The notes under the pieces: generated by a model
The model's input: only the letters and a program-made list of their open reading frames with translations
Told to the model about the DNA's origin: nothing
The model's database searches: none
Source: Symbiodinium sp. CCMP2592
Lineage: Eukaryota > Sar > Dinophyceae > Suessiales > Symbiodiniaceae
Assembly: GCA_905221615.1 (NCBI GenBank)
Contig: CAJNDT010005813.1
Location: 67,501 to 131,500, forward strand
DNA length: 64,000 nt
Direction of reading: 5' to 3'
Position numbers and translations under genes: made by a program
In this document: positions 1 through 64,000 of the stretch, one piece after another
How the letters are laid out: each line of letters opens with the position of its first letter
How positions within the stretch are numbered: the first letter of the stretch is position 1

Positions 1-661
1 TTAGCGACGAGGGTTGATGAATTAGAGTTTGAGAGTTGGGCTCGCTTTTGGACTCAGGATTCGGGCTCTAGGGTTTGAGGTGGTTTCTGACAGTGAAGGG
101 CCTTTTTGCAAGTGCAGAAGCTAAGCAGACATGGGATGTTTAGCGGAGCACCTCGCGCTTCGGGCTCGCATGGCATGTAGCAAACAAAGTCCTGTGATCC
201 TGCAGCACAACCTCATATAGGGGGCCTGAATAATTGCCGAGACTATTTGGGTGTTCCTTGTTATAGTTGTATCATAACAAACCCCCTAAGCCCTATTCTG
301 ATGATTGAGGCCCCTATATTACATTCACCTGCAGATTCCGGCGCCTGCCCTCTGAAGTCGTTGAGGAGAGAATAACAAACCTCCACTCGTGCGGATGGGG
401 CGATGGGTCGGACAGATGGTTTCAAGGTTATGCAGTTGAAGGCAAGAGAGCCTTTTCAATTTTTCTGGGCCTCGCAAAGTGTCAGACCCGAAATGCCATC
501 GTGGCTGATTTTGTTCTTCGACGACGACCATCATCATGGTGGCTAGCTCTACCAGTTCTGCAGCCACAACCACCTGAAACATTTCCAGGATGGTTGAAAA
601 CAGACAGGTACGCAACCATGGTCAAGTTCGCACGCATGGGTAATAACAATGACAAGGACAG
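1..661. other. Gene-poor sequence, no gene seen
   Basis: No convincing coding sequence. It holds degenerate GGGTTT-type words and, at 291-313, an inverted copy of the dispersed 23-nt motif also found at 3204 and 3275. Confidence 0.6.
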
Positions 662-1346
<685 letters not shown>

Positions 1347-1445
1347 CCGGGGCGCAGTAGAAAAGCATAGTAGTACTAGTAGCACGAGTACTAATAGTAG
1401 TTGAAGCAGCAATAGCAGTACAGGCATTAGTAGCAGCAGTCGTAG

Positions 1446-1800
1446 CAGCAGTGGCAGTGGCAGTGGCTGTGGCAGTGGCTGTGGCTGTGGCTGTGGCAGT
1501 GGCAGTGGCAATGGTGGTAGCAACAACAACAACGATGATAACAAGCACAACAGTATTAACAAGAAACCATACTGACAGTGATAGTGATAGTGACACAGTG
1601 ATAGACATTGAAACTCTAACAATAGTTGTGATTAACAGCAGCGCAACGGTGGCAGCGAAGCTCATGGTAAGCATTCCTGTAAGCATCGCAGTGACAGTGC
1701 CAGCAACAGTCTGTCAGTGACGAAGGTGCTAATCATGCGAACAAGCCGAACAATGAGAGAGAGACAGTGTGAGAGAGAGAGAGAGAGAGAGACGGAGAGA
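1446..1800. repeat. GTGGCA/GTGGCT hexamers, GTGATA tract and (GA)n
   Basis: Hexamer repeats at about 1446-1515 are followed by AGTGATAGTGATAGTGA near 1576-1595 and a GA run near 1770-1800. The mixture continues the microsatellite cluster upstream. No gene is supported. Confidence 0.85.
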
Positions 1801-3203
1801 GAGATCACAAGAAGCTTTCTGCCGGTGAGACTAGAAGTAGCAACGGCGCTTGTCGTGAGGAGCATTCAAGGCGACCAGGATCCAGGCTTTGCTGCGCAGC
1901 TCCTTCATGCCGCGAGGGACCTCAAGGTGTCGTTTGAGACACGCAGGGATTTTGGATGAGGGGTTCAGGGTTTAGGGCATAGGGTTTGTGGTTTCAGGGC
2001 TTCGGGTCTTGAGATGTCGCCGGCTTTTGACGGAAGATAAGAACTTGAACACCACTGCTGTAAAGCGAAATGATAAGATGTAACGATCGTGCACGATCAC
2101 GGGTGCATTCTCAGAACTTTCCCTTGTAGCTCTCCCATGACGCCCTGCGCGGGTATTGTCAACAGATACGAATGTCCTGCCAACTGTTGCCGTGGTTGCC
2201 GCAGCTGGTCCTACGTGTCTATACGGCTACAGCTGCTATTACGATGACTACTTTCAGTGCAACTACTCGTCCTCTTCTTGTGGCACCAAGAACCAATACT
2301 TCTGACACTAATGTGAAAACCTTTCCCGACAACGACGATCACCAGGTAGACGACGCGTATGGAAGCCTTACAGATCATCACAGGTTGTTGGGGTATCTTA
2401 TAGTACAATGATCCAAGACCCACGAAGGAATGGTAAGTCTGGTTGCTAGCTCTTCCGGCCCAAATTTATGCCGAAAATCTGACGTCAGTTTGCAGCCCCG
2501 GCACCCGGGGCGAAGTCGAAGGTGCCGAAGGGGCACCTTGGAGCAGTTTGGCGCATTGCCCTGCGTAGTGTCTTGGTGCATAGGCGCTGCTGCTGACTCA
2601 GCGGTGTATCGGTGCGTCTGCGGGGACACTGAAATCGTGCAGCCGTGCAAACGACAGCCATGGGTTCCAACCCCCGAAGTTAGTGTAGTTAGTGTAGCAC
2701 CCGAACAGACAAATTGAAACTAAAGCATGGGGGAGCAGAAATGAGCTCGGGAAGTGGGATCGCTGAAATCATGGCACTGCTACTATGTTGCCACTACTTA
2801 ACAAGACACTAAGGACGTGCCATTGTCAAAGTCCGAGCAGTTGCGATAAGTAGCAACGAAAATCATCCAAATGACGATTCGCATGAACTCTACTCACGGT
2901 CATAGTTCGCGCCACGTGAGTCTGTTTTCGAGCTGCAGCCAATCGAATCGCTCGGCGCTACATCCACTGCCTTCACCGGGGCATAGTTGGAAGAGTAATG
3001 CAGCCTCTATTTTCCAAGCCGTTCTAAGTTGTAAGCGGTAAAAGCCCTAAACCCTAAACCCCTCGGAAGACAGAGCTGTTGCAGGAAGACACGGCAGGAA
3101 AGTGCCAGGAGGCCGGAGGGCTCACGCTTGCATTGTGCTGGGATCCTTCTTGCCTCAGGGCCAGCAACAGGCAACAAGATGGCAAGTACCTTTGGCAATG
3201 TAA
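1801..3203. other. Gene-poor stretch, no gene seen
   Basis: Short overlapping open frames of at most about 95 codons occur on both strands, with no recognisable domain. A weak TTTAGGG-like tract lies at 1960-2020 and CCCTAAA-like words near 3045-3062. Confidence 0.55.
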
Positions 3204-3297
3204 GGGCCTCAATAATTAGAATAGGGTCCGTTCAAAAGGGTCGCTTTAATGTGCTACCATACGGGTTCAGTATAGGGCCTTAATAGTTAGAATAGGA
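3204..3297. repeat. Two direct copies of a dispersed 23-nt motif
   Basis: The words at 3204-3226 and 3275-3297 match each other at most positions (GGGCCTCAATAATTAGAAT and GGGCCTTAATAGTTAGAAT at their starts). An inverted third copy lies at 291-313. They sit beside the hairpin at 3393-3497, so all may belong to one small non-coding repeat family. Confidence 0.65.
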
Positions 3298-3392
3298 TTT
3301 GGGGCCCATTATACTGTAACTGTAATAAGGGTACCCTTTTAGTAACCCTTAAAGGAGCCTTTTAGAGGAACCCTTTTAAAGGAACCCTATCA

Positions 3393-3497
3393 TACGGTTG
3401 ATGATATAAATACTGCATTACCCGTAATGAGGAATATACCATAATTCCCATAGTTTAGGGTCCTTAAGGTAATGCAGGATTTATATCTTCAACCGTA
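3393..3497. repeat. Imperfect inverted repeat (29-bp arms)
   Basis: Arm one is 3393-3421 and arm two is 3469-3497. The reverse complement of arm two matches arm one at 27 of 29 positions, with a 47-nt loop between. The surroundings are AT-rich and full of small palindromes such as AAGGGTACCCTT near 3337. It resembles the core of a MITE-like or structured non-coding element; no coding capacity. Confidence 0.8.
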
Positions 3498-3654
3498 GGT
3501 CATTATTACGGTCCCTACATTACGCGATGTCCCAAGAGCAGGCTGCCAGGCTGCTGCTTCCGACAAGCTCGACAACTTGGGTTTCGAAGTCGTCCATGAT
3601 CTTGTCTGCCTGCAGTGGGTTTTGGGTTTTTGTAACGTTGATGTGCCCCCTTTC

Positions 3655-3742
3655 TCCATGGGTTTAGGGTTTAGGGTCCAGGGTTTATGGCTTAGGGCCT
3701 AGGGTTGGGGGTTTAGGTGCAGGGTTCAGGGTTCAGGGTTTG
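3655..3742 (+). repeat. Interstitial telomere-like tract (TTTAGGG variants)
   Basis: A run of GGGTTTAGGG-type words with substitutions (GGGTTTAGGGTTTAGGG, then CAGGGTTTATGG and CAGGGTTCAGGG). TTTAGGG is the telomeric repeat reported for several dinoflagellates. The degeneracy argues for an old interstitial tract rather than a chromosome end. Confidence 0.75.
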
Positions 3743-5483
3743 CTGCAGAGCACTGGGGCTCGCTTCAGGGGCCTTTGCATCGGGCTGCTTCCGCTGTTAA
3801 AGAGGCACGCAGCTGAATGCTCCATGCATACTTGCCCCACAGCATGCCATCAGCTGCAGGGGTTTTGAAGAATCGTATTGGTGGTAGAGCATGAAGATAG
3901 GCTTTCTAACATTCACCCGTCTACTTTGGAGAGTGCAGATTCATCGGGATCTGGCTGCGGGGCCATCATCTGATATTCAGCAGGTTTTCAGTCGGCCGCT
4001 CCTGCCACTCCTTGTGGATCAGCGTCACAGTTCTCATCACCTGCACAATGCAACTTCGGATGGTTCGCTCTTGCAGCTGTCTGTTGTGATGATTAAGACG
4101 AAGACTGCACTTGCAAACAGCACTAATCATGTCCGGGTTTCTCCTGCCTAGACTCCCTTGCACTGTGGCAAAGGAGTGCGAAAGCTGATCCAAACCCGCC
4201 TGGATGTAAAGCCGCAACGTACTCTTGTCATTGATGTTTTCGCCGACTTTGGGGTCATAGCCTCAGGCACCAAAGCAGGACTAGAAAAAGCATCGTTGCG
4301 CTCGCAAACGGGAATCAACTGGGGCAGCCACGATCTTTGATGTTGGGGAACTCCTTCTTTGGGCACATCCTGCACGGGGTTTCATGTCGCTCCGCACGGC
4401 AATAAACGTATGTTGCAAACTTCTAGATTTAGACCAGACTCGACTTTTTGCGCCTGCATGATTGTACTCCACTCGACATTACTCCTACAGCCGTCCTGCG
4501 GCTGTTTAGAACACAATCTGAACACGAAAGTTCTGAGTCCTACCCTGAAGCCCTGAATCGGCTCGGCTTCGGCCATCGTCTCCAAACCGATTCTTGGGCC
4601 CAACTCCCCTCCGCGGGTCCGGTAGATTTGGCCGATCGCTGCCAGGAGCCCAAACCTTCTGCGGGTTTAGGGCATCAAGGCTTTGAAAATTAGGGCTTCC
4701 AGGCGTTGCTTTGGGGCTTCGTGGCTCTATAAGGCTTTAAGTTCCAGCAGTGGGGGGGGGGGGGTTGAATCTTACGGCTGTAGGATGGTGGGGTTTGGCC
4801 CTTGGCGTTTGAGCGGGCCTGGTTCTTCTAGCACCGCGTTTGCCGAACACCCTCGATTTCGGGTTGCATGCCGGGTGACGCGGGGGGGGGGAGGGGGCGT
4901 GTGCTCCAGGAATGACTCCGGACTATTTGACACGAAACTCCAAGCCCGAAAACCGACAAGCTTAGGATGACACTCTTCTCCAGCAGCCTCGAACCTTGAA
5001 ACTAGCAAGAGTGGGAACTAATCGGAAGAGGGAGTTAACGGCTTCAGCCATCGGACTTGGATGAAGTGAGGCAGCCAGGCTGCATCTGCGTGTGCGACGC
5101 GAGCACGAACATCATGCGGAGCACCTGTGACCGTTGACATGTGCTTGTTTTTCGTCCTGCTTATCAAGCGTTAGCGTTGCCAGCAGCGTCAGCAGATATC
5201 AGCAGAACGGGTATGGATGTGTTGACATCTCCTTGATCGTCATGTTATCACCAATGCTCGCATCCCACTCATAATGACTGCTCAGTTTTGTTCCACATGC
5301 GCTGCGGGTCAAGGGTCTCACAGCCCGCACTTGATCCTGCAGTACATTTGCTCTGGCAATGAAGCTTTTTTAAGACACAAGAACCTTGCACAGCAGGCTC
5401 AAGGATACGACGCTGCTATGTCACATCGCACCAGACGCTCAATGGCGTTGGGGTTGTCGTAGTAGTTGTTGTTGTAATTAGTG

Positions 5484-5485
<2 letters not shown>

Positions 5486-5514
<29 letters not shown>
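5486..5514 (+). repeat. (GCA)n microsatellite
   Basis: About ten uninterrupted GCA units. No gene surrounds it. Confidence 0.95.
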
Positions 5515-5793
5515 TTGTTTGATCCTTCATTTTGATCTACTTGTACTTCTTCTTCTTTCTTCTTCCAATCCTGCATCTCTGATCGTGGATTCCAGCTGGC
5601 AGAGCCACCCCAATCGTGCTCCTGCTTGTAATTCAATACTTCACCCTAGACCCTAAACAGCCGACCCCTCCTGGCCTCTTTGTCTAGCTTGGGACCACCC
5701 CCTTCCGCGTAGCTGCTCACGAAGCAGTCCAAGAACTTGTCCATGTTCGCAGTCTTCCAACAGTGGATTTTTGGGTTTAAGGTCTCCGGCTGA

Positions 5794-5854
5794 TGTTTAG
5801 GGTTCAGGGTTGAGGGTTTAGGGTTAGGGTTTAGGGTTTAGGGTTTGGGGTTTG
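5794..5854 (+). repeat. Interstitial telomere-like tract, best TTTAGGG array
   Basis: The cleanest tract in the window: several consecutive TTTAGGG units mixed with TTCAGGG, TGAGGG and TTAGGG variants. Similar weaker tracts occur near 6345-6415, 7435-7475 and 7500-7570. Confidence 0.85.
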
Positions 5855-7036
5855 CTATTGGGCTATACGCGTTGAGGATTACTGTTTACTATACGGATTA
5901 ATTAATGTCAGGTTTGCCTGGTGGATTACTGTAAAATCGGTACAGACTAGTAAGGCTGCCAGGTTCCCATTGGGGTTAGGCCATAGGGTTTGGGATTTGT
6001 GCAGTGGGCTTTTGATTTCATAGCAGGGTTCCGGCACTTGGAGATAGGGTTCGGCAGATTCTCATTAAAGGGACATCCTGGATCCTACCTGTACAACTAT
6101 GGTGTGCCTCCACCAGAAACTAAGCCCTAAACACTGAAACCTTGAAACAGACTAGACCCTGAACCCGCAATCCTGGACCCGAAAACGCAAACCCCATACC
6201 GTAAACCCCGACTCAGACCCTAAACAGCAGAGCCTAAACCGGCAAGGCTTTCAGGATGACTCCGGCAGAGAACTCCGCCATCAATCTCTAATTACAAATC
6301 CGAGAGGAAGCACGAGCTTCTACAGATGATTTGAGGGTCTAAGAGGGCTTAGGGTTTAGGAGTTTAGGGTTTGGGGGTTTCGGGGTTGAGGGGTTCAGGT
6401 TTGAGGGTTTAGCGCTTTCCCTGAAACCCGGTACTGATACCAAGAAGAGTCAGACTAAACGCCCGCCATGATAAGGGTCAGCAAACCCGTAGCATGACAC
6501 AATGCCGGTGCGACAGCGCGGGCATAGTGCCCAAACTTGAATCGGTGAGTCAGGTTTCGGAGTCGTGGGGATCGAAGGGAAAACCTGCGAGATGGTGGCA
6601 GTACTTGGGGCGGAAGCTCAGGGTTGCCTCCAGAAGGAAGCTCTGATGCTGGCCATTATGACACTGACGATGACGAGGAGTGATGATGCGGCCAGGATGA
6701 CAGTGGTGATGATGATGGTGAAGAAGAAGAAGGAGGAGAACAGGATCAGGCTGGAGATGAGAAAGAGTTTGAGTATCAGGAGTGGGGGGGGCGAGCATGA
6801 GACCGATGTGCATGACCGAAGCGAACCACAGACAGTTCCAGCGATGACACGAAGGTGATGACCGCTGTATTGTAAAGCCATGTCGTCCACAAGACAACAA
6901 AGAAGAAGCGGGCAAATCGGACTTCTCAAACACGCGTCGTTTCAACGTGCATTCATCTCTGACAGCCCGGTCATTCTCGACCCCTGCGCAACAATGGTCG
7001 AGCTGAAACTTTCTGCCTGTCGCCAAAGGAAGCTAT
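5855..7036. other. Gene-poor stretch with telomere-like words
   Basis: No supported gene. Open frames at 6550-7026 overlap each other on both strands and show only low-complexity composition (GAT/GATG-rich), so I do not call them. Confidence 0.5.
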
Positions 7037-7110
7037 CTAACCCCTAAACCCTAAACCCCAAACCCCTAAACCCCAAACCGTAAACCGTAACCTAAACCCT
7101 AAACCGTTCA
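7037..7110 (-). repeat. Interstitial telomere-like tract (CCCTAAA orientation)
   Basis: Consecutive CCCTAAA and CCCCAAA/CCGTAAA variants, opposite in orientation to the tract at 5794. A similar inverted tract lies near 7600-7655. Mixed orientations within 2 kb suggest repeated capture or rearrangement of telomeric sequence. Confidence 0.85.
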
Positions 7111-7885
7111 TCCCCACGCCTGGACCCTGTACCCTGAGTCCCCTGGGCCCTAAACTTTAAGTGCGCAAGAAGCGGCGCTGCCCTGTTTGCCAATTCCGCT
7201 TGTGATGTGGCTGTCTGCTACCACCCCCCATTCAAGCCCTAATGCAATGCAGAACTCTAGGAAACCTTTAGAAAACCCAACCCTTGATACAACCGTAAAA
7301 CCTTATAAAGCCCTATAAGAGCTGTAATACCCTACAAACCCTGATAGAATGCCCAAGCTGAAACGTCCAAGGGACCAGAACTTCGAAATCGCAGCAGTAC
7401 AGCCACCACCAGAGCTTAAAGCCTGGTCATCAGGGTTTTTGGGTTTAGGTTTAGGGTTTAGGGCTTGAGGTCGTGGTGTGTGTCGGGTTTTGGGATTTGG
7501 GCTTCGGGATTAGGGATTTGGGCGGTTTAGGCGGGTTTAGGTTCGGGGGTTTTAAGGTTTTCGGTTTGGGGTATCGCGCTTGAAGGCTTGGTTCAGGCAG
7601 CCTAAACCATAAGCCCTAAACCATAAATCCTAAACCCTAAACCCTACACCGCTTTAATTTAGGGTGTAGGGGCATTTCGGGTTTACGGCTCATGTTTTTC
7701 TGCTCTGGGTCTTGAGCCAGGGCAGGTCTGCGGTTCAACACGTGGGAGCAAGGGGACAGACGCTACGAACACTGAACGCGCCCCTGGACCCTGACCCCGG
7801 AACCCTAAACTCGACGTCCCTAAGCCCTAAACACAAGTCATGAAGCTCACGAGGCTGCTATACTGCACTAGAAGTAACTTAGAAC

Positions 7886-8104
7886 AGTTATTCCGACCCC
7901 AAACACAGAAGCCACTATGTTAGGTAGGAACAAGAAGGAAAGGGAAGGGAAACCCCAAAAGGAACCCCGGCCCTGAACGAAGAAGCACGACTCAGTGCGC
8001 CTCTTTTCATCTTGAACCAAATGAAGTTGGCATTAACCATGTCACAGAAGTTGCACAGTCAGGTAACATTACTTTAGATGGAGGTTGTTCGCAATTCTTC
8101 AACT
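7886..8104 (-). repeat. 3' LTR of element 1
   Basis: 219 bp, about 96% identical by eye to 13229-13451. On the sense strand it begins AGTTGAAGAAT and ends ATAACT, so the termini are AGTT/AACT rather than TG/CA. The spliced-leader-like word of the other copy is present but mutated near 8011. Confidence 0.9.
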
Positions 8105-8115
8105 CCCCCCTCCTG
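8105..8115 (-). promoter_or_regulatory. Polypurine tract of element 1
   Basis: The sense strand reads CAGGAGGGGGG directly before the 3' LTR, the position and composition expected for the plus-strand primer in reverse transcription. Confidence 0.85.
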
Positions 8116-8362
8116 ACTTGGAAAATCTGTACATCAATGCAAATGGATCCATTTAATTAACGAACTGAGGAAAACAACCTGCCGTTGATTTCTTGACCGA
8201 TGCGTCACGACACGGTCAGTGACGGTTGATTCCATGACCAGCCTGATGTGGCGCAAGGAGCAGCCACCAAACAACCAGGAGGTCTTGACAAGTGAAGCTT
8301 AGCTTCGAGGGCATAAAGTGCTCAGCATCATAACCCGATTTAACATCCAATCCAACCCAAGC

Positions 8363-8665
8363 TTAGCTATATGAGGGTAGAATGGAAGTTGACATTGTCA
8401 ACAGCTGGAGCGCATGAGACCATTTCTGGACTGCCAACGCTTTGGTGAGAGGGTCACCTCTCTGCTCACTCGTGTGGATATACTCCAGAATGACATTGGA
8501 GTTGTCATTGACATATTCACAAGTCGATGACACGTTCACACGGTGGGTTTTGCCTAAATGGCGGAGTTTGGAACTGAATCCTTTTCTGACGATTGCAATG
8601 CAAGCCTGATTATCCTCGTAGATATGCAAGCAGATCCCGGGGATGAGGGCCTCCCAGACTTCATG
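8363..8665 (-). pseudogene. RNase H C-terminal part, element 1 (frame-shifted)
   Basis: The translation contains YEDNQACI, HLGKTHRVN and GDPLTKAL, the hallmark end of Ty1/copia RNase H and its tail. It continues the protein encoded upstream at 8554-10542 but in another frame; the in-frame sequence before the first listed Met (…IPGICLHIYEDNQ) joins smoothly to the upstream homology. I place the frameshift near 8660. The enzyme degrades RNA in RNA/DNA hybrids during reverse transcription. It is probably inactive here. Confidence 0.85.
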
Positions 8666-10542
8666 TAAGGGAAGGGAATTGCATCGTTGTACAGAGCTCC
8701 ACTTAGTGAAACGAACTCTGCTTCAGTACTTGACCGAGATACGACCTTTTGACGTTTACTCGACCATGACAACAAAGCGAAGCTTCCTGGGCCTTCGATA
8801 GCCAACACGTATCCGCTGGTAGATCGGGATGTGTCAATGCAGCCGGCGAAGTCGGAATCACAGTAGAGGGACAACCGTAAATCCGAAGGAGAATCGCTGA
8901 TGCACAAAATCAATGCGTAATCGACTGAATGAAGAATATAACCGATCAATCGATGAACTCGACGGTCATCGTTCTTGGACCAGCTGCAGACGTGCGAGGC
9001 AAGCGTTGTGACTGCCACAATCAAGTCGGGCCGACTTAACCTTGCAAGCCATAACACCTTCATTAAGATTTTCGCGGCAACTTCGGTAAGTTGCCCGCGG
9101 CAATCGTCGTCTGCTGCAGGTAGTGTGCTAATGTCAAGATGGGGAGTAAGCTGAGGTTTAACCTTAAGCGAACATACAGTCTCGTACAATTGAACACACT
9201 GTTTTGCGAAATCTGTTGATTCAAGTGCTAGTGCTTTCTTTTCTTGCCAGCACACGAATCTGTGGCATCTTCCAAGTACCCTTGAAAGGGCTGCGTACGG
9301 CTCGAGCTTAACCTCCTTGGAGAGGGAGCGCCAGAAGTCGTCATGCAGGGACCGACGTCCAGACAAAGTCAAGTCGTCTACGTAGACGCATAAGACTAAT
9401 CCTCGGGACTTGAAGTAATAAACCGAAGGGAGGTTTGGAAACTCAACCCCACCTAGCTTAACCAGAATCTCATGGAGATGTTGCTGCCAATAGGCGGAAC
9501 TTTCGGGGTGCCCATACAACGCTTTGTGCAGGAGCGCGCATGGTTGGAAGATGTGCTTCTTGTCGGGTGGGACTAGCTCTGGAGGTAGGAGGACGTACGT
9601 GCGGTGCTTCGTCTTGAGCTTGGCTTGTGTGTAAGCTCGTACTGCGTCGCTGGTAGTCACACCATGGGACTCCAGTAGACCGAAGGCAACCGCTGTGTTC
9701 AATCCTTCAAGTGAAGATGGAGATGATGCAAACAGCTCTTCAAATACAGCAGACATGCCGGATTGGTCCCTGATATCATCACCCCTGAAGACTATTCTTG
9801 CTTTCAGACGCCACTGATCAGGACTCAGCTCAGATCCTTTTACGGATAAAATGACCAGCAAATTTCCGAAGTGAATCACATTAGAAGTCCTAGTAGCCCA
9901 TGCAAGAATATCCTTTTTGGACACTATCTCGTCTTCAAGCCACGTCCCAACATCAACAAGGCCATCTTTCTCTTTCTTTATTGCCTCATAGGCTCCTGGT
10001 TGACCCGACCATTCATTTCTATCGAGAAGGCGGTGAACTAAACCCGGAAGCTTAACCTCTTTCATCCCAGACTCATGCATAAGATCATCAAGAGGAACTT
10101 TGGGTTTAGAATCCTTTTCACGATGGAACTGTGGCAAGGAAGGAACATATGGGAGCGCTGGCGTCTGGAACGCCTCGGCAAAAGGGAATAGAGATATGAG
10201 CAGCACTTTATGGAATGCTTCAGGATAGAAGGCTACCCGTGGCCAAAGCGTGCTCGATGAGCAATGCTTGACATGTGAGGCGTGAGTGCACTTGAAAGGT
10301 TTGAAGTTTTCGACTAGCCGTTTGCTCGAAGACATGATTTGCCATGGAGCGTCAAACGGAGCTCCTGATATCGAAACCATATCTAGAGCACAGCCCTTGA
10401 ACGAAATTCTACGAAGGCTGAATTGATCCTCGAAGGCTTGAACTTCGGGAAGCAACCAACACATGGAGTCTTGTGGCCATTCGAGAGAAACTTCGCCACC
10501 ATTGGAAACGATGATTGACGCAACCTGAAGAAAACCCAGCAA
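8554..10542 (-). pseudogene. Reverse transcriptase and RNase H of element 1, with N-terminal methyltransferase-like half
   Basis: 662 codons. Residues 1 to about 100 carry a motif set (SLEWPQDSMCW, GCA, PW, then Cys/His) that continues the methyltransferase-like domain encoded just upstream at 10549-10992. Copia RT follows, with the catalytic YVDD at about residues 383-388 (VCVYVDDLTLSG) and RNase H starting near 557 (YCDSDFAGC). The last ~40 residues after SSTEAEFVSLSG are out of frame; the true continuation is at 8363-8665. The ORF start is arbitrary, since homology runs in from upstream. RT copies element RNA into cDNA in the particle. Confidence 0.9.
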
Positions 10543-10548
10543 AGTCCT

Positions 10549-10992
10549 CTAAGCCTTCCAGTGAACGTACCCAGAGTATCTAGCTCCCCATCCGTCACCT
10601 AATAGAGAACCAACTAGACAGCATCCCGGCACAGCAGACACTTGGCTGATGAGCTGATCGATGACAACCGGATCAGATAGATCAACACGGTCACATGATA
10701 TCGAGACAACTTGAACGCCTGATCCTTTGGCAATGTCGGTAAGATTGGACCGCGAATGGGACGCGATCTCAAACAACACAAGAGCTCCGAGCTTTTGGTG
10801 TCGAAACATCGCAGGTAATGCAAGAGGATCTTCAAGGCCAGTTTCAGACGGTTCATAATCGGAGAGATGATCTCCATCGGGACGGGCAGGAGGCCTAGGC
10901 AGCTGGAGCTCTTCGTACGACAAGAAATCTTTGGGAACTGGAGTCTCGGGAGCTTTAGCTTCTCGACCGAATGCCTTCTCAAACCTTGCAAT
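10549..10992 (-). pseudogene. Methyltransferase-like domain, N-terminal half (element 1)
   Basis: The open stretch reads on from the in-frame TGA at 10993-10995. It contains ALVLFEIASH, VVSISCDRVDLSD and CCLVGSLLGDGW, a pattern like motifs I, II and IV of a Rossmann-fold methyltransferase. The second half (SLEWP…CW) lies in the next ORF after a frame change near 10550. A related domain sits at the C-terminus of the RNase H ORF of element 2 (22115-25060), where VDLCGLGNGYA, FVASLLRSG and SLDMPSSCSCW align by eye. Biochemical function is inferred, and the family may not be catalytic. Confidence 0.5.
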
Positions 10993-11691
10993 TCACTCAG
11001 CATTGTGATTGCTTTTGTCGTTGTCGCAAGCATAGCACCAAAGTGTGGGACCTATCTTACGAAATCTAGCATACGTAATGTAAATCCTACGAAGTTTCTT
11101 CCTCTCGCCCTGTTCTGTGATCCCATGCGGCGTGAAAGGAATCGGAAGAGGTTCTTGGGCAGGCACATCGCCTTCATCAGCAAACGTCAGCAATGCATGC
11201 TCTGCAGCGTTGCGAAGGGGAAACACAGGATCATCGGACCGAACATAAAGCTCAGCCTCCGGAACGCTGATCGGCTCAGTCCAAACACCAATCTTGGAAC
11301 GAAGCTTTTCTAAGTCAAGCACAAGGGTCTCAGAGCGATAGATGCCACCTGGTTCCAATCGCCATCCTGCGAACACGCCTGGAGCAGCGTTTGGACCGAA
11401 CTTGCTTTCATGCTTATGTCGGTAAAACACAAGCTTGCCAAGAATCAGCTTTCTGATGCAAACTTCATCCCTGCCTGAATCTTCAATGATGAAATCCCAC
11501 CTACAGAGCGACTCATCTTGCGGTGAAGGCAACGTCAGATTCAAGGCGATGGCACCGTAACGACAAGCAACGGGCCACAACTCAGGACGAATCGAAAACC
11601 CAGCTTCAAGGAACGATGATCTCACGTCTTCTTGGAAGGTCCTAATCTCCCGCTCACAGGTCAGTGGCGCAATGCGCCGATCAGACCACAC
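10993..11691 (-). pseudogene. Integrase C-terminal region of element 1
   Basis: The motif pattern (FLEAGFSIRPELWPVACRY, FGPNAAPGVFAGWRLEPGG, ETLVLDLEKL) matches what follows the catalytic core of copia-type integrases. A Cys/His motif ends the ORF (CYACDNDKSNHNAE), where the codon for the expected final Cys is replaced by TGA at 10993-10995; the frame then continues with sense homology. The D,D-35-E core is absent upstream, presumably deleted near 11,700. It cannot encode a working integrase. Confidence 0.7.
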
Positions 11692-11742
11692 GGATACCCC
11701 CGGTCAGTGGCGCAATGCGCCTAACAGACCACACAGATATAC
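11659..11742. repeat. Two-copy tandem duplication, 43-bp period
   Basis: GGTCAGTGGCGCAATGCGCC starts at 11659 and again at 11702, with most of the following 20 bases also matching. The unit contains the palindrome GCGCAATGCGC. It lies where the integrase core should be, so it may mark a deletion scar. Confidence 0.85.
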
Positions 11743-12110
11743 CCTGAAGCCTGAAAGTAACCTTAAACCAAACTGCCCAGGATAAGGTGGTGGCGCGAGG
11801 CAGCCTTTCACACCGAATCCGAATGCACACGCTGAGCACTTCAGCCTGAGATCCAATTCAAAATGGAAGGTTCCGCCTCGAAAATCGAGGAAAAAGACCG
11901 ACCAATCGACGGCAGATCCCGCCGAGGCGATTGGATGTGAAACGCAGCAGCGTTAGCCGATCTGTTCCACTCCTCACAGATCCCCGTGTTATCGTCTATT
12001 ATCAACAACGATGGCCGTTGGAAGAGGCGTCGACAGATGTCAAGCTTTCCGAGGCGTCCTATACGGGATCGAGTGATGATGACTAAATCAGCTTGACGTT
12101 GACCAACAGA

Positions 12111-13160
12111 TTATATAAAGGTGTTTCGAAGGGTGTCCAAGGCCCAATCCTCGATGCTCCTGGATCCCTCCGAAATGTGGGAGCAAATCACCACCAATGC
12201 TCCCGCCTCCTCTGCAGCTCTGTGGACACGCCTGAGAAGACCCTGAACGTCCGAGAGCAACTCCGGTGCCTCGTTCGGGTAAGGGATCTTATACTGCTGC
12301 TTCCGCTGTCCAACGCGAGGTGCCCAATAATATCGGTCAATCACGTTGTGAAAGTCAAATACGATGACCTTGCCCTCAAGCCGCTGGCTATCTTCGACTC
12401 TGAAGTTGCACCTGTTAAAAGTGTCTGGTGAATACAACAAGACGCTCCTCGGTAGGTCAACGATAGGGTCTGAAGTGAGGGCTGACTTTGGCGGCACCTT
12501 AGGGATCACTGCAGCCTGACTCTCCTGGCTCTGCTTCGACGCTGGAGGCTTCGGTGGATTCTTGGGAGGAGTCTTCGGAGCAGTAATCTTGGGATCAGGA
12601 GGAAATGCCGACGGAGTCGGAACAGACACCTTAGGCACCGCCGTAATCTTCGCTGCGGGAGTAATCCTCACCTTCGGCGTAGGGGCCAACCGTTGTCCAG
12701 AAACTGAAGCTGTAACGGAAGGCACTGGAGAAGATGCTTTCGCCGACGGATCCTGAGAAGGTGCTTTCGCCACTGAACTCGCCGACGACGAAGACGACGG
12801 CCGCACAGGCGGCGCAGGAGGAGCAGGTGACGTGCGGATCCTGTGAAATCCCGGCACTGCCCCTGACGCCTTCGGAATGAGTGGCGGCTCCTCTGCTTCT
12901 ATCTCAAGCTCAACCAATTCTTCCTCGGGCTCGCTGTCGGATTCAAAGATGGGTCGCCACACCGGCTTTGTATATAGCGGCCGCTGACTGCCGTCTTGGT
13001 GACGGACTGGCACGTCGTCTAAGGAAGTATATCGGAACGGTTGAAGATTCAACTGGTACTGCTGGTACGCTTTACGCTTACGTACCGCACTTTTCCCAGC
13101 TCGGATCCCACGTGGCCTCGGAAGGATCTCTGGGCCACGATCTGGACCCGGTGCATCCAT
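12111..13160 (-). CDS. Pro/Ser-rich protein with HAD-like domain (element 1, gag position)
   Basis: 349 codons, first ORF after the primer site. Residues 1-100 are basic then acidic; 100-235 are Pro/Ser/Ala/Lys low complexity. Near residue 263 is KVIVFDFHNVIDRYYW and near 318 is GALVVICSHISEGSR, which resemble HAD-superfamily motif I (DxDxV/T) and motif II (hydrophobic strand ending in Ser). The second acidic residue of motif I is His here, so standard phosphatase chemistry is doubtful. No gag core or zinc knuckle is visible, so this replaces or follows a lost gag. The role is unknown. The call rests on motifs alone. Confidence 0.55.
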   Translation of the reverse strand: MDAPGPDRGPEILPRPRGIRAGKSAVRKRKAYQQYQLNLQPFRYTSLDDVPVRHQDGSQRPLYTKPVWRPIFESDSEPEEELVELEIEAEEPPLIPKASGAVPGFHRIRTSPAPPAPPVRPSSSSSASSVAKAPSQDPSAKASSPVPSVTASVSGQRLAPTPKVRITPAAKITAVPKVSVPTPSAFPPDPKITAPKTPPKNPPKPPASKQSQESQAAVIPKVPPKSALTSDPIVDLPRSVLLYSPDTFNRCNFRVEDSQRLEGKVIVFDFHNVIDRYYWAPRVGQRKQQYKIPYPNEAPELLSDVQGLLRRVHRAAEEAGALVVICSHISEGSRSIEDWALDTLRNTFI

Positions 13161-13214
13161 GGAGCGACCTACGCTCTGAAGGACTTCACCAAACCTAAAG
13201 GGAAGAACGAACCC

Positions 13215-13228
13215 TACGGCTGATAACC
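13215..13228 (-). promoter_or_regulatory. Primer-binding site of element 1
   Basis: The sense strand reads GGTTATCAGCCGTA directly after the 5' LTR. The same 14-mer abuts the LTR of elements 2 and 3. It resembles the Drosophila copia primer site, which pairs with the anticodon arm of a cleaved half-tRNA rather than with a 3' CCA end. Confidence 0.8.
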
Positions 13229-13451
13229 AGTTATTCCGACCCCAAACACAGAAGCCACTATGTTAGGGTAGGAACAAGAAGGAAAGGGAAGGGAAATCCC
13301 AAAAGGAACCCCGGCGGCCCTGAACGAAGAAGCACGACTCAGTGCGCCTCTTTTCATCTTGAGCCAAATGAAGTTGGCATTAACCATGTCACAGAAGTTG
13401 CACAGTCAGGTAATATTACTTTACATGGAGGTTGTCCGTAATTCTTCAACT
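13229..13451 (-). repeat. 5' LTR of element 1
   Basis: 223 bp. Relative to the 3' LTR it has a 1-nt and a 3-nt indel plus about seven substitutions. At 13358-13370 it carries CTTGAGCCAAATG, matching the reverse complement of the dinoflagellate spliced-leader 3' end with one A missing; in sense orientation this is CATTTGGCTCAAG. Confidence 0.9.
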
Positions 13452-13730
13452 GAAAATATTCAATTATTTTCGTGACCTAAATAATGCGGGCGCCGAAATT
13501 GAACAGTATCTGCCGGTCAAATCTGCTGATATTGAAATGTTCTATGAATTATAATCTATCGTCGAATAAATTCTCTCGTAATTTCCCGCCATTATTTGCG
13601 AATGGCTATGTGGCAGTTTGAAGCGTCCAATCCAGATTTGAAAATTGTGCATTAATAATCGTACTTTTTGAAGAATTAAGAACGAAGATATAATAAAATT
13701 CCGGATGCATATATATTAGCTCAATTGAAC
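13452..13730. other. AT-rich sliver between two LTR ends
   Basis: 279 bp, clearly richer in A and T than its neighbours, trapped between the outer ends of the element 1 5' LTR and the element 2 3' LTR. No gene is supported. It is the only visible remnant of what lay between the two insertions, and it does not resemble the right flank of element 2. Confidence 0.7.
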
Positions 13731-14162
13731 TGCGTGGGGGATTGATCTCGACTTGGTTGCTGCTCTCCCCACCAGAGCTGTAATGAATATAGGTGTGGCT
13801 GGCTAGCACTCTCCACAGACTGGACCCTGTCTCTCTCTCGTACTCCCACACGTGCGATCCTATGCAGGCAGAACCGGCGGCCGTTCCTTTTGCACTCACT
13901 GCCGGCGGCGGTTCGTCTGTGCAACGGGATAGCTCTGATTGCTCAGGATAGAAGACACATATAGCACTTAGCTATGGGCATTGACTTGAGCCAAACGTTG
14001 CGTTGGCGGTCACATAGAAAGGTAAAGACGAGGGATGCGTAGCATGCCCCCTAGAGTCGAGGGACGCGTAGCGTGCCCCCTTCTCCTGCACTTTACACGG
14101 TCTTGCTCACAGCTCTTATAGTGACACCTTAGAACTTGACAAGGCATCGCAGTCCGTTCGCA
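13731..14162 (-). repeat. 3' LTR of element 2
   Basis: 432 bp, differing from 32980-33411 at three positions by eye. The sense strand begins TGCGAACGGACTG and ends CCCCCACGCA. It contains the spliced-leader-like word CTTGAGCCAAA at 13985-13995. Confidence 0.95.
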
Positions 14163-14170
14163 CCCCCCAT
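14163..14170 (-). promoter_or_regulatory. Polypurine tract of element 2
   Basis: ATGGGGGG on the sense strand immediately precedes the 3' LTR. From here to 14412 is untranslated sequence without a recognised feature. Confidence 0.75.
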
Positions 14171-14412
14171 GAGTTGCGTCTCCGACGCTGCTCACCCGGA
14201 AGATGGCACGATAGGACAGAAGAAAATTCCGCCGCAACGTTGACATTGAAAATCAGAGCTTTGTATCCCAATTAGAAACGTTGTGACACTCATCTACGTC
14301 AGTAACGATCCCCTGAAATGACAAACGAATCAGGCGTCACCGAAGAAAGAAGCATTCGCGATGGCATTCCACAGGCGAAGCTCAGAGGTCACGAACTGAT
14401 AGGCGTGGAAGA

Positions 14413-16251
14413 TCAGGCGTTGTCTCGCCACCATCTTCGCGTTGACGTAGGATCGCGGTCCCAGGGCCGGAGGTTCTCCTCTGGATACTGGTTCCTTGGC
14501 TTTCCCTTGTCCTTGCCTTTGTTTCGGCCTTTGGCGGCGATGTAGTCGTGGTAGGAATTGGTGTTCCAGCCACCATGTTGCTCGCCTCCGGTTCTTCCAC
14601 GCCCTTTTGAAGGTCCCTTGGATGAAGAAGCGCTTTCACGTTCCTCCGTAGTGACCGGCGTGTCCAGAATGGAAGTACCACCTGGAGGAAGATAATCAGC
14701 GGCCGAAATGTGGTGTAGGGCCTCTGTACGCCTTGTCGTCGGGTTTTGCTGTCTCTCATTCTTGGATCTGTTCAATCTGTCCATAAAGTGCGCAGGCATT
14801 TGGATGCTGTGATCCACTAGCAAGGCGATGGTCTGGACTGACTGATCAGAATGAGTTAGCAGAATGCCGACAGGGTCGATGTACAAGAAGTCCACTGGTC
14901 CAGTTGGCGTTGGTCGTAGCACCGAGAATTGCTGGTGTCCCGTCACCATTGGGATCACCTCGCATAGGACGTTCAGGCAACAAAAGTGCATTGCCTTGAC
15001 ATCTTCATCCCTGTCGCTCTTCAAGTAAGTAGTAGGGCTGAAGTTGTCCCTGCCAATTCCCATCATGTTGGCTCCCCGTACAAGTAAAGAAAGCATCTGG
15101 TTCGTGCGGAAGCGCTTCAAGGTGTAAATCCCGTTGGGATCATACTGTTTGAGGTTCTCAGGTTCTTTCGCGAAGCGAATGATCTCCTCATCAGTCACAT
15201 CCCTGCTGACACCTGTTTCCTTGTCCACTGCTGCCAAAGATCCCCACTTTCCAAGCACATCATAGCGTTGGCCAAGCGCAAAACTTTCCCTCATCTGAAA
15301 CAACGGCATAGTCGCCCACTTTGCGAATCCTGACCAAGCTTTGTAGATGGATCGGCATACCACGTATGCCATGTACGACAGAGCGGTCATGTTCGCATCG
15401 ATGCAATGAGCATTTCGCTTCCCAGAATAGTAGGATGGCTGCATGGCGGTACGTGCAAGTTGTAGTTCAGGATCGATGTTCAAAGACTGGCCGGTAAGGA
15501 AGACGGGACGACGTTCCTGTGCGATTGCTTCCGGAACTGCGTCATCGAAGTCCTCTTCAGGCTCAACGTCCATTTCTTCATCAGGTTCCTGTTCTGGATC
15601 GTCTTCCGCAACGACAGATGGTTCTGGGATTTCTTCAGGTTCCGCAACGGTCTCTACCTCCATGGCTTCCTGCTCCTCTTCGGGCGCCTCAGGCACTGCG
15701 GCTGCTGCGGCTTCCATTGTCTGAGCAATGAAGTCACTGGGGATCTCCGTAGGAGTATCCCGTTGTGGAGAGCCTTGATAATATCCGCTTGAAATGAACT
15801 GTGACCAGCAAGACGTGCATCGGGAGAAACATGCTGGAACAATGTTGTAGCATGCCGGGCATACCCTCATTCTCCTTCCATCCTCGTCTCTGCGTAGGTC
15901 TTCGGGTCGCCAATTCTTGATGACAAACTTGATTCCCTTTGTCCATGTAGTGATGCCGAACCGTGTTCTCCCTGTGGGACTCCAGGACAGTCGTGAGGTC
16001 ACGAATGATCTGCTCCTTGCTTGTGTCGTGGGGTCCAGGAGGCATCTCGCAAAGCAATTCCATGATCTTGCTTGGCGTTCGGTATCTCTCGAACTCGGGA
16101 AGCAACGGTGATGCATTGTAGTCCAACACCAGCTCTTTCTCCAACCTTTCATCGTAGATCTTTTCCACCAGAGCGAAAGAGTGTGTATCTCGAGGATCAG
16201 GGACGCAAAACCATACCTCCTTGACGAAATGGAAAGGTATCGTTCGACCAA
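14413..16251 (-). CDS. Extra ORF of element 2, C-terminal part: zinc ribbon, acidic linker, basic tail
   Basis: 612 codons; homology-like sequence starts near residue 105 (KFVIKNWRPEDL), and earlier residues are a wrong-frame reading. A four-Cys motif follows (CPACYNIVPACFSRCTSC), then a long Glu/Pro-rich acidic segment. Next comes a globular-looking region of ~230 residues with many aromatic and hydrophobic positions, and finally a Gly/Lys/Arg-rich tail suited to nucleic-acid binding. It continues the protein encoded at 15734-16792 after a frame change near 15,950. I recognise no family for the globular part. It occupies the env position but shows no signal peptide or membrane segment. Confidence 0.6.
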   Translation of the reverse strand: MVERYLSISSRRYGFASLILEIHTLSLWWKRSTMKGWRKSWCWTTMHHRCFPSSRDTERQARSWNCFARCLLDPTTQARSRSFVTSRLSWSPTGRTRFGITTWTKGIKFVIKNWRPEDLRRDEDGRRMRVCPACYNIVPACFSRCTSCWSQFISSGYYQGSPQRDTPTEIPSDFIAQTMEAAAAAVPEAPEEEQEAMEVETVAEPEEIPEPSVVAEDDPEQEPDEEMDVEPEEDFDDAVPEAIAQERRPVFLTGQSLNIDPELQLARTAMQPSYYSGKRNAHCIDANMTALSYMAYVVCRSIYKAWSGFAKWATMPLFQMRESFALGQRYDVLGKWGSLAAVDKETGVSRDVTDEEIIRFAKEPENLKQYDPNGIYTLKRFRTNQMLSLLVRGANMMGIGRDNFSPTTYLKSDRDEDVKAMHFCCLNVLCEVIPMVTGHQQFSVLRPTPTGPVDFLYIDPVGILLTHSDQSVQTIALLVDHSIQMPAHFMDRLNRSKNERQQNPTTRRTEALHHISAADYLPPGGTSILDTPVTTEERESASSSKGPSKGRGRTGGEQHGGWNTNSYHDYIAAKGRNKGKDKGKPRNQYPEENLRPWDRDPTSTRRWWRDNA

Positions 16252-16792
16252 CGATCATGATGCCGCTGTCTGTGATACGTCCATCCTCTCGTGCAAGATC
16301 TTGCGATGGGACATGAAGAACCGCCAATGGCATATGCTTGGCGTCTCGTCCGTGTACTCGCATCTTGGTCGTTGCGTTCCGGTGATCGAACGGCGCAAAC
16401 ACCCCCCAATAGCTGTGGAGTCTGCCGCCTTGGTTGCCTCGGAATTGGCGCCGATGGTCGAAGTCCCCGTCGGGGTCCTCCGAACCAGGCATGATGCCTT
16501 GCGTGACAATGGAATCCAAGTTGCGGCATGCCGTAGCGTGGAACGCACCTCCAAGACGTTGCAAGAGGGTCATAGATGGAGATATTGCGAACCTGTTCTT
16601 GTCCAACTGAAGCAAGTTGTTCTGGGGATCTGAATGCGCAGAGTGACCACTCGTAGCCCGAACTGCCCATGGCTTCACCCAGCCGTTGCATTGGTTCAGG
16701 TACCTCTGGCCATGTCCGGCAATGGTCGTTGCTCTGGATCTCCGCGATCTGGTCCCGAACTGATACCAACATGTTCGAACCTGCTGATCCAA
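15734..16792 (-). CDS. Tpt1/KptA-like RNA 2'-phosphotransferase, catalytic half (element 2)
   Basis: 352 codons; the domain runs from about residue 38 to 240. VRATSGHS (R45, H50) matches the family signature RAxQGHS. FHATACRNLDSIVTQGIMPG matches H-x-T…I…GL. RLH and KMR downstream fit the remaining conserved basic positions. Tpt1/KptA removes an internal 2'-phosphate left at a splice junction, using NAD+, through an Arg-His-Arg-Arg set. The N-terminal half (LRH and a winged-helix-like GGWVLIEDL…KKRV) is at the end of the 16197-21917 ORF in another frame, with the shift between about 16,670 and 16,900. Activity would need the frames reconciled. The call is from motif reading alone. Confidence 0.65.
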   Translation of the reverse strand: MDQQVRTCWYQFGTRSRRSRATTIAGHGQRYLNQCNGWVKPWAVRATSGHSAHSDPQNNLLQLDKNRFAISPSMTLLQRLGGAFHATACRNLDSIVTQGIMPGSEDPDGDFDHRRQFRGNQGGRLHSYWGVFAPFDHRNATTKMRVHGRDAKHMPLAVLHVPSQDLAREDGRITDSGIMIVGRTIPFHFVKEVWFCVPDPRDTHSFALVEKIYDERLEKELVLDYNASPLLPEFERYRTPSKIMELLCEMPPGPHDTSKEQIIRDLTTVLESHRENTVRHHYMDKGNQVCHQELATRRPTQRRGWKENEGMPGMLQHCSSMFLPMHVLLVTVHFKRILSRLSTTGYSYGDPQ

Positions 16793-19700
16793 GAACTTCC
16801 GTGCCGGGGTCCTTCACTCTCACACCCAGGAACTGCAACCGAATCTTGGCCTTGTTGCGTTTCGTGGCTGCAATCATGTTCCCCTGGAACAATAGCTGAA
16901 GTCTTTCATTGTACACTCTCTTCTTCTGTTGATCATCGGTCCTTGAGACCCCTTCGGTGATGCGTCTGCTTTCATGGGTCCATAGTGGCTCATGCCTCAC
17001 CAAGTCTTCGATCAGCACCCACCCTCCTTCATCACATTTGATGACACTGTTGAATGCCACCTGGCACCGGTTGTCAAGCCATTCCGAGCCTGGGCGCCTG
17101 GCGATTCTGTGGCGCAAGTCAGACTGGATGCATGATAGCGCCCAATCCGCATTCAACCTGCGCTGACGGGTGATGTTGCGAAGGACAACTTCGTTCACGA
17201 TGTCCCACCGATTGTTGATGAAGCTTGCACCCTTGGTTGGGATCAGGTCGAGAATTCCGCACCGGATTGGCCTTCCGCCGCCGATGGATTCATAGCCTGG
17301 ATTGGTGTAGCTGTTGGTGTTCTCGTCGTACACATAGCTAGGACGGTCTCCCCGTTGGGGTAGGCGTCGGTCGCGATGGTCCGAAAGCTGCTCAATGATG
17401 TCCACCACTCGCTGGCTATTCTCTGGTCCCGAATCCTGCAGTGGTACGCCACAAGCATCATTTAGGCCCCGACGATTCTCCACATCCGTGCAGAGATTGT
17501 GTTTGTTCTCATAACGGATCAAGACCACATCACCCCGAACGGCTTCGCCTCCGCGTCGCGGTCGGGCTTTGGCCTTGGGTCGTCGGTCCGAGGATGCAAC
17601 ACTCACATGATCTGTGGTGTCAACGTCCATTGGTTCAGCCTCTTGTGAAGGTACTCGACGTGGATATCGAAGAAGACTTTCCTTGATGATCTGGACGCTT
17701 CGAAGTACCAGGTCCCGGGTTGCAGCATTCTCTGTGCAATTTGACAGAGTGTGTAGGTCACTGCCACAAGCAACACAAAATGTGATGCGATCGCTTCCGA
17801 CTGACATCTCGCCCTGAGCGAGTACGCCAACATAGTCCTGAAGCTGCGTGACAACTCCTTCACGAATTGCATGTCTGGGATCAGGGCCTTCTGCACCCTG
17901 CTCTTCTTCAGGTTGCGCATCCACATCCACATCTTGTGCAGGTATTGGTGGAGCAACTGAGAACCCTGGATCGTCCGTGACGTTGTCAGCGGCCTGTGTC
18001 TCGTCGGTTCTCGTAATCTCTACAGGGTAGATATCACCATCGACGATCACTGTGAAATCAATCACGAGGTCAGCGGACATGTTGTTGACGATCTCAGCGA
18101 CTGCTTCATTCTTCTTGGGCGGTGTCCTTTTGCGCGGGGAGTCAACCGTGATCAGCTCGATGGCTTCGGCCGACGCGTAGCGGAAGAATGACCTTTCGAT
18201 TCCTCTTGCACACGCATTTGCTCCCTCAAGGCCACCCCAATTCGGAAAATGACTTGGGTGTCTCATGGCAATCGTAAGAAGCCCGAGCGCCAGCTCCAAT
18301 GTATCACCCAGGAGCTCTTCCTTGGGCAAGACTGACCCTCGGTAGCATTCTTGGCGCTCCTCTGGAGTCAAAAGCATCCTCATGAAACCAGCATAAGCGC
18401 AGTTCCCGGCGTCGTAGTAGCAGATGTAGCATGTCTTGCCTTCGGAGTCGTATCCTCTGTCCCACGCCAACTGTTTGGCCTTTCCCCATGCCGCGTACTC
18501 GATGGCCTGACTGGCTGTGATTCGGAGACCACCGTAGTGAGAAACCGTCTTGCCGATGTCTTCATAGACCATCTCTGCACAAACTTTGAGGAACTCCTTG
18601 ATGTCCACACGAGGATCCACGAATTGAAGCCTCAGGTCATAAAGGTGCTTTGCGCAAGCCAAGGTGTACTTCTGGGACGCGATCAAGTCATTGAAGGAGC
18701 TGATTTGATGCTGCATCTTCAAAGCTGAAGTATGCGCGCACCCAATGCAGTGCCCAGGATACCCGTTTCCGGTGGGTTTGAAGAAGGCTTGTGCGTAGCA
18801 CTCAGCCAACTTCATTCCTTCACATCCTTGGCAATAGAACGTTCTCCCTTTGACATAACCAGTGTTCGGGGTCGCATAGGTGTCGATCCTGAACCAGTAG
18901 TGCCGGTTGTCGTAGTAGGCCTCGGGAACGGTCATGGCGATGTCAAAATCCTGCCAGGTGACTGTGGACGACTCAGCGACCGTGTCACCCTGGGCACCCG
19001 ACCTGATCTGTTGCTGCTGTTCCCCCGTAAACCATGTCTGCGAGATCTTGGTGGTCGTCTTGACTTCACTCTTGTCCTCCCAAATCTCGACAAGCGACGG
19101 GTGAGCAACTAAGTCGGTTCTGACTGTCTCGTCCCATGAGCGAACTTTCGATGCCTCAACAAAGCACGTGGATACCATCTTCTCGCAAAACAGCTGCTTC
19201 TCATAGATAGCTAGGCCCAATTTGAACCTGACCCGATTGTCTGGTGGTGGTACCTTCTCAACTGACAAAGTGTGCACGCCAGACGACGCATGTTTCGCCT
19301 GACTGTACATTCTTGACCAAAACGAAGATCCATGAATCACCACACATGCTCGGGCCCGCAACTCCAGTTCAATGTACATTCCCAGCGCGTGGAAACCGTT
19401 GAACATAGAAGCTTTCTGTCGAAGGTAATTGCTGGCTGCTCCTACGAACCGTAAGTCGTGGTTGATGTTGACAATTGGAGGGCGCGTGGTACGCTTCCCT
19501 GCCGCAATGATGGGGTCAACGTACGTGGCTTTGAGCTGTCGCTGCAAATCAGCACGAATCGCTGCTCCGTCTCCGACCTCACTCATCGGAAATGATATGT
19601 TCTCGATGAGGATCGCTTGGAGAGACAGATGGTAGTGCAATGTGACGGTTGCAAGCTGCTCTTCAGTCAAGCCATCCAATGTCTCATTCACAGATTCCAA

Positions 19701-21917
19701 CGATCCCTTCGTGACTTGGAAGTTGTAGTTGGCACCTGCGGTGATCGACGGGCTCACAATGTAGATCTCACTCCATCCATGCATGACGAGATTCTCTCTC
19801 ACTGTATGCGATGACCCTCTGGTCCTTGCGACCATGTCAAAGTCTTGGACGAGGATTGTGCATTGAGAGCGCATAGTCGCGGCATCAGGCTTGCCACCCA
19901 TACCCAAACTATTGCGAAATCCGTTCAGCGTGTTCATGGTATTGATCCTTGCTTCTGCCGGAATTTCATCGTTGTCGACAAGATCGCTGTCTGCCTCGAT
20001 CAACACAGCCGAGGTAAGCATTGGAGGAGAAGGAAGATGCACGCACGACACCAATGCCAATGCATGGTATAGCCGCGAGTACATCCGTAACCACATCTTC
20101 GTGCTCAGCTTCACGTAGACCTTCAGGTTGAGACCCTTGTCGTCACTTTGAGAGACGGAACGAATCCTTGCCAAGTAGGTCACCAGTCTTCTGACGTAAT
20201 GCTGAATTGGTGTGGTCCCCACGTCGTGGTTGGCCACGAACTTTGGCGTCTCATCAATGGTAGGTGGGTACTCGTCTTGATCACGGGTCGTCGCCAGCAA
20301 GCTTGAGCGACAGCCCTTTTCATCGATGTTGACGTAATGGTACCAACTTTCCTGAGCGCCAGCGGGGATTGGAGCTTCCTCCCATGTCGGTTGCGATGGT
20401 TCCTCTTCCGGTTGCGAAGTCGGTGGTTGTGGAGGTGGTGCCGCAGAAGATGATGATGCCGATGCCGTTGCCTCGTCCGTCCTTGCCCTCTTTGGTCCGT
20501 GGCTAGGAGTGGCTCGAGGCTCGGTAGCGGATCCTTGTGGTTGTCCCGGCGATCTTCCATGCTCAGGGTGCACGATTCCTTCCGGTTCGAGGTTGCTTGC
20601 CGTAGGCATCGCCACCCTCCCCGTAGAATACACCCAGCTAGGATGCCGTTGAAGATTGGGCGGAAATAGGCCATCATCTTGTAGAAGCGGTCTTGGTGCC
20701 TCCATCTGTTGGAATTCTGCTTCCCATATGCTCAACGTGGCGCGTTTGGTAGAGCAGTCGACCACATATCCAGATTCAACTCCGCATTGATTCCAGGTGT
20801 AGCTACGGAACGCATCCGGCAATTGGAAACCGTTCCTGTCTTGATCTGCACATACAGCATCCACGTGGTGCTTGAGGAAAGCGTACGTGGTGTAGTCGGA
20901 ATCAGGGAGCACATCATTTGACCATCTGTAATGCGGGTGTCCAGTGTCTGGATCAACCCATGATACGTAGGAATGAAGCACGTGGAGACAGACACTGAAC
21001 GCCTGGAGCGAGTTCATCGCAAAGGCGAGCGGGTGTCCCATGCCTTGAGGCATTGTGCGCATCATCATGGCCAGCTGGTGAACGTTGAGTGGCGTGGCGC
21101 CATCGTTGTTCGCAGCACATTCCTGGTTGTAGGTCCGTAGTCCATATCCAGTGTGTTTCGCGAACATGTACATCAGCTTGCACACCCTACATAACGTAGG
21201 CTCCGCCAACAGGTCTGATTGGTCAGGTGCTCTACCCGACATTGGCAACTTGTGGTAGTAGTCCTGATTCACCGTATACCATTGTTGTATTCTCGTGTCT
21301 GTCACAGTCTGGTAGGGCGTCTCCACGGAGTTGATGAGAACAGCGAGGTTGTAGTAGCCGTCCGCAGTGACGATGTTCCTTGTAGCAGTGTTCAAGTCGA
21401 ACCGAACTTGCTTTCGTTCTTGTTCCAGTTCAACCACAGCCAACTTTGCATCATCGCGGATCACTTCCTCATCCACCATGAACCTGGTGATGGCATTGTA
21501 CTTTCCCTCGTGGTCAGCAACAATGTGTTTGAGACCTCCGCCAAACTTAGTGACCATGGCGAGTATCTCCCCATAGGGTTTGTCCATGTACTCCTCAGGA
21601 GCAGCAAGCAAGCAAGCTTTGAGGATTTCTCGGACTCGAATGGAAAGATCTCCTCCTGACGACAGATTTGCACACGTGAACAGCAAGACCAACGGAGGTG
21701 CTTTGAAAGCTGCCCATGTGCGAATGAGATCATTGTCGACCACTTTGTCTTTCGTAATCTTCGGCGGGAGCGAGACGCTCTGCGACGCATCCCCAGAATA
21801 CATCTCCAGGAACTTGTGGAACTTCAGAAACGTTCGCATCATCCCACCAGACGGGAAAACTTCCTCGTGGTCCACTCCATCGAAGGCCAGCTCGTAGGCA
21901 TTGTAGCTTTCAGCCAT
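16197..21917 (-). CDS. Extra ORF of element 2: very large protein with zinc motifs and Tpt1/KptA N-terminal half
   Basis: 1906 codons starting at MAESYNAYELAF, the first ORF after the RNase H ORF (198-nt gap). Residues 1-420 and 560-1060 look globular, but I recognise no family. A Ser/Pro-rich linker covers about 430-540. Cys-rich motifs include CQGCEGMKLAEC…CIGC and CYICYYDAGNC; a CCHC knuckle (CVACGSDLHTLSNC) lies near 1377. From about 1596 it encodes SDLRHRI and GGWVLIEDLVRH…KKRV, fitting the Arg-His pair and winged-helix start of Tpt1/KptA. Residues after about 1730 are a wrong-frame reading; the domain continues at 15734-16792. The length without stops argues for recent selection or recent insertion. 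Confidence 0.65.
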   Translation of the reverse strand: MAESYNAYELAFDGVDHEEVFPSGGMMRTFLKFHKFLEMYSGDASQSVSLPPKITKDKVVDNDLIRTWAAFKAPPLVLLFTCANLSSGGDLSIRVREILKACLLAAPEEYMDKPYGEILAMVTKFGGGLKHIVADHEGKYNAITRFMVDEEVIRDDAKLAVVELEQERKQVRFDLNTATRNIVTADGYYNLAVLINSVETPYQTVTDTRIQQWYTVNQDYYHKLPMSGRAPDQSDLLAEPTLCRVCKLMYMFAKHTGYGLRTYNQECAANNDGATPLNVHQLAMMMRTMPQGMGHPLAFAMNSLQAFSVCLHVLHSYVSWVDPDTGHPHYRWSNDVLPDSDYTTYAFLKHHVDAVCADQDRNGFQLPDAFRSYTWNQCGVESGYVVDCSTKRATLSIWEAEFQQMEAPRPLLQDDGLFPPNLQRHPSWVYSTGRVAMPTASNLEPEGIVHPEHGRSPGQPQGSATEPRATPSHGPKRARTDEATASASSSSAAPPPQPPTSQPEEEPSQPTWEEAPIPAGAQESWYHYVNIDEKGCRSSLLATTRDQDEYPPTIDETPKFVANHDVGTTPIQHYVRRLVTYLARIRSVSQSDDKGLNLKVYVKLSTKMWLRMYSRLYHALALVSCVHLPSPPMLTSAVLIEADSDLVDNDEIPAEARINTMNTLNGFRNSLGMGGKPDAATMRSQCTILVQDFDMVARTRGSSHTVRENLVMHGWSEIYIVSPSITAGANYNFQVTKGSLESVNETLDGLTEEQLATVTLHYHLSLQAILIENISFPMSEVGDGAAIRADLQRQLKATYVDPIIAAGKRTTRPPIVNINHDLRFVGAASNYLRQKASMFNGFHALGMYIELELRARACVVIHGSSFWSRMYSQAKHASSGVHTLSVEKVPPPDNRVRFKLGLAIYEKQLFCEKMVSTCFVEASKVRSWDETVRTDLVAHPSLVEIWEDKSEVKTTTKISQTWFTGEQQQQIRSGAQGDTVAESSTVTWQDFDIAMTVPEAYYDNRHYWFRIDTYATPNTGYVKGRTFYCQGCEGMKLAECYAQAFFKPTGNGYPGHCIGCAHTSALKMQHQISSFNDLIASQKYTLACAKHLYDLRLQFVDPRVDIKEFLKVCAEMVYEDIGKTVSHYGGLRITASQAIEYAAWGKAKQLAWDRGYDSEGKTCYICYYDAGNCAYAGFMRMLLTPEERQECYRGSVLPKEELLGDTLELALGLLTIAMRHPSHFPNWGGLEGANACARGIERSFFRYASAEAIELITVDSPRKRTPPKKNEAVAEIVNNMSADLVIDFTVIVDGDIYPVEITRTDETQAADNVTDDPGFSVAPPIPAQDVDVDAQPEEEQGAEGPDPRHAIREGVVTQLQDYVGVLAQGEMSVGSDRITFCVACGSDLHTLSNCTENAATRDLVLRSVQIIKESLLRYPRRVPSQEAEPMDVDTTDHVSVASSDRRPKAKARPRRGGEAVRGDVVLIRYENKHNLCTDVENRRGLNDACGVPLQDSGPENSQRVVDIIEQLSDHRDRRLPQRGDRPSYVYDENTNSYTNPGYESIGGGRPIRCGILDLIPTKGASFINNRWDIVNEVVLRNITRQRRLNADWALSCIQSDLRHRIARRPGSEWLDNRCQVAFNSVIKCDEGGWVLIEDLVRHEPLWTHESRRITEGVSRTDDQQKKRVYNERLQLLFQGNMIAATKRNKAKIRLQFLGVRVKDPGTEVLGSAGSNMLVSVRDQIAEIQSNDHCRTWPEVPEPMQRLGEAMGSSGYEWSLCAFRSPEQLASVGQEQVRNISIYDPLATSWRCVPRYGMPQLGFHCHARHHAWFGGPRRGLRPSAPIPRQPRRQTPQLLGGVCAVRSPERNDQDASTRTRRQAYAIGGSSCPIARSCTRGWTYHRQRHHDRWSNDTFPFRQGGMVLRP

Positions 21918-22114
21918 GGCTCGGGTTTCGGTCCTTCCTCCGTAGGAGGGAAGTCCCTACACCCTACTCGACTTCACGGTTCCGGGTTCTCCGTAAGAGG
22001 CACCCTTCCCCGATCCGTCTGGTCAGACCTTAGTTGTTCCTTAGTTGGGGCTGTCTAATAGCCCCTTCATCAGCGTCTACACACTGATGTTGCTGCCATG
22101 CAATGTCCTCAGAT

Positions 22115-25060
22115 TCATGTGCAACATGACTGACACTGACATGAGCTCGAACAAGGCTGCGAACATTCCTCGCAATTGACCGCCATGAGAACATCAATGC
22201 GCTGCGACAAACTGCTCTTCGAATCATGGTCCAAGCAATCATCCGGTCTCATCATCAAACGATCCGCTTCAGGCATGTTAGAGAACATGATCCTGCGTCC
22301 ACCACCATCGCCACCAGCACCAACATGATCATCAACCTTAACCTTCGTCACCTTGCCACTTGAAACAAGAGCATGCAACTCTGGCCAAGACCAACATGAA
22401 CATGAAGAAGGCATGTCAAGCGAAAAATAGACGTCGGAAAATTCCGCACACTTCTTCAGCAGGCGTTTGAGAGATTTCAAGACACTTCTGAAAACCTTGT
22501 ACTTCCCACCAGAACGTTTTTCACCCCCCACGCAAGCCCCTTCACTACTTCCAGGACCAGCACCTGATCGCAAAAGCGATGCCACAAATAGCACAGGTGT
22601 GCGCAGGTCGTTCCGGCACGCATCCTTCATTGTACCGATAAGGCTGTCCTCATCGGCTTTGGAGCTAATCAGCTCTTTGCAAGTTATGCGAGAGCAACCT
22701 TTAGTGGACTTAGGTACGGCGTAGCCGTTACCCAAGCCACAAAGGTCAACAATCATGCGGTCTGGCTTCCGTCCACCAGCCTTCGACGGCATGGCTACCA
22801 ACCTCCCATCGCCAGTTGCCTGAAATTTCAAGGCTTTAAGCAATCTTCTGGAGATTTGGCTAGTCAACTCGCATTTATCAGATCGATCCTTAGCGTCCGA
22901 ATCAGTCATGTGCAAATGTTTGGACGAGCACACATCAGACGACTTAGGATGCAGCGCGACGTTTGCGGCAATGTACTCCCATTCATCCTTGCAGTAGCCG
23001 AGCTCAACGGCGGTTCCAGGAGACACAGGATCCCGAAAGATATAACGTTGCCCGTGAGTGCATCCTTGGATCTTGATGCTCTTCCACATGGCATCTTCCT
23101 GAAGTCCCCTATACTGCTTGGTTTCCTGGACTGGTACTCGAGGAGGCACTTCGATGATGATTTGGAACCCCCATGACGCCGCTCTGCGCGCAATTCTTTG
23201 GACGACCTCCCCCCATGGGTAGTCTGTCCGCAATTTGCCCTTTTCGGGGTTGTCAGCGATTTTCCGACTCAGCCACGAATTCTTGCCCAACACCCCTGCA
23301 CCAATGAAGATTACGGAGTTAGGGTTGTCTTTCCTTGCTTCCACCACATCAAAGATGTAGGCGCACATGGCGTCGTCAACTTCTCGCCCCATACTCAGAA
23401 CATTTACTTGCAGCCCAGGGTCGTAGTGAGAATCGGGAGCATGCTGGGCGATGCAATCCTTGCCTGGAGCATACTCGTTCCACCAGTTCTCCTCATCGAC
23501 TCCTATCAATGTCCATACCGTCACTGCCTTTGGAGCATCTTTGATAGTGATACGGTACTTCCACCGGCTGTAAGGATTCTTGTAAGCATGGACCAACCTT
23601 CCATCGTGGTCGAGGAATTGGATCACCAGACCCTCCTTGGGCTTGTTTTCGGCGAAATTGACCACGTGAGGCACAATTGCTCCATCATATCCTTGATATT
23701 CCCTTTTCTGTTCCGCCGCATCATGCCATACATCTTCGTACACCGACGACCATTGGTCATAACCAAATTGAGAGGCTTGACTTTTGGATTGGCCGTTGAA
23801 ACAAAATCCCTGGTGTAATGTAAAGCCCTGGTACCCCCCATGGATGGCACGCGCCAGTGTGACAACCACCGCTCGCCATTTGGCGGGCAGGGCGCGCACA
23901 TAAGACTGGCCTAGAGGCGGTTCAGGAATAGGCAAAAACGGCGGCGCAAGGACGTCCGCAATGGCAGCGGGGCGCAAATGCCCACGCACGGGATGGTACT
24001 GAAACACAGCACGTTCCACGTAGCGGTCGAACTTGCCCGGTGTGTCAAGGATAGCAGCACGATCCTCCATCTGGTGCCACTGCCCTTCACGAAGAATCCA
24101 AGTCGACCGAAGGTAACGACCAGGCGGCAACGCAGAAGGCGGCCCCCGCAACATGCGCGGGAACTTGACAACCAGGATGGGGTCCACACTGTCATGTTCT
24201 TGCAAGCCTTCCTTACTCGACAATCCAGCGCGATACAACACCTGAGGGAGGATCGGCGTCTGCGTGTAAGGAAAACAAGGCACCTCGCTCTTGAACGAGT
24301 AGTGCTGCTGACCCTTCTCATCCGTACTTTGGGAATGAGTAGGTCGCATCAGATCCATAATCTCTTGGGAGCCAATGAGATCCGGCGGAAAGATGTTGAT
24401 GAGCTGACACGCATGTGTCCAGGACACAGAATCCTTGAACGACTTGGTGTGTATGTCCGCGGACATCTTGGCAGTGACCTCGTAGGCAAGAGAAACGTAA
24501 CCTTCCTGAAAGATAGAATGCATCCATCCAATGCAGATACCGTGGGTACGTTCCAAGTGACGCATAGTCGGATTCTTGCCCGTGCGAATCACCCCGATCA
24601 TGGTCTGGTTGTCGTCGTAGAAGACGAAGTTGGGGTCTTGCCCCCCAAGCTGCTGCCACAACGTGATAGCAGGCAATCCAAGACGTGACATGGCAAAGTC
24701 GGCCGCGACAATCTCGGCCTCAGGTGTGGAATGACTCAAGCATCCCTGCCTTTTGCTAAGTCCCGCCAAGGGAAATCTTGTATGAGAACCTTGAATGTGC
24801 AAGTGAGCACCGGAGGTAGATTTCAAACTTTCTCCACAACCTGCATAGTCCGCATCTGCAAACAGCCCGATGGACGAGTCCTCCAAGGAGTTCCCGACCC
24901 ATCCAATCATCATGTGATGTTTGGACTGGTGCACATAGGCCATGAGATGATGAAGAAGAGCATCCTCCTTCTTGGTCCATTTCGTGATCTTGCGTGCGAG
25001 ATTGTTGATACTGCGCAGAAGATCAAAGCGGCAAATGCGCGCGGCATAAAGCAATTTCAT
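22115..25060 (-). CDS. RNase H with ~740-residue C-terminal extension (element 2)
   Basis: 981 codons. The ATG overlaps the stop of the RT ORF (ATGA, 25057-25060). Residues 1 to about 55 are the RT connection (LLYAARICRFDLLRSINNLA). RNase H follows with LFADADYAGC near 61, STPEAEIVAADF and HTKSF, ending near 245. The extension has an N-terminal globular part with NSVIFIGAGVLGKNSW and IIIEVPPRVPV. Its C-terminal part (about 765-900) shows VDLCGLGNGYA, LFVASLLRSG and SLDMPSSCSCW, resembling the methyltransferase-like domain placed before RT in element 1. Extension function is unknown. Homology upstream of the ATG continues in this frame (AALAPQAASIL before MKLL), so the RT frame changes shortly before 25,060. 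Confidence 0.8.
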   Translation of the reverse strand: MKLLYAARICRFDLLRSINNLARKITKWTKKEDALLHHLMAYVHQSKHHMMIGWVGNSLEDSSIGLFADADYAGCGESLKSTSGAHLHIQGSHTRFPLAGLSKRQGCLSHSTPEAEIVAADFAMSRLGLPAITLWQQLGGQDPNFVFYDDNQTMIGVIRTGKNPTMRHLERTHGICIGWMHSIFQEGYVSLAYEVTAKMSADIHTKSFKDSVSWTHACQLINIFPPDLIGSQEIMDLMRPTHSQSTDEKGQQHYSFKSEVPCFPYTQTPILPQVLYRAGLSSKEGLQEHDSVDPILVVKFPRMLRGPPSALPPGRYLRSTWILREGQWHQMEDRAAILDTPGKFDRYVERAVFQYHPVRGHLRPAAIADVLAPPFLPIPEPPLGQSYVRALPAKWRAVVVTLARAIHGGYQGFTLHQGFCFNGQSKSQASQFGYDQWSSVYEDVWHDAAEQKREYQGYDGAIVPHVVNFAENKPKEGLVIQFLDHDGRLVHAYKNPYSRWKYRITIKDAPKAVTVWTLIGVDEENWWNEYAPGKDCIAQHAPDSHYDPGLQVNVLSMGREVDDAMCAYIFDVVEARKDNPNSVIFIGAGVLGKNSWLSRKIADNPEKGKLRTDYPWGEVVQRIARRAASWGFQIIIEVPPRVPVQETKQYRGLQEDAMWKSIKIQGCTHGQRYIFRDPVSPGTAVELGYCKDEWEYIAANVALHPKSSDVCSSKHLHMTDSDAKDRSDKCELTSQISRRLLKALKFQATGDGRLVAMPSKAGGRKPDRMIVDLCGLGNGYAVPKSTKGCSRITCKELISSKADEDSLIGTMKDACRNDLRTPVLFVASLLRSGAGPGSSEGACVGGEKRSGGKYKVFRSVLKSLKRLLKKCAEFSDVYFSLDMPSSCSCWSWPELHALVSSGKVTKVKVDDHVGAGGDGGGRRIMFSNMPEADRLMMRPDDCLDHDSKSSLSQRIDVLMAVNCEECSQPCSSSCQCQSCCT

Positions 25061-26577
25061 GAGAATGCTGGCTGCCTGCGGAGCAAGTGCGCCGCGATTG
25101 CCTCGTTGATTTCCTCTTCCTCGGGCGCCTTGGGAATAGGTGGAGGCGGAACGAGCCGACCATCCTTATCAACAGGCATGGTGTGTCCACACCACGTGCA
25201 TCGATGGCTTTTACCTGACTGTGCCGGAGCGCGAGCTGGGTGATTCTTAGTCTCCTCAGCCGGACTCGGCGATGGTACCGTCTTGAATTTTGTCGGATCG
25301 AACCCAGTCACGTCGCAGTACTTCTTGACTGTCATGTCCAGGTACGTCTCCATGTCGTAGGTAACGGTCTGCACCTTCGTTTTGTCATGCAACGTTGCCT
25401 CGCCCTTGGAGATGCGACAACCCAGATACAAGCCCAGCGGCGTTTCTTCTTCCAATCGAAGTTCTTGGCGCAGCATGTCCCAACCCTTGGGTAGATTCTC
25501 TTTGGGTCCTGCCATCTTGAGATCATCCACGTAGATGACAAGTAAGAGCTTCATTTGCGGGTGAAAATACAATGATGGCCATTCATCGCCAATCGGCTTG
25601 AACCCTACTTTCTGTACCGCGGTGTGGCAATGTTGTTCCCACATGGTTCCTGCGTCAGGATGTCCATATAGAGCTTTGATCAGGCGACATACCGGCCTAC
25701 GGAATTTGTGCCGTTTCGCAGATGGATGCCAGGCTTCATCAGGCAGTTCAACCCAACACGGAGTGCCCGACAATCTAGCCTGAATGTATGCTTGGATAGC
25801 ATCCGCCATCTGGACATCGTTGCCAGGAAGACATCCGTAATAATCTGCCCATCGTGAGGCGTCAAACGTAGCCGGGGAATTCCCCAAATCCTGAAACAAT
25901 GCGGCTTCCATATTCTGGTCTTTGACCTGATCACCGAGTAGTACACCTCGCCCCTTGAACTTCCTGGCAGGATCGTCCTCTTTGAGCTGATAGTTCTTCT
26001 CGTAGATCAGTCCGTGTACTCGCGCCATATGTACTTTCTCACCTTTCTTCTTTGCCTCGGCGACGACGTCGTCATATTCACGCGTAGTTGAGAAGTCAAA
26101 CACTTCTTGGTCCCACAATCCCTTCCATTCTTTCATGAAAGCTTCCATGGCCTTGGGATTGTTGATCATCTCCTTGCGTGTGACGGGTCGAGTGACCATG
26201 GCATTGAAGCACGATCCTCCTGCATGATTCTTTTCCCGATGTACGTTTCTGTGAGAAGTCGTACACGGCATAGAAGGAATCCAGTTATCATCCATGACCA
26301 TATGCGCCGGAACGGCCGGCACAACATCTGCCAAGAATTGTTCTTGCGTATATTGATCTACATAGGACTGTGCCCATGACCAACCATCGTCGTCGTCAAC
26401 GGTCACGTTGAGTTGCAGATCAATTTCTTCACACGGAACAATCTTGGGAAAGATCATGTTGTCCAAAGCCTTTGTGACTATCTTGCCTTCTTCCGGTCTT
26501 TCTTGGCAACTCGAGCTTTGTCTCGCTTTTCTTTCTTGTATGCTGCCTTCTTCTCCGCTTCGCTCATCTTCTTCCAT
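25057..26577 (-). CDS. Reverse transcriptase of element 2
   Basis: 506 codons overlapping the gag-pol ORF by 100 nt, in the -1 frame relative to it. Copia RT signatures are present: WKGLWDQEVFDF near the start, DAIQAYIQARL, VCRLIKALYGHPDAG and the catalytic VIYVDDLKMAG near residue 344. A Cys/His motif follows late in the ORF (HRCTWCGH). The first ~30 residues are probably a wrong-frame reading, with genuine sequence from about KIVTKALDNMIF. The last ~15 residues before the stop diverge from expected RT sequence, which continues in the frame of the next ORF. Confidence 0.9.
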   Translation of the reverse strand: MEEDERSGEEGSIQERKARQSSSCQERPEEGKIVTKALDNMIFPKIVPCEEIDLQLNVTVDDDDGWSWAQSYVDQYTQEQFLADVVPAVPAHMVMDDNWIPSMPCTTSHRNVHREKNHAGGSCFNAMVTRPVTRKEMINNPKAMEAFMKEWKGLWDQEVFDFSTTREYDDVVAEAKKKGEKVHMARVHGLIYEKNYQLKEDDPARKFKGRGVLLGDQVKDQNMEAALFQDLGNSPATFDASRWADYYGCLPGNDVQMADAIQAYIQARLSGTPCWVELPDEAWHPSAKRHKFRRPVCRLIKALYGHPDAGTMWEQHCHTAVQKVGFKPIGDEWPSLYFHPQMKLLLVIYVDDLKMAGPKENLPKGWDMLRQELRLEEETPLGLYLGCRISKGEATLHDKTKVQTVTYDMETYLDMTVKKYCDVTGFDPTKFKTVPSPSPAEETKNHPARAPAQSGKSHRCTWCGHTMPVDKDGRLVPPPPIPKAPEEEEINEAIAAHLLRRQPAFS

Positions 26578-29500
26578 GCTTCCGGAGAATAAGAATGGAT
26601 AGGTCGCCGTGTAGGAAGAGTTCGTCGACCATCACTTCGGATCTTGTACGGAACTCCCCTTTTGTCGATCTTGCAAGCTTCACCGTCATCGGTAAGATAT
26701 ACAATGCCGTCTCCTTTCTTCCCCGTACTCCAATGTTCAATCTCCTCGGGAGCCAACTTCTTTTCTTTCAAGATCTTGATAATCTCTCCAGGTTCTTCGA
26801 TGTCTCCTTCGGGGATGAGTCTACCGGTTGGACCGACTTCGCGGGGCGATCGTCGATCTTTCCCAGTGACCTTTGGTTCAGAAGGAGGCGGTGCTGCACG
26901 TAGACCTAGCTCTTCGTCTAGTTCTTCGAGTCTTTTGTCTCCTATGGCATCAATAGCTTCATGCTCTGCTGACTTGAAGACTTCGCCGAGCGGCTCCGCC
27001 TCAATGTCAGATGGATCTATGTCCTGTAAGTCAGGATCTTCTCCGGGATCCGGTGGAGGAAGAAGTCCGCTTGGATCATCGTCATCCCCGTCGTCACCAT
27101 CTCCTCCAGGCGGACCGTCGCCACCGTCATCGACGTCTTTTATCTCCTTGCCAGCGAGGTCGACGTTGTCCCTGAGTCCTTCAATGGTTGAGTTCATCCT
27201 TTCGTACTCGGCTTTCAGGGGAAACGTTATCTCCTCTGGGAAGTAGATAACTTCTGTCTCGTACGGTCTCATCAACTTCCTGGGAACAGATGCGTCCATC
27301 GACAAGTTCGCGTTGGCAAATTCCTTCATATCCCAAACACGATACTTCTTGGACCATCCTTGACCAGCAGTGATGATGTATCCGGCGAAAATGCCTGGAA
27401 TCCCCTTTGGATCGAACTTGTTGCCGTATGTCTTCGGCCTTGTGTCCGTCGGCTTGAAGAAGACTTTGGCACCAAAGGGTATGGCTTTTCCCTCGAAGTC
27501 CTTTCCAGTCATTCGCTTCCATGCTGAATCACCGTCGCCCTCCACGTCTTCAACGTTGAGGTTCTGCATCACGCAATTAAGCGCAAAGGACCAGTATTGA
27601 GCGGGTAATCCGGCGTGTAGCATGGATGCTGCAACTGTGTTGATCACTTCTTGATTTGATCGTTCAGCGAGTGAATTGTTACTGGGTTTCCCTGGAAGGG
27701 AATGATCGATCACGATCTTCAACTGTGCCATAGCTGAATCGAACTCTGGTGCTTCATCGCTGTACGCCATATGAATCTTGCGTCTTCCCATGAGGCGTCT
27801 GATGGCCATGACGACTTCGTCAGTGCTCCTTGAAGCCGTGGGAATCGCTGCAATCATTTTGGTGGCGATGTCCCTGATGACTAGAACTTCACGTGCTCCG
27901 TCATCGAGTCCAATACCTGCTTCGGCGGCCTTGCGCATGTCAAGGAAGTCGAACGTCACAAGATCTCCCCAGTGTTTGATCACACGTTGAAATGCACCTC
28001 GTTGCGTTCGCAAGTGCTTCATCTTCGCGCGTATGCACGATTCGCAATATGGATTGCGGTAGCGATGAGTACACAGATGTGCCAATGTCTTTGCTTCGGC
28101 TTTCAGTGTTCCGACTCTGGCCTTGCGGCTCGGCGCACCGTCGCCTTCCACATCAATGATCACCTCATCGTCACCATCCAATGGAATTTCACCCACTCCT
28201 TTTCCTTCGTCGTCGTCCGGAGGGCGTCCGGCCTCGGACTCTGGTACTTCTTCTATAGGAGGTTCTTGGGGTTCAGGATCAGGAGGTCGTTCATGATCAT
28301 CACCTTCTTCTTCTGCTTCGATCTCGCTCGGTGCAGCTTCAGCGGCAGCTGCGACGCTGACGTCAACATTGCCTGCTGTCAACGCACCCTTGAAGATTTC
28401 GGTGATCGCTTTGGCCTCCGGATCATCATGAACCAATGACTTGGAACTCCCAGCACGGACGTACGGGATGTCACCGTTCACGAACAGAGATATTCTCTTG
28501 CCCTGCGGGTTGATCATGAATGGTTCCCTTCCGGGAGGCCACACAAACCCGTAGTTGAAGTTCATACATCTCTTGCCTATGGAAAGCACCGACGGCGTGT
28601 CGTCCAACACATAAGCGTTGATCGGTTCCTCGAACGACTCAGTCTGGAAGTTCGACACGAGATCGGTATCGGTGATTCCATTGGCTGTCTGAAATGATAT
28701 GGGCTCTGGAGTCACGAGTGTCTCGAGACTGTGCTTCTCGATCTTCTTCTGAGATATGAGGTCATGACCACATCCAGTGTCCATGAGAAACTTGATCTTC
28801 TTCTTAAGGATGACTGGTTGAACCATGCATTTGAATAAGCCTTGATTGATGATCCGTTTGCTGTGTGCAGCGTCGAGCTCGCGTTCAACGATGGAATCCT
28901 CACCGTCATAGAACGAAACTTCTTCCACTCGAGACGTTCCTGGGATTCGTACGAATGAAACTCGATCTCCGCGTTGATCATCACCATCGTCAACCATGTC
29001 TCTCATGATCTGTGCCCTCAATCTCGCTTTGTGCTTGGCGAACTCCAAGCTCACAGCGCGATCCTCATCATTGACAAACGCTTCCATGTCGACGTACTTC
29101 ACCTTCCGCTCTTTGTCTTTCTTCGATCGTCTCGGACACGAAGAAATGAACTTCACGTCATTGGCAAATGTCACATTGCGCTTTGTCACTTTTCGGGTCG
29201 ACGTAGTCGTTCCCGAGGATTCGTCATCTGTTGAACAATCCGAATCAGCGTCGCTGTCAACGGATGGACAATCTGACTCCTCCTCATCTTGTCTTGAAGA
29301 TCGCTTCCATATAGCCGGAGCTGATGGATTCCACCTTCGACACAATCTGATGGCGGGTGCCGCAGGGAGTGCCTTGGCCTTGGCATTCGGCTTCGCTGGA
29401 GCTGCCTTCGCTTCGGATTTAGCTTTAGCTTTTGCCTTTGGTTCCGGAGCTGGGGTAGCTGCTGCCTCATGCTTGAAAGGACAATTCTCTCTTGAGCACG

Positions 29501-32500
29501 AGCCTGTGTTCTTGAACGAGTAGCAAATCCTGTTTCCTCCTCCTCCAGATGGACTTGGAGTTCTCGTCCTCGGTGTGAAGGGTCGTTCTGGAGTCTTCTT
29601 CGAGTGACTGAACGGACACTTGTCGCCATTTCGACACCCTGCATCTGTTAAATGGAACTTGCAGCGGATTTGCTTCTTGCTTTTGTCACCTCTGTTGTCC
29701 GCTGACTCACTCCTCGTCTTCTTCTTGGGCTTCGGCTTGGTCTTCGCATGACTCTTCGCTTTGCTTTGAGGTAGTACAGGTGTTGCTTTGTCCGGCTTGG
29801 TCGGCGAAGCCTTGACCTTTGCGGATGGAGCTGCGGTAGGCGTAGGTTTCTCAGGTACCTTGGCCGGTGCAGCCAGCAAATCCTTGCCCTCAAGCATCTG
29901 GCGCAAGCCAATTTGAGTCTGAGTGAGATTTGACTGTTCTCGTTTCCGCATGATGGTACGATCAATGATCTTCATCAGGTTGTCGTACGATCGCTCTTCA
30001 TGATTGTAGGGCAGGTGCTCATAGTGCATGCCCAAGTCCATTTTCATTGCGGGCGAGTCCTTGATCTTGCTGTACAAGCAATCACGGAGAGCTGTTTTGG
30101 ATGGAATGTCCTCTGGTCTCATCCGTCCCAGAACTTCCAACCACGTCTGCTTGAACGTATGAAGCTTGTTGTCGCCTTGGTACTGGAGCTTCACCAAATA
30201 CTCAAGAGTGATGATCATGTCAAGACGATCATGCGTTCGAAAACTTTCGTACATCATCGCGATGACTTGTCGTCCTTTGATGATCTTCACGTCAGGCCTG
30301 CTGATGTAATCGTTGGCCTTCCGGTTCACCTCGAGGTACAGGTCAGCTGATTTGTCACCACCGGCACGTAGCATTGCGACCATGGCGATCCCCAATTTGA
30401 CGTCTATGCTCTTGAACTTCTTGTGTCCTGAATCATTCAATGCTTCGACCTCAGGGAATGGGTTGAACGCTGGTGCCAGCCATAACATCCAGTCCTCATG
30501 ATGTGGGTCGGCTGATGCCCCTAAGACATTTGCCGTGCACACAGATCGCCAGTTGTTGAGATGAGTGAGAGTAGGCCATGGAGGAACAGTAACTTTGTCG
30601 GCTTCCCTCCTGGAAATTCTCACCTCTGTGACGTCAGGATCCGCATCTCCATCAGGATCACGCGCATGCGAACCAGGATCCGATTCGGGTTTGCCCCCTC
30701 CACCTTTCTTCTTGTCATCATCGTCGTCAGGCGGATCTGGAGGATCATACCCCGTGCCGGTACCTTCATCATGCTCTTCCTCTCCATTCTCGTCGCCAGC
30801 TTCGTCACCGTCATCGTCTCCATTGTTTTCTTGAATCGTTTCAGCGAATAATCTCCACTCATCACGATCAGCTCTGAGACGTTGTTCGGCTTTCTGAGCC
30901 TTGAGTACTCCACTACGCAGATCAGCAATCTTCTCCTCGTACTGTTCCGCGATCTCTTTCTCGATCTGACGCCTCCTTGCCTCATGGATGGAATCGTCAT
31001 AGGCGACAGGGGGCCCAACGAGGTCGTTGCCCTTAGTAGATGCGGTGACACCGTCGATGCCAACAGGTCTTGAGGAGCTGGCGGATGCTGTGGACTTCGA
31101 TCCCAACATCCCGCGATCCCCCAAGAGTTCGCGTAGCTGTCGATCACGCACGGTTGCCGCATCACTTTTCCCATGAAATCCGCTTGGTATGCCAAACAAC
31201 GTGGCTGCACTATGCGTGGAACGCGCAAGCGCTGGACTGCTAATACCTGGCACGTGGTGCTCGGGCATTGCATCCGCCACGATTGGCATTGAACTGCGGC
31301 CAGTGAAGAAGTTTCCACCGGTGAATGGAATTCCGTCCATCACAAGGTTCTTGTCCTTGTCGGATTCCGAGAATGCGAACTTCTCTTTGGCGACTGGACT
31401 AACTTGACTTGGGGACCGTATTTCAGGGGATCGTACCTCATCTCCTACGGAAAATGCAGGCATTACATCCTTTCCTACGTTCTCCCAGCCAGACTCAGTA
31501 GTCCTCGAAGACATGGGCATGCTCGAAGGTCGCGTCGCTTCCCTTTGAGTAGAGTTTCGCGCTGCCTCCAATTCGCTGCGTGTCCTCGCTTGAAGATCTT
31601 CTTGCGCTTTGAGCGTTTTCCTGAGTTCACTCAGCTCGTCGTGCAAGGTAGGCAGTGATCGCCTTGCATGATCTTCATTCTGATGAAGTCGTTCCTCTGC
31701 TTCTTGCATCCTCTTCACAGCCATTCTGCGGTACTCTTCCTCTTCACCAAGACGTTCACGAAGCCGAAATCGTTCTTGTTCAATGGCTGCGCTGTTTCCA
31801 GCTAGCCCTTGGATCTCGTTCACGGCCCGCAACTCCTGGTTCTTGACCAAGTGGAATCGTTCCTGCATTGCTTGTAAGGCTTGTTCCGAACTTGCTGTGT
31901 TTGATCGGAGGACCAAGTTCTCTCTGGCGTGTTCATGAAGTTCATGAGTCAGACGCTCATACTCACGTGCCATAAGCTCACCATCACCTTGCGCTCTTGC
32001 CTCCAGCTGCACAAAGTTGGTGGCTGCCTCCGTGCGGAACACGTGTAGCTGTTGAGCTAAATCCTCGGCAACGGCATGTGCTTGACGTTGTTGAGCAGAG
32101 TTCTGTTCATCCATGCGAAACAAAGCTGTTTCATAGTCTCGCTTCATCTCCTGATTGATATTGTTGATGTGCCTCATGGCTAAGCATGCATGGTCACGTT
32201 GTCGTTCCAATTCTTCAATGCGAATTCCAGATCCTTCATCTTCTTGTTGCATCTCTTTGATCTTGTCCATCAGGGTCTGCACGATTCCTTCGTATTCTTG
32301 CACCTGACTGCGATAGTACATCTGCTGTGCAAGGTTCGATGCTTCGAACTGTTGCGAAATCGTCAGCTCCTGGTAGGCATTCGGACCGTCAGCTATTGCA
32401 GGCGTGGCCACGGATGATGCATCACCACGTGCAGGAATCGTATCCAGAGTCATGTCCAGATCATCAGAATCGCGTGGTTGATTGGTAACCATCCGATTCC

Positions 32501-32915
32501 AAGTCATGGACTTGTCACGCCCACGTGTAGCCGAAGTCCTCGATCGTGCTGAAGAGCTTCTCGAAGATGATGGTCTTGACTTCTTCTCCAAGGTCTTGAC
32601 TCCTTTGTCCTTAGCCCTGGACGTAGTCCGAGGTGCCTGAAAACCAGACGCTTCGGCCCGTCGTTCTGAAGCCTTACCCGTCCTCGAACCTGTGGATGTC
32701 GGACGTGAAGGCGTAGATGCTCTTGGTAGACTCTTTGCTTTCCCCTTGGGAACTGCCTTTGCAATGGCAAGCGCAGAAGATTGACCTTTGTCATCTTCTG
32801 TGGAGCTATCAACGGATTGCACCACTGTGTCATCAGCTGTTGACTCACCAACAGCTGGCGCTGCCACATCGGCACCGAAAGTCATTGTCGTATCTTGACT
32901 TGATCCTGAGTTCAT
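26478..32915 (-). CDS. Gag-protease-integrase polyprotein of element 2
   Basis: 2145 codons starting 50 nt inside the primer site. Residues 1-170 are Ser/Lys-rich; about 180-470 form a long coiled coil (Glu/Gln/Arg-rich heptads); an acidic run precedes the gag core (about 760-1010, WPTLTHLNNWRSV). Two CCCH fingers follow near 1083 and 1130 (CX8CX5CX3H and CX7CX4CX3H), not the usual CCHC knuckle. Protease has LMDTGCGHDLIS near 1375. Integrase has HLCTHRYRNPYCESC near 1611, FDFLD (about 1655), YSDEAPEF (about 1716) and SLAERSNQE (about 1748) as the D,D,E set. An acidic/basic C-terminus ends in KKDRKKAR. Confidence 0.93.
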   Translation of the reverse strand: MNSGSSQDTTMTFGADVAAPAVGESTADDTVVQSVDSSTEDDKGQSSALAIAKAVPKGKAKSLPRASTPSRPTSTGSRTGKASERRAEASGFQAPRTTSRAKDKGVKTLEKKSRPSSSRSSSARSRTSATRGRDKSMTWNRMVTNQPRDSDDLDMTLDTIPARGDASSVATPAIADGPNAYQELTISQQFEASNLAQQMYYRSQVQEYEGIVQTLMDKIKEMQQEDEGSGIRIEELERQRDHACLAMRHINNINQEMKRDYETALFRMDEQNSAQQRQAHAVAEDLAQQLHVFRTEAATNFVQLEARAQGDGELMAREYERLTHELHEHARENLVLRSNTASSEQALQAMQERFHLVKNQELRAVNEIQGLAGNSAAIEQERFRLRERLGEEEEYRRMAVKRMQEAEERLHQNEDHARRSLPTLHDELSELRKTLKAQEDLQARTRSELEAARNSTQREATRPSSMPMSSRTTESGWENVGKDVMPAFSVGDEVRSPEIRSPSQVSPVAKEKFAFSESDKDKNLVMDGIPFTGGNFFTGRSSMPIVADAMPEHHVPGISSPALARSTHSAATLFGIPSGFHGKSDAATVRDRQLRELLGDRGMLGSKSTASASSSRPVGIDGVTASTKGNDLVGPPVAYDDSIHEARRRQIEKEIAEQYEEKIADLRSGVLKAQKAEQRLRADRDEWRLFAETIQENNGDDDGDEAGDENGEEEHDEGTGTGYDPPDPPDDDDDKKKGGGGKPESDPGSHARDPDGDADPDVTEVRISRREADKVTVPPWPTLTHLNNWRSVCTANVLGASADPHHEDWMLWLAPAFNPFPEVEALNDSGHKKFKSIDVKLGIAMVAMLRAGGDKSADLYLEVNRKANDYISRPDVKIIKGRQVIAMMYESFRTHDRLDMIITLEYLVKLQYQGDNKLHTFKQTWLEVLGRMRPEDIPSKTALRDCLYSKIKDSPAMKMDLGMHYEHLPYNHEERSYDNLMKIIDRTIMRKREQSNLTQTQIGLRQMLEGKDLLAAPAKVPEKPTPTAAPSAKVKASPTKPDKATPVLPQSKAKSHAKTKPKPKKKTRSESADNRGDKSKKQIRCKFHLTDAGCRNGDKCPFSHSKKTPERPFTPRTRTPSPSGGGGNRICYSFKNTGSCSRENCPFKHEAAATPAPEPKAKAKAKSEAKAAPAKPNAKAKALPAAPAIRLCRRWNPSAPAIWKRSSRQDEEESDCPSVDSDADSDCSTDDESSGTTTSTRKVTKRNVTFANDVKFISSCPRRSKKDKERKVKYVDMEAFVNDEDRAVSLEFAKHKARLRAQIMRDMVDDGDDQRGDRVSFVRIPGTSRVEEVSFYDGEDSIVERELDAAHSKRIINQGLFKCMVQPVILKKKIKFLMDTGCGHDLISQKKIEKHSLETLVTPEPISFQTANGITDTDLVSNFQTESFEEPINAYVLDDTPSVLSIGKRCMNFNYGFVWPPGREPFMINPQGKRISLFVNGDIPYVRAGSSKSLVHDDPEAKAITEIFKGALTAGNVDVSVAAAAEAAPSEIEAEEEGDDHERPPDPEPQEPPIEEVPESEAGRPPDDDEGKGVGEIPLDGDDEVIIDVEGDGAPSRKARVGTLKAEAKTLAHLCTHRYRNPYCESCIRAKMKHLRTQRGAFQRVIKHWGDLVTFDFLDMRKAAEAGIGLDDGAREVLVIRDIATKMIAAIPTASRSTDEVVMAIRRLMGRRKIHMAYSDEAPEFDSAMAQLKIVIDHSLPGKPSNNSLAERSNQEVINTVAASMLHAGLPAQYWSFALNCVMQNLNVEDVEGDGDSAWKRMTGKDFEGKAIPFGAKVFFKPTDTRPKTYGNKFDPKGIPGIFAGYIITAGQGWSKKYRVWDMKEFANANLSMDASVPRKLMRPYETEVIYFPEEITFPLKAEYERMNSTIEGLRDNVDLAGKEIKDVDDGGDGPPGGDGDDGDDDDPSGLLPPPDPGEDPDLQDIDPSDIEAEPLGEVFKSAEHEAIDAIGDKRLEELDEELGLRAAPPPSEPKVTGKDRRSPREVGPTGRLIPEGDIEEPGEIIKILKEKKLAPEEIEHWSTGKKGDGIVYLTDDGEACKIDKRGVPYKIRSDGRRTLPTRRPIHSYSPEAWKKMSEAEKKAAYKKEKRDKARVAKKDRKKAR

Positions 32916-32965
32916 TGTGGTCGTAGTAGATCAAGTAGTCGTTGCTGTAGAAAGGCAGAGCCGCG

Positions 32966-32979
32966 TACGGCTGATAACC
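32966..32979 (-). promoter_or_regulatory. Primer-binding site of element 2
   Basis: GGTTATCAGCCGTA on the sense strand abuts the 5' LTR, identical to the 14-mer in elements 1 and 3. It resembles the copia half-tRNA primer site. Confidence 0.8.
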
Positions 32980-33411
32980 TGCGTGGGGGATTTATCTCGA
33001 CTTGGTTGCTGCTCTCCCCACCAGAGCTGTAATGAATGTAGGTGTGGCTGGCTAGCACTCTCCACAGACTGGACCCTGTCTCTCTCTCGTACTCCCACAC
33101 GTGCGATCCTATGCAGGCAGAACCGGCGGCCGTTCCTTTTGCACTCACTGCCGGCGGCGGTTCGTCTGTGCAACGGGATAGCTCTGATGGCTCAGGATAG
33201 AAGACACATATAGCACTTAGCTATGGGCATTGACTTGAGCCAAACGTTGCGTTGGCGGTCACATAGAAAGGTAAAGACGAGGGATGCGTAGCATGCCCCC
33301 TAGAGTCGAGGGACGCGTAGCGTGCCCCCTTCTCCTGCACTTTACACGGTCTTGCTCACAGCTCTTATAGTGACACCTTAGAACTTGACAAGGCATCGCA
33401 GTCCGTTCGCA
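32980..33411 (-). repeat. 5' LTR of element 2
   Basis: 432 bp. Differences from the 3' LTR are single substitutions in the ATTGATC/ATTTATC, AATATAG/AATGTAG and CTGATTG/CTGATGG words. The word CTTGAGCCAAA is at 33234-33244. The outer end at 33411 coincides exactly with the start of the TAGC-dense block. Confidence 0.95.
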
Positions 33412-33920
33412 GATAGCATCCGAGACTTTATGCTGCACTAGCAGGAATCGAAGCTCGCTGCTTCCGAGGGCTAGCTTCTTCGCCAGAGCCTCTGCCATGG
33501 TAGCAGGCACGACGGGCCCTACGCCACCCTAGGGAAAAATTTCAAGGGAAAAATTCCTGCTAGCACATTGGGGAAAAGCTCCCAGCGTGAGAGTGTGTCC
33601 GGGAGTGCCAGTCGATAGCTTTCGCTGAAAGGGGTCGCTGCAGCAGAGAGCGGCCCTAGCAGCCCCACCGACCCCGGCCCCTTCCCCCCAAAACCCTCGA
33701 CACTCTCTCGCTCTAGCCTTCCCTTCTTTCTGGCTGCCGACATGTGTGTAGCATGACTGTAGCGCGCACACACTGGCAACTGTAGCGAGGGACGACCCTG
33801 ACTTTTGCTGCGGCTAGCGGTCGGCAGCAGAGGGCGCTGCAAGAGTAGCCGCGTGCAAAGACAAAAGTAGCGGGTGCAGGTAGCGAGGCCGGGGCCTGTA
33901 GCGAGGGAGGGCTGCCCTTT

Positions 33921-34220
33921 TTAGCGGCCGCCCCAGTCCTCCCCGCGGCTCCACTGCTTGCACCCATCACAGCAGTGAGTAGCGTGGTCGTCGCACTTGA
34001 ACCACATCCGCCTGTTACAGGCTCTTAGCGAACAGACCTCACAGGTCGTAGCGCACCTGAAAATACAGGCGTTAGCGTCCCAGTGGCCGAGGGAGTAGCG
34101 GCAGCGACCAGGCTGGTACTGCGCATAGCAGCTTGGCAACAGCATGGCCAGCAACTCGCTAGCGCGCTCCCCCTGGGGCGTGTTAGCGGGAGGGTGGGCG
34201 TAGCGACACATAAGTGCCAC
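33921..34220 (-). CDS. Cys/His-rich C-terminal segment, shifted frame
   Basis: About 95 codons with CRYSLGHWDANACIFRC, CEVCSLRAC and CDDHATHCCDGC, a density of Cys and His pointing to zinc binding. It probably continues the protein of 34025-35545, whose own last ~75 residues look like a wrong-frame reading. The frame change would lie near 34,225. I recognise no named family. Confidence 0.5.
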   Translation of the reverse strand: MALMCRYAHPPANTPQGERASELLAMLLPSCYAQYQPGRCRYSLGHWDANACIFRCATTCEVCSLRACNRRMWFKCDDHATHCCDGCKQWSRGEDWGGR

Positions 34221-35545
34221 TCCCGCCCTAGCGAGTAGAGGTGCTCTCCACTGTGGATAGCGCTCTTCAGAAGCGTGCCGTCGGCACCTTTGCCGTAGCG
34301 GGGGTTTGGCCCCTTGCCTTTCCCCTTCTCATAGCGCTGGTCCCAGGAACCCAGCGGCCACAGATCGTGGTCAATAGCGGACCACGAGAGCTCGAGGTAC
34401 CAGTAGCTCTTCCCTTTGGGAAGACTGTTAGCGTGGGCCCCCGGGGGGGGCCTGGCTCGCCCCTTTAGCGCCACACTCACTGGCGTGCCCTTAGCGTCCC
34501 GGACGTTATCGGGCATGCCCCCCGCCTGCTCGATAGCACGGTCCTGCTGGAGCTCGCGGCGTAGCAACTCCAGGTAGTCCTCGAATAGCGTGCCACGTGT
34601 AGTCGAACACATTGATTGTAGCGGCCGGCTGGCCTTGCCCTCGGCCGGCTTGCCCTTAGCGCCCTTCTCGCCTCGGCCTCGGCTCGGGCTGGTAGCGCGA
34701 GGGAACGAGGGGCTAGCGGCCCGCGGCCCGGTCTCCATGAACCTCCTAGCGGCCGACTCCGCCGGCGTAGGGTCCACGCTAGCCGGTGCCGTGGCGGCGG
34801 CGGCAGTAGCGGCCACCGGTGCAGGGTCGGCACTGCTTGTAGCGGTGGCATCTCTGGTAGCGGCCTCCTCTGCGGCCTGCAGGGAGGCTTTGCTAGCGGC
34901 CACCGCCTGCTGGTACTCCTGCTCGGCGGCCTGCTCCTCTTTAGCGAGCCGCTCCGCGGCCTCCTTCCGCTTTTGCTCTAGCGCGGCCGCTGCGACTCTC
35001 TGGTCGTGCTCGGCCTTTTTCTCTAGCGCCAGCTTAGCTGCTATGGCCTCCGCCTCCTTGCGGGCCTTGGCCTTCGCAGCGCTAGCGGCCGCGTTGGCTG
35101 CGGCGAGCTGGTCTGCTGCAGCGGCGGCCTCTGTATAGCGGCGGCCCGCGGACATAGCGGCATCCAGGCTAGCGATGTCCTCCTGGGACAGGTCGGCCCA
35201 GCTAGTAGCGGACAGAACTCGCCGCTCCATCAGGTTAGCGGGGCTCTGTTGGCGGAGCCCGGCCCCTATCCACTTCCGTGGCGGGGACTCTTTGTCTAGC
35301 ATCTCGATCGCCTCTTGGGACATAGCGATCAGCTCTTGTAGCAGAGGCTTGTCGAGGTAGCGGGGCAGCCCCTCGGCGCACTCCGACGGCCGAAACCGTA
35401 GCGCCTTCCGCAGACCACGGAGGGTCTCCGGGAGGTAGTCTCCACTAGCGGGCTCCTCTGCCGTAGCGGGGCCACCTGGTGGCCCTGCGCCCTTGGGCGC
35501 TGTAGCTCCGTTTGCCTTTTTGTCCCATAGCGGTCCCCAAGGCAC
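34025..35545 (-). CDS. Ala-rich coiled-coil protein in the TAGC block
   Basis: 506 codons with a GTG first codon, so the true start is uncertain. Residues 30-130 look globular (PETLRGLRKALRF, LLQELIAMSQEAIEML). About 140-235 are an Ala/Lys/Glu-rich helical coiled coil. About 235-310 are Ala/Pro/Thr low complexity followed by a basic Gly/Lys stretch. About 320-430 include RGTLFEDYLELLRRELQQD and KSYWYLELSW. A gag-like structural role or a host gene are both possible; no family is recognised. Part of its high Ala content comes from GCT codons inside the GCTA (TAGC complement) words. Confidence 0.55.
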   Translation of the reverse strand: MPWGPLWDKKANGATAPKGAGPPGGPATAEEPASGDYLPETLRGLRKALRFRPSECAEGLPRYLDKPLLQELIAMSQEAIEMLDKESPPRKWIGAGLRQQSPANLMERRVLSATSWADLSQEDIASLDAAMSAGRRYTEAAAAADQLAAANAAASAAKAKARKEAEAIAAKLALEKKAEHDQRVAAAALEQKRKEAAERLAKEEQAAEQEYQQAVAASKASLQAAEEAATRDATATSSADPAPVAATAAAATAPASVDPTPAESAARRFMETGPRAASPSFPRATSPSRGRGEKGAKGKPAEGKASRPLQSMCSTTRGTLFEDYLELLRRELQQDRAIEQAGGMPDNVRDAKGTPVSVALKGRARPPPGAHANSLPKGKSYWYLELSWSAIDHDLWPLGSWDQRYEKGKGKGPNPRYGKGADGTLLKSAIHSGEHLYSLGREWHLCVATPTLPLTRPRGSALASCWPCCCQAAMRSTSLVAAATPSATGTLTPVFSGALRPVRSVR

Positions 35546-36035
35546 GGATCAGGTGAAACGGCTAAAGAAAATCTAGCTACCCCAAGGTAGCGAAGCCGAA
35601 GGCTACCCGTGGGAGGAGGTTTAGCACAGTCACTGGCTCCTGCGCCTAGCTCCTTTGTAGCCCTGTTGCCTCGCGGGTGCAAAGCCCGCACATTTCGTAG
35701 CGCCTTCCTCCGCTCCTTAGCTCCTTCCTGCAAGACGGACCTGGCGCAAGCACTGGCTCCTCACCTAGCTCCTGTGTTCCCTGGGTGGCCAGAAGAGGGG
35801 TCGCCCGGCCCCGGTTTCCTAGCGCCTGCCTTCGCTCCTTGCTCCTCCTGCAAGACACTAGCGGAACACGAAAGCACAACACAGGCAACAGCAAGTGACA
35901 TGTAGCAAGAACGTGGTTCCCTCCACTCTCTTCTTTCTCCCCCCCCCCCCCTCCGCCCCCCGGCCCACAAGAAGGCCCCCACCCTCCCCCTCCCAAGCAC
36001 ACCCCCTCAAAAATTTAGCGGCGTTTCGCAAAGCA

Positions 36036-36314
<279 letters not shown>

Positions 36315-36400
36315 AGAGAGGGGAGAACAGTGGGTTCCGACCTAGCAGCAATTCTAGCCTTGGTGCGAGTGCGAGTTCGGCGGCTTAGCACGCCCTGCGC

Positions 36401-37264
36401 TCAAGGATGACTGCTAGCGGACCCCGGTGCGTGATCCTCTGGGGCCTCGTCATCTTCCGAGTTAGCGAGCGATCCTTCGCTAGCGTCTCCTTCGGAGATA
36501 GCCCCTTGGTTCGGCCAGCATAGCTTGCACACATGTGTGTACTCGTGCGGCTCCGGAACCGAATCAAAAATCCTAGCGTTGCGGAAGGCACGTCGCTTCC
36601 CCATCCAACAACCTGTAGCGCCCGCTTTGTGCAGGCGGAAAATAGCACCTGGGACCTCTACGATCACATAGCTGCCCTGGCTGCGGTCGGGAACCCTGGC
36701 CTGCTTCTTAGCGGGCCGTTCCACGACCTCTGCCGAGGCCTCGGAGCTACTCCCGGCCACTAGCGGTTCCGCGGGCTCTTCCGGTCCCTCGGGAACCTCT
36801 AGCTCTTCCGCCTCGGTCGGGACTCCTAGCAGGCCCTCCATCCAGATCTTCCGCAGCCTCGCCGCCATGTGGATAGCCTGGCTGTGGGTTAGCTTGGCCC
36901 TTTCTTCTAGCCAGGGCTCGAGGTCCGCGGCGATTTCACGCTCGTCGAGCGCCTCGTAGCGGTCGTCCCCCCTAGCTGTCTTAGCGAAGAGAGCTTGGAG
37001 ACGGGACACCCTACCCGCAAAGGATCTAGCGTACACGTCGGACCCCTCGGGTTTCCAACGCCCTAGCAGATCCTTGTCTTGCGGGGGGATCTCCTTTAGC
37101 GCCAAACCTGTTGGTAGCACCGAGCGCTCACTGTGCTCCGTCCAGTAGCCCTGGACCTCCCGTGGGTAGCCCATGATAGCCAGCAGCCCCGCGGTTGCCA
37201 CCATAGCGTCCGCATAGGTAGCCATCTTCTTCTCCAGTTGCCCCGCCCGGCCCAGCCGCGGCAT
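36401..37264 (-). CDS. Tyrosine recombinase, C-terminal catalytic half
   Basis: 287 codons. EHSERSVLP gives the H-x-x-R pair (residues 44 and 47). LLGRWKPEGSDVYARS gives the box II Trp (70) and nucleophile Tyr (78). After the catalytic domain comes a helical segment, an acidic linker, and a C-terminal Cys motif (YTHVCKLCWP). The catalytic Arg and Lys of box I are in the overlapping ORF 37096-38592 in another frame. In-frame sequence before the first Met (RYYARDYL) shows that homology runs across the break near 37,265-37,300. Such enzymes cut and rejoin DNA through a 3'-phosphotyrosine. It is Crypton- or DIRS-like; no RT accompanies it. Confidence 0.8.
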   Translation of the reverse strand: MPRLGRAGQLEKKMATYADAMVATAGLLAIMGYPREVQGYWTEHSERSVLPTGLALKEIPPQDKDLLGRWKPEGSDVYARSFAGRVSRLQALFAKTARGDDRYEALDEREIAADLEPWLEERAKLTHSQAIHMAARLRKIWMEGLLGVPTEAEELEVPEGPEEPAEPLVAGSSSEASAEVVERPAKKQARVPDRSQGSYVIVEVPGAIFRLHKAGATGCWMGKRRAFRNARIFDSVPEPHEYTHVCKLCWPNQGAISEGDASEGSLANSEDDEAPEDHAPGSASSHP

Positions 37265-38592
37265 GAGGTAATCCCGGGCGTAGTAGCGTGGGCCTTGAGG
37301 AGATCAAAGCCGGTCACCAGCCAGCTCTTAGCGACCAGAAAGGCGTGCTCCGACACCACGACCGGTAGCTCCTTGACCCTTCTCGTAGCGCCGGAAGTCT
37401 TGGTCTTCCGGAGGATGGTGGTGAGTCGCCCCTCCACCATCAACAGCTCGGCCGGCAGAATAGCCTGAAGGTCCGACCATCTTAGCGTGGCCCAGACCTT
37501 GACCAACTTAGCCCAGGCCCAGATCCGCCAGCCTGCTGCCAGAGCGGGGTTGATGACCACAAGCTCTAGCTGCACCAGCATGTAGACGGGGTAGCGGGGT
37601 GCTCTCTTGATCAAGGGAGCCCCCTCCGCTAGCTGCTCCACTATGCTGTCCTTAGCGGCCCAGACCAGGCGACCGAAGGTGGTCCTTAGCTCCACCGGAA
37701 AATCGGCCACCTTCTCCATCCAGGCGATAGCTTTAAGAATAGCTTCCGGGACCGAACGGCCGCAGGGTTCATCACTCCTAGCGAGGAGGTAATCCACCAG
37801 GTCCGCGGCGGTGCCCGGGGGCGGCCTGAGCTTAGCTGCGTGGAGCCATTGGCGCCACTGCCTGTAGTAGCTCAGGTACCTCCCCGGAAGCAACATAGCG
37901 GCCCTCACGGGGTCCAGACTCCCGTGCAGCTTAGCGAGAACAGGGGCGTGTATCTCTAGCAGCTCTTCACGGAGCTTCCTTGCCCAAACCTCTAGCAGTC
38001 GCTCCTCTCTAGCCGCACTGATCGTGCTGGGCTGTAGCGTCTTTCGGTTCCGCTCCCCGGGGCGAGGTCTTAGCGGCACCGGTGGCTGATGCACCGCGTC
38101 CTCTACCTCTTCCCTTGGAGCAGGTAGCGGTGGCATCCGGGCTCTCCAGGTGATATCGTCCTGGAAGTAGCCGTGCACCCTCTGATAGACCGTAGCTTCC
38201 TGTCGCGCTTCCTGCAGCCAACAGTAGACGCCATCCCATAGCCACGGCTGGTACGGAATACCTAGCTCTCGAGCTAGCTGCTTGGCGACATCCTCCGCAT
38301 CGTCAAGATCCACCACTGCTAGCTCCAAGACCCCAAACCCCTGGCTGGAGAGATGCCGGTAGGCCCTGTCTAGCGTGCGCCTACGTTCCTGTTGGACTGT
38401 AGCCTCCCAGCCCTCGAAGAGCACTCCCGTCTCTTCGGGCTGCGGGTCGCAAGCTGGGGTCTGCGGGACCCAGGGTACCTCCCCCAAAGCAGGGCTAATT
38501 AGCCCTGTTCCCCTTCCTACCCCCACTCGAAATTTGCCCCCCAATAGCTGGGGGCCTTGAGCCAAAATGGCCACGGAGTAGCACTGCTTCAC
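37096..38592 (-). CDS. Tyrosine recombinase, N-terminal and box I half
   Basis: 498 codons; the useful reading ends near residue 434. Residues 50-150 form an unknown N-terminal domain. About 195-330 resemble a SAM-like core-binding domain (PGRYLSYYRQWRQWLHAAKL). The catalytic domain begins near 335; VWATLRWSDLQAI gives the box I Arg (371), and ILRKTKTSG the beta-strand Lys. The first listed codons overlap a spliced-leader relic (AILAQGP is encoded by it), so they are 5' UTR; no ATG lies between it and residue 153, leaving the start unresolved. GCTA words recur through the gene without fixed codon phase. Confidence 0.8.
   Translation of the reverse strand: MKQCYSVAILAQGPQLLGGKFRVGVGRGTGLISPALGEVPWVPQTPACDPQPEETGVLFEGWEATVQQERRRTLDRAYRHLSSQGFGVLELAVVDLDDAEDVAKQLARELGIPYQPWLWDGVYCWLQEARQEATVYQRVHGYFQDDITWRARMPPLPAPREEVEDAVHQPPVPLRPRPGERNRKTLQPSTISAAREERLLEVWARKLREELLEIHAPVLAKLHGSLDPVRAAMLLPGRYLSYYRQWRQWLHAAKLRPPPGTAADLVDYLLARSDEPCGRSVPEAILKAIAWMEKVADFPVELRTTFGRLVWAAKDSIVEQLAEGAPLIKRAPRYPVYMLVQLELVVINPALAAGWRIWAWAKLVKVWATLRWSDLQAILPAELLMVEGRLTTILRKTKTSGATRRVKELPVVVSEHAFLVAKSWLVTGFDLLKAHATTPGITSCRGWAGRGNWRRRWLPMRTLWWQPRGCWLSWATHGRSRATGRSTVSARCYQQVWR
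38556..38576 (-). other. Dinoflagellate spliced-leader relic
   Basis: On the sense strand the word CCGTGGCCATTTTGGCTCAA, plus a final G, matches the conserved dinoflagellate spliced leader (CCGTAGCCATTTTGGCTCAA and G) except for one A-to-G change. It lies just upstream of the tyrosine recombinase reading frame and in the same orientation. Relics of this kind are known to arise when trans-spliced mRNAs are reverse-transcribed and reinserted. Confidence 0.85.
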
Positions 38593-38711
38593 CGGCCATG
38601 TGCAGTCACTCTAGCAAACAGACAAGCTTCGTTCTGTTTAGCTTCAGAGGAAAACCCCTTCGAAGTTTTCTAGCGAAACACCTTCGATGTTTCCCCAAAG
38701 GGATACTAGCG

Positions 38712-41700
38712 CTAGCATACACGGTCGTACCTCGTCCCTCGGTACGAGTGCAAGATACGGCCAACGTGGGCCGTTTCCCCTTTCGCCATAGCCTCGTTAG
38801 ACACATCGCGCCACTCACGCACGGATGCGTAGTCCCAACATCCTTGGTTGATGAGCTTATTCCACTCCTTGTCAAGGGCGGCTTTCGCCTTGGGATTAGC
38901 GGCACGCTCACACGCACTATAGAAGAAGACCGATGAATCGGGAGATCGGTGTGAATGAGGATCAGGGCGAACAGGCATTGCAGGTGCTGTATCAACAGCA
39001 GGACCGTCATCGGATGGTTCAACCGGTGCAGAAACATCACCTTCCACATCTTCTGCGGTGAAGTCGAGTTCAACCGCTGCCAAAACGGAAGTGTAAAACT
39101 GAACCACCGCAACGTCTTGTCCGGGCTCGACTATAATATCGTAGTCGGTAGGATTAAGGACGTCAACACCGGACTGAGTTGCCCCTTCATTGTACGTGTA
39201 CATGGCCGGGCAAACATCGAGGCCACTGCCGCGGAGCGGCTGAAGACGGGCGGACATACCACCCGGGGGCTCAAACTCAAGATCCGTAACGACACAGGCG
39301 CGAGATTTGGCAGGTACGACAGTACGGCCCTTTGCACGCAGCGCGTGTCCATAATAGCCATTCGCAGTCTGCACGCGGCGCCCCGTGTCATCGGTGTTCG
39401 GCATACGGGTTCGAACTTTAATCTGGGTTTTGGCGGAAGAACCAATAACGAAGACCGTCTTTCCCGTCCATCGGCACGGCAGAGATCGAGCATCGGATGA
39501 TCTCCATGAGTCCTGCAATGTGAACTCGGTGCCGTCAGTCATGGCCATAGTCATCCTGACATCGGTCAATGTTGCAGGATCAACGGGACAGTCTTTGACG
39601 GATGTAGGGTTGAAGCGCGCTCGGCGTTCGATCACATGAAATCGGGTGATCGTGCCAGCTGCGACATCGTGATACCAGTAATCCTTGTCATGCCGTTCGG
39701 CACCCGACTCATATTCTGAATCGTAAGCGATGTCGACAGGAGCGGCATCGCGAGAATCCTCTCGGGACATGGCATGAGACTCAGCTTCTCGGCGCTCAGC
39801 CTCGACATATCCCTCCCGTTCGGCGCGGTTCATGCTGCGCCAGGATTCTGAGTCGATAGAGTTCGGTTTTCGAGACCCTTTATATGTCCGCTCGGAACGC
39901 GGCACACTCTGACGATAAGGCAAACCCCCTTCGCCCTCCAGGATCTCTGACCCGTGAGAAGGAGGTAACTTCTTCTTGGGTGGGGCGTAGCCGTCATCAA
40001 AGAACTCAACAGTGCCGGTCCAGAGCTGCATAAGTCTCGTCTTGCCAAAGGCATACCCGGTCTCATAGATCGTAACCGGGCTTTTGTCCTTGTATTGAAC
40101 ATGCGATATACGCACCGTGCTCAGCTTCCATGGATCAGGCGACTCTCCTATGGAACCGGGAGTCTTACTGGGATGAACCATCGCTTTCCTTGGAACAACG
40201 ACGTGATACGTCCACTTATGCACAGATGGATCATACTCCCAGTAGTCAACATCTCCTCCATGAGAGGACTCTGCTCGTAATTCAGCCTCGCGAGCCTGTC
40301 GAATATCTTCATCAGTCATTCGCGTTGACTCATCAAGGGCGAAGATTTCATCGATATCTTCGAGATCGAGCATGTCGGAGGCGTCAAGACGCTCACTCGG
40401 CTTTGGCACGTTAGAATGCATCGCGGGATCGTTGATGCATACTGATCGTGTCTGTTTGTCGTACACAGCCAGCATCGGAAACGTCCATCGCTCCTTGGGT
40501 GAGCAGTATATCTTCTTGACCTGATGGACGCTTGCACGCAATGCGTCTCGCTTGAAGTCTTCAAGGTCGGCGACAATATAGTCACCGTCCCACCTGCCCC
40601 CATTCTCGAAGTGGTAACCCAGAAATACGCCGGGCTTGCTTGTGGGAGAGAACTTGCTGGGGCGCTGGTAGGATGATAAGCGTTGATCCATATCGGGTCC
40701 TTGGAGGGATCCAGATCGATCGTCATCTCCATCGTCGATCCACTCGAGATAACCATCATCATCGAATCCAACTTCGACTTCGACCAATCCATCATCTCCA
40801 GGCGCAGGTACGGCATATTCCTCACCATCGCCAAGTACGACTTCATCTTTCTGACTACGCCGGGTTTGTTTCCGTGCCGGCGTGGGATAGAAGTCAACAA
40901 GACATCCGAATGGGAGAACCTGGCCGTCAAATTCGGCACCATCAAATCGTAGCGAATACGCACTTTGTCCTTCGCGTAGCTCGATGTTGCGAGCATGACA
41001 AAAGTGCTTACACGCATAAGGCCAGAATTTGGCGCTCAGGCCCGCTTGTCGAAGCGCCACACGTGCGCCATGAAGGACAAGCTTCACCTTGCTCTCGGCA
41101 ATGGCATTAGTGCGAGGCATGCCAGGAGTGGAATGCTTTACAGAGATGCCGACTCTTTTGCAGGTCGATATGAACTCACGGGCTTTATCACAGTAGATTT
41201 CCCGGATCGCGGAAGGTGCATACCTTCTCTCCACATCCATAGAGAACGAGTTCACATCCTGAAGGTCGCCGAAGACCTGCTGGAACGCTCGAAGCGTGTC
41301 GGCATTCGTCCTCCCCTTGACGGGAACACTCTCTAACCACTCAGTTGCTAGATCGTAGAAGACAACAGCATCTGTTTCCCCATTATTCCCGCGATTGCCA
41401 AGCCCGTGCAACACCATAGTATCGATGGTGACGTGCTCGCCAAATTTCTCAAACCCTTTATCGCGTGGTGAGTCTTGGCGAAACGATTTAACGTTTTCCA
41501 TCTTTGCACGTTGGCATGCATCGCAGTAGGGATTCTTAGGTAGGTGAGTCATGAGGTGACGGATGGACTTTGCCTCCTCCCTCAGATCGCGCGCTCTCGG
41601 TTCATCGGGCGGCGACTGATGCTTAGGTTTGTTAGGCACCTTCTTGGCATCGTCAGGTGCACCTTTCTGGGCACTCTTAACACCAGGCATATCAAGATCG

Positions 41701-42599
41701 AGCTCTCCGATATCGTCTAGCTCGCCCACAGGTTCTTCACCCGCAGCCACGATTTTCTCGTGAATAATGATCGGTGCTGGGAGTGCCGGATACACACGAG
41801 GGAGATCAGGTCGACCCGCCACTACCTCGGTTTCGCTCGGAGCGAGGTAGGGGATGTTATTGATAACATCAATCTTGAGTTGTTTCCCTTTGGGGTCAAA
41901 GAATATCGGATCGCAAAAGGGTTCCCAGATAAATCGGTAGCCAAGCTCCTTGCATCGTTTCCCAAGGGAAAGAAGACTTGGTGTGCTTTCCAGCACATAA
42001 GCTTCAATCAGCTCATCGATGCCGTCAATGCGCATATGAGCAACACCTTTGGTGTTAGTTTTCCCATTGGCGGTCCTAAGGCTGATCTTAGCATTCTGAA
42101 CTATCAGATCCCTTTCCTCGCGGGACAGATCACCGAGACCAATAAGGTCTATACCGCAACCGGAGTCGAGCATAAGTCTCCGGACCCTCTTAATAGACTT
42201 GACAGCAGCAGCAAAGACCTCGCAAGCGCTCCGCTGAGAAAGCGTGAGCTCAAGAACACAAGCATCATTTCCTAGCGTTTTGGCATCAACGTCATCGAGC
42301 AAAACCTGCTCTCTCCAAAGCACAGCCTTCATGTGTGCCCTTCGCCTCTCGCGAGCACTATTCAGACCACGGATATCTTCCGGCCACGAATAGTTCAAAT
42401 TCCTCTCGCGATTGACGGGACCGAAGTTTGGCTCCGGGAAAGAAGACTCTATCACGCGGGTCTCCGTATTCCCAAACGATACTGTCTTCCGCTTGACTGA
42501 CGGACATGCCATCATATCGAATGATGCAACGCAAGCGAAGGCGAAGTCTCCATAGGAGGATGCTGTCATTGCCTGAGGGTTGCGGCACGCCCCTTTCAA
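38712..42599 (-). CDS. Pol of element 3: protease, integrase, dUTPase-like domain, RT start
   Basis: 1295 codons in the -1 frame relative to gag, entered at a TTTTTGA heptamer. Protease: RLMLDSGCGIDLIG near residue 140. Integrase: HLMTHLPKNPYCDAC near 346, then VTIDTM, YCDKAREF and NAIAESK as the D,D,E set. Acidic linkers follow. About 1080-1160 form a beta-rich domain (GRTVVPAKSRACVVTDLEF, GVDVLNPTDYDIIVEPGQDVAVVQF) with the rhythm of a dUTPase-type barrel, but the catalytic GYD motif is not clear. The end (AALDKEWNKLINQGCWDY, TAHVGRIL) matches the RT start of element 2; the last ~14 residues belong to the junction. This copy is not autonomous. Confidence 0.88.
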   Translation of the reverse strand: MKGACRNPQAMTASSYGDFAFACVASFDMMACPSVKRKTVSFGNTETRVIESSFPEPNFGPVNRERNLNYSWPEDIRGLNSARERRRAHMKAVLWREQVLLDDVDAKTLGNDACVLELTLSQRSACEVFAAAVKSIKRVRRLMLDSGCGIDLIGLGDLSREERDLIVQNAKISLRTANGKTNTKGVAHMRIDGIDELIEAYVLESTPSLLSLGKRCKELGYRFIWEPFCDPIFFDPKGKQLKIDVINNIPYLAPSETEVVAGRPDLPRVYPALPAPIIIHEKIVAAGEEPVGELDDIGELDLDMPGVKSAQKGAPDDAKKVPNKPKHQSPPDEPRARDLREEAKSIRHLMTHLPKNPYCDACQRAKMENVKSFRQDSPRDKGFEKFGEHVTIDTMVLHGLGNRGNNGETDAVVFYDLATEWLESVPVKGRTNADTLRAFQQVFGDLQDVNSFSMDVERRYAPSAIREIYCDKAREFISTCKRVGISVKHSTPGMPRTNAIAESKVKLVLHGARVALRQAGLSAKFWPYACKHFCHARNIELREGQSAYSLRFDGAEFDGQVLPFGCLVDFYPTPARKQTRRSQKDEVVLGDGEEYAVPAPGDDGLVEVEVGFDDDGYLEWIDDGDDDRSGSLQGPDMDQRLSSYQRPSKFSPTSKPGVFLGYHFENGGRWDGDYIVADLEDFKRDALRASVHQVKKIYCSPKERWTFPMLAVYDKQTRSVCINDPAMHSNVPKPSERLDASDMLDLEDIDEIFALDESTRMTDEDIRQAREAELRAESSHGGDVDYWEYDPSVHKWTYHVVVPRKAMVHPSKTPGSIGESPDPWKLSTVRISHVQYKDKSPVTIYETGYAFGKTRLMQLWTGTVEFFDDGYAPPKKKLPPSHGSEILEGEGGLPYRQSVPRSERTYKGSRKPNSIDSESWRSMNRAEREGYVEAERREAESHAMSREDSRDAAPVDIAYDSEYESGAERHDKDYWYHDVAAGTITRFHVIERRARFNPTSVKDCPVDPATLTDVRMTMAMTDGTEFTLQDSWRSSDARSLPCRWTGKTVFVIGSSAKTQIKVRTRMPNTDDTGRRVQTANGYYGHALRAKGRTVVPAKSRACVVTDLEFEPPGGMSARLQPLRGSGLDVCPAMYTYNEGATQSGVDVLNPTDYDIIVEPGQDVAVVQFYTSVLAAVELDFTAEDVEGDVSAPVEPSDDGPAVDTAPAMPVRPDPHSHRSPDSSVFFYSACERAANPKAKAALDKEWNKLINQGCWDYASVREWRDVSNEAMAKGETAHVGRILHSYRGTRYDRVC
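38725..38747. repeat. Inverted repeat at the TAGC block / element 3 junction
   Basis: TCGTACC (38725-38731) and GGTACGA (38741-38747) are perfect inverted 7-mers around a 9-nt spacer, exactly where element 3 homology stops. Geometry of short inverted arms around a 6-9 nt spacer is typical of tyrosine recombinase crossover sites. I see no second copy at the other end of the block. Confidence 0.6.
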
Positions 42600-42602
42600 A
42601 AA
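42596..42602 (-). promoter_or_regulatory. Candidate -1 frameshift site between gag and pol (element 3)
   Basis: The sense strand reads T TTT TGA in gag codon phase, ending in the gag stop. A one-base backward slip gives TTT TTG and enters the pol frame exactly. The repeated-T layout fits X XXY YYZ geometry, with the unusual feature of a stop in the A site. No downstream pseudoknot was assessed. Confidence 0.5.
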
Positions 42603-43594
42603 TCCGAGGGCGTGGGCGCCGGGCTGTCAACCCGCCTTGATGTCGGCGCGGGCTCAGCAGGCGCAGGAGCGGCGGCAGGGGTGCTCTCAGCTGGGGCACC
42701 CGGCTTCACATGCTTATAGGGACACTTGTCGCCTCTCGAGCAAGTGCCTCGTGCAAAATAGAAGCAGATACCAGACTCCTTTGAAATCGGTGACTGAGAT
42801 CGAGGCGGGAAACCCTTTGACGAGGAGCTTCTTCCCTTCAGGTTGTGGGAGAACTTGCATCCGCTTCCTCGCGTGCATCTGCCTTTCTTGAAATCGTAGC
42901 AGATTTCCCGTCCTCGCGGGGATCGCGACATCGGGCGAGTCGGTGCGGGAGCTGCTCGTCCCGGACTGCGGGAATATCGCCTTGGCGATCCGCGTCGCGG
43001 GGAGGATCGTCTGGGTGACGAGCGCCTCGGCGAGCTCCTTCGGTACGGACTCCCTCTCCTGGAGTCACTTGACCCTCTTTGACCTCGGGATGAAGATCTG
43101 CGCGGGCTGCAATGCGCAGGTGCAGCGTATCGTCTCTGCGCAGAAGTAGACCTTGTAGCGGTGTACATCTTTTCCTGATTGCGTCGTCGGCGCCAAGTTG
43201 TAATCGCATTGACGCAGACGGCTCGCAAGTATGCGTAGTTCCGTACGGATACGTCCCTGTCCCATAGCTGCATGTCGAGCTCGAGACAGCGGAACTCACG
43301 CACCTGCTCGTAAAAGAGGGCGCAGAGAACAGGATCTTCGGGGCGATCGACTGAGATACCAGCGAGAACATGATCCCACCGATTGGAGAAGGCTTCCAGC
43401 CTTTCCTGCTCGGATCCATGAGTAAACCGATCAATCGTGGTCTTCATCAGGTCAACGAGCTTGAAAGTCGAATCGCCGGTGACATGTGGTCGAAGGAAAT
43501 CATACAATAGCCACAAGATCTGCCTACTTCCGAGTCGCCGGTTTATCGTATGCATGCGCTCGGTCTCGGTCTGGATCTTATTCTTCAGTGCAAT
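42596..43594 (-). CDS. Gag C-terminal part of element 3 with two CCCH fingers
   Basis: The listed start is Met at 43555, but homology runs in from the in-frame TGA at 43595-43597 (SIALKNKIQTETERM). Residues 1-130 of the Met-initiated ORF resemble the gag core of element 2 (INRRLGSRQILWLLYDFL). An Arg/Ser-rich segment follows, then CYDFKKGRCTRGSGCKFSH near 217 and CFYFARGTCSRGDKCPYKH near 263, both CX7CX5CX3H. Such fingers usually bind single-stranded RNA, which fits genome-RNA packaging. The ORF stops at the frameshift heptamer leading into pol. Confidence 0.8.
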   Translation of the reverse strand: MALKNKIQTETERMHTINRRLGSRQILWLLYDFLRPHVTGDSTFKLVDLMKTTIDRFTHGSEQERLEAFSNRWDHVLAGISVDRPEDPVLCALFYEQVREFRCLELDMQLWDRDVSVRNYAYLRAVCVNAITTWRRRRNQEKMYTATRSTSAQRRYAAPAHCSPRRSSSRGQRGSSDSRRGSPYRRSSPRRSSPRRSSPRRGSPRRYSRSPGRAAPAPTRPMSRSPRGREICYDFKKGRCTRGSGCKFSHNLKGRSSSSKGFPPRSQSPISKESGICFYFARGTCSRGDKCPYKHVKPGAPAESTPAAAPAPAEPAPTSRRVDSPAPTPSDF

Positions 43595-43597
43595 GGA

Positions 43598-44280
43598 TCA
43601 GACGCACTCACGGAACGCAGAGTTGCATTCGTTTTCAAGCATTCCGTACTTGCACTCATCGAGGAGATCCTCATATCGTGTACCATCGGGAATCTCAACC
43701 CATGAGAGTGCGTATCCGGGATCGTAGGCGAATGCGTTCGCGACTCGCTCTTTCATATCGACGATCCAGCGTCGCAGCTGAGCAGGCTCCGGCTCGGGAT
43801 CGAGACGAAAGGACTTGCACTTTGTCTTCTTGGCCTCGCTCAGCGATCCATCGCCCTTGGGTCCACCGAATCCCGGATCGTTGGGACCAGGTGGATTCCC
43901 AGTCTGTCTCTCAAGACACACGAGACAGATTCTCAAAGGATCTCGGCAACATCCGTTGCAGCACGAGAATCGGCAAGATATGCACGACCGTCGCACGGTG
44001 GTCGGGAAAGTTCCGGTGCAGCGCTCGCACTGGAACGTATCGTTCCCACTCGGCCGACCGGAGGGCCTGATGCTAGGCGGATCAAGGCCGCCATCGGGCG
44101 GACCACTCCCGTCAGGAGGGCCACCACCACCAGGCGGACCACCAGGTGGGCCGTCGGGTGGGCCACCACCGCCACCGGGGCCAAAACCGGACCCGTGGTG
44201 TCCATGTCCTCCGAAGCCACCGCCATACGCACCCCCGTTATCGTTGGGGCCATCACCACCGGAACAACCGCCGTCTCCCC
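43598..44280 (-). CDS. Gag middle part of element 3: Gly/Pro linker and RING/FYVE-like zinc cluster
   Basis: Same frame as the downstream gag ORF, separated by one TGA. Before the first Met at 43996 the frame stays open through a Gly/Pro/Asp-rich linker to about 44,280. It then encodes CERC, CISCRFSCCNGCC and CLVC, a four-pair Cys cluster of RING, PHD or FYVE type. The gag-core start follows (SFRLDPEPEPAQLRRWIVDMKE). The upstream gag ORF (to 46368) changes into this frame near 44.2-44.3 kb. Confidence 0.6.
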
Positions 44281-46368
44281 GCCAAACCCGGATGGCGCGG
44301 CACTGGGTGCAGGAACGGACGTTCTGGCACTGAAGGTAGGCATCGGGGGCATGGCATCGTTGGCTGCAGCATGCTGAAGCGTCGCAGTAACGCTCGTGTT
44401 CGGCGCAAGGGTAAAAGTACCGGTCTCACTATGGAGAATTGGTGCGCCAGCACTGTTGCCAATGAGATTTGATCGGCCAAGCATCGCATCATACCATCGT
44501 GATGGTCCCTTCCCTGCCGGGACGGTTCGAGTATCATAGGAGATTTGGCATGGGAAGGTCGGGCTTGACCTGGGCTCAGGAGCGAAGCTTCGAGCTTCAG
44601 GGACATGTCGGATGTCAGCGCGAGGAGCATCATCGACTTGATATGGCCTGAGGCTCGGAGCCTGACCGGAAGTCGCTCCGGCGGCATTTGCGGAAGGAAC
44701 GGCCTGATTCGGCGATCTTCCCGAAAAACACGCCGACGTTTGGCCAAAATTATGTCGGACGGGCTCAACAGGATTATTTTGCCCGCGACCTTCGGCAGGT
44801 TGTTCGTCAGCGACTCGTTGCTGCGCTCGCCTCAGAATTTCATCGAGATTGATTCCACTCGTCTGAGAGTGAACCGTTGAGGCCTTTTCAGCAGGCGCAG
44901 CGTTGCATCCCGGCGGAGAGCCGTGATCGATCGGACCCAACAGGGAAGACCTCGGAATGGCTGTAGTCGGTCCGCCAGGGAATAGAGCACCTGGAACTGG
45001 CGGCAGGTCCGCGGGGCGTGGAATATCCCCACCATGGTCACTGATATCGAAGAACTGCGTCCGTTCCGGACGCGAAGGCGTTGATCTATCAGAACCGCCT
45101 CTGCGGACATGAGCGTTTTCGAGGTGCTGGATCCGAGCAGTCAGCTGATCGATATGAGCTCGGTTACTCTCCTTATGATCGTAGAGAGCGCGACTCATCT
45201 CGGATCTGATGACTTCGATGCGGTGGGTAGCGTTCTGCTCCACCGCAGCAACGCGCGCTTCGGCATTAGAGATATTGATCTGAATCTGCCGCAGCGCGTC
45301 TGGGTACTGCTTGATGTGGCGGATCGTTTCGGCAAGCTGCATGGATAGCGACCCAGCACGCTTTTCGTTGAATTGATGGATCCGCTCATCGAACTCAATG
45401 AGTCGATCGTTGATCGTCGAAGTGAGCTTCGCAAAATGATCTTCAAGCGTTTCGTGATCAGAAATCCGCCTCTCGCGGAAAGAGTCCTGGAACTGCATGA
45501 ACAGCTCACGCTCTTTCCTCAACTCGGCCTGAAGAAGCTCCCACATGTCTCGGATCTTGCTCTCGAGCGCTTCGGTGATATCCGAGACGCCGTTCCTCAG
45601 TATATCGAGGTCGGCTTGGGTGTTGGTCACACCCTGCGCGATCGCCAGAATATCGGTGGCGATGCGCGCGGATGCTTCCGACCCAATGGCTTCATCGACC
45701 AGGGCCCTGACAGCACAGGGTCCGGTATGCCACCCGCCGTTATCGATGGCGGGGGCGGCACCACCATGACCCGCCGCAGTAATCGTTGCGACGGAATCAT
45801 GGGGTGCACCCGGATGCTCGCTCATGGGCTCGTCGGGGAGCGAGGCTCCACCGCGGCCAGCCACCGGCCCGTAGGAATCGGGGCGCGGTGGGCGGAAGGA
45901 CGCCGGGTCCGAAATCGGTGGACCACGGCCGTCCGGCCCGGACCCAAAGAGGGCCCGAGCGCCCTCTGGATCCCCGCGAAGGGACAGAGGACAAGCTGAA
46001 AGATCGGTCGGAAGAAGGGTAGGTGCGGAAGCAGCAGGAGCAGCGGACGCAGAAAAGGCAGGCAACAAAGGCAAAGCACGAGCGGTGGCAGAAGCAGGCA
46101 GCATGCCGGCGGGCATCGTGCCAGGCGTTGCGAAAGCAGCAGCAGAGCATGGCAAAGGCGGCGCATGGTGCTGAGCTCTCTGATCGTCCTCAGCAGGCGG
46201 CGAAGCAAGCAGCGAAGCAGAGCGAGCGAGCGAAGCGTGCGAGGCGGGCGCAGTGCAGCGAGATGCGTGGGCACTATCATCGGGCTCCACGACATCCCGA
46301 GCAACTGGCGTCACTAGTGAAGAACCGACAGTCGAGGGGACACGGGGAGAACCGATCGGAGTCGCCAT
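43933..46368 (-). CDS. Gag N-terminal part of element 3 with coiled coil
   Basis: I place the start at Met 46368 (MATPIGSPRV), because upstream codons of the open frame run through the primer site into the LTR. Ala/Pro/Ser-rich sequence covers the first ~200 residues. A coiled coil follows (roughly 250-420 of the protein; KIRDMWELLQAELRKE, IRHIKQYPDALRQIQ), then another low-complexity segment. The reading after about 44,280 is out of frame. The layout (disordered, coiled coil, zinc fingers) parallels gag of element 2. Confidence 0.7.
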   Translation of the reverse strand: MATPIGSPRVPSTVGSSLVTPVARDVVEPDDSAHASRCTAPASHASLARSASLLASPPAEDDQRAQHHAPPLPCSAAAFATPGTMPAGMLPASATARALPLLPAFSASAAPAASAPTLLPTDLSACPLSLRGDPEGARALFGSGPDGRGPPISDPASFRPPRPDSYGPVAGRGGASLPDEPMSEHPGAPHDSVATITAAGHGGAAPAIDNGGWHTGPCAVRALVDEAIGSEASARIATDILAIAQGVTNTQADLDILRNGVSDITEALESKIRDMWELLQAELRKERELFMQFQDSFRERRISDHETLEDHFAKLTSTINDRLIEFDERIHQFNEKRAGSLSMQLAETIRHIKQYPDALRQIQINISNAEARVAAVEQNATHRIEVIRSEMSRALYDHKESNRAHIDQLTARIQHLENAHVRRGGSDRSTPSRPERTQFFDISDHGGDIPRPADLPPVPGALFPGGPTTAIPRSSLLGPIDHGSPPGCNAAPAEKASTVHSQTSGINLDEILRRAQQRVADEQPAEGRGQNNPVEPVRHNFGQTSACFSGRSPNQAVPSANAAGATSGQAPSLRPYQVDDAPRADIRHVPEARSFAPEPRSSPTFPCQISYDTRTVPAGKGPSRWYDAMLGRSNLIGNSAGAPILHSETGTFTLAPNTSVTATLQHAAANDAMPPMPTFSARTSVPAPSAAPSGFGGETAVVPVVMAPTITGVRMAVASEDMDTTGPVLAPVAVVAHPTAHLVVRLVVVALLTGVVRPMAALIRLASGPPVGRVGTIRSSASAAPELSRPPCDGRAYLADSRAATDVAEIL

Positions 46369-46511
46369 TCTCTCGGTGGCGCGGCCAATCACAAGTTCCG
46401 AACTTGGTCTGAGCCAGGAAAACGGTAGTGATCGGACGCTGATTGGATCAGGCGGTCCGAGTGCCAAGCAGCAGCAGCGAAGCAGCAATCCACAATCGGA
46501 TGCGGAGGCCT

Positions 46512-46525
46512 TACGGCTGATAACC
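46512..46525 (-). promoter_or_regulatory. Primer-binding site of element 3
   Basis: Third exact copy of GGTTATCAGCCGTA on the sense strand, preceded by TTTCACA, the inferred 3' end of the 5' LTR. Confidence 0.8.
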
Positions 46526-47982
46526 TGTGAAAAGCGGAGGATTCCACTCAACTCTCGGTCACAAAGCCCAAGGCAACCAATCGTAGATCAAGGCAAAGCA
46601 GCAAAGCAAAGCAAGGATGATCAGAGATTAAAACCGTAAGGTTGACGCTCAGGTAGAAGACAGGTCCTACAACCCCCAGGCTGTAAGCGGTCTTTTCCTG
46701 GGACTCGCAAAGCGGTCCTTGAGCAGTCAAGCTGCGTAGTGAGACAAAGTTGGCGTGAATCCTAACCAAGACACAGAAGCACATGTACGCATGTCCGTGA
46801 CAAATCACACCCTGAAAGCAAGCAGCCTTTCTCTGCACTTCGACGGCGGAGCGACCCAAAGCCTGAGAGGAAAGCGCTTTTGGCATGCAACCATGAGTCT
46901 CGTCAAGAATCTTGAGAAGCTTGAGACCCCGGGCACAGGCATCGTTCGTGGCCGCATAGGTCTTCAGCCAACTGGGACAAGGCACAGCTTCCGGAAGCGG
47001 TGGAGCTGGGATCTGAAGCTTTTTCAGGCCTGTCCACATCCGCCGGGTCGGGGAGAACCTGTCACAACGGAGATCCCGATCCGCGACTCCTCTGCCGCTC
47101 CACCTGAAATTCAGCTTAAAGCATGTCCGAGATGCCGGAAGCTTGGCCTGCGAGATGGAAGACTACTACTGGCGGGAAAGCGAACACTACGCCGGGCCTT
47201 CACACGTCTACACCCTAGAACCGGATCGTTGGCAAGCTCGTGCTTCAAGGCCTCGTGGAACCTTGCTACCCGCTGCTGAGTCTTGTCCACTCTGCACTCA
47301 GCCATGACCTGACGATCTCGTGCCACCTCCTTCGTACTGTGTAGCCTCAGAGACATCATGAGACATCACAACAAACCGCAACTTCGCACAAGAGATCAGC
47401 TGGGCTGGTTGGTAGGCCCGGACACTTTGGCAAGCTTTCCCACCAGGGCCAAGGCTCCTGAACGTTGCTGACATATAGACCCAGCCCCCGCCGCTTCCTC
47501 CTGCACCCGTCTCCTCGAAGCCTCTGGGAGACTCAACACGAGGAGATTGGCTCCTGGCCCAGACTCAAAGGCTTAGGCTTGCTGCGGGCTCCTGGCGTGA
47601 CCCGCCTCGGTGGAGGTCCACGGGGCGACGAAAGCGACCTGCACGGTCGCAGAACTCTCTCCGGAGCAAAACCCTTTCCGGGCCGCGCCTGCACGAAGAT
47701 TGCTCCTTGGCCCGCAACCCGTCCCTACTAGTAGAAACCCCCGAAGTCTCCGTCTTTCGCGCGCGCGCTTCGAGGGATGCTTTTTTTCCCGAAGACCGGT
47801 GAATGCGACATAGAGCTGCTCCAAATATGCCATTCGTCCAAGTCAGAAAAACCTTTGGGTGTCTTGTGTCACGATACAAGAAAAACTCAAACTTCTTTCG
47901 AACTAGGCTGAAATTGTTACAATGCCCGCCAAGGAAGATGTCAGTCCTGAAGGGCTTGTCATCTAAATTCGCCCTGTAATTT

Positions 47983-48215
47983 GGCGATTCCGGTTCATCA
48001 CATATCTTCTCGTGCGGTTCCAGTTCATCAGATATCTTAAACACGCGCCCGCATTCTGCGCTTATAGTTCCGTCATATATCTCAAACACGCCGCCTCATT
48101 GGGCCACTCTGGTTCATCATATATCTTAAACATGCTTCCTCATTAAGCGATCCCGGTTCATCACATGTCTTAGGCGATCCCGGTTCATCACATTTCTGAA
48201 ACCCGCAGGGGTGGA
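47983..48215 (-). repeat. Degenerate tandem repeat, about 27-46 bp units
   Basis: Five or six units each contain a version of GGTTCATCACATATCTT, variably followed by AAACACGC. On the minus strand they encode repeated KICDEPES / RVFKISDELEP-like words in overlapping frames, but variable unit lengths break any common frame. Confidence 0.75.
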
Positions 48216-50377
48216 TGATCATAACGTGCGTTTTGACGCGGTGAGTCACAACCATATCCGCTGAGGACAACGTGTTGGTTTGCACTTCGGGTGGGTGTAC
48301 ACTTGAAGATCCTCGTAGTCGATCGTGTGAGCATGAAACCGAAGAAGTTGTCACTTCATAATTCACAAGACCCTCAACAGCGATGAAAATGACACAGATA
48401 CCGCCAAAAAAGGCACAGATGACGCAGAAACCTTGTAGCAGGAAGCCATGCCCTGAGACATCACCCCAAAACGACAAAAAAGACACCGATACTGCCAAAA
48501 AAACAATAACGCCAAAAAAAGAACAATCACCCCCTTGCCGGATTATTTGGGTGGTATGCTTCCGACTGAGCCGCCAAGGACTTCTCAAGCTGCAAGGGCT
48601 TGGGCGAATCCGAAGTTCACAGCGATACTCCCCTTCGTGTCTTGCGAGTGCCGCTCGAGACTGCCGATGCGAATGCCCTGCGATGGTAAAGCAGGAAAGT
48701 CAGACGCTACTGAATTGCATGATGCTGGATCTTGTGCCTGCACTGAGCCGCCAGCTCCGTCCCAGCTACAGCGGATGATGTAGACGAAGTGTGGCGGCTT
48801 CGTGAAGATTTCTAGCAGTCAAATTTTCTGCACTCAGAACTGGGCTGCGGCTGCCCTGATCTGATGCTCGCCTGAGGATGTGCGAGTCCGCCGGTAGAGC
48901 CGTAGCTCTACCCTCTGGATCTTAGAAATGTCAGGCATTGCAAGTCAAAGCAATCCGCAACATGAGCTGAGCTCCTGACTCCGAGCTTAAGCTCTCGTCG
49001 TCGCAGAAACAGACTCTGGGTCGCCTCTCTTCCAAAGCATTCAGCTACCCGAAGCACAAGACGGTCGATCGGCCTCCTGTGATGCTGCTTCGCGCGTCTT
49101 CGACCGTTCCAGGCCATCGCTCTCGCTCATATCACGCAAGCTAGATTTTCGGATAGCACAAAGGAATATATCTCTGACTGACTGAAGACTACCTTTTCCA
49201 TGGAAGACGGCCTTGCCGCTGCTCAAGAGTTCAAGAATCCCATCGTGCAGAATTGAGAGCAGACTTGTCGCTTCTACCCGAAGCCCCCATAGCTGCGTGC
49301 CCTTTTGCTGCCAATTGGCCAGTTGAGGGAGAACTGTGGTGTGGCACATTGTAGAGCATTCTGGCACATCCTTTTTCGAACTGATCCTTCAGGCACCCAC
49401 ATTACCTCATCCGTCTGGGCTGATACTTCAGCCTTGCGGTCCATCATCGTCTCAGCTCAAGCCACTGTGCCGGTGCTCTGGACGTCGAATGCATCCATCC
49501 AAGAACCGTCTGTGGCACGTTTGCTCGGGGAGGCGGCTCACATGTCGCGGAAGGGCGCCGTGCACTGCATTTCAGACGAACACGATCGAGGCCATACCCG
49601 ACTAGATGGCTTGCGTACCACGATTTCGTACGTCGTCGCCACAGGGTCATATGAGTCATATCGTGCTGCCGAGACCTAGGAAGAGGCCCGCATCTCCTCT
49701 AGAAGCCTGTCCACGTCCTGCTCCAAGCTGTCAGCAGGCACCACTCGCGAGCGCTCCAGCCGTGCCTTCATGGCACACTCTCACCGTGCGCACTCGACCC
49801 GAGCTTCCATAAAACGTGCGAGGCAGCACCTTGTGCACAACCAGCCCTCTTCTCCGCACGACCTTCTGCCGCTCAGTGGCCACAAGGTCCTGCGGTCAAG
49901 ATGCGCCCGTCAGCTTCCCGCTCATCCCGCTCCCATCCTCTCCTCCCGCGCCCATGGGGTGACCCGAAAGCAGCCGTTAAGGGTGAAGGCAGCGCGGGCC
50001 TGGAGGAATCAGTCTCACAAGAGCACCTACAGTAATACCTAGTCCGGCCTCGTCGACCAGCAGAGGCAGGTCGGACTGGAAGAGCACCTCTGCCGACAGC
50101 AAGCCCCTGGCCCTGGAACAGTTTTTGTTAAAGCCTTTTCTGCGCCAGGGCCTCAGCCTCTGCAGGCAAGTGCTGCGCCAAGAGCTTCACAAGTGACCCG
50201 CAGACCACACGCCGATCTCGATCGGGGAGGAGCAAGTGTGGGTCTGGGAAGTTGATGCTCACCGTCTGCACCTTGCACAGAACTCGCAGAGTGTACTCCT
50301 TTTTCTTTCCCGAAGGTACTGTAGGAGGTCTCACTCGCTCACTCACTCACTCACTAACACACACGTACACACTCGCT

Positions 50378-50384
<7 letters not shown>

Positions 50385-50423
<39 letters not shown>
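50385..50423 (+). repeat. (CT)n microsatellite
   Basis: About nineteen CT units, preceded by ACTC repeats at about 50331-50355. Confidence 0.95.
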
Positions 50424-50426
<3 letters not shown>

Positions 50427-50892
50427 TACCGGGCGTGAGGGCAGAGCAGCTCCGGGCTCTAACCCTCGTGCGAGTCCGCACACCCGCGTTTCGCGGGAGT
50501 TCATGGTTCCCCAAGGGGATTTTCCCCTCCGGGCTCAGCTGTACTGTAACTTGGGGTTTAGGCACCTCCCCCGACTTGCGACAACAAAGGCACAGCTTAA
50601 CAGCACGGTTGACAGGTGCAGTGTAAACGGTCAGCGGTATGGTGCCTCTCCCCTCCGGCTCTCCCCTCTTTCTCACACAAGCAAACACCTGCTCCAAACG
50701 AACTGTCTACAGAACTGAGGGCCGGGCCAACCTTCGCGAGCTGAGGTGTCACAAAACAACAGAGTAAGTTAGATATAGTGGTTCACATCCCCCGAGCTCT
50801 GGTTGGCAGTATGCTACTTGCTGAGCGTCATGTTCCCCCCTGAGAACCTTGGGTAGTGAGCATGTGTAGTTCGAGTGTACTTCCCCCGGTTC

Positions 50893-51389
50893 TCAGTAGG
50901 GTCCATGCCGTCCATAGAAGGCTGCTTGCAATCTACGACGCCTATGGCTCCCTCCGTCGTCGTCGTCTTGGCGAGGACTTCGGGAGCGCCCCCTCTCAGC
51001 TTCGTCACTTCGGTTGCTCCCCCCCATCGGTGGGGCATGCCATGGGATCGTTGTCCCCTCGCTCTCGGTCTGTGTCGGCAGCGGAACTGTGGCCATTTCT
51101 CCCGCTGCGTTCACTGCAGCTTGAAGACTGGGCGTCATGAGCGCCTCCATCTGCGCGGCACTGAGGATCCCCGACTGCTCGGCGGCGGTTACGTCCGGAA
51201 TCGTCCCCTCCGTGGTGCCGTCGCGACGCTCCTCCGGGTTGCCGTTGGGGTTCTCGTCCGGCACGTTGTAGTTTGTTATGCCCCCATCTGGCGCTGGCGG
51301 TGTCTCACCGGTCTGGGTGCTTTCATGGACCGCGTGCACCCCTCCGAACGGGGCCTGTTGCCAGGCTTCTAGCGCTTGCAGCATCTCCA
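50893..51389 (-). pseudogene. 3' half of an ORF interrupted by element 4
   Basis: Open from the target-site duplication to a stop at 50893. It encodes MLQALEAWQQAPFGG, an acidic/Pro segment, and an Arg/Ser/Asp-rich end (RSRSPRQDDDDGG) finishing in YGRHGPY. Its frame is that of 59900-60760: element 4 plus one target duplication is 8505 bp, a multiple of three. No family is recognised; it may be host or an older element's gag. Confidence 0.75.
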
Positions 51390-51394
51390 CGATC
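51390..51394. repeat. Target-site duplication of element 4 (left)
   Basis: CGATC, matching 59895-59899. Five bases is the usual duplication length for copia integrases. Confidence 0.9.
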
Positions 51395-51569
51395 TGCTAA
51401 TTTTCACTCAAACACAAGCGCCTGCGGAGTACACAAGTCAGCACATTGGGCTCAAATGAATTACGGAGCTCGCACAAATAAAACAAGTACTCAAGTAAAT
51501 ACCGGCCAGGAAAACAAATGGAAAATACGTGTACATACAGTACGAGTACAAGGCGTGCAAAGTTTTGCA
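51395..51569 (-). repeat. 3' LTR of element 4
   Basis: 175 bp, identical by eye to 59720-59894. Plus-strand ends are TGCTAATTTT and AGTTTTGCA. Confidence 0.95.
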
Positions 51570-51578
51570 CCCCGCCTA
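51570..51578 (-). promoter_or_regulatory. Polypurine tract of element 4
   Basis: The sense strand reads TAGGCGGGG immediately before the 3' LTR. It is short and interrupted by one C, so the exact primer boundary is uncertain. Confidence 0.6.
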
Positions 51579-52466
51579 AAGCATGCCGAAGTCCAACTAA
51601 GGCTACTGCTTTCAAACACAACTTTGCGACTTCAAAAGCCACACTGTACGAGAGCTCTAAGCTGCTACACTAGGGCCGGTATGACAAAGAAACAAAAGGA
51701 GTACAACTAGCTTCAGTACAGCTCCGGACTGGGTTTCACTCGCGTGCACAAGCTCTGCCGAAGCGGTCGTTGGCTTGACCTACCGCTACCTACCGTCTTT
51801 GACACTAGAGACTACGAACGCATTTGCGCTGTCTGCCTACGGAAGTCGATGAAAGATGCAAGGCATCCCACACCAACTGTTGAATGCTTGACTCGGGCAA
51901 GCGGACCCGGCACAAGAGGTAAGAAGAGCAGAGGCTTCACACAAGTGATGCAAAAGTAAGCTGACTCGAAGCACGGCGCTGAGAGAGGCTGACGATTCAT
52001 GCGGGATCATGCAAGCACAATTTGATAATCAAGAAAGTGTTTGCCCTGTACGCAAAACAGCCGAAGGAAGCCTACAACCAACGACTAAAAGTATTAGAAC
52101 CTCCTAATTAAGGTCCAGCAGTGGCGGAATGCATCATCGCCATCACACGTGTCAGCAATGCACTCAAAGTGCACACATTCTCGGGTTTGCCAAAATGGCA
52201 TGCGTCACAAGTATTGATGGTGCAAAATGCACCATATGCACATTCAAGAAAGCCATACAAGTATATGCTCAAGATCATCGGCACCTGAAGTTAACAGAAG
52301 GGTCCAGGACCCAGCAACATGAGCATCCAAGCTATAATACAGGTGGATATATACAAGATGCCCCATGGTATCAACACGCCGAGTGTTGACACCAAGAAAG
52401 CATCGCATCAAGAGCATTTCAAGTGGCCATCAAGAGAGGCTTTGCACATACATCATGCACCATCAC

Positions 52467-55400
52467 TCAAGGATTGCATTTCTTGCATGCACGGAGTCCG
52501 CGGTTCTGTGCTTCGTGGCGCTCGTACGCCTTCACACGATCGCACCCATCAAGCTTAAAGCACCGGAGACGATGATAGCAGCGGCCCGTGTGCGACACCC
52601 ACACGAGGCTCCCACGGTGGTTCATCCTCCGTGCCACGGCGATAGGGTACCCGTGCAGCTCGCGGAACGACTGCGTCGAAAGCTGCGAACTCATTGACTC
52701 TGCTGGTGTTCCAGGTGCTGATGCATGGTCAGCAGGAGGCACATGAGCCTGCACTGCATTCATCGCACCAGTGGGCGGTGCTGCTGACGAACTCGCGTCG
52801 GGATGAGGAGCATCCTCATCTTCGTACCTCGGACCTGGTCTGGTAGAAGCTTTGGACCTTGCACCTTTGCGTAGCGCGGACAAAACATGTGGAGGGCTAT
52901 CATCACCATCAAAGTCGAAAGACAGAGGATTCGTAGGAGTCCCAGGCGCACCAACTCCAACATGCAAATTGAGCTGGCGATCAAACTGAAAGGAGACATG
53001 ATCACGAGGGCCAGCGATCTGCACATTGACCTGGCCGCGATCAGATACCCTGCAGCACAAAGTGCGGATGCACAACACAAGCATCAGCATTGTCACGCAC
53101 GCAAGGACCAAAGCATGGGGCTGCACAAGCATGTCGATGACAGACACGCCAGTGTCATCGCGGACCCACAGTCCCAAGAACCACACAAGGACCCGGTTAG
53201 CCCAGTCAGGAAGATCAGCTCCTGAGTCATCCAAGCCGTTGTCACCGTCAGCATCATCCGCAGCACGACTCAAGGCGCTCACAACAGCGATGACAATGGC
53301 CTGAATCATAGGCTTGCTCACGGACGCACTCGATGTGGAGCGGACGGCACGCACAGCGTCCTTCTTTGCTTGCTTGTAGCGTAGATCAGCAATCTCATCT
53401 TCTCCAACAAAGCACTCATGCACAGTATGCCAGCAACCGATGATGTGCAAAAGCATGAGCATGCGGCTCCGAGAAAGGCCTTTGGTGTTCAGGTCGGCCA
53501 CATTGATCGACGTTGCAACTTTGCGAAGCATGATGATCTTATCCGCAACAAGCTGCTGAGTCCACAAGACTCGGACGCTCAAGTGCCTAACGCGGCCGAC
53601 GCCGCTTCGCTCCATGATGCCTTTGGCAGCGCTGGCGTCGAGGAAGTGATGAATCTGGGGTGGCTCATCGTCGGCAATGAAAGCGAGCAGCTGCCGAACA
53701 AACAAAGCGTCACAAAGTGTAGACGTCGCCGCAAGCAATTCCGATTCCCCTGAGCTCAAAGCAATCACCCTTTGTGTACGGCTAGAGCTGTACAAAAGGC
53801 AACCTGCTACGAACACCATCCCTGAGCTAACCGATTTGCGAGAGCCGCGATGCGCCGCCCAGTTGGCGTCCGAAAAAGCTTCTAAGCACAGGATCGGCTG
53901 GCTCGGTCTCGGAATCTCGCCGGAAACTCCGTTGTAACAGTTTCTGCGATCAAGCAAGAGACCATGGTGTTGGCCTTCAAGAAGATACTTCAACAGATGC
54001 CTCAAAGCAGCCTGCGCATTGCGTGTTGGCGAAGTCATGTAGCTGCTCAACGCACGGATGGCACCCTGACACTCGATCAAATCCACTGCCAAGTACAAAA
54101 GAATGCCATTGGCACAGCGGAAAGCCTTTGCATCTGCACACGCGAGAAGCTCGCTGTTGTCTACTTCATCAAGCTGCGGCGCATAAGGAGTCTTCTTCGG
54201 GGCACTCCGTTCATCGATTTTCATCACAGAAAACAACTTTTCAAAATGCTTGGCCGAGGGTGTTAGCAGCATTTTACCGTCAGCAAGAAGTGTGTGATGC
54301 CGCTTCAAGAACGAAATCGTGTCCCCCGGAGCCTCAAGGATGCGGATGCTTACACGATACTTTGATTCAAGCGTGGGCCGGAGGCGCTCAAGAAGAAAGC
54401 GCTTGCTGCCTGCACCCAACAAGTCATCGACATGCATCTGCATACTGAACTTGGAAGCTGGCTCGCGAATCAACGAGGGCAGAGCATCACACTTCTTAAA
54501 ACCCAAGGCTTCATCAAGAAAACTGGAAAATGCCAAGTACCACTCCTTGGATCCGTCCCGCTGTCCGGGCAAGACTCGTCCCAGCACGTAGCGGACACCT
54601 GCATGCTGCACAATGACCAGGCGGGTCTGCTTGACGCTAAGGTAAGCGTCACTGATGTCGAGGGCGACCATGACCCAAGGATCATCAGGGTCAGGCTCGT
54701 GACACAGGTAGTGGATCGGCAACAAGCGGTTCGAAAGTGCTGTGGAGGCGGGCGAAAAGAGGTCATGACGCTCATTGAGCCACGCATACTCTCGGGCCAC
54801 GTACCGGCTGCGTCGGTACCAAACTGGGGAGCCACCAAGCTCCTTCTCACGCCACGTGCGCACCATGCGCGTGGTGAGGTGAGTGGCCTCTTGACCTGCG
54901 TACTCATCGTTATGAGCTGCTGACTCAGGAAGCAGCACAGTCATGCCTTCTAGCCTAGCAATCTCAACTCCATCAGCAATCACATCCAAAGCTTCGAGCT
55001 CCTCCGGAGAGAGCTCTGGCTCAATGTCTGAAGTGCGAGGCCGACACAGCTCAGGCAGCAACTCAGTGTCACCAGACTGATCCTCAAGAAAACTTTGGTC
55101 GTAATCCTCGAGCTCATCAAGCGTGTCACCATCAAACGTCAAAGTGACATTTTCATCCTCATGCTCATAACACACTTGCCTGATGTGCACAACGCAGGGA
55201 GACTCCTCTCCAGAGGTTACAAGCAAATCTCCAGCCGGCACTTCATCCGCACAGCAGCCAGGGGCGGTAATCAAAGAAATCTGCCCTTCAAGAGCCATCA
55301 CTTGGTCATCATCAGACCTGCGGGCGACCTTGGCTGGTCGAGGATTCTCACTGAGGCCCAGAGCCTCAGAAATCAGAGGAGCGGATGAGGCAACTGCCCC

Positions 55401-58400
55401 CGCCTCGGCAGGAATTGCGGGCATCCCCGCCTCGGCTGAGCTGGGTTCACCTGCGTCAGTGGACAACACATCACCGTGACGATCAGAAAGAGCAGCATCC
55501 TCCGTGGCACTCATGCCATCAGAAGGGCTATAGTTGATGGATGTTGGAGACCGCACTGGCGAGTCGGTGCCTGCAATCTGTGAAGGAGAGCCTCGAGCCT
55601 CGTGAGGAAGAGGCGATTCTGCAGCGGCTGGTGGTGAAGGAGGAGGGCCAACGTAGGCTGGGATAGGCATTGCAACAGGAGCGGCTGGCTTCTTGTGCCC
55701 AAGTACAAGTTTCCCCCCTATGGACGAGAGCCCGTGCTCGAAAACACTCACATCAAAGCTGGCTGCAAAGTCCGGATCGAAATTGTCTTCAAACCTTCGC
55801 ACTGAGCGCGTCACGAAGACGCCACCGACCAAACCCAAAATGTGGGTGTCATTGCCTATAGCTTTTCCAAGCCAGAGGCCGTGGCGCCAGCGCGCCGAGG
55901 ATTTGCCGTCAGGTTTGAGGTATCCCAGGACCTTTTCTCCAAAGCGACAGATGGTGCCGCTGTACGCCGAATCAGTCACAGCCTCGTACGGAGTAGTGCC
56001 ATGCACAGGCGTGTAACGGTTGCGAAGCCAGCAGGCATGGGCAAGGGCCCATCCGTAGATCGGATGCAGTGGTGGAAACAACACTTGATCGTCCTTGGCT
56101 CCACAAGCTTGCTCGAGATCATGCATAAGCACAGCTGCATGTTGCCTGATGCTCCCAACGACCTGCTCAACCTGACCATTGCTCTGGTGAGACTCCACAG
56201 GAGCGGTGTCCTTGGACACGTCGACACCAAGATTCCGAAGGGCCTTCAAGAGACCGGCTTGCACCGCAAGGATAGCGGGTTCATTATCACATCGGAGTCT
56301 GAGGGACCGGTGACCCAACCATATCGCAAACCTCGCGGATTCTGTAACCAAGTGACTGAGGCTGCTGCCGCCCTTCTGAGCCGTAGGAATGGCATGCACG
56401 GCTTTGGTGTGACGATCATGAAGAAACAAGACTGTCAGGCGGTCCTTGGCTTCTCGAACACCGTCATCGGCTTCCCTCGAGCAGTATCCAAAGTCAAAAG
56501 ACAAGACAGACCGAGATCCAGGATCATGCGAAGCCTCAGACGGGTGGCGATCCTGTCTTCCGCGAAACTTGACACAAGCATCGCACCAGGGCTGGTACGG
56601 TTCATGTGTCAGCACATGTTGTGCACGATCGTGGTCCGAAGGAGCTGCAGGAACTGGTGGTGCATGTGGTGGCCGACTCAGCTCGGCGCTCAAGTTGTGA
56701 TGGACCTGATGCTCACGCAAAAGATCGGACTCACGCAGATGGCGCACCAAGCGCTCCCAACACTGGCTCTTAGACCCATTCTTACCCAAGCCAAGGCTGA
56801 CAAGGGCAGCACGCATGACCCGAAGCGAAGAGTTGCGGTCAATCACAACACCGTTCACAGTGACGCTGTCAATGACTTCGCGTTCAGATGGAGCCGCCTC
56901 TCCACCTCCATCAGCCGCAGGAGCGACTGGAGCCGCTTGATCAGCACTCGGAGGGAGATCGCTATCACCTTCAAGTCCGCCTACACCTGCACCTTGATCG
57001 GCGGCATCTGGCATTGGAACCTCTGGAGCCTCAACAGAACCTGCACCTTGAAGGGAACTTGGCACGTCATCGGAATCAGAGGGACTAAACCCTAGGCTCT
57101 CAGGACTTAGGGAGGCATCGTCATACGCAATGGTGATAACCTGTTCGACAGCCGGGGGCCCAAGCGGCAACGTACGATCCGTCAAAGAGCTCACATCGGC
57201 CGCCAACTCAGCAACAGTCCACCGGCCATCTCTGCGCACAAGTGTGGTGCGATACCAAAGCAACTCAGTCAAGGGAATCAGCGTGCTGTCGACATAAGAC
57301 TGCCCAAAACTTAGAAGCGCATAGCGTCTGGAACCTATCCTTTGCCACCCTGACGAGTCAAGACGGAGCAAAGGACCATGCAATGCTGCACTCACCGCCC
57401 GCACTGCTGAAGGTAGAGCGTTGAGGACACGCACACTGCCCGTTGCGCATAGAGATTGCCTCTTCAACCTGACCGGTTCGGACAGATCACCGTTGGTGAG
57501 GATGAAGTCACTGTCACCTGAAGTGGAGGGGATTACGTAAAATCCTGCCTTGTACAATTTGCCCAAAGAAAGGAGAGGGCAAGTAACTCCTCCGATCAAG
57601 AACTTTTCACGGAACCTGATGGACCCAACACGAACCTCTGCAATGCGTATGCCTTTGGACTGCAGCAAACGGCCTGAAGCATCGACGAACCTCTGAGCCG
57701 ACGATGGAGCAGGATCACCAACCTGGGCGTACGTCTCAGGGAGTGCACTGATATCCGCTCCTGAGTCCAGGATGATGTCTTCACCGTTGACACTAGCAAG
57801 AGCACGGACACTGCCATGCACATACACAGACGGCTTGAGAGGCGTTACCTGATCGGCATCACAACTGACTTGATGCACGGGGCACTTGACGGAATCTGCC
57901 AGGAATCTGGACTGATCTGCAGGGCACTTGAAGGAATCTGCACGGGATCTGGAATGATCTGCATGGCACTTGAAGGGATCTGCAAGGGATTTGGAATGAT
58001 CCGCATGGCACTCCAGCTGCTTGGCTTCACACAGCTTCAAGAGCACATCACTCGGGAGGCTCAAAAGCTCGTACTCACAGATCGTATCCCAAGCGTTGCA
58101 ACGAACCTCAGAGGGGTCACTGATCGAAAAGTGCTCAACTCGTTCCATGCTGCACTGAATCATGCAAACGCGGGTGTCTCCATCAAGAAACTCCTCATCA
58201 CACTCATCAAAGGCTGTAAGGTCTATCTCCGCAAGCCTAGCAACCCGACCCTTTGCACCAACCTGAGAGGCACTCTGAGACGGAGTCACAGTCGAGACGG
58301 TGGATCCCGACTCCTCGGACACAGCCTGCACCTTGCCTGCCTTCAAATCGGCCTTGTACTTCCTGCAATCTCGCTTCCAGTGGCCAGATTTGTTACAGTA

Positions 58401-59516
58401 CAAGCACTTATCAGCTGCAGGCTTGTCACCTTGTTTGCCTTTGGACTGACCTTTGTCCTTGCCATGATGACCTTTGCCTTTGTTGTCCTTGCCATGCTTT
58501 CCTTTGCCCTTGCTGTCCTTGCCTTTCGTTTTGCCTTTGCCCTTCTTGCCTTTGCCGGCAACACGGTCGATTTCCATAGGAATGGCACCATCGCCAGTCC
58601 CTGCACCTGAACCCTGCGCAACATCACCAAAGTATGAAACGCCTTGCCACTTGAACTGCTGCCTTTCGATGCGCAAGACACAGTCCCTCACTGCAGCATA
58701 CGAAGCATCCTCCGGAAGGGTGGCATGAACCTGATTTCTCGAAGCAGCGGGCAAACAACGCAAAAGGAGCGCCGTCTTGAGCTCCTCCTGAAGAAGCTGT
58801 TGCGAAGCGCTCTCGTACTCTGTAAAAACCCGTTCAAGCTCAAGAATCTGTGGAAACATTGCCTCGCCAGATTTAAAAGCACTGACCTGTGTCAGGGCCG
58901 TCAAGATGCCAAGGCTGCGTGACTTGCTCTGCGGTGCATACAAGGAAATGAGCTGCCGAAGGGCTTCATACCCACAGTTCCCAGAGACCGACTTGATCAC
59001 AAGAAACCCACGTCCCTTTACCAACACCGAGAGCAAAGCGAAGAGCTGCCGCGAGCGCGAGACGATGTCTGTGGCTGCGGGAGAAATGTTCACCTGCCGG
59101 TGCAAGTTTGATTTCAGCTGATCGATCTCTTCTCCGAACTTGGGGTCTAAGACAGTCAAATACTGCTCAAGAGACCAAAGCCATGAAGGCCAAGCAGAAT
59201 GCTCTTGTTCCCTCGTTGCAGCACGGAAAGGCTCTGGACGGGGCATGATGCGAGACATGTCTTTGCCTGTAAGTCCCGAAACCGAAGAATCACTGGCACT
59301 GCGCTGCCCTATCACCTGACCCAGGAGAGCTGTTGTGTTGCCCAGTTGATGCAACAACGCGGTCACCTGATCGCTCGAGACAGGACTGCCAGCAGCGGGC
59401 CAAGGATTGCTAGACACAGTCTCATGTATCGGCTGCAAAGGAGGGAGCACTGGACCCCCAAGGTCGTCATCGTCATCATCTGGCACAGCTTGTGCCGCGG
59501 GCAATGCAGCCATCAC
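52467..59516 (-). CDS. Gag-pol polyprotein of element 4 with membrane and metal-site C-terminal extension
   Basis: 2349 codons in one frame, start about 190 nt after the primer site. Gag fills residues 1-330, then a Lys/Gly-rich stretch and CCHC knuckle (CLYCNKSGHWKRDC, about 368). Protease: DSGADISAL near 583. Integrase: THEPYQPWCDAC near 965, then D, D and E in LSFDFGY, RCDNEPA and QSNGQVEQ (about 1004-1116). RT: VALDISDAYL near 1613 and HVDDLLGAG near 1694 (HVDD rather than YVDD). RNase H: FSDANWAA near 1879. The last ~300 residues are extra: a hydrophobic segment near 2110 and a stronger one near 2135-2155, then a C-terminal TGRCYHRLRCF…GLRACKKCNP motif like small Ada-type metal-binding modules. 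Confidence 0.95.
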   Translation of the reverse strand: MMAALPAAQAVPDDDDDDLGGPVLPPLQPIHETVSSNPWPAAGSPVSSDQVTALLHQLGNTTALLGQVIGQRSASDSSVSGLTGKDMSRIMPRPEPFRAATREQEHSAWPSWLWSLEQYLTVLDPKFGEEIDQLKSNLHRQVNISPAATDIVSRSRQLFALLSVLVKGRGFLVIKSVSGNCGYEALRQLISLYAPQSKSRSLGILTALTQVSAFKSGEAMFPQILELERVFTEYESASQQLLQEELKTALLLRCLPAASRNQVHATLPEDASYAAVRDCVLRIERQQFKWQGVSYFGDVAQGSGAGTGDGAIPMEIDRVAGKGKKGKGKTKGKDSKGKGKHGKDNKGKGHHGKDKGQSKGKQGDKPAADKCLYCNKSGHWKRDCRKYKADLKAGKVQAVSEESGSTVSTVTPSQSASQVGAKGRVARLAEIDLTAFDECDEEFLDGDTRVCMIQCSMERVEHFSISDPSEVRCNAWDTICEYELLSLPSDVLLKLCEAKQLECHADHSKSLADPFKCHADHSRSRADSFKCPADQSRFLADSVKCPVHQVSCDADQVTPLKPSVYVHGSVRALASVNGEDIILDSGADISALPETYAQVGDPAPSSAQRFVDASGRLLQSKGIRIAEVRVGSIRFREKFLIGGVTCPLLSLGKLYKAGFYVIPSTSGDSDFILTNGDLSEPVRLKRQSLCATGSVRVLNALPSAVRAVSAALHGPLLRLDSSGWQRIGSRRYALLSFGQSYVDSTLIPLTELLWYRTTLVRRDGRWTVAELAADVSSLTDRTLPLGPPAVEQVITIAYDDASLSPESLGFSPSDSDDVPSSLQGAGSVEAPEVPMPDAADQGAGVGGLEGDSDLPPSADQAAPVAPAADGGGEAAPSEREVIDSVTVNGVVIDRNSSLRVMRAALVSLGLGKNGSKSQCWERLVRHLRESDLLREHQVHHNLSAELSRPPHAPPVPAAPSDHDRAQHVLTHEPYQPWCDACVKFRGRQDRHPSEASHDPGSRSVLSFDFGYCSREADDGVREAKDRLTVLFLHDRHTKAVHAIPTAQKGGSSLSHLVTESARFAIWLGHRSLRLRCDNEPAILAVQAGLLKALRNLGVDVSKDTAPVESHQSNGQVEQVVGSIRQHAAVLMHDLEQACGAKDDQVLFPPLHPIYGWALAHACWLRNRYTPVHGTTPYEAVTDSAYSGTICRFGEKVLGYLKPDGKSSARWRHGLWLGKAIGNDTHILGLVGGVFVTRSVRRFEDNFDPDFAASFDVSVFEHGLSSIGGKLVLGHKKPAAPVAMPIPAYVGPPPSPPAAAESPLPHEARGSPSQIAGTDSPVRSPTSINYSPSDGMSATEDAALSDRHGDVLSTDAGEPSSAEAGMPAIPAEAGAVASSAPLISEALGLSENPRPAKVARRSDDDQVMALEGQISLITAPGCCADEVPAGDLLVTSGEESPCVVHIRQVCYEHEDENVTLTFDGDTLDELEDYDQSFLEDQSGDTELLPELCRPRTSDIEPELSPEELEALDVIADGVEIARLEGMTVLLPESAAHNDEYAGQEATHLTTRMVRTWREKELGGSPVWYRRSRYVAREYAWLNERHDLFSPASTALSNRLLPIHYLCHEPDPDDPWVMVALDISDAYLSVKQTRLVIVQHAGVRYVLGRVLPGQRDGSKEWYLAFSSFLDEALGFKKCDALPSLIREPASKFSMQMHVDDLLGAGSKRFLLERLRPTLESKYRVSIRILEAPGDTISFLKRHHTLLADGKMLLTPSAKHFEKLFSVMKIDERSAPKKTPYAPQLDEVDNSELLACADAKAFRCANGILLYLAVDLIECQGAIRALSSYMTSPTRNAQAALRHLLKYLLEGQHHGLLLDRRNCYNGVSGEIPRPSQPILCLEAFSDANWAAHRGSRKSVSSGMVFVAGCLLYSSSRTQRVIALSSGESELLAATSTLCDALFVRQLLAFIADDEPPQIHHFLDASAAKGIMERSGVGRVRHLSVRVLWTQQLVADKIIMLRKVATSINVADLNTKGLSRSRMLMLLHIIGCWHTVHECFVGEDEIADLRYKQAKKDAVRAVRSTSSASVSKPMIQAIVIAVVSALSRAADDADGDNGLDDSGADLPDWANRVLVWFLGLWVRDDTGVSVIDMLVQPHALVLACVTMLMLVLCIRTLCCRVSDRGQVNVQIAGPRDHVSFQFDRQLNLHVGVGAPGTPTNPLSFDFDGDDSPPHVLSALRKGARSKASTRPGPRYEDEDAPHPDASSSAAPPTGAMNAVQAHVPPADHASAPGTPAESMSSQLSTQSFRELHGYPIAVARRMNHRGSLVWVSHTGRCYHRLRCFKLDGCDRVKAYERHEAQNRGLRACKKCNP

Positions 59517-59705
59517 TGCAAGCTAAGGACGAGAGGCGCTACTTTCACCGAAGAAACAAACCCCAAGTTTGAAAAGCCTGGGCCCTTCCAAAGAACCCCG
59601 AAAGCTGCACGTGTATGTTGCTCGTTGTGCTACGTGTAGCAAGGGAGTAAGGTTTCGGCTCCCAGGAGACGCTTGTCGGCCAGACCCAAAGGAATGAACC
59701 GGTAA

Positions 59706-59719
59706 GCGCTCCGCTACCA
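59706..59719 (-). promoter_or_regulatory. Primer-binding site of element 4
   Basis: The sense strand reads TGGTAGCGGAGCGC right after the 5' LTR, complementary to a tRNA 3' end finishing in CCA. It resembles sites used with initiator-Met tRNA in many copia elements. Confidence 0.85.
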
Positions 59720-59894
59720 TGCTAATTTTCACTCAAACACAAGCGCCTGCGGAGTACACAAGTCAGCACATTGGGCTCAAATGAATTACGGAGCTCGCAC
59801 AAATAAAACAAGTACTCAAGTAAATACCGGCCAGGAAAACAAATGGAAAATACGTGTACATACAGTACGAGTACAAGGCGTGCAAAGTTTTGCA
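59720..59894 (-). repeat. 5' LTR of element 4
   Basis: 175 bp, identical to the 3' LTR. The next five bases (59895-59899) repeat the left flank. Confidence 0.95.
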
Positions 59895-59899
59895 CGATC
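59895..59899. repeat. Target-site duplication of element 4 (right)
   Basis: CGATC, identical to 51390-51394. Confidence 0.9.
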
Positions 59900-60760
59900 G
59901 GCATGAGCACATGGTCCCCCACAAACGGAACCACGTTGCGAAGGCGTGTGGCTGCCCTCAGCAGTTTGGTCGTTGTCGAGCACGTCTGGCTTGTTCTCGC
60001 TGTCCACTCGCCCTGCGCCTTCCCCGCCAAGTTCAGGACGTCTGCTGGGTGGGCCTGTGTTGTGTCGGGCTCCATCGTGACGGCCTCCCCTCTTCTGGTG
60101 GCCAGGAGGGCTGCCGGAGCCAGCAGGTCGTGGAGGGCGTTCCACCACGCCAGGGTGTTCCAGGCGCGGTCCCCCCCCATTGTGGGTAAGATCGCCTCGT
60201 CCACTCGGTGGTAAGCTGCTCTCAGCTGGCTTTCTGCCTTGCTGAGGGAACTTTGGGGCACATCCCCCGGCATTGGGTCTCTGAGCTCTCCGAGGCCTGT
60301 GTCGATCATGGCCCGTAGCTGGCTCAGGTCTGTGGCATACTCCTCCGGTGTGAAGCCTTCTCCCCGTCGTACTCGCATGGATGCCACGAAGCGGTAGGCT
60401 TCACTGACCCCGGTGGGGCCGGCAAAGGCTGCTCCCATCCCCCGCGGGCTAACATGTGGGTAGCTCTCGGCATGGCTGAGCATACGGAGGGCGATGGCAC
60501 AGATGTTAGAGATGATCTCCCCGTCGCGGTTCGCCAAGCCATCGGCGATTTCATGTATCTGTGCCACTGCCGCCTGGATCGCCCCCCTCTGGGCAGCCAG
60601 CCGAGCTTCTGTGTCCGGCGGGTCTGTGGAGCTTCTGGCTTCTGGCCCCCCCGTCTCGCGACGAATCTGTGTGGCTCGTTGGCGCCACTGCTCTCGCCCC
60701 CCGGCTTGTCCTGCGTCTCCCTTCCCTCAGTTGGTCGGCGAGGGGTGTGCGTCGCCGTCT
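59900..60760 (-). pseudogene. 5' part of the ORF interrupted by element 4
   Basis: In-frame reading extends upstream of the first GTG at 60567 (GGREQWRQRATQIRRE, ARLAAQRGAIQAAVAQIHE), so the real protein enters from about 60,750. It is helical and globular-looking: IISNICAIALRMLSHAE, AYRFVASMRVRRGEGF, AWNTLAWWNALHDLL, ending in GDHVLMPI at the insertion. It continues in frame at 50893-51389. Upstream, the likely continuation is in another frame (60551-62074), with the change near 60,730. No family is recognised. Confidence 0.65.
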
Positions 60761-62074
60761 GCGGACAAGGCCCACGTTCTCCTCGTCGGTGGTTGTGCCG
60801 TTGAGCTCCCCCTCCGCATCACTTGGACATGCCGTCGGTGAGTTCGGCGTGGTCGTGGTTGAAGACGTTGTAGTGGGCAGGTATTCTTGCATGAGCTCTG
60901 TGCTGTCATGGTCTTCCCCCGCTCCTGGTGTGGGGCTTGGTTTTGGGCCGAAGTGCCTGCCGTCACGTACCTGGTGGTACCACGGTGTTGGTGTTGGCTG
61001 TGGTGGCGGCTGTTGCCGTGCTTGTGCCCTTGTCTGTTGTGCTTCTTGGCTCGACCTCCTCAGGGTCCTGCCGTCGGAAAGGGGGTTGCGTGGCCTGGTC
61101 GGCTGCTGCGGCTGCGCCTGTGGTCGGTGTCTGCGGTTGCTCTGGTTCCGGCTCTGCTGGGTTCGGCTGGTCGTCCCCGATGGCTGTGGGGGTTGTGGTG
61201 GTTGGTCCCCCGTCTGTTCCAGATGGTGGTGGTCGTGGTGGTGGTGGGAGAGGTGGTTGGTGTCAGTGTGGTGTGGCTGTTCTGTGGCTTCCGTCCTGAA
61301 GAACTGGTCGGGCGTCGTGGTGGTAAACTGGATGCTCCAGTGTGTGCTAGTGGATAGGAGCAGGAACTGGTCCCCCACCTGCAATGCCAGGCTTCGGTGT
61401 TCCTGGTGGCGGGGCGTCGGTACCTGTGTGACTGTGGCAAGCCACCGGCGTTGCGAGATCGGCTCCAGCAGCAGCCATGTTTCCCCGCTGATGGGCGGGT
61501 AGACACTGACGGGCATGCTTGTTGGTGGGGGTGGTGTGGTCTCCCTGCTGCTGGCTGGGACATCTTCTTGAGCCACTTGCCGGCTCGGAGGACCGTATGG
61601 GTGGCCGTGGTGATGGTTGAGTGGGGTAGTGGTGGTGGTGCCGAGTGGTCTCCCCCTAGCGAAGGGGGGCGGGGCTGTTGTGGTGTGTCCCCCGTCGGTT
61701 GCTGTGGTTGTCGTCTTGCTGGGTAGTAGCTTGTGGCGGTGGTTGGTGTGGGGCCGTCTTCTTCTGCGTCGGGGTGCCAGTAAGGCGTGTAGGTGTCTGC
61801 TTTGGTTGGTCCTGGTTGGTGTGTGGGGTCGTCCATCTGTTGGTTGTCCTCCTCCTCTGTGGCGGCTTCTTGCTGTTGCTGAAGGTGTGGTGGCAGTGGC
61901 TGGCCAGGGTTGAGCATGCGGAAGTAGTCCACCCTCTCTTAGTGGCTGAGCTGCGGCGGCTGCCAGTTGGTTGGTTCTGGTGGGTCGGTGTCGTCTTGGG
62001 CTGGTGGCGTGGGCTTGCCACTGTCGTGGCGTTGGGGTGGTGAAGGGCCTTGGCCCAGAAGGTGTTGTCCCCAC
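60700..62074 (-). pseudogene. Upstream Pro/Thr/Gln-rich part of the same ORF, in other frames
   Basis: The open frame of 62074 has non-repetitive, protein-like stretches only in parts: VSVYPPISGETWLLLEPISQRRWLATV and LQVGDQFLLLSTSTHWSIQF look like a beta-rich domain, and WYHQVRDGRHFGPKPSP and LADQLREGRRR are also natural. A different frame (Met at 61932, MDYFRMLNPGQPLPP) gives a plausible N-terminus to about 61,570. Much of the rest is His/Pro/Thr low complexity. I read it as one decayed or indel-affected gene, possibly gag of an old element. Confidence 0.45.
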
Positions 62075-62987
62075 TGGGTATGGTGGAGGTTGTTGGTTTT
62101 CAGCCAGCGCTTGATGCGGTATTTCTCCGCCTTGTTTCTGGTGCGGTCTGGGCCTCCCCCTTCGTGCTGTCGTGAGAGTTTAAACCCTTATACCAGTATA
62201 CTTCTTATAACCTCGGCGCGAGCTTGGATTCTTTTCCACTCTACGCTCTGCTGTCAGGCTGTGCTTGAGCCTACGTTTGACCTGCGGTGAAACGCTGGAT
62301 TCCTGTATGTAAATGGGCATGAGGGAAAATTGAACGATCTGTTACGCCCTCATCGCATACACAGCTTGGTCGTGTAATGCGATCCGTGTGAAACTTTTCC
62401 TACTTCTACTTCTGTTTTCGCATGCTCCTGTGAGCTTAACCTTCTCTTCACGCACGCTTCTTTGAGCACTTCTTGAACATCTTTCTCTTCCTTCTTGAAT
62501 CTTCATCCTCAATCTTCAGATGTCCTATAACAGATTTGCGTGAATGTCAACACACACGATTGGCATGTGACTCACTCAGAATCTAAAGCGCGCTCACTTT
62601 TTCTTCACGTCGCGATTCGCGATGTAGGTCCATTATTGCTCTTCGGCAACTGGAAACTTTTGCTTGCCTTTTCGGCTTCTGGACTTCTCCCACCAGTCCT
62701 TTCTTGGCTTTTCAGCCTTCTGTCATTGGCTTTTAAACAATCGTTGTGCTCGAGGTGCTTGACGTTGCCGTGGGACTTTTGCGTCCACGTGGCTTTTCTT
62801 TGTCGTTGCCGTGGGATCTTTACATCCTCGTGGCTTTCCAACTCTTTTCACAAGCTTTCTCCTTCAAAGCTTTGCGTTGTGAAACATTGCGGGCCTGGAC
62901 GATTTTACGTCCTCATACTTCTGCCTCTCTTGGGCTTTCGCCCTCACTCTTGCTTCCTCTTTTGAAAGTTTAAACCGCAACCTTGGT
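62075..62987. other. Non-coding spacer with a two-copy 40-bp repeat
   Basis: No supported gene. GTTGCCGTGGGACTTTTGCG at 62764 recurs in altered form at 62804 (40-bp period), each copy followed by a CGTGGCTTT word. Confidence 0.6.
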
Positions 62988-64000
62988 TTACTCCAGCTCA
63001 TTCTCCCCGCGCTGCCGCTTTTCGGCGCGTTGCTGATTGAACGGGGATTCGCTCTTTCGCTTCTTCTCCTTTTCAGCTTTCTTCTCCTTGTCCTTGCTCT
63101 TGGACTTTTCAGCTGGCTTCTTCTTTTTCTCTACCTTTTCAGCTGGCTTTGCTTCAGCTTTTGCTTCATCACTTTTCTTTTGCCTCTTTGGTTCTGAACC
63201 CCAACTATCCTTGGGCGTATGCCCTGTCTTGCCTTGAGCTTTTTCATCTTCTTGAATATCTTCCAGCTCAGCCTTGTACTTGTACTCATTTGACCGTAGG
63301 TAGCTTATCACTTCCTCTCGAAAGTTGCAAATGTCCGGGGTGTGTGACCCCCAACCTTTGTACCTGAAGGTTCTGTGCCGTATGTATTGGTACATAAGGT
63401 AGCATATCTTGCAGAATATGCGTCTCTCGTTGTTTGAGCGATCTGGCCTTTCGCCGTTATAATACATCTTGATCGCGCCTTCCATCAAGGGACATTCGGG
63501 CGCCTTGTGTTGATCCGATTGCTTGCAGTAAAAACAGAGATTAAATCTGCCCTTCTTGTACTGCTCATCCTTTGGATTCTTGAGCCACTTTGGATCCACC
63601 TTTGGCGGTGGTGGCGTACCTTTTGGCTCGTTCGGCTTTTCCTTGCTGTGGTCCAACTTCGTCTTTGCTGCCTGTTCAAGCTTTTCATCGGACACTTGCT
63701 TGAACGCTCTCTTCATATCCTCCTTCAGCTTCAACTGCTTCTCCAAGGTGTTCGCCGCTTTTCTCTCTTCTTCAGAAATTCCTCCTTTGAGAACACTTGG
63801 CACTTTCTTCGGCATTGCCTTTATCTTCGCTGCTGGCGTTGCCGGGCTGCTTGTATCGCGTCTCTTCTTGATCGTAGCCATCAGCTTTGCCAGAGCATCT
63901 CGCTCCTTTTCCTTGTCTTCGTCTGGCTTCATGTACAAATCTAGGCCTTTGAACTCTTCGCTTATTGTACTCAGTAGCTTGTCCGCTGTCTGGACAACCA
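62988..64000 (-). CDS. Lys-rich zinc-finger protein, open at the window edge
   Basis: Open from the stop at 62988 past the first listed codon (63938, a TTG) to the end of the window, where it reads QTADKLLSTISEEFKGLDL, so the 5' end is missing. An N-terminal Lys/Glu-rich helical region precedes CFYCKQSDQHKAPEC (CX2CX5HX4C, a CCHC-like knuckle with one extra residue). A second cluster follows (FCKICYLMYQYIRH), then an aromatic-rich stretch (RHRTFRYKGWGSH). The C-terminus is a long Lys/Glu/Ala tail. It could be gag of an older element or a host RNA-binding protein. Confidence 0.65.
   Translation of the reverse strand, partial: VVQTADKLLSTISEEFKGLDLYMKPDEDKEKERDALAKLMATIKKRRDTSSPATPAAKIKAMPKKVPSVLKGGISEEERKAANTLEKQLKLKEDMKRAFKQVSDEKLEQAAKTKLDHSKEKPNEPKGTPPPPKVDPKWLKNPKDEQYKKGRFNLCFYCKQSDQHKAPECPLMEGAIKMYYNGERPDRSNNERRIFCKICYLMYQYIRHRTFRYKGWGSHTPDICNFREEVISYLRSNEYKYKAELEDIQEDEKAQGKTGHTPKDSWGSEPKRQKKSDEAKAEAKPAEKVEKKKKPAEKSKSKDKEKKAEKEKKRKSESPFNQQRAEKRQRGENELE

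Follow-up and report, generated by a model that had tools for sequence, protein, structure and literature searches.

Why does one block of dinoflagellate DNA carry a single four-letter word, largely on one strand, through genes and non-coding DNA alike? In this study, we analysed a 64-kb stretch of DNA (the window), in which a minus-strand block at 33412..38716 is marked out by the counts, the regional density and the spacing of this word. An earlier note on the same DNA had described the word in its plus-strand form, TAGC, and had proposed that it acts on DNA or RNA and not through the encoded proteins.

Results

Word density and strand bias

The plus strand of the block (33412-38716) contained exactly 151 TAGC, the number given in the earlier note. 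It also contained 22 GCTA and 15 GCTAGC, in line with the estimate of about 20 GCTA lying mostly inside GCTAGC. The minus strand encodes both genes of the block, so that GCTA is the sense-strand form of the word. An order-1 Markov model of the block, with the words included, gave 37.0 ± 5.3 TAGC and a maximum of 51 in 300 simulations, which places the observed count far above chance. Among the 4-mers of the block, the TAGC/GCTA word was the most strand-asymmetric. TA steps fell within the word in 151 of 200 cases in the block, compared with 144 of 1825 in the flanks. GCTA was directly preceded by C in 81 of 151 cases, compared with 11 of 67 for GCT without a following A.

The density of the word was 32.2 and 29.2 per kb in the two genes of the block and 29.4, 26.1 and 40.3 per kb in its non-coding parts. 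It was 1.9-2.8 per kb in the body of the left retroelement and in the right flank. The rest of the 64-kb window was not enriched except for the LTR adjoining the block, which was moderately word-rich (6 TAGC and 2 GCTA in 433 bp). When 2-kb windows over the 64 kb were compared, no comparable 4-mer excess was found elsewhere, simple repeats aside.

Genes and non-coding parts of the block

The word had been said to cross a tyrosine recombinase gene, an Ala-rich gene, intergenic DNA and a spliced-leader relic, and all four are present in the block. The recombinase ORF at 37096..38592 (minus strand) covers the N-terminal part and the first catalytic half; it was identified by its 83 homologs, their alignment and the fold of a family member. 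It is in the family frame to about 37270 and out of frame beyond. The rest of the recombinase, with the HSER and Tyr region and a Cys-containing tail, lies in another frame at 36401..37264 (minus strand), where the translation aligns with the homologs. The copy in the window is thus frameshifted between its two halves. An AG microsatellite without the word, recognised from its sequence and assigned to neither strand, occupies 36040..36320. Word-dense non-coding DNA separates the two genes at 35546..36039 (minus strand), as judged by density and spacing. The second gene is the Ala-rich ORF at 34025..35545 (minus strand), which is homologous to the C-terminal part of the relative P0049 and whose product appeared coiled-coil-like by eye. 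Downstream of it, the DNA at 33412..34024 (minus strand) holds 18 words in 613 nt, at a high density and with even spacing.

At the other end of the block, the minus-strand sequence 38556..38576 has one mismatch to a 21-nt dinoflagellate leader pattern, where no match was expected by chance, and we take it to be a spliced-leader relic. The first residues of the relative P0007 also read as a leader relic, and those of P0086 do so less exactly. An Rfam search over 32500-39500 gave no result. Upstream of the relic, the stretch at 38593..38716 (minus strand) was assigned to the block by its density of 5 words in 124 nt.

The recombinase family and the class of the unit

Scoring covered the 7995 database candidates that shared most sequence words with the recombinase ORF; 83 of them were relatives at E ≤ 1e-3, and all those with an organism name were from Symbiodinium (microadriaticum or pilosum). 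Given these relatives and the leader relic, the window probably comes from a Symbiodiniaceae-like dinoflagellate. An AlphaFold2 model of one family member, P0006, had a mean pLDDT of 67 and a pTM of 0.46. Its best match among solved structures was Cre (E 1.7e-6), with Flp, XerH and lambda Int next. The modelled fold confirmed the block gene as a tyrosine recombinase, as the earlier note had named it, with a predicted Cre-like fold. Pfam recombinase profiles gave no match at E ≤ 1 in any of 31 family members, and a search of solved structures by sequence gave no result. The family consensus conserves LRWSD, WTEHSER and GRWKPEGSDxYAR, which contain the presumed catalytic Arg, HxxR and Tyr.

In P0049, a protein of S. 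microadriaticum, a homolog of the Ala-rich protein comes after the recombinase. The pairwise comparison with the Ala-rich protein gave E 2e-26, a further match gave E 3e-18, and a downstream stretch in another frame gave 2e-6. Searching directly with the Ala-rich protein gave no homologs; P0049 had emerged from the recombinase search. On the strength of this one relative, we take the recombinase and the Ala-rich gene to be a single, putatively conserved unit. Pfam found no reverse transcriptase in the three ORFs of the block, which is a fragment and may have lost a part. Inverted or split direct repeats of the DIRS type were sought at the block, where both original ends are missing, and no convincing ones were seen. 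A search for DNA relatives in viral and genome contigs and in phage records gave no result. In our best reading, the block derives from a mobile unit of Symbiodiniaceae-like dinoflagellates that has two genes, and only a fragment of that unit is present here.

Edges of the block

The left edge of the block lies exactly at the end of an LTR. The LTR pair (13730-14162 and 32979-33411) is 433 bp long and 99.3% identical, and encloses a minus-strand retroelement at 13730..33411 with an RVT_2 match in the ORF 25057-26577. No matching target-site duplication was found for this element. The right edge is formed by a Copia-like pol ORF on the minus strand (38712..42599) that is broken in the RT region. 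It was recognised by weak rve and SH3 matches and by homology to the other pol ORFs of the window; the homology stops near 38754, and the ORF ends at 38712. Since the block is bordered by an LTR end and a broken Copia pol, its sharp edges are breakpoints, and the word-dense unit probably once extended further. The claim that the pattern stops sharply at both flanking retroelements is qualified by the adjoining LTR, which is itself moderately rich. An inverted pair at 38725-38747 (TCGTACC-9 nt-GGTACGA) was considered as a recombinase site and set aside: it occurs once, and by our own estimate such pairs arise by chance.

The word is not explained by the proteins

The codon-preserving shuffle that the earlier note had proposed was carried out on three ORF stretches. 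In 34300-35545, 37270-38592 and 36401-37264, the shuffles gave 14.1 ± 2.7, 18.6 ± 2.8 and 11.4 ± 2.4 words, compared with 38, 36 and 28 observed (means of 11-19 per ORF against 28-38). The 36 words of the stretch 37270-38592, within the recombinase ORF 37096..38592, fall in 441 codons. All three codon phases are used in the block ORFs, as expected from the reported lack of a fixed phase. Where Ala was followed by a residue that permits the word, the word was made in 28/42, 15/22 and 15/20 cases in the block ORFs, compared with 3/42, 8/85, 1/45, 6/58 and 3/66 in five flanking ORFs. In recombinase residues 120-440, residues under the word matched the family consensus in 34 of 41 cases and other residues in 155 of 195. 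The capacity of the recombinase for the word was no higher than that of 15 homologs. Codon use and amino-acid content were ruled out as the main cause by the shuffles, the phases, the consensus match and the capacity relative to homologs. Together with the equal density in non-coding DNA, these results uphold the proposal that the word acts at the DNA or RNA level.

Several other causes were considered and rejected. Hidden stop codons did not account for the word, as the base after GCTA (A or G in 79/151) roughly tracks composition; nor did antisense stops, TAA and TGA being depleted on the plus strand. Insertion scars were rejected because the ORFs remain open and many words lie on dipeptides that are common in homologs. 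A sequence preference of 5-hmU had no support in the available part of a paper on Breviolum minutum, which reports no motif (PMC11071213). In predicted RNA structure, GCUA was no more unpaired than other 4-mers of the same composition.

Spacing of the word

The mean spacing in the block, with the AG microsatellite excluded, was 33.4 bp. The coefficient of variation (CV) of the spacing was 0.46 in the left half and 0.48 in the right half, compared with 0.85 for random placement, and none of 5000 simulations was as even in either half. Over both halves, 141 of 149 gaps were 11-60 nt long. The under-dispersion noted earlier (mostly 11-60 bp, mean about 35) is therefore real. The left non-coding piece (n = 18 words) was evenly spaced, with 22 of 5000 simulations as even, whereas the short middle non-coding piece (n = 12 words) showed no evenness (1354 of 5000). 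No helical periodicity of the word stood out.

Evenness was also seen in the choice among synonymous sites where the word could be made. For 34300-35545, 37270-38592 and 36401-37264 in turn, 38/67, 36/71 and 28/45 attainable sites were used. The CV of the used sites was 0.35, 0.47 and 0.45, compared with 0.76, 0.82 and 0.76 for random attainable subsets, and 0, 0 and about 2 of 3000 simulations were as even. In the Ala-rich stretch, every unused non-overlapping site was at most 22 nt from a used site. Two of the three ORF stretches had a longest gap below expectation (P 0.001 each); that of the N-terminal recombinase ORF was not unusual (P 0.16).

The word in relatives of the recombinase

The DNA of homologs was inferred from frameshifted database proteins by hidden Markov decoding, in which an off-frame peptide and the in-frame protein of a relative together largely fix the codons. 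Candidate segments were sought in 85 proteins (P0002-P0086) by comparison with 17 references. Among segments scoring at least 28, those whose reference was P0002 or P0007 were skipped, which left 38; five of these were in-frame matches and were dropped, and 33 were kept. Leaving out the query's own segment gave a decoding set of 32 stretches from 26 homolog proteins, 3,798 nt in all, 39-71% identical to the query. Using every reference widened the run to 348 segments, of which 48 were kept; it contained reciprocal and duplicate pairs and stands outside these totals. The prior was of order 1, and its training set, seven flanking ORFs, doubled as the negative control.

In the decoded stretches, which depend on gene predictions and are not independent of each other, GCTA reached 58.4 a posteriori compared with 10.1 a priori and ranked first of 256 words. 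TAGC was not enriched (3.7 compared with 5.8 a priori, rank 164 of 256). A second prior gave 57.6 compared with 7.6 for GCTA. In bootstraps over the 26 proteins, GCTA ranked first in 500 of 500, with a ratio of 4.8-6.8. It was raised in all codon phases, and CGCTA was the commonest form in the homologs as well. Twice the expectation was exceeded in 24 of 32 stretches, and 5 of 32 were at or below expectation. GCTA ranked first in six of nine reference groups. The P0033 group had no excess (0.9 compared with 0.9 in 459 nt), and GCTA was not at the top in the small groups P0020 (rank 8, 102 nt) and P0021 (rank 61, 63 nt).

The decoding was calibrated on known DNA. In 26 stretches of flanking ORFs, it gave 6.5 GCTA where the true number was 6 (prior 6.9, rank 130), and in 21 stretches of the block it gave 38.5 where the true number was 91 (prior 6.9, rank 1). 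The method therefore under-reports the word and did not invent it. These results indicate that, as far as decoded sequence can tell, word density and sense orientation are a trait of the family. The claim that the word is confined to one block is not tenable, as the word also occurs in relatives of the recombinase gene and, at moderate density, in the adjoining LTR.

The positions of the word were compared between the homologs and the block. Among 61 decoded sites with a posterior above 0.5, 33 were attainable in the block copy and 21 of these were used. Counted by distinct column, the block copy used 11 of 19 homolog-decoded attainable sites and 26 of 54 others (Fisher P 0.60). On this decoding, positions turn over while density is kept. 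Since density and orientation are kept and positions lost, the word is being renewed, whether through selection or through a directed process. The non-coding DNA at 35546..36039 contains a diverged internal duplication that shows the same turnover, with two words common to both copies and three in one copy only.

Discussion

The reading that we favour, with a probability of about 0.45, is that GCTA is a selected sense-strand recognition word of a mobile unit, read as GCUA on RNA by a candidate binding factor. Such a word would fit the lock to the sense strand, the evenness of the spacing and a density that is the same in genes and between them. The unit would carry GCTA, preferably as CGCTA, at intervals averaging about 33 nt and seldom exceeding about 60 nt, each word serving as one site for one bound protein. 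A nucleic-acid-binding factor would load on the unit's RNA about once per 30-35 nt. Our guesses at the reader are the second protein of the unit, the Cys-containing tail of the recombinase, or a host protein. The coating may mark the RNA for mobilisation, or may shield it from splicing, decay or silencing; a reader that marks or shields RNA would explain the selection. The leader relics of the block, of P0007 and, less exactly, of P0086 point to spread through mRNA.

Some observations count against this recognition-word reading. Reading on RNA is at odds with the five words upstream of the leader relic, which lie outside a message starting there, and with the predicted structure, in which the words are no more often unpaired than others. 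The decoded relatives count against it through the P0033 group without excess, the P0020 and P0021 groups that GCTA did not top, and the 5 of 32 segments at or below expectation. The ordinary longest gap of the N-terminal recombinase and the uneven middle non-coding piece do so as well.

The main rival is a biased repair or copying process, similar to that proposed for HIP1, which acts on RNA or cDNA of the family, or on one DNA strand, and creates GCTA without a selected function. In the available part of the source, HIP1 is modelled as distance-saturating biased mismatch repair (PMC4390886), a process that could also space sites evenly, and the turnover of word positions suits it. However, the bodies of the neighbouring retroelements are unenriched, so the process would need intermediates specific to the family. 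It would also have to make synonymous changes to all four bases over three phases. Only 64 of 116 attainable recombinase sites are used (about 55%), and coding and non-coding densities are equal although non-coding DNA would be free to fill. We consider this rival unlikely. Among the roles suggested in the earlier note, a signal by which a mobile element is bound or oriented remains the best class, with orientation tracking the recombinase sense strand in relatives, and the imprint of a mutational process is less probable.

Alternatively, a protein may bind GCTA on double- or single-stranded DNA in recombination, replication or chromatin, the match of orientation with the genes being incidental. 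The predicted Cre-like recombinase of the unit and the words upstream of the leader relic favour such sites, and even spacing would suit DNA-bound units. Yet orientation tracks the sense strand in the decoded relatives, which is not required of DNA sites, and no helical periodicity stood out. Known recombinase sites are also few and terminal. We regard sites of this kind as distinctly unlikely. That codon usage, amino-acid composition, hidden stops or an assembly artefact produced the pattern is very improbable. The Ala- and Leu-rich proteins do offer many attainable sites (67, 71 and 45), but the codon-preserving shuffles were beaten, non-coding density is equal, and the capacity of the recombinase is no higher than that of its homologs. 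The base after GCTA is roughly compositional, the plus strand is depleted of TAA and TGA, and the word was recovered from database proteins of 26 homologs.

The recognition-word reading has a more specific form, which we hold tentatively and with some doubt. Here the word would be an RNA address over the whole transcript: a stranded 4-nt word, one per protein footprint, selected for its spacing and written largely in synonymous sites, by which a protein encoded by the element would coat and mobilise only its own RNA. If true, this would be a cis-preference code over the entire message and not a single signal.

The word resembles HIP1 and the other highly iterated palindromes of cyanobacteria, which in the accessible part of the source occur far above chance in coding and non-coding DNA, with distance saturation proposed (PMC4390886). 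HIP1 is described there as an 8-nt palindrome, bacterial and genome-wide, with a model plateau of about one per 1000 nt (PMC4390886). By contrast, the block word has 4 nt, is non-palindromic and stranded, and occurs about once per 33 nt in one eukaryotic gene family. It shares with HIP1 an excess over chance beyond codon use (shuffles, Markov model), but not the palindromic, genome-wide character. The periodic An/Tn clusters (PATCs) of C. elegans are likewise a short sequence repeated through genes, and the part of the source available links them to escape from silencing (PMC7725773). They are described as A/T runs in non-coding DNA (PMC7725773), whereas the block word is stranded, contains GC and occurs in coding sequence too. 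SymbioDIRS and other tyrosine-recombinase retrotransposons of Symbiodinium are also Symbiodiniaceae mobile elements with a tyrosine recombinase (PMC5890265, in the part available). SymbioDIRS-Dnmt3 has reverse transcriptase and DNMT domains between repeats according to the same part (PMC5890265), and Pfam found neither domain in the block ORFs. A word bias in SymbioDIRS is not mentioned in that part of the paper (PMC5890265).

Our searches of open-licence PMC papers, preprints apart, listed no stranded tetranucleotide that recurs about every 33 nt across both the coding and the non-coding DNA of a eukaryotic gene family. In RNA viruses, dispersed packaging signals consist of many weak sites along the genomic RNA, which are degenerate hairpins bound by the coat protein. 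The block word differs from them in being a fixed 4-nt word without structural preference in a eukaryotic mobile gene family. If this is confirmed, a large share of the synonymous sites of a mobile family would be given over to one short signal that follows a spacing rule of its own, and the word would give a concrete handle on how dinoflagellates treat mobile RNA or DNA. The approach of decoding DNA from homologs whose proteins are frameshifted can also serve in cases where protein databases are the sole resource.

Retroelements at the edges of the TAGC-rich block

The block dense in plus-strand TAGC (33412-38716) is bordered on its left by an LTR retroelement of 19.7 kb (13730-33411), whose paired 433-bp LTRs are 99.3% identical. 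No matching pair was found as a target-site duplication at this element. One of its ORFs, 2145 aa long, encodes a CCCH finger and weakly matches an aspartyl protease; the ORF next to it contains RVT_2. TAGC was moderately enriched in the two LTRs (13730-14162 and 32979-33411), with six TAGC versus two GCTA in the right one, and a short tandem repeat around GCGTAGC was also observed inside them.

At the right edge, the truncated Copia-like pol ORF (38712-42599) is adjoined by an ORF with CCCH zinc fingers (42596-43555), which perhaps encodes a gag-like RNA binder belonging to the same element. The junction between the block and pol carries an inverted pair, TCGTACC-9 nt-GGTACGA (38725-38747), resembling in form a core site of a recombinase. 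This pair was found once and may be due to chance.

Other repeats in the window

A further LTR element (51395-59895) has 176-bp LTRs of 100% identity with the 5-bp flank CGATC at both ends, and is probably recent. Its 2349-aa ORF had no Pfam match at E ≤ 0.001. A Copia-like element (7885-13451) has LTR-like repeats of 224 bp (95.5%) and RVT_2 in the ORF at 8554-10542. Telomere-type repeats like CCCTAAA/TTTAGGG are dispersed in both orientations at 2000-8000, and a TAGTAG simple repeat is dense on the plus strand at 1-2000.
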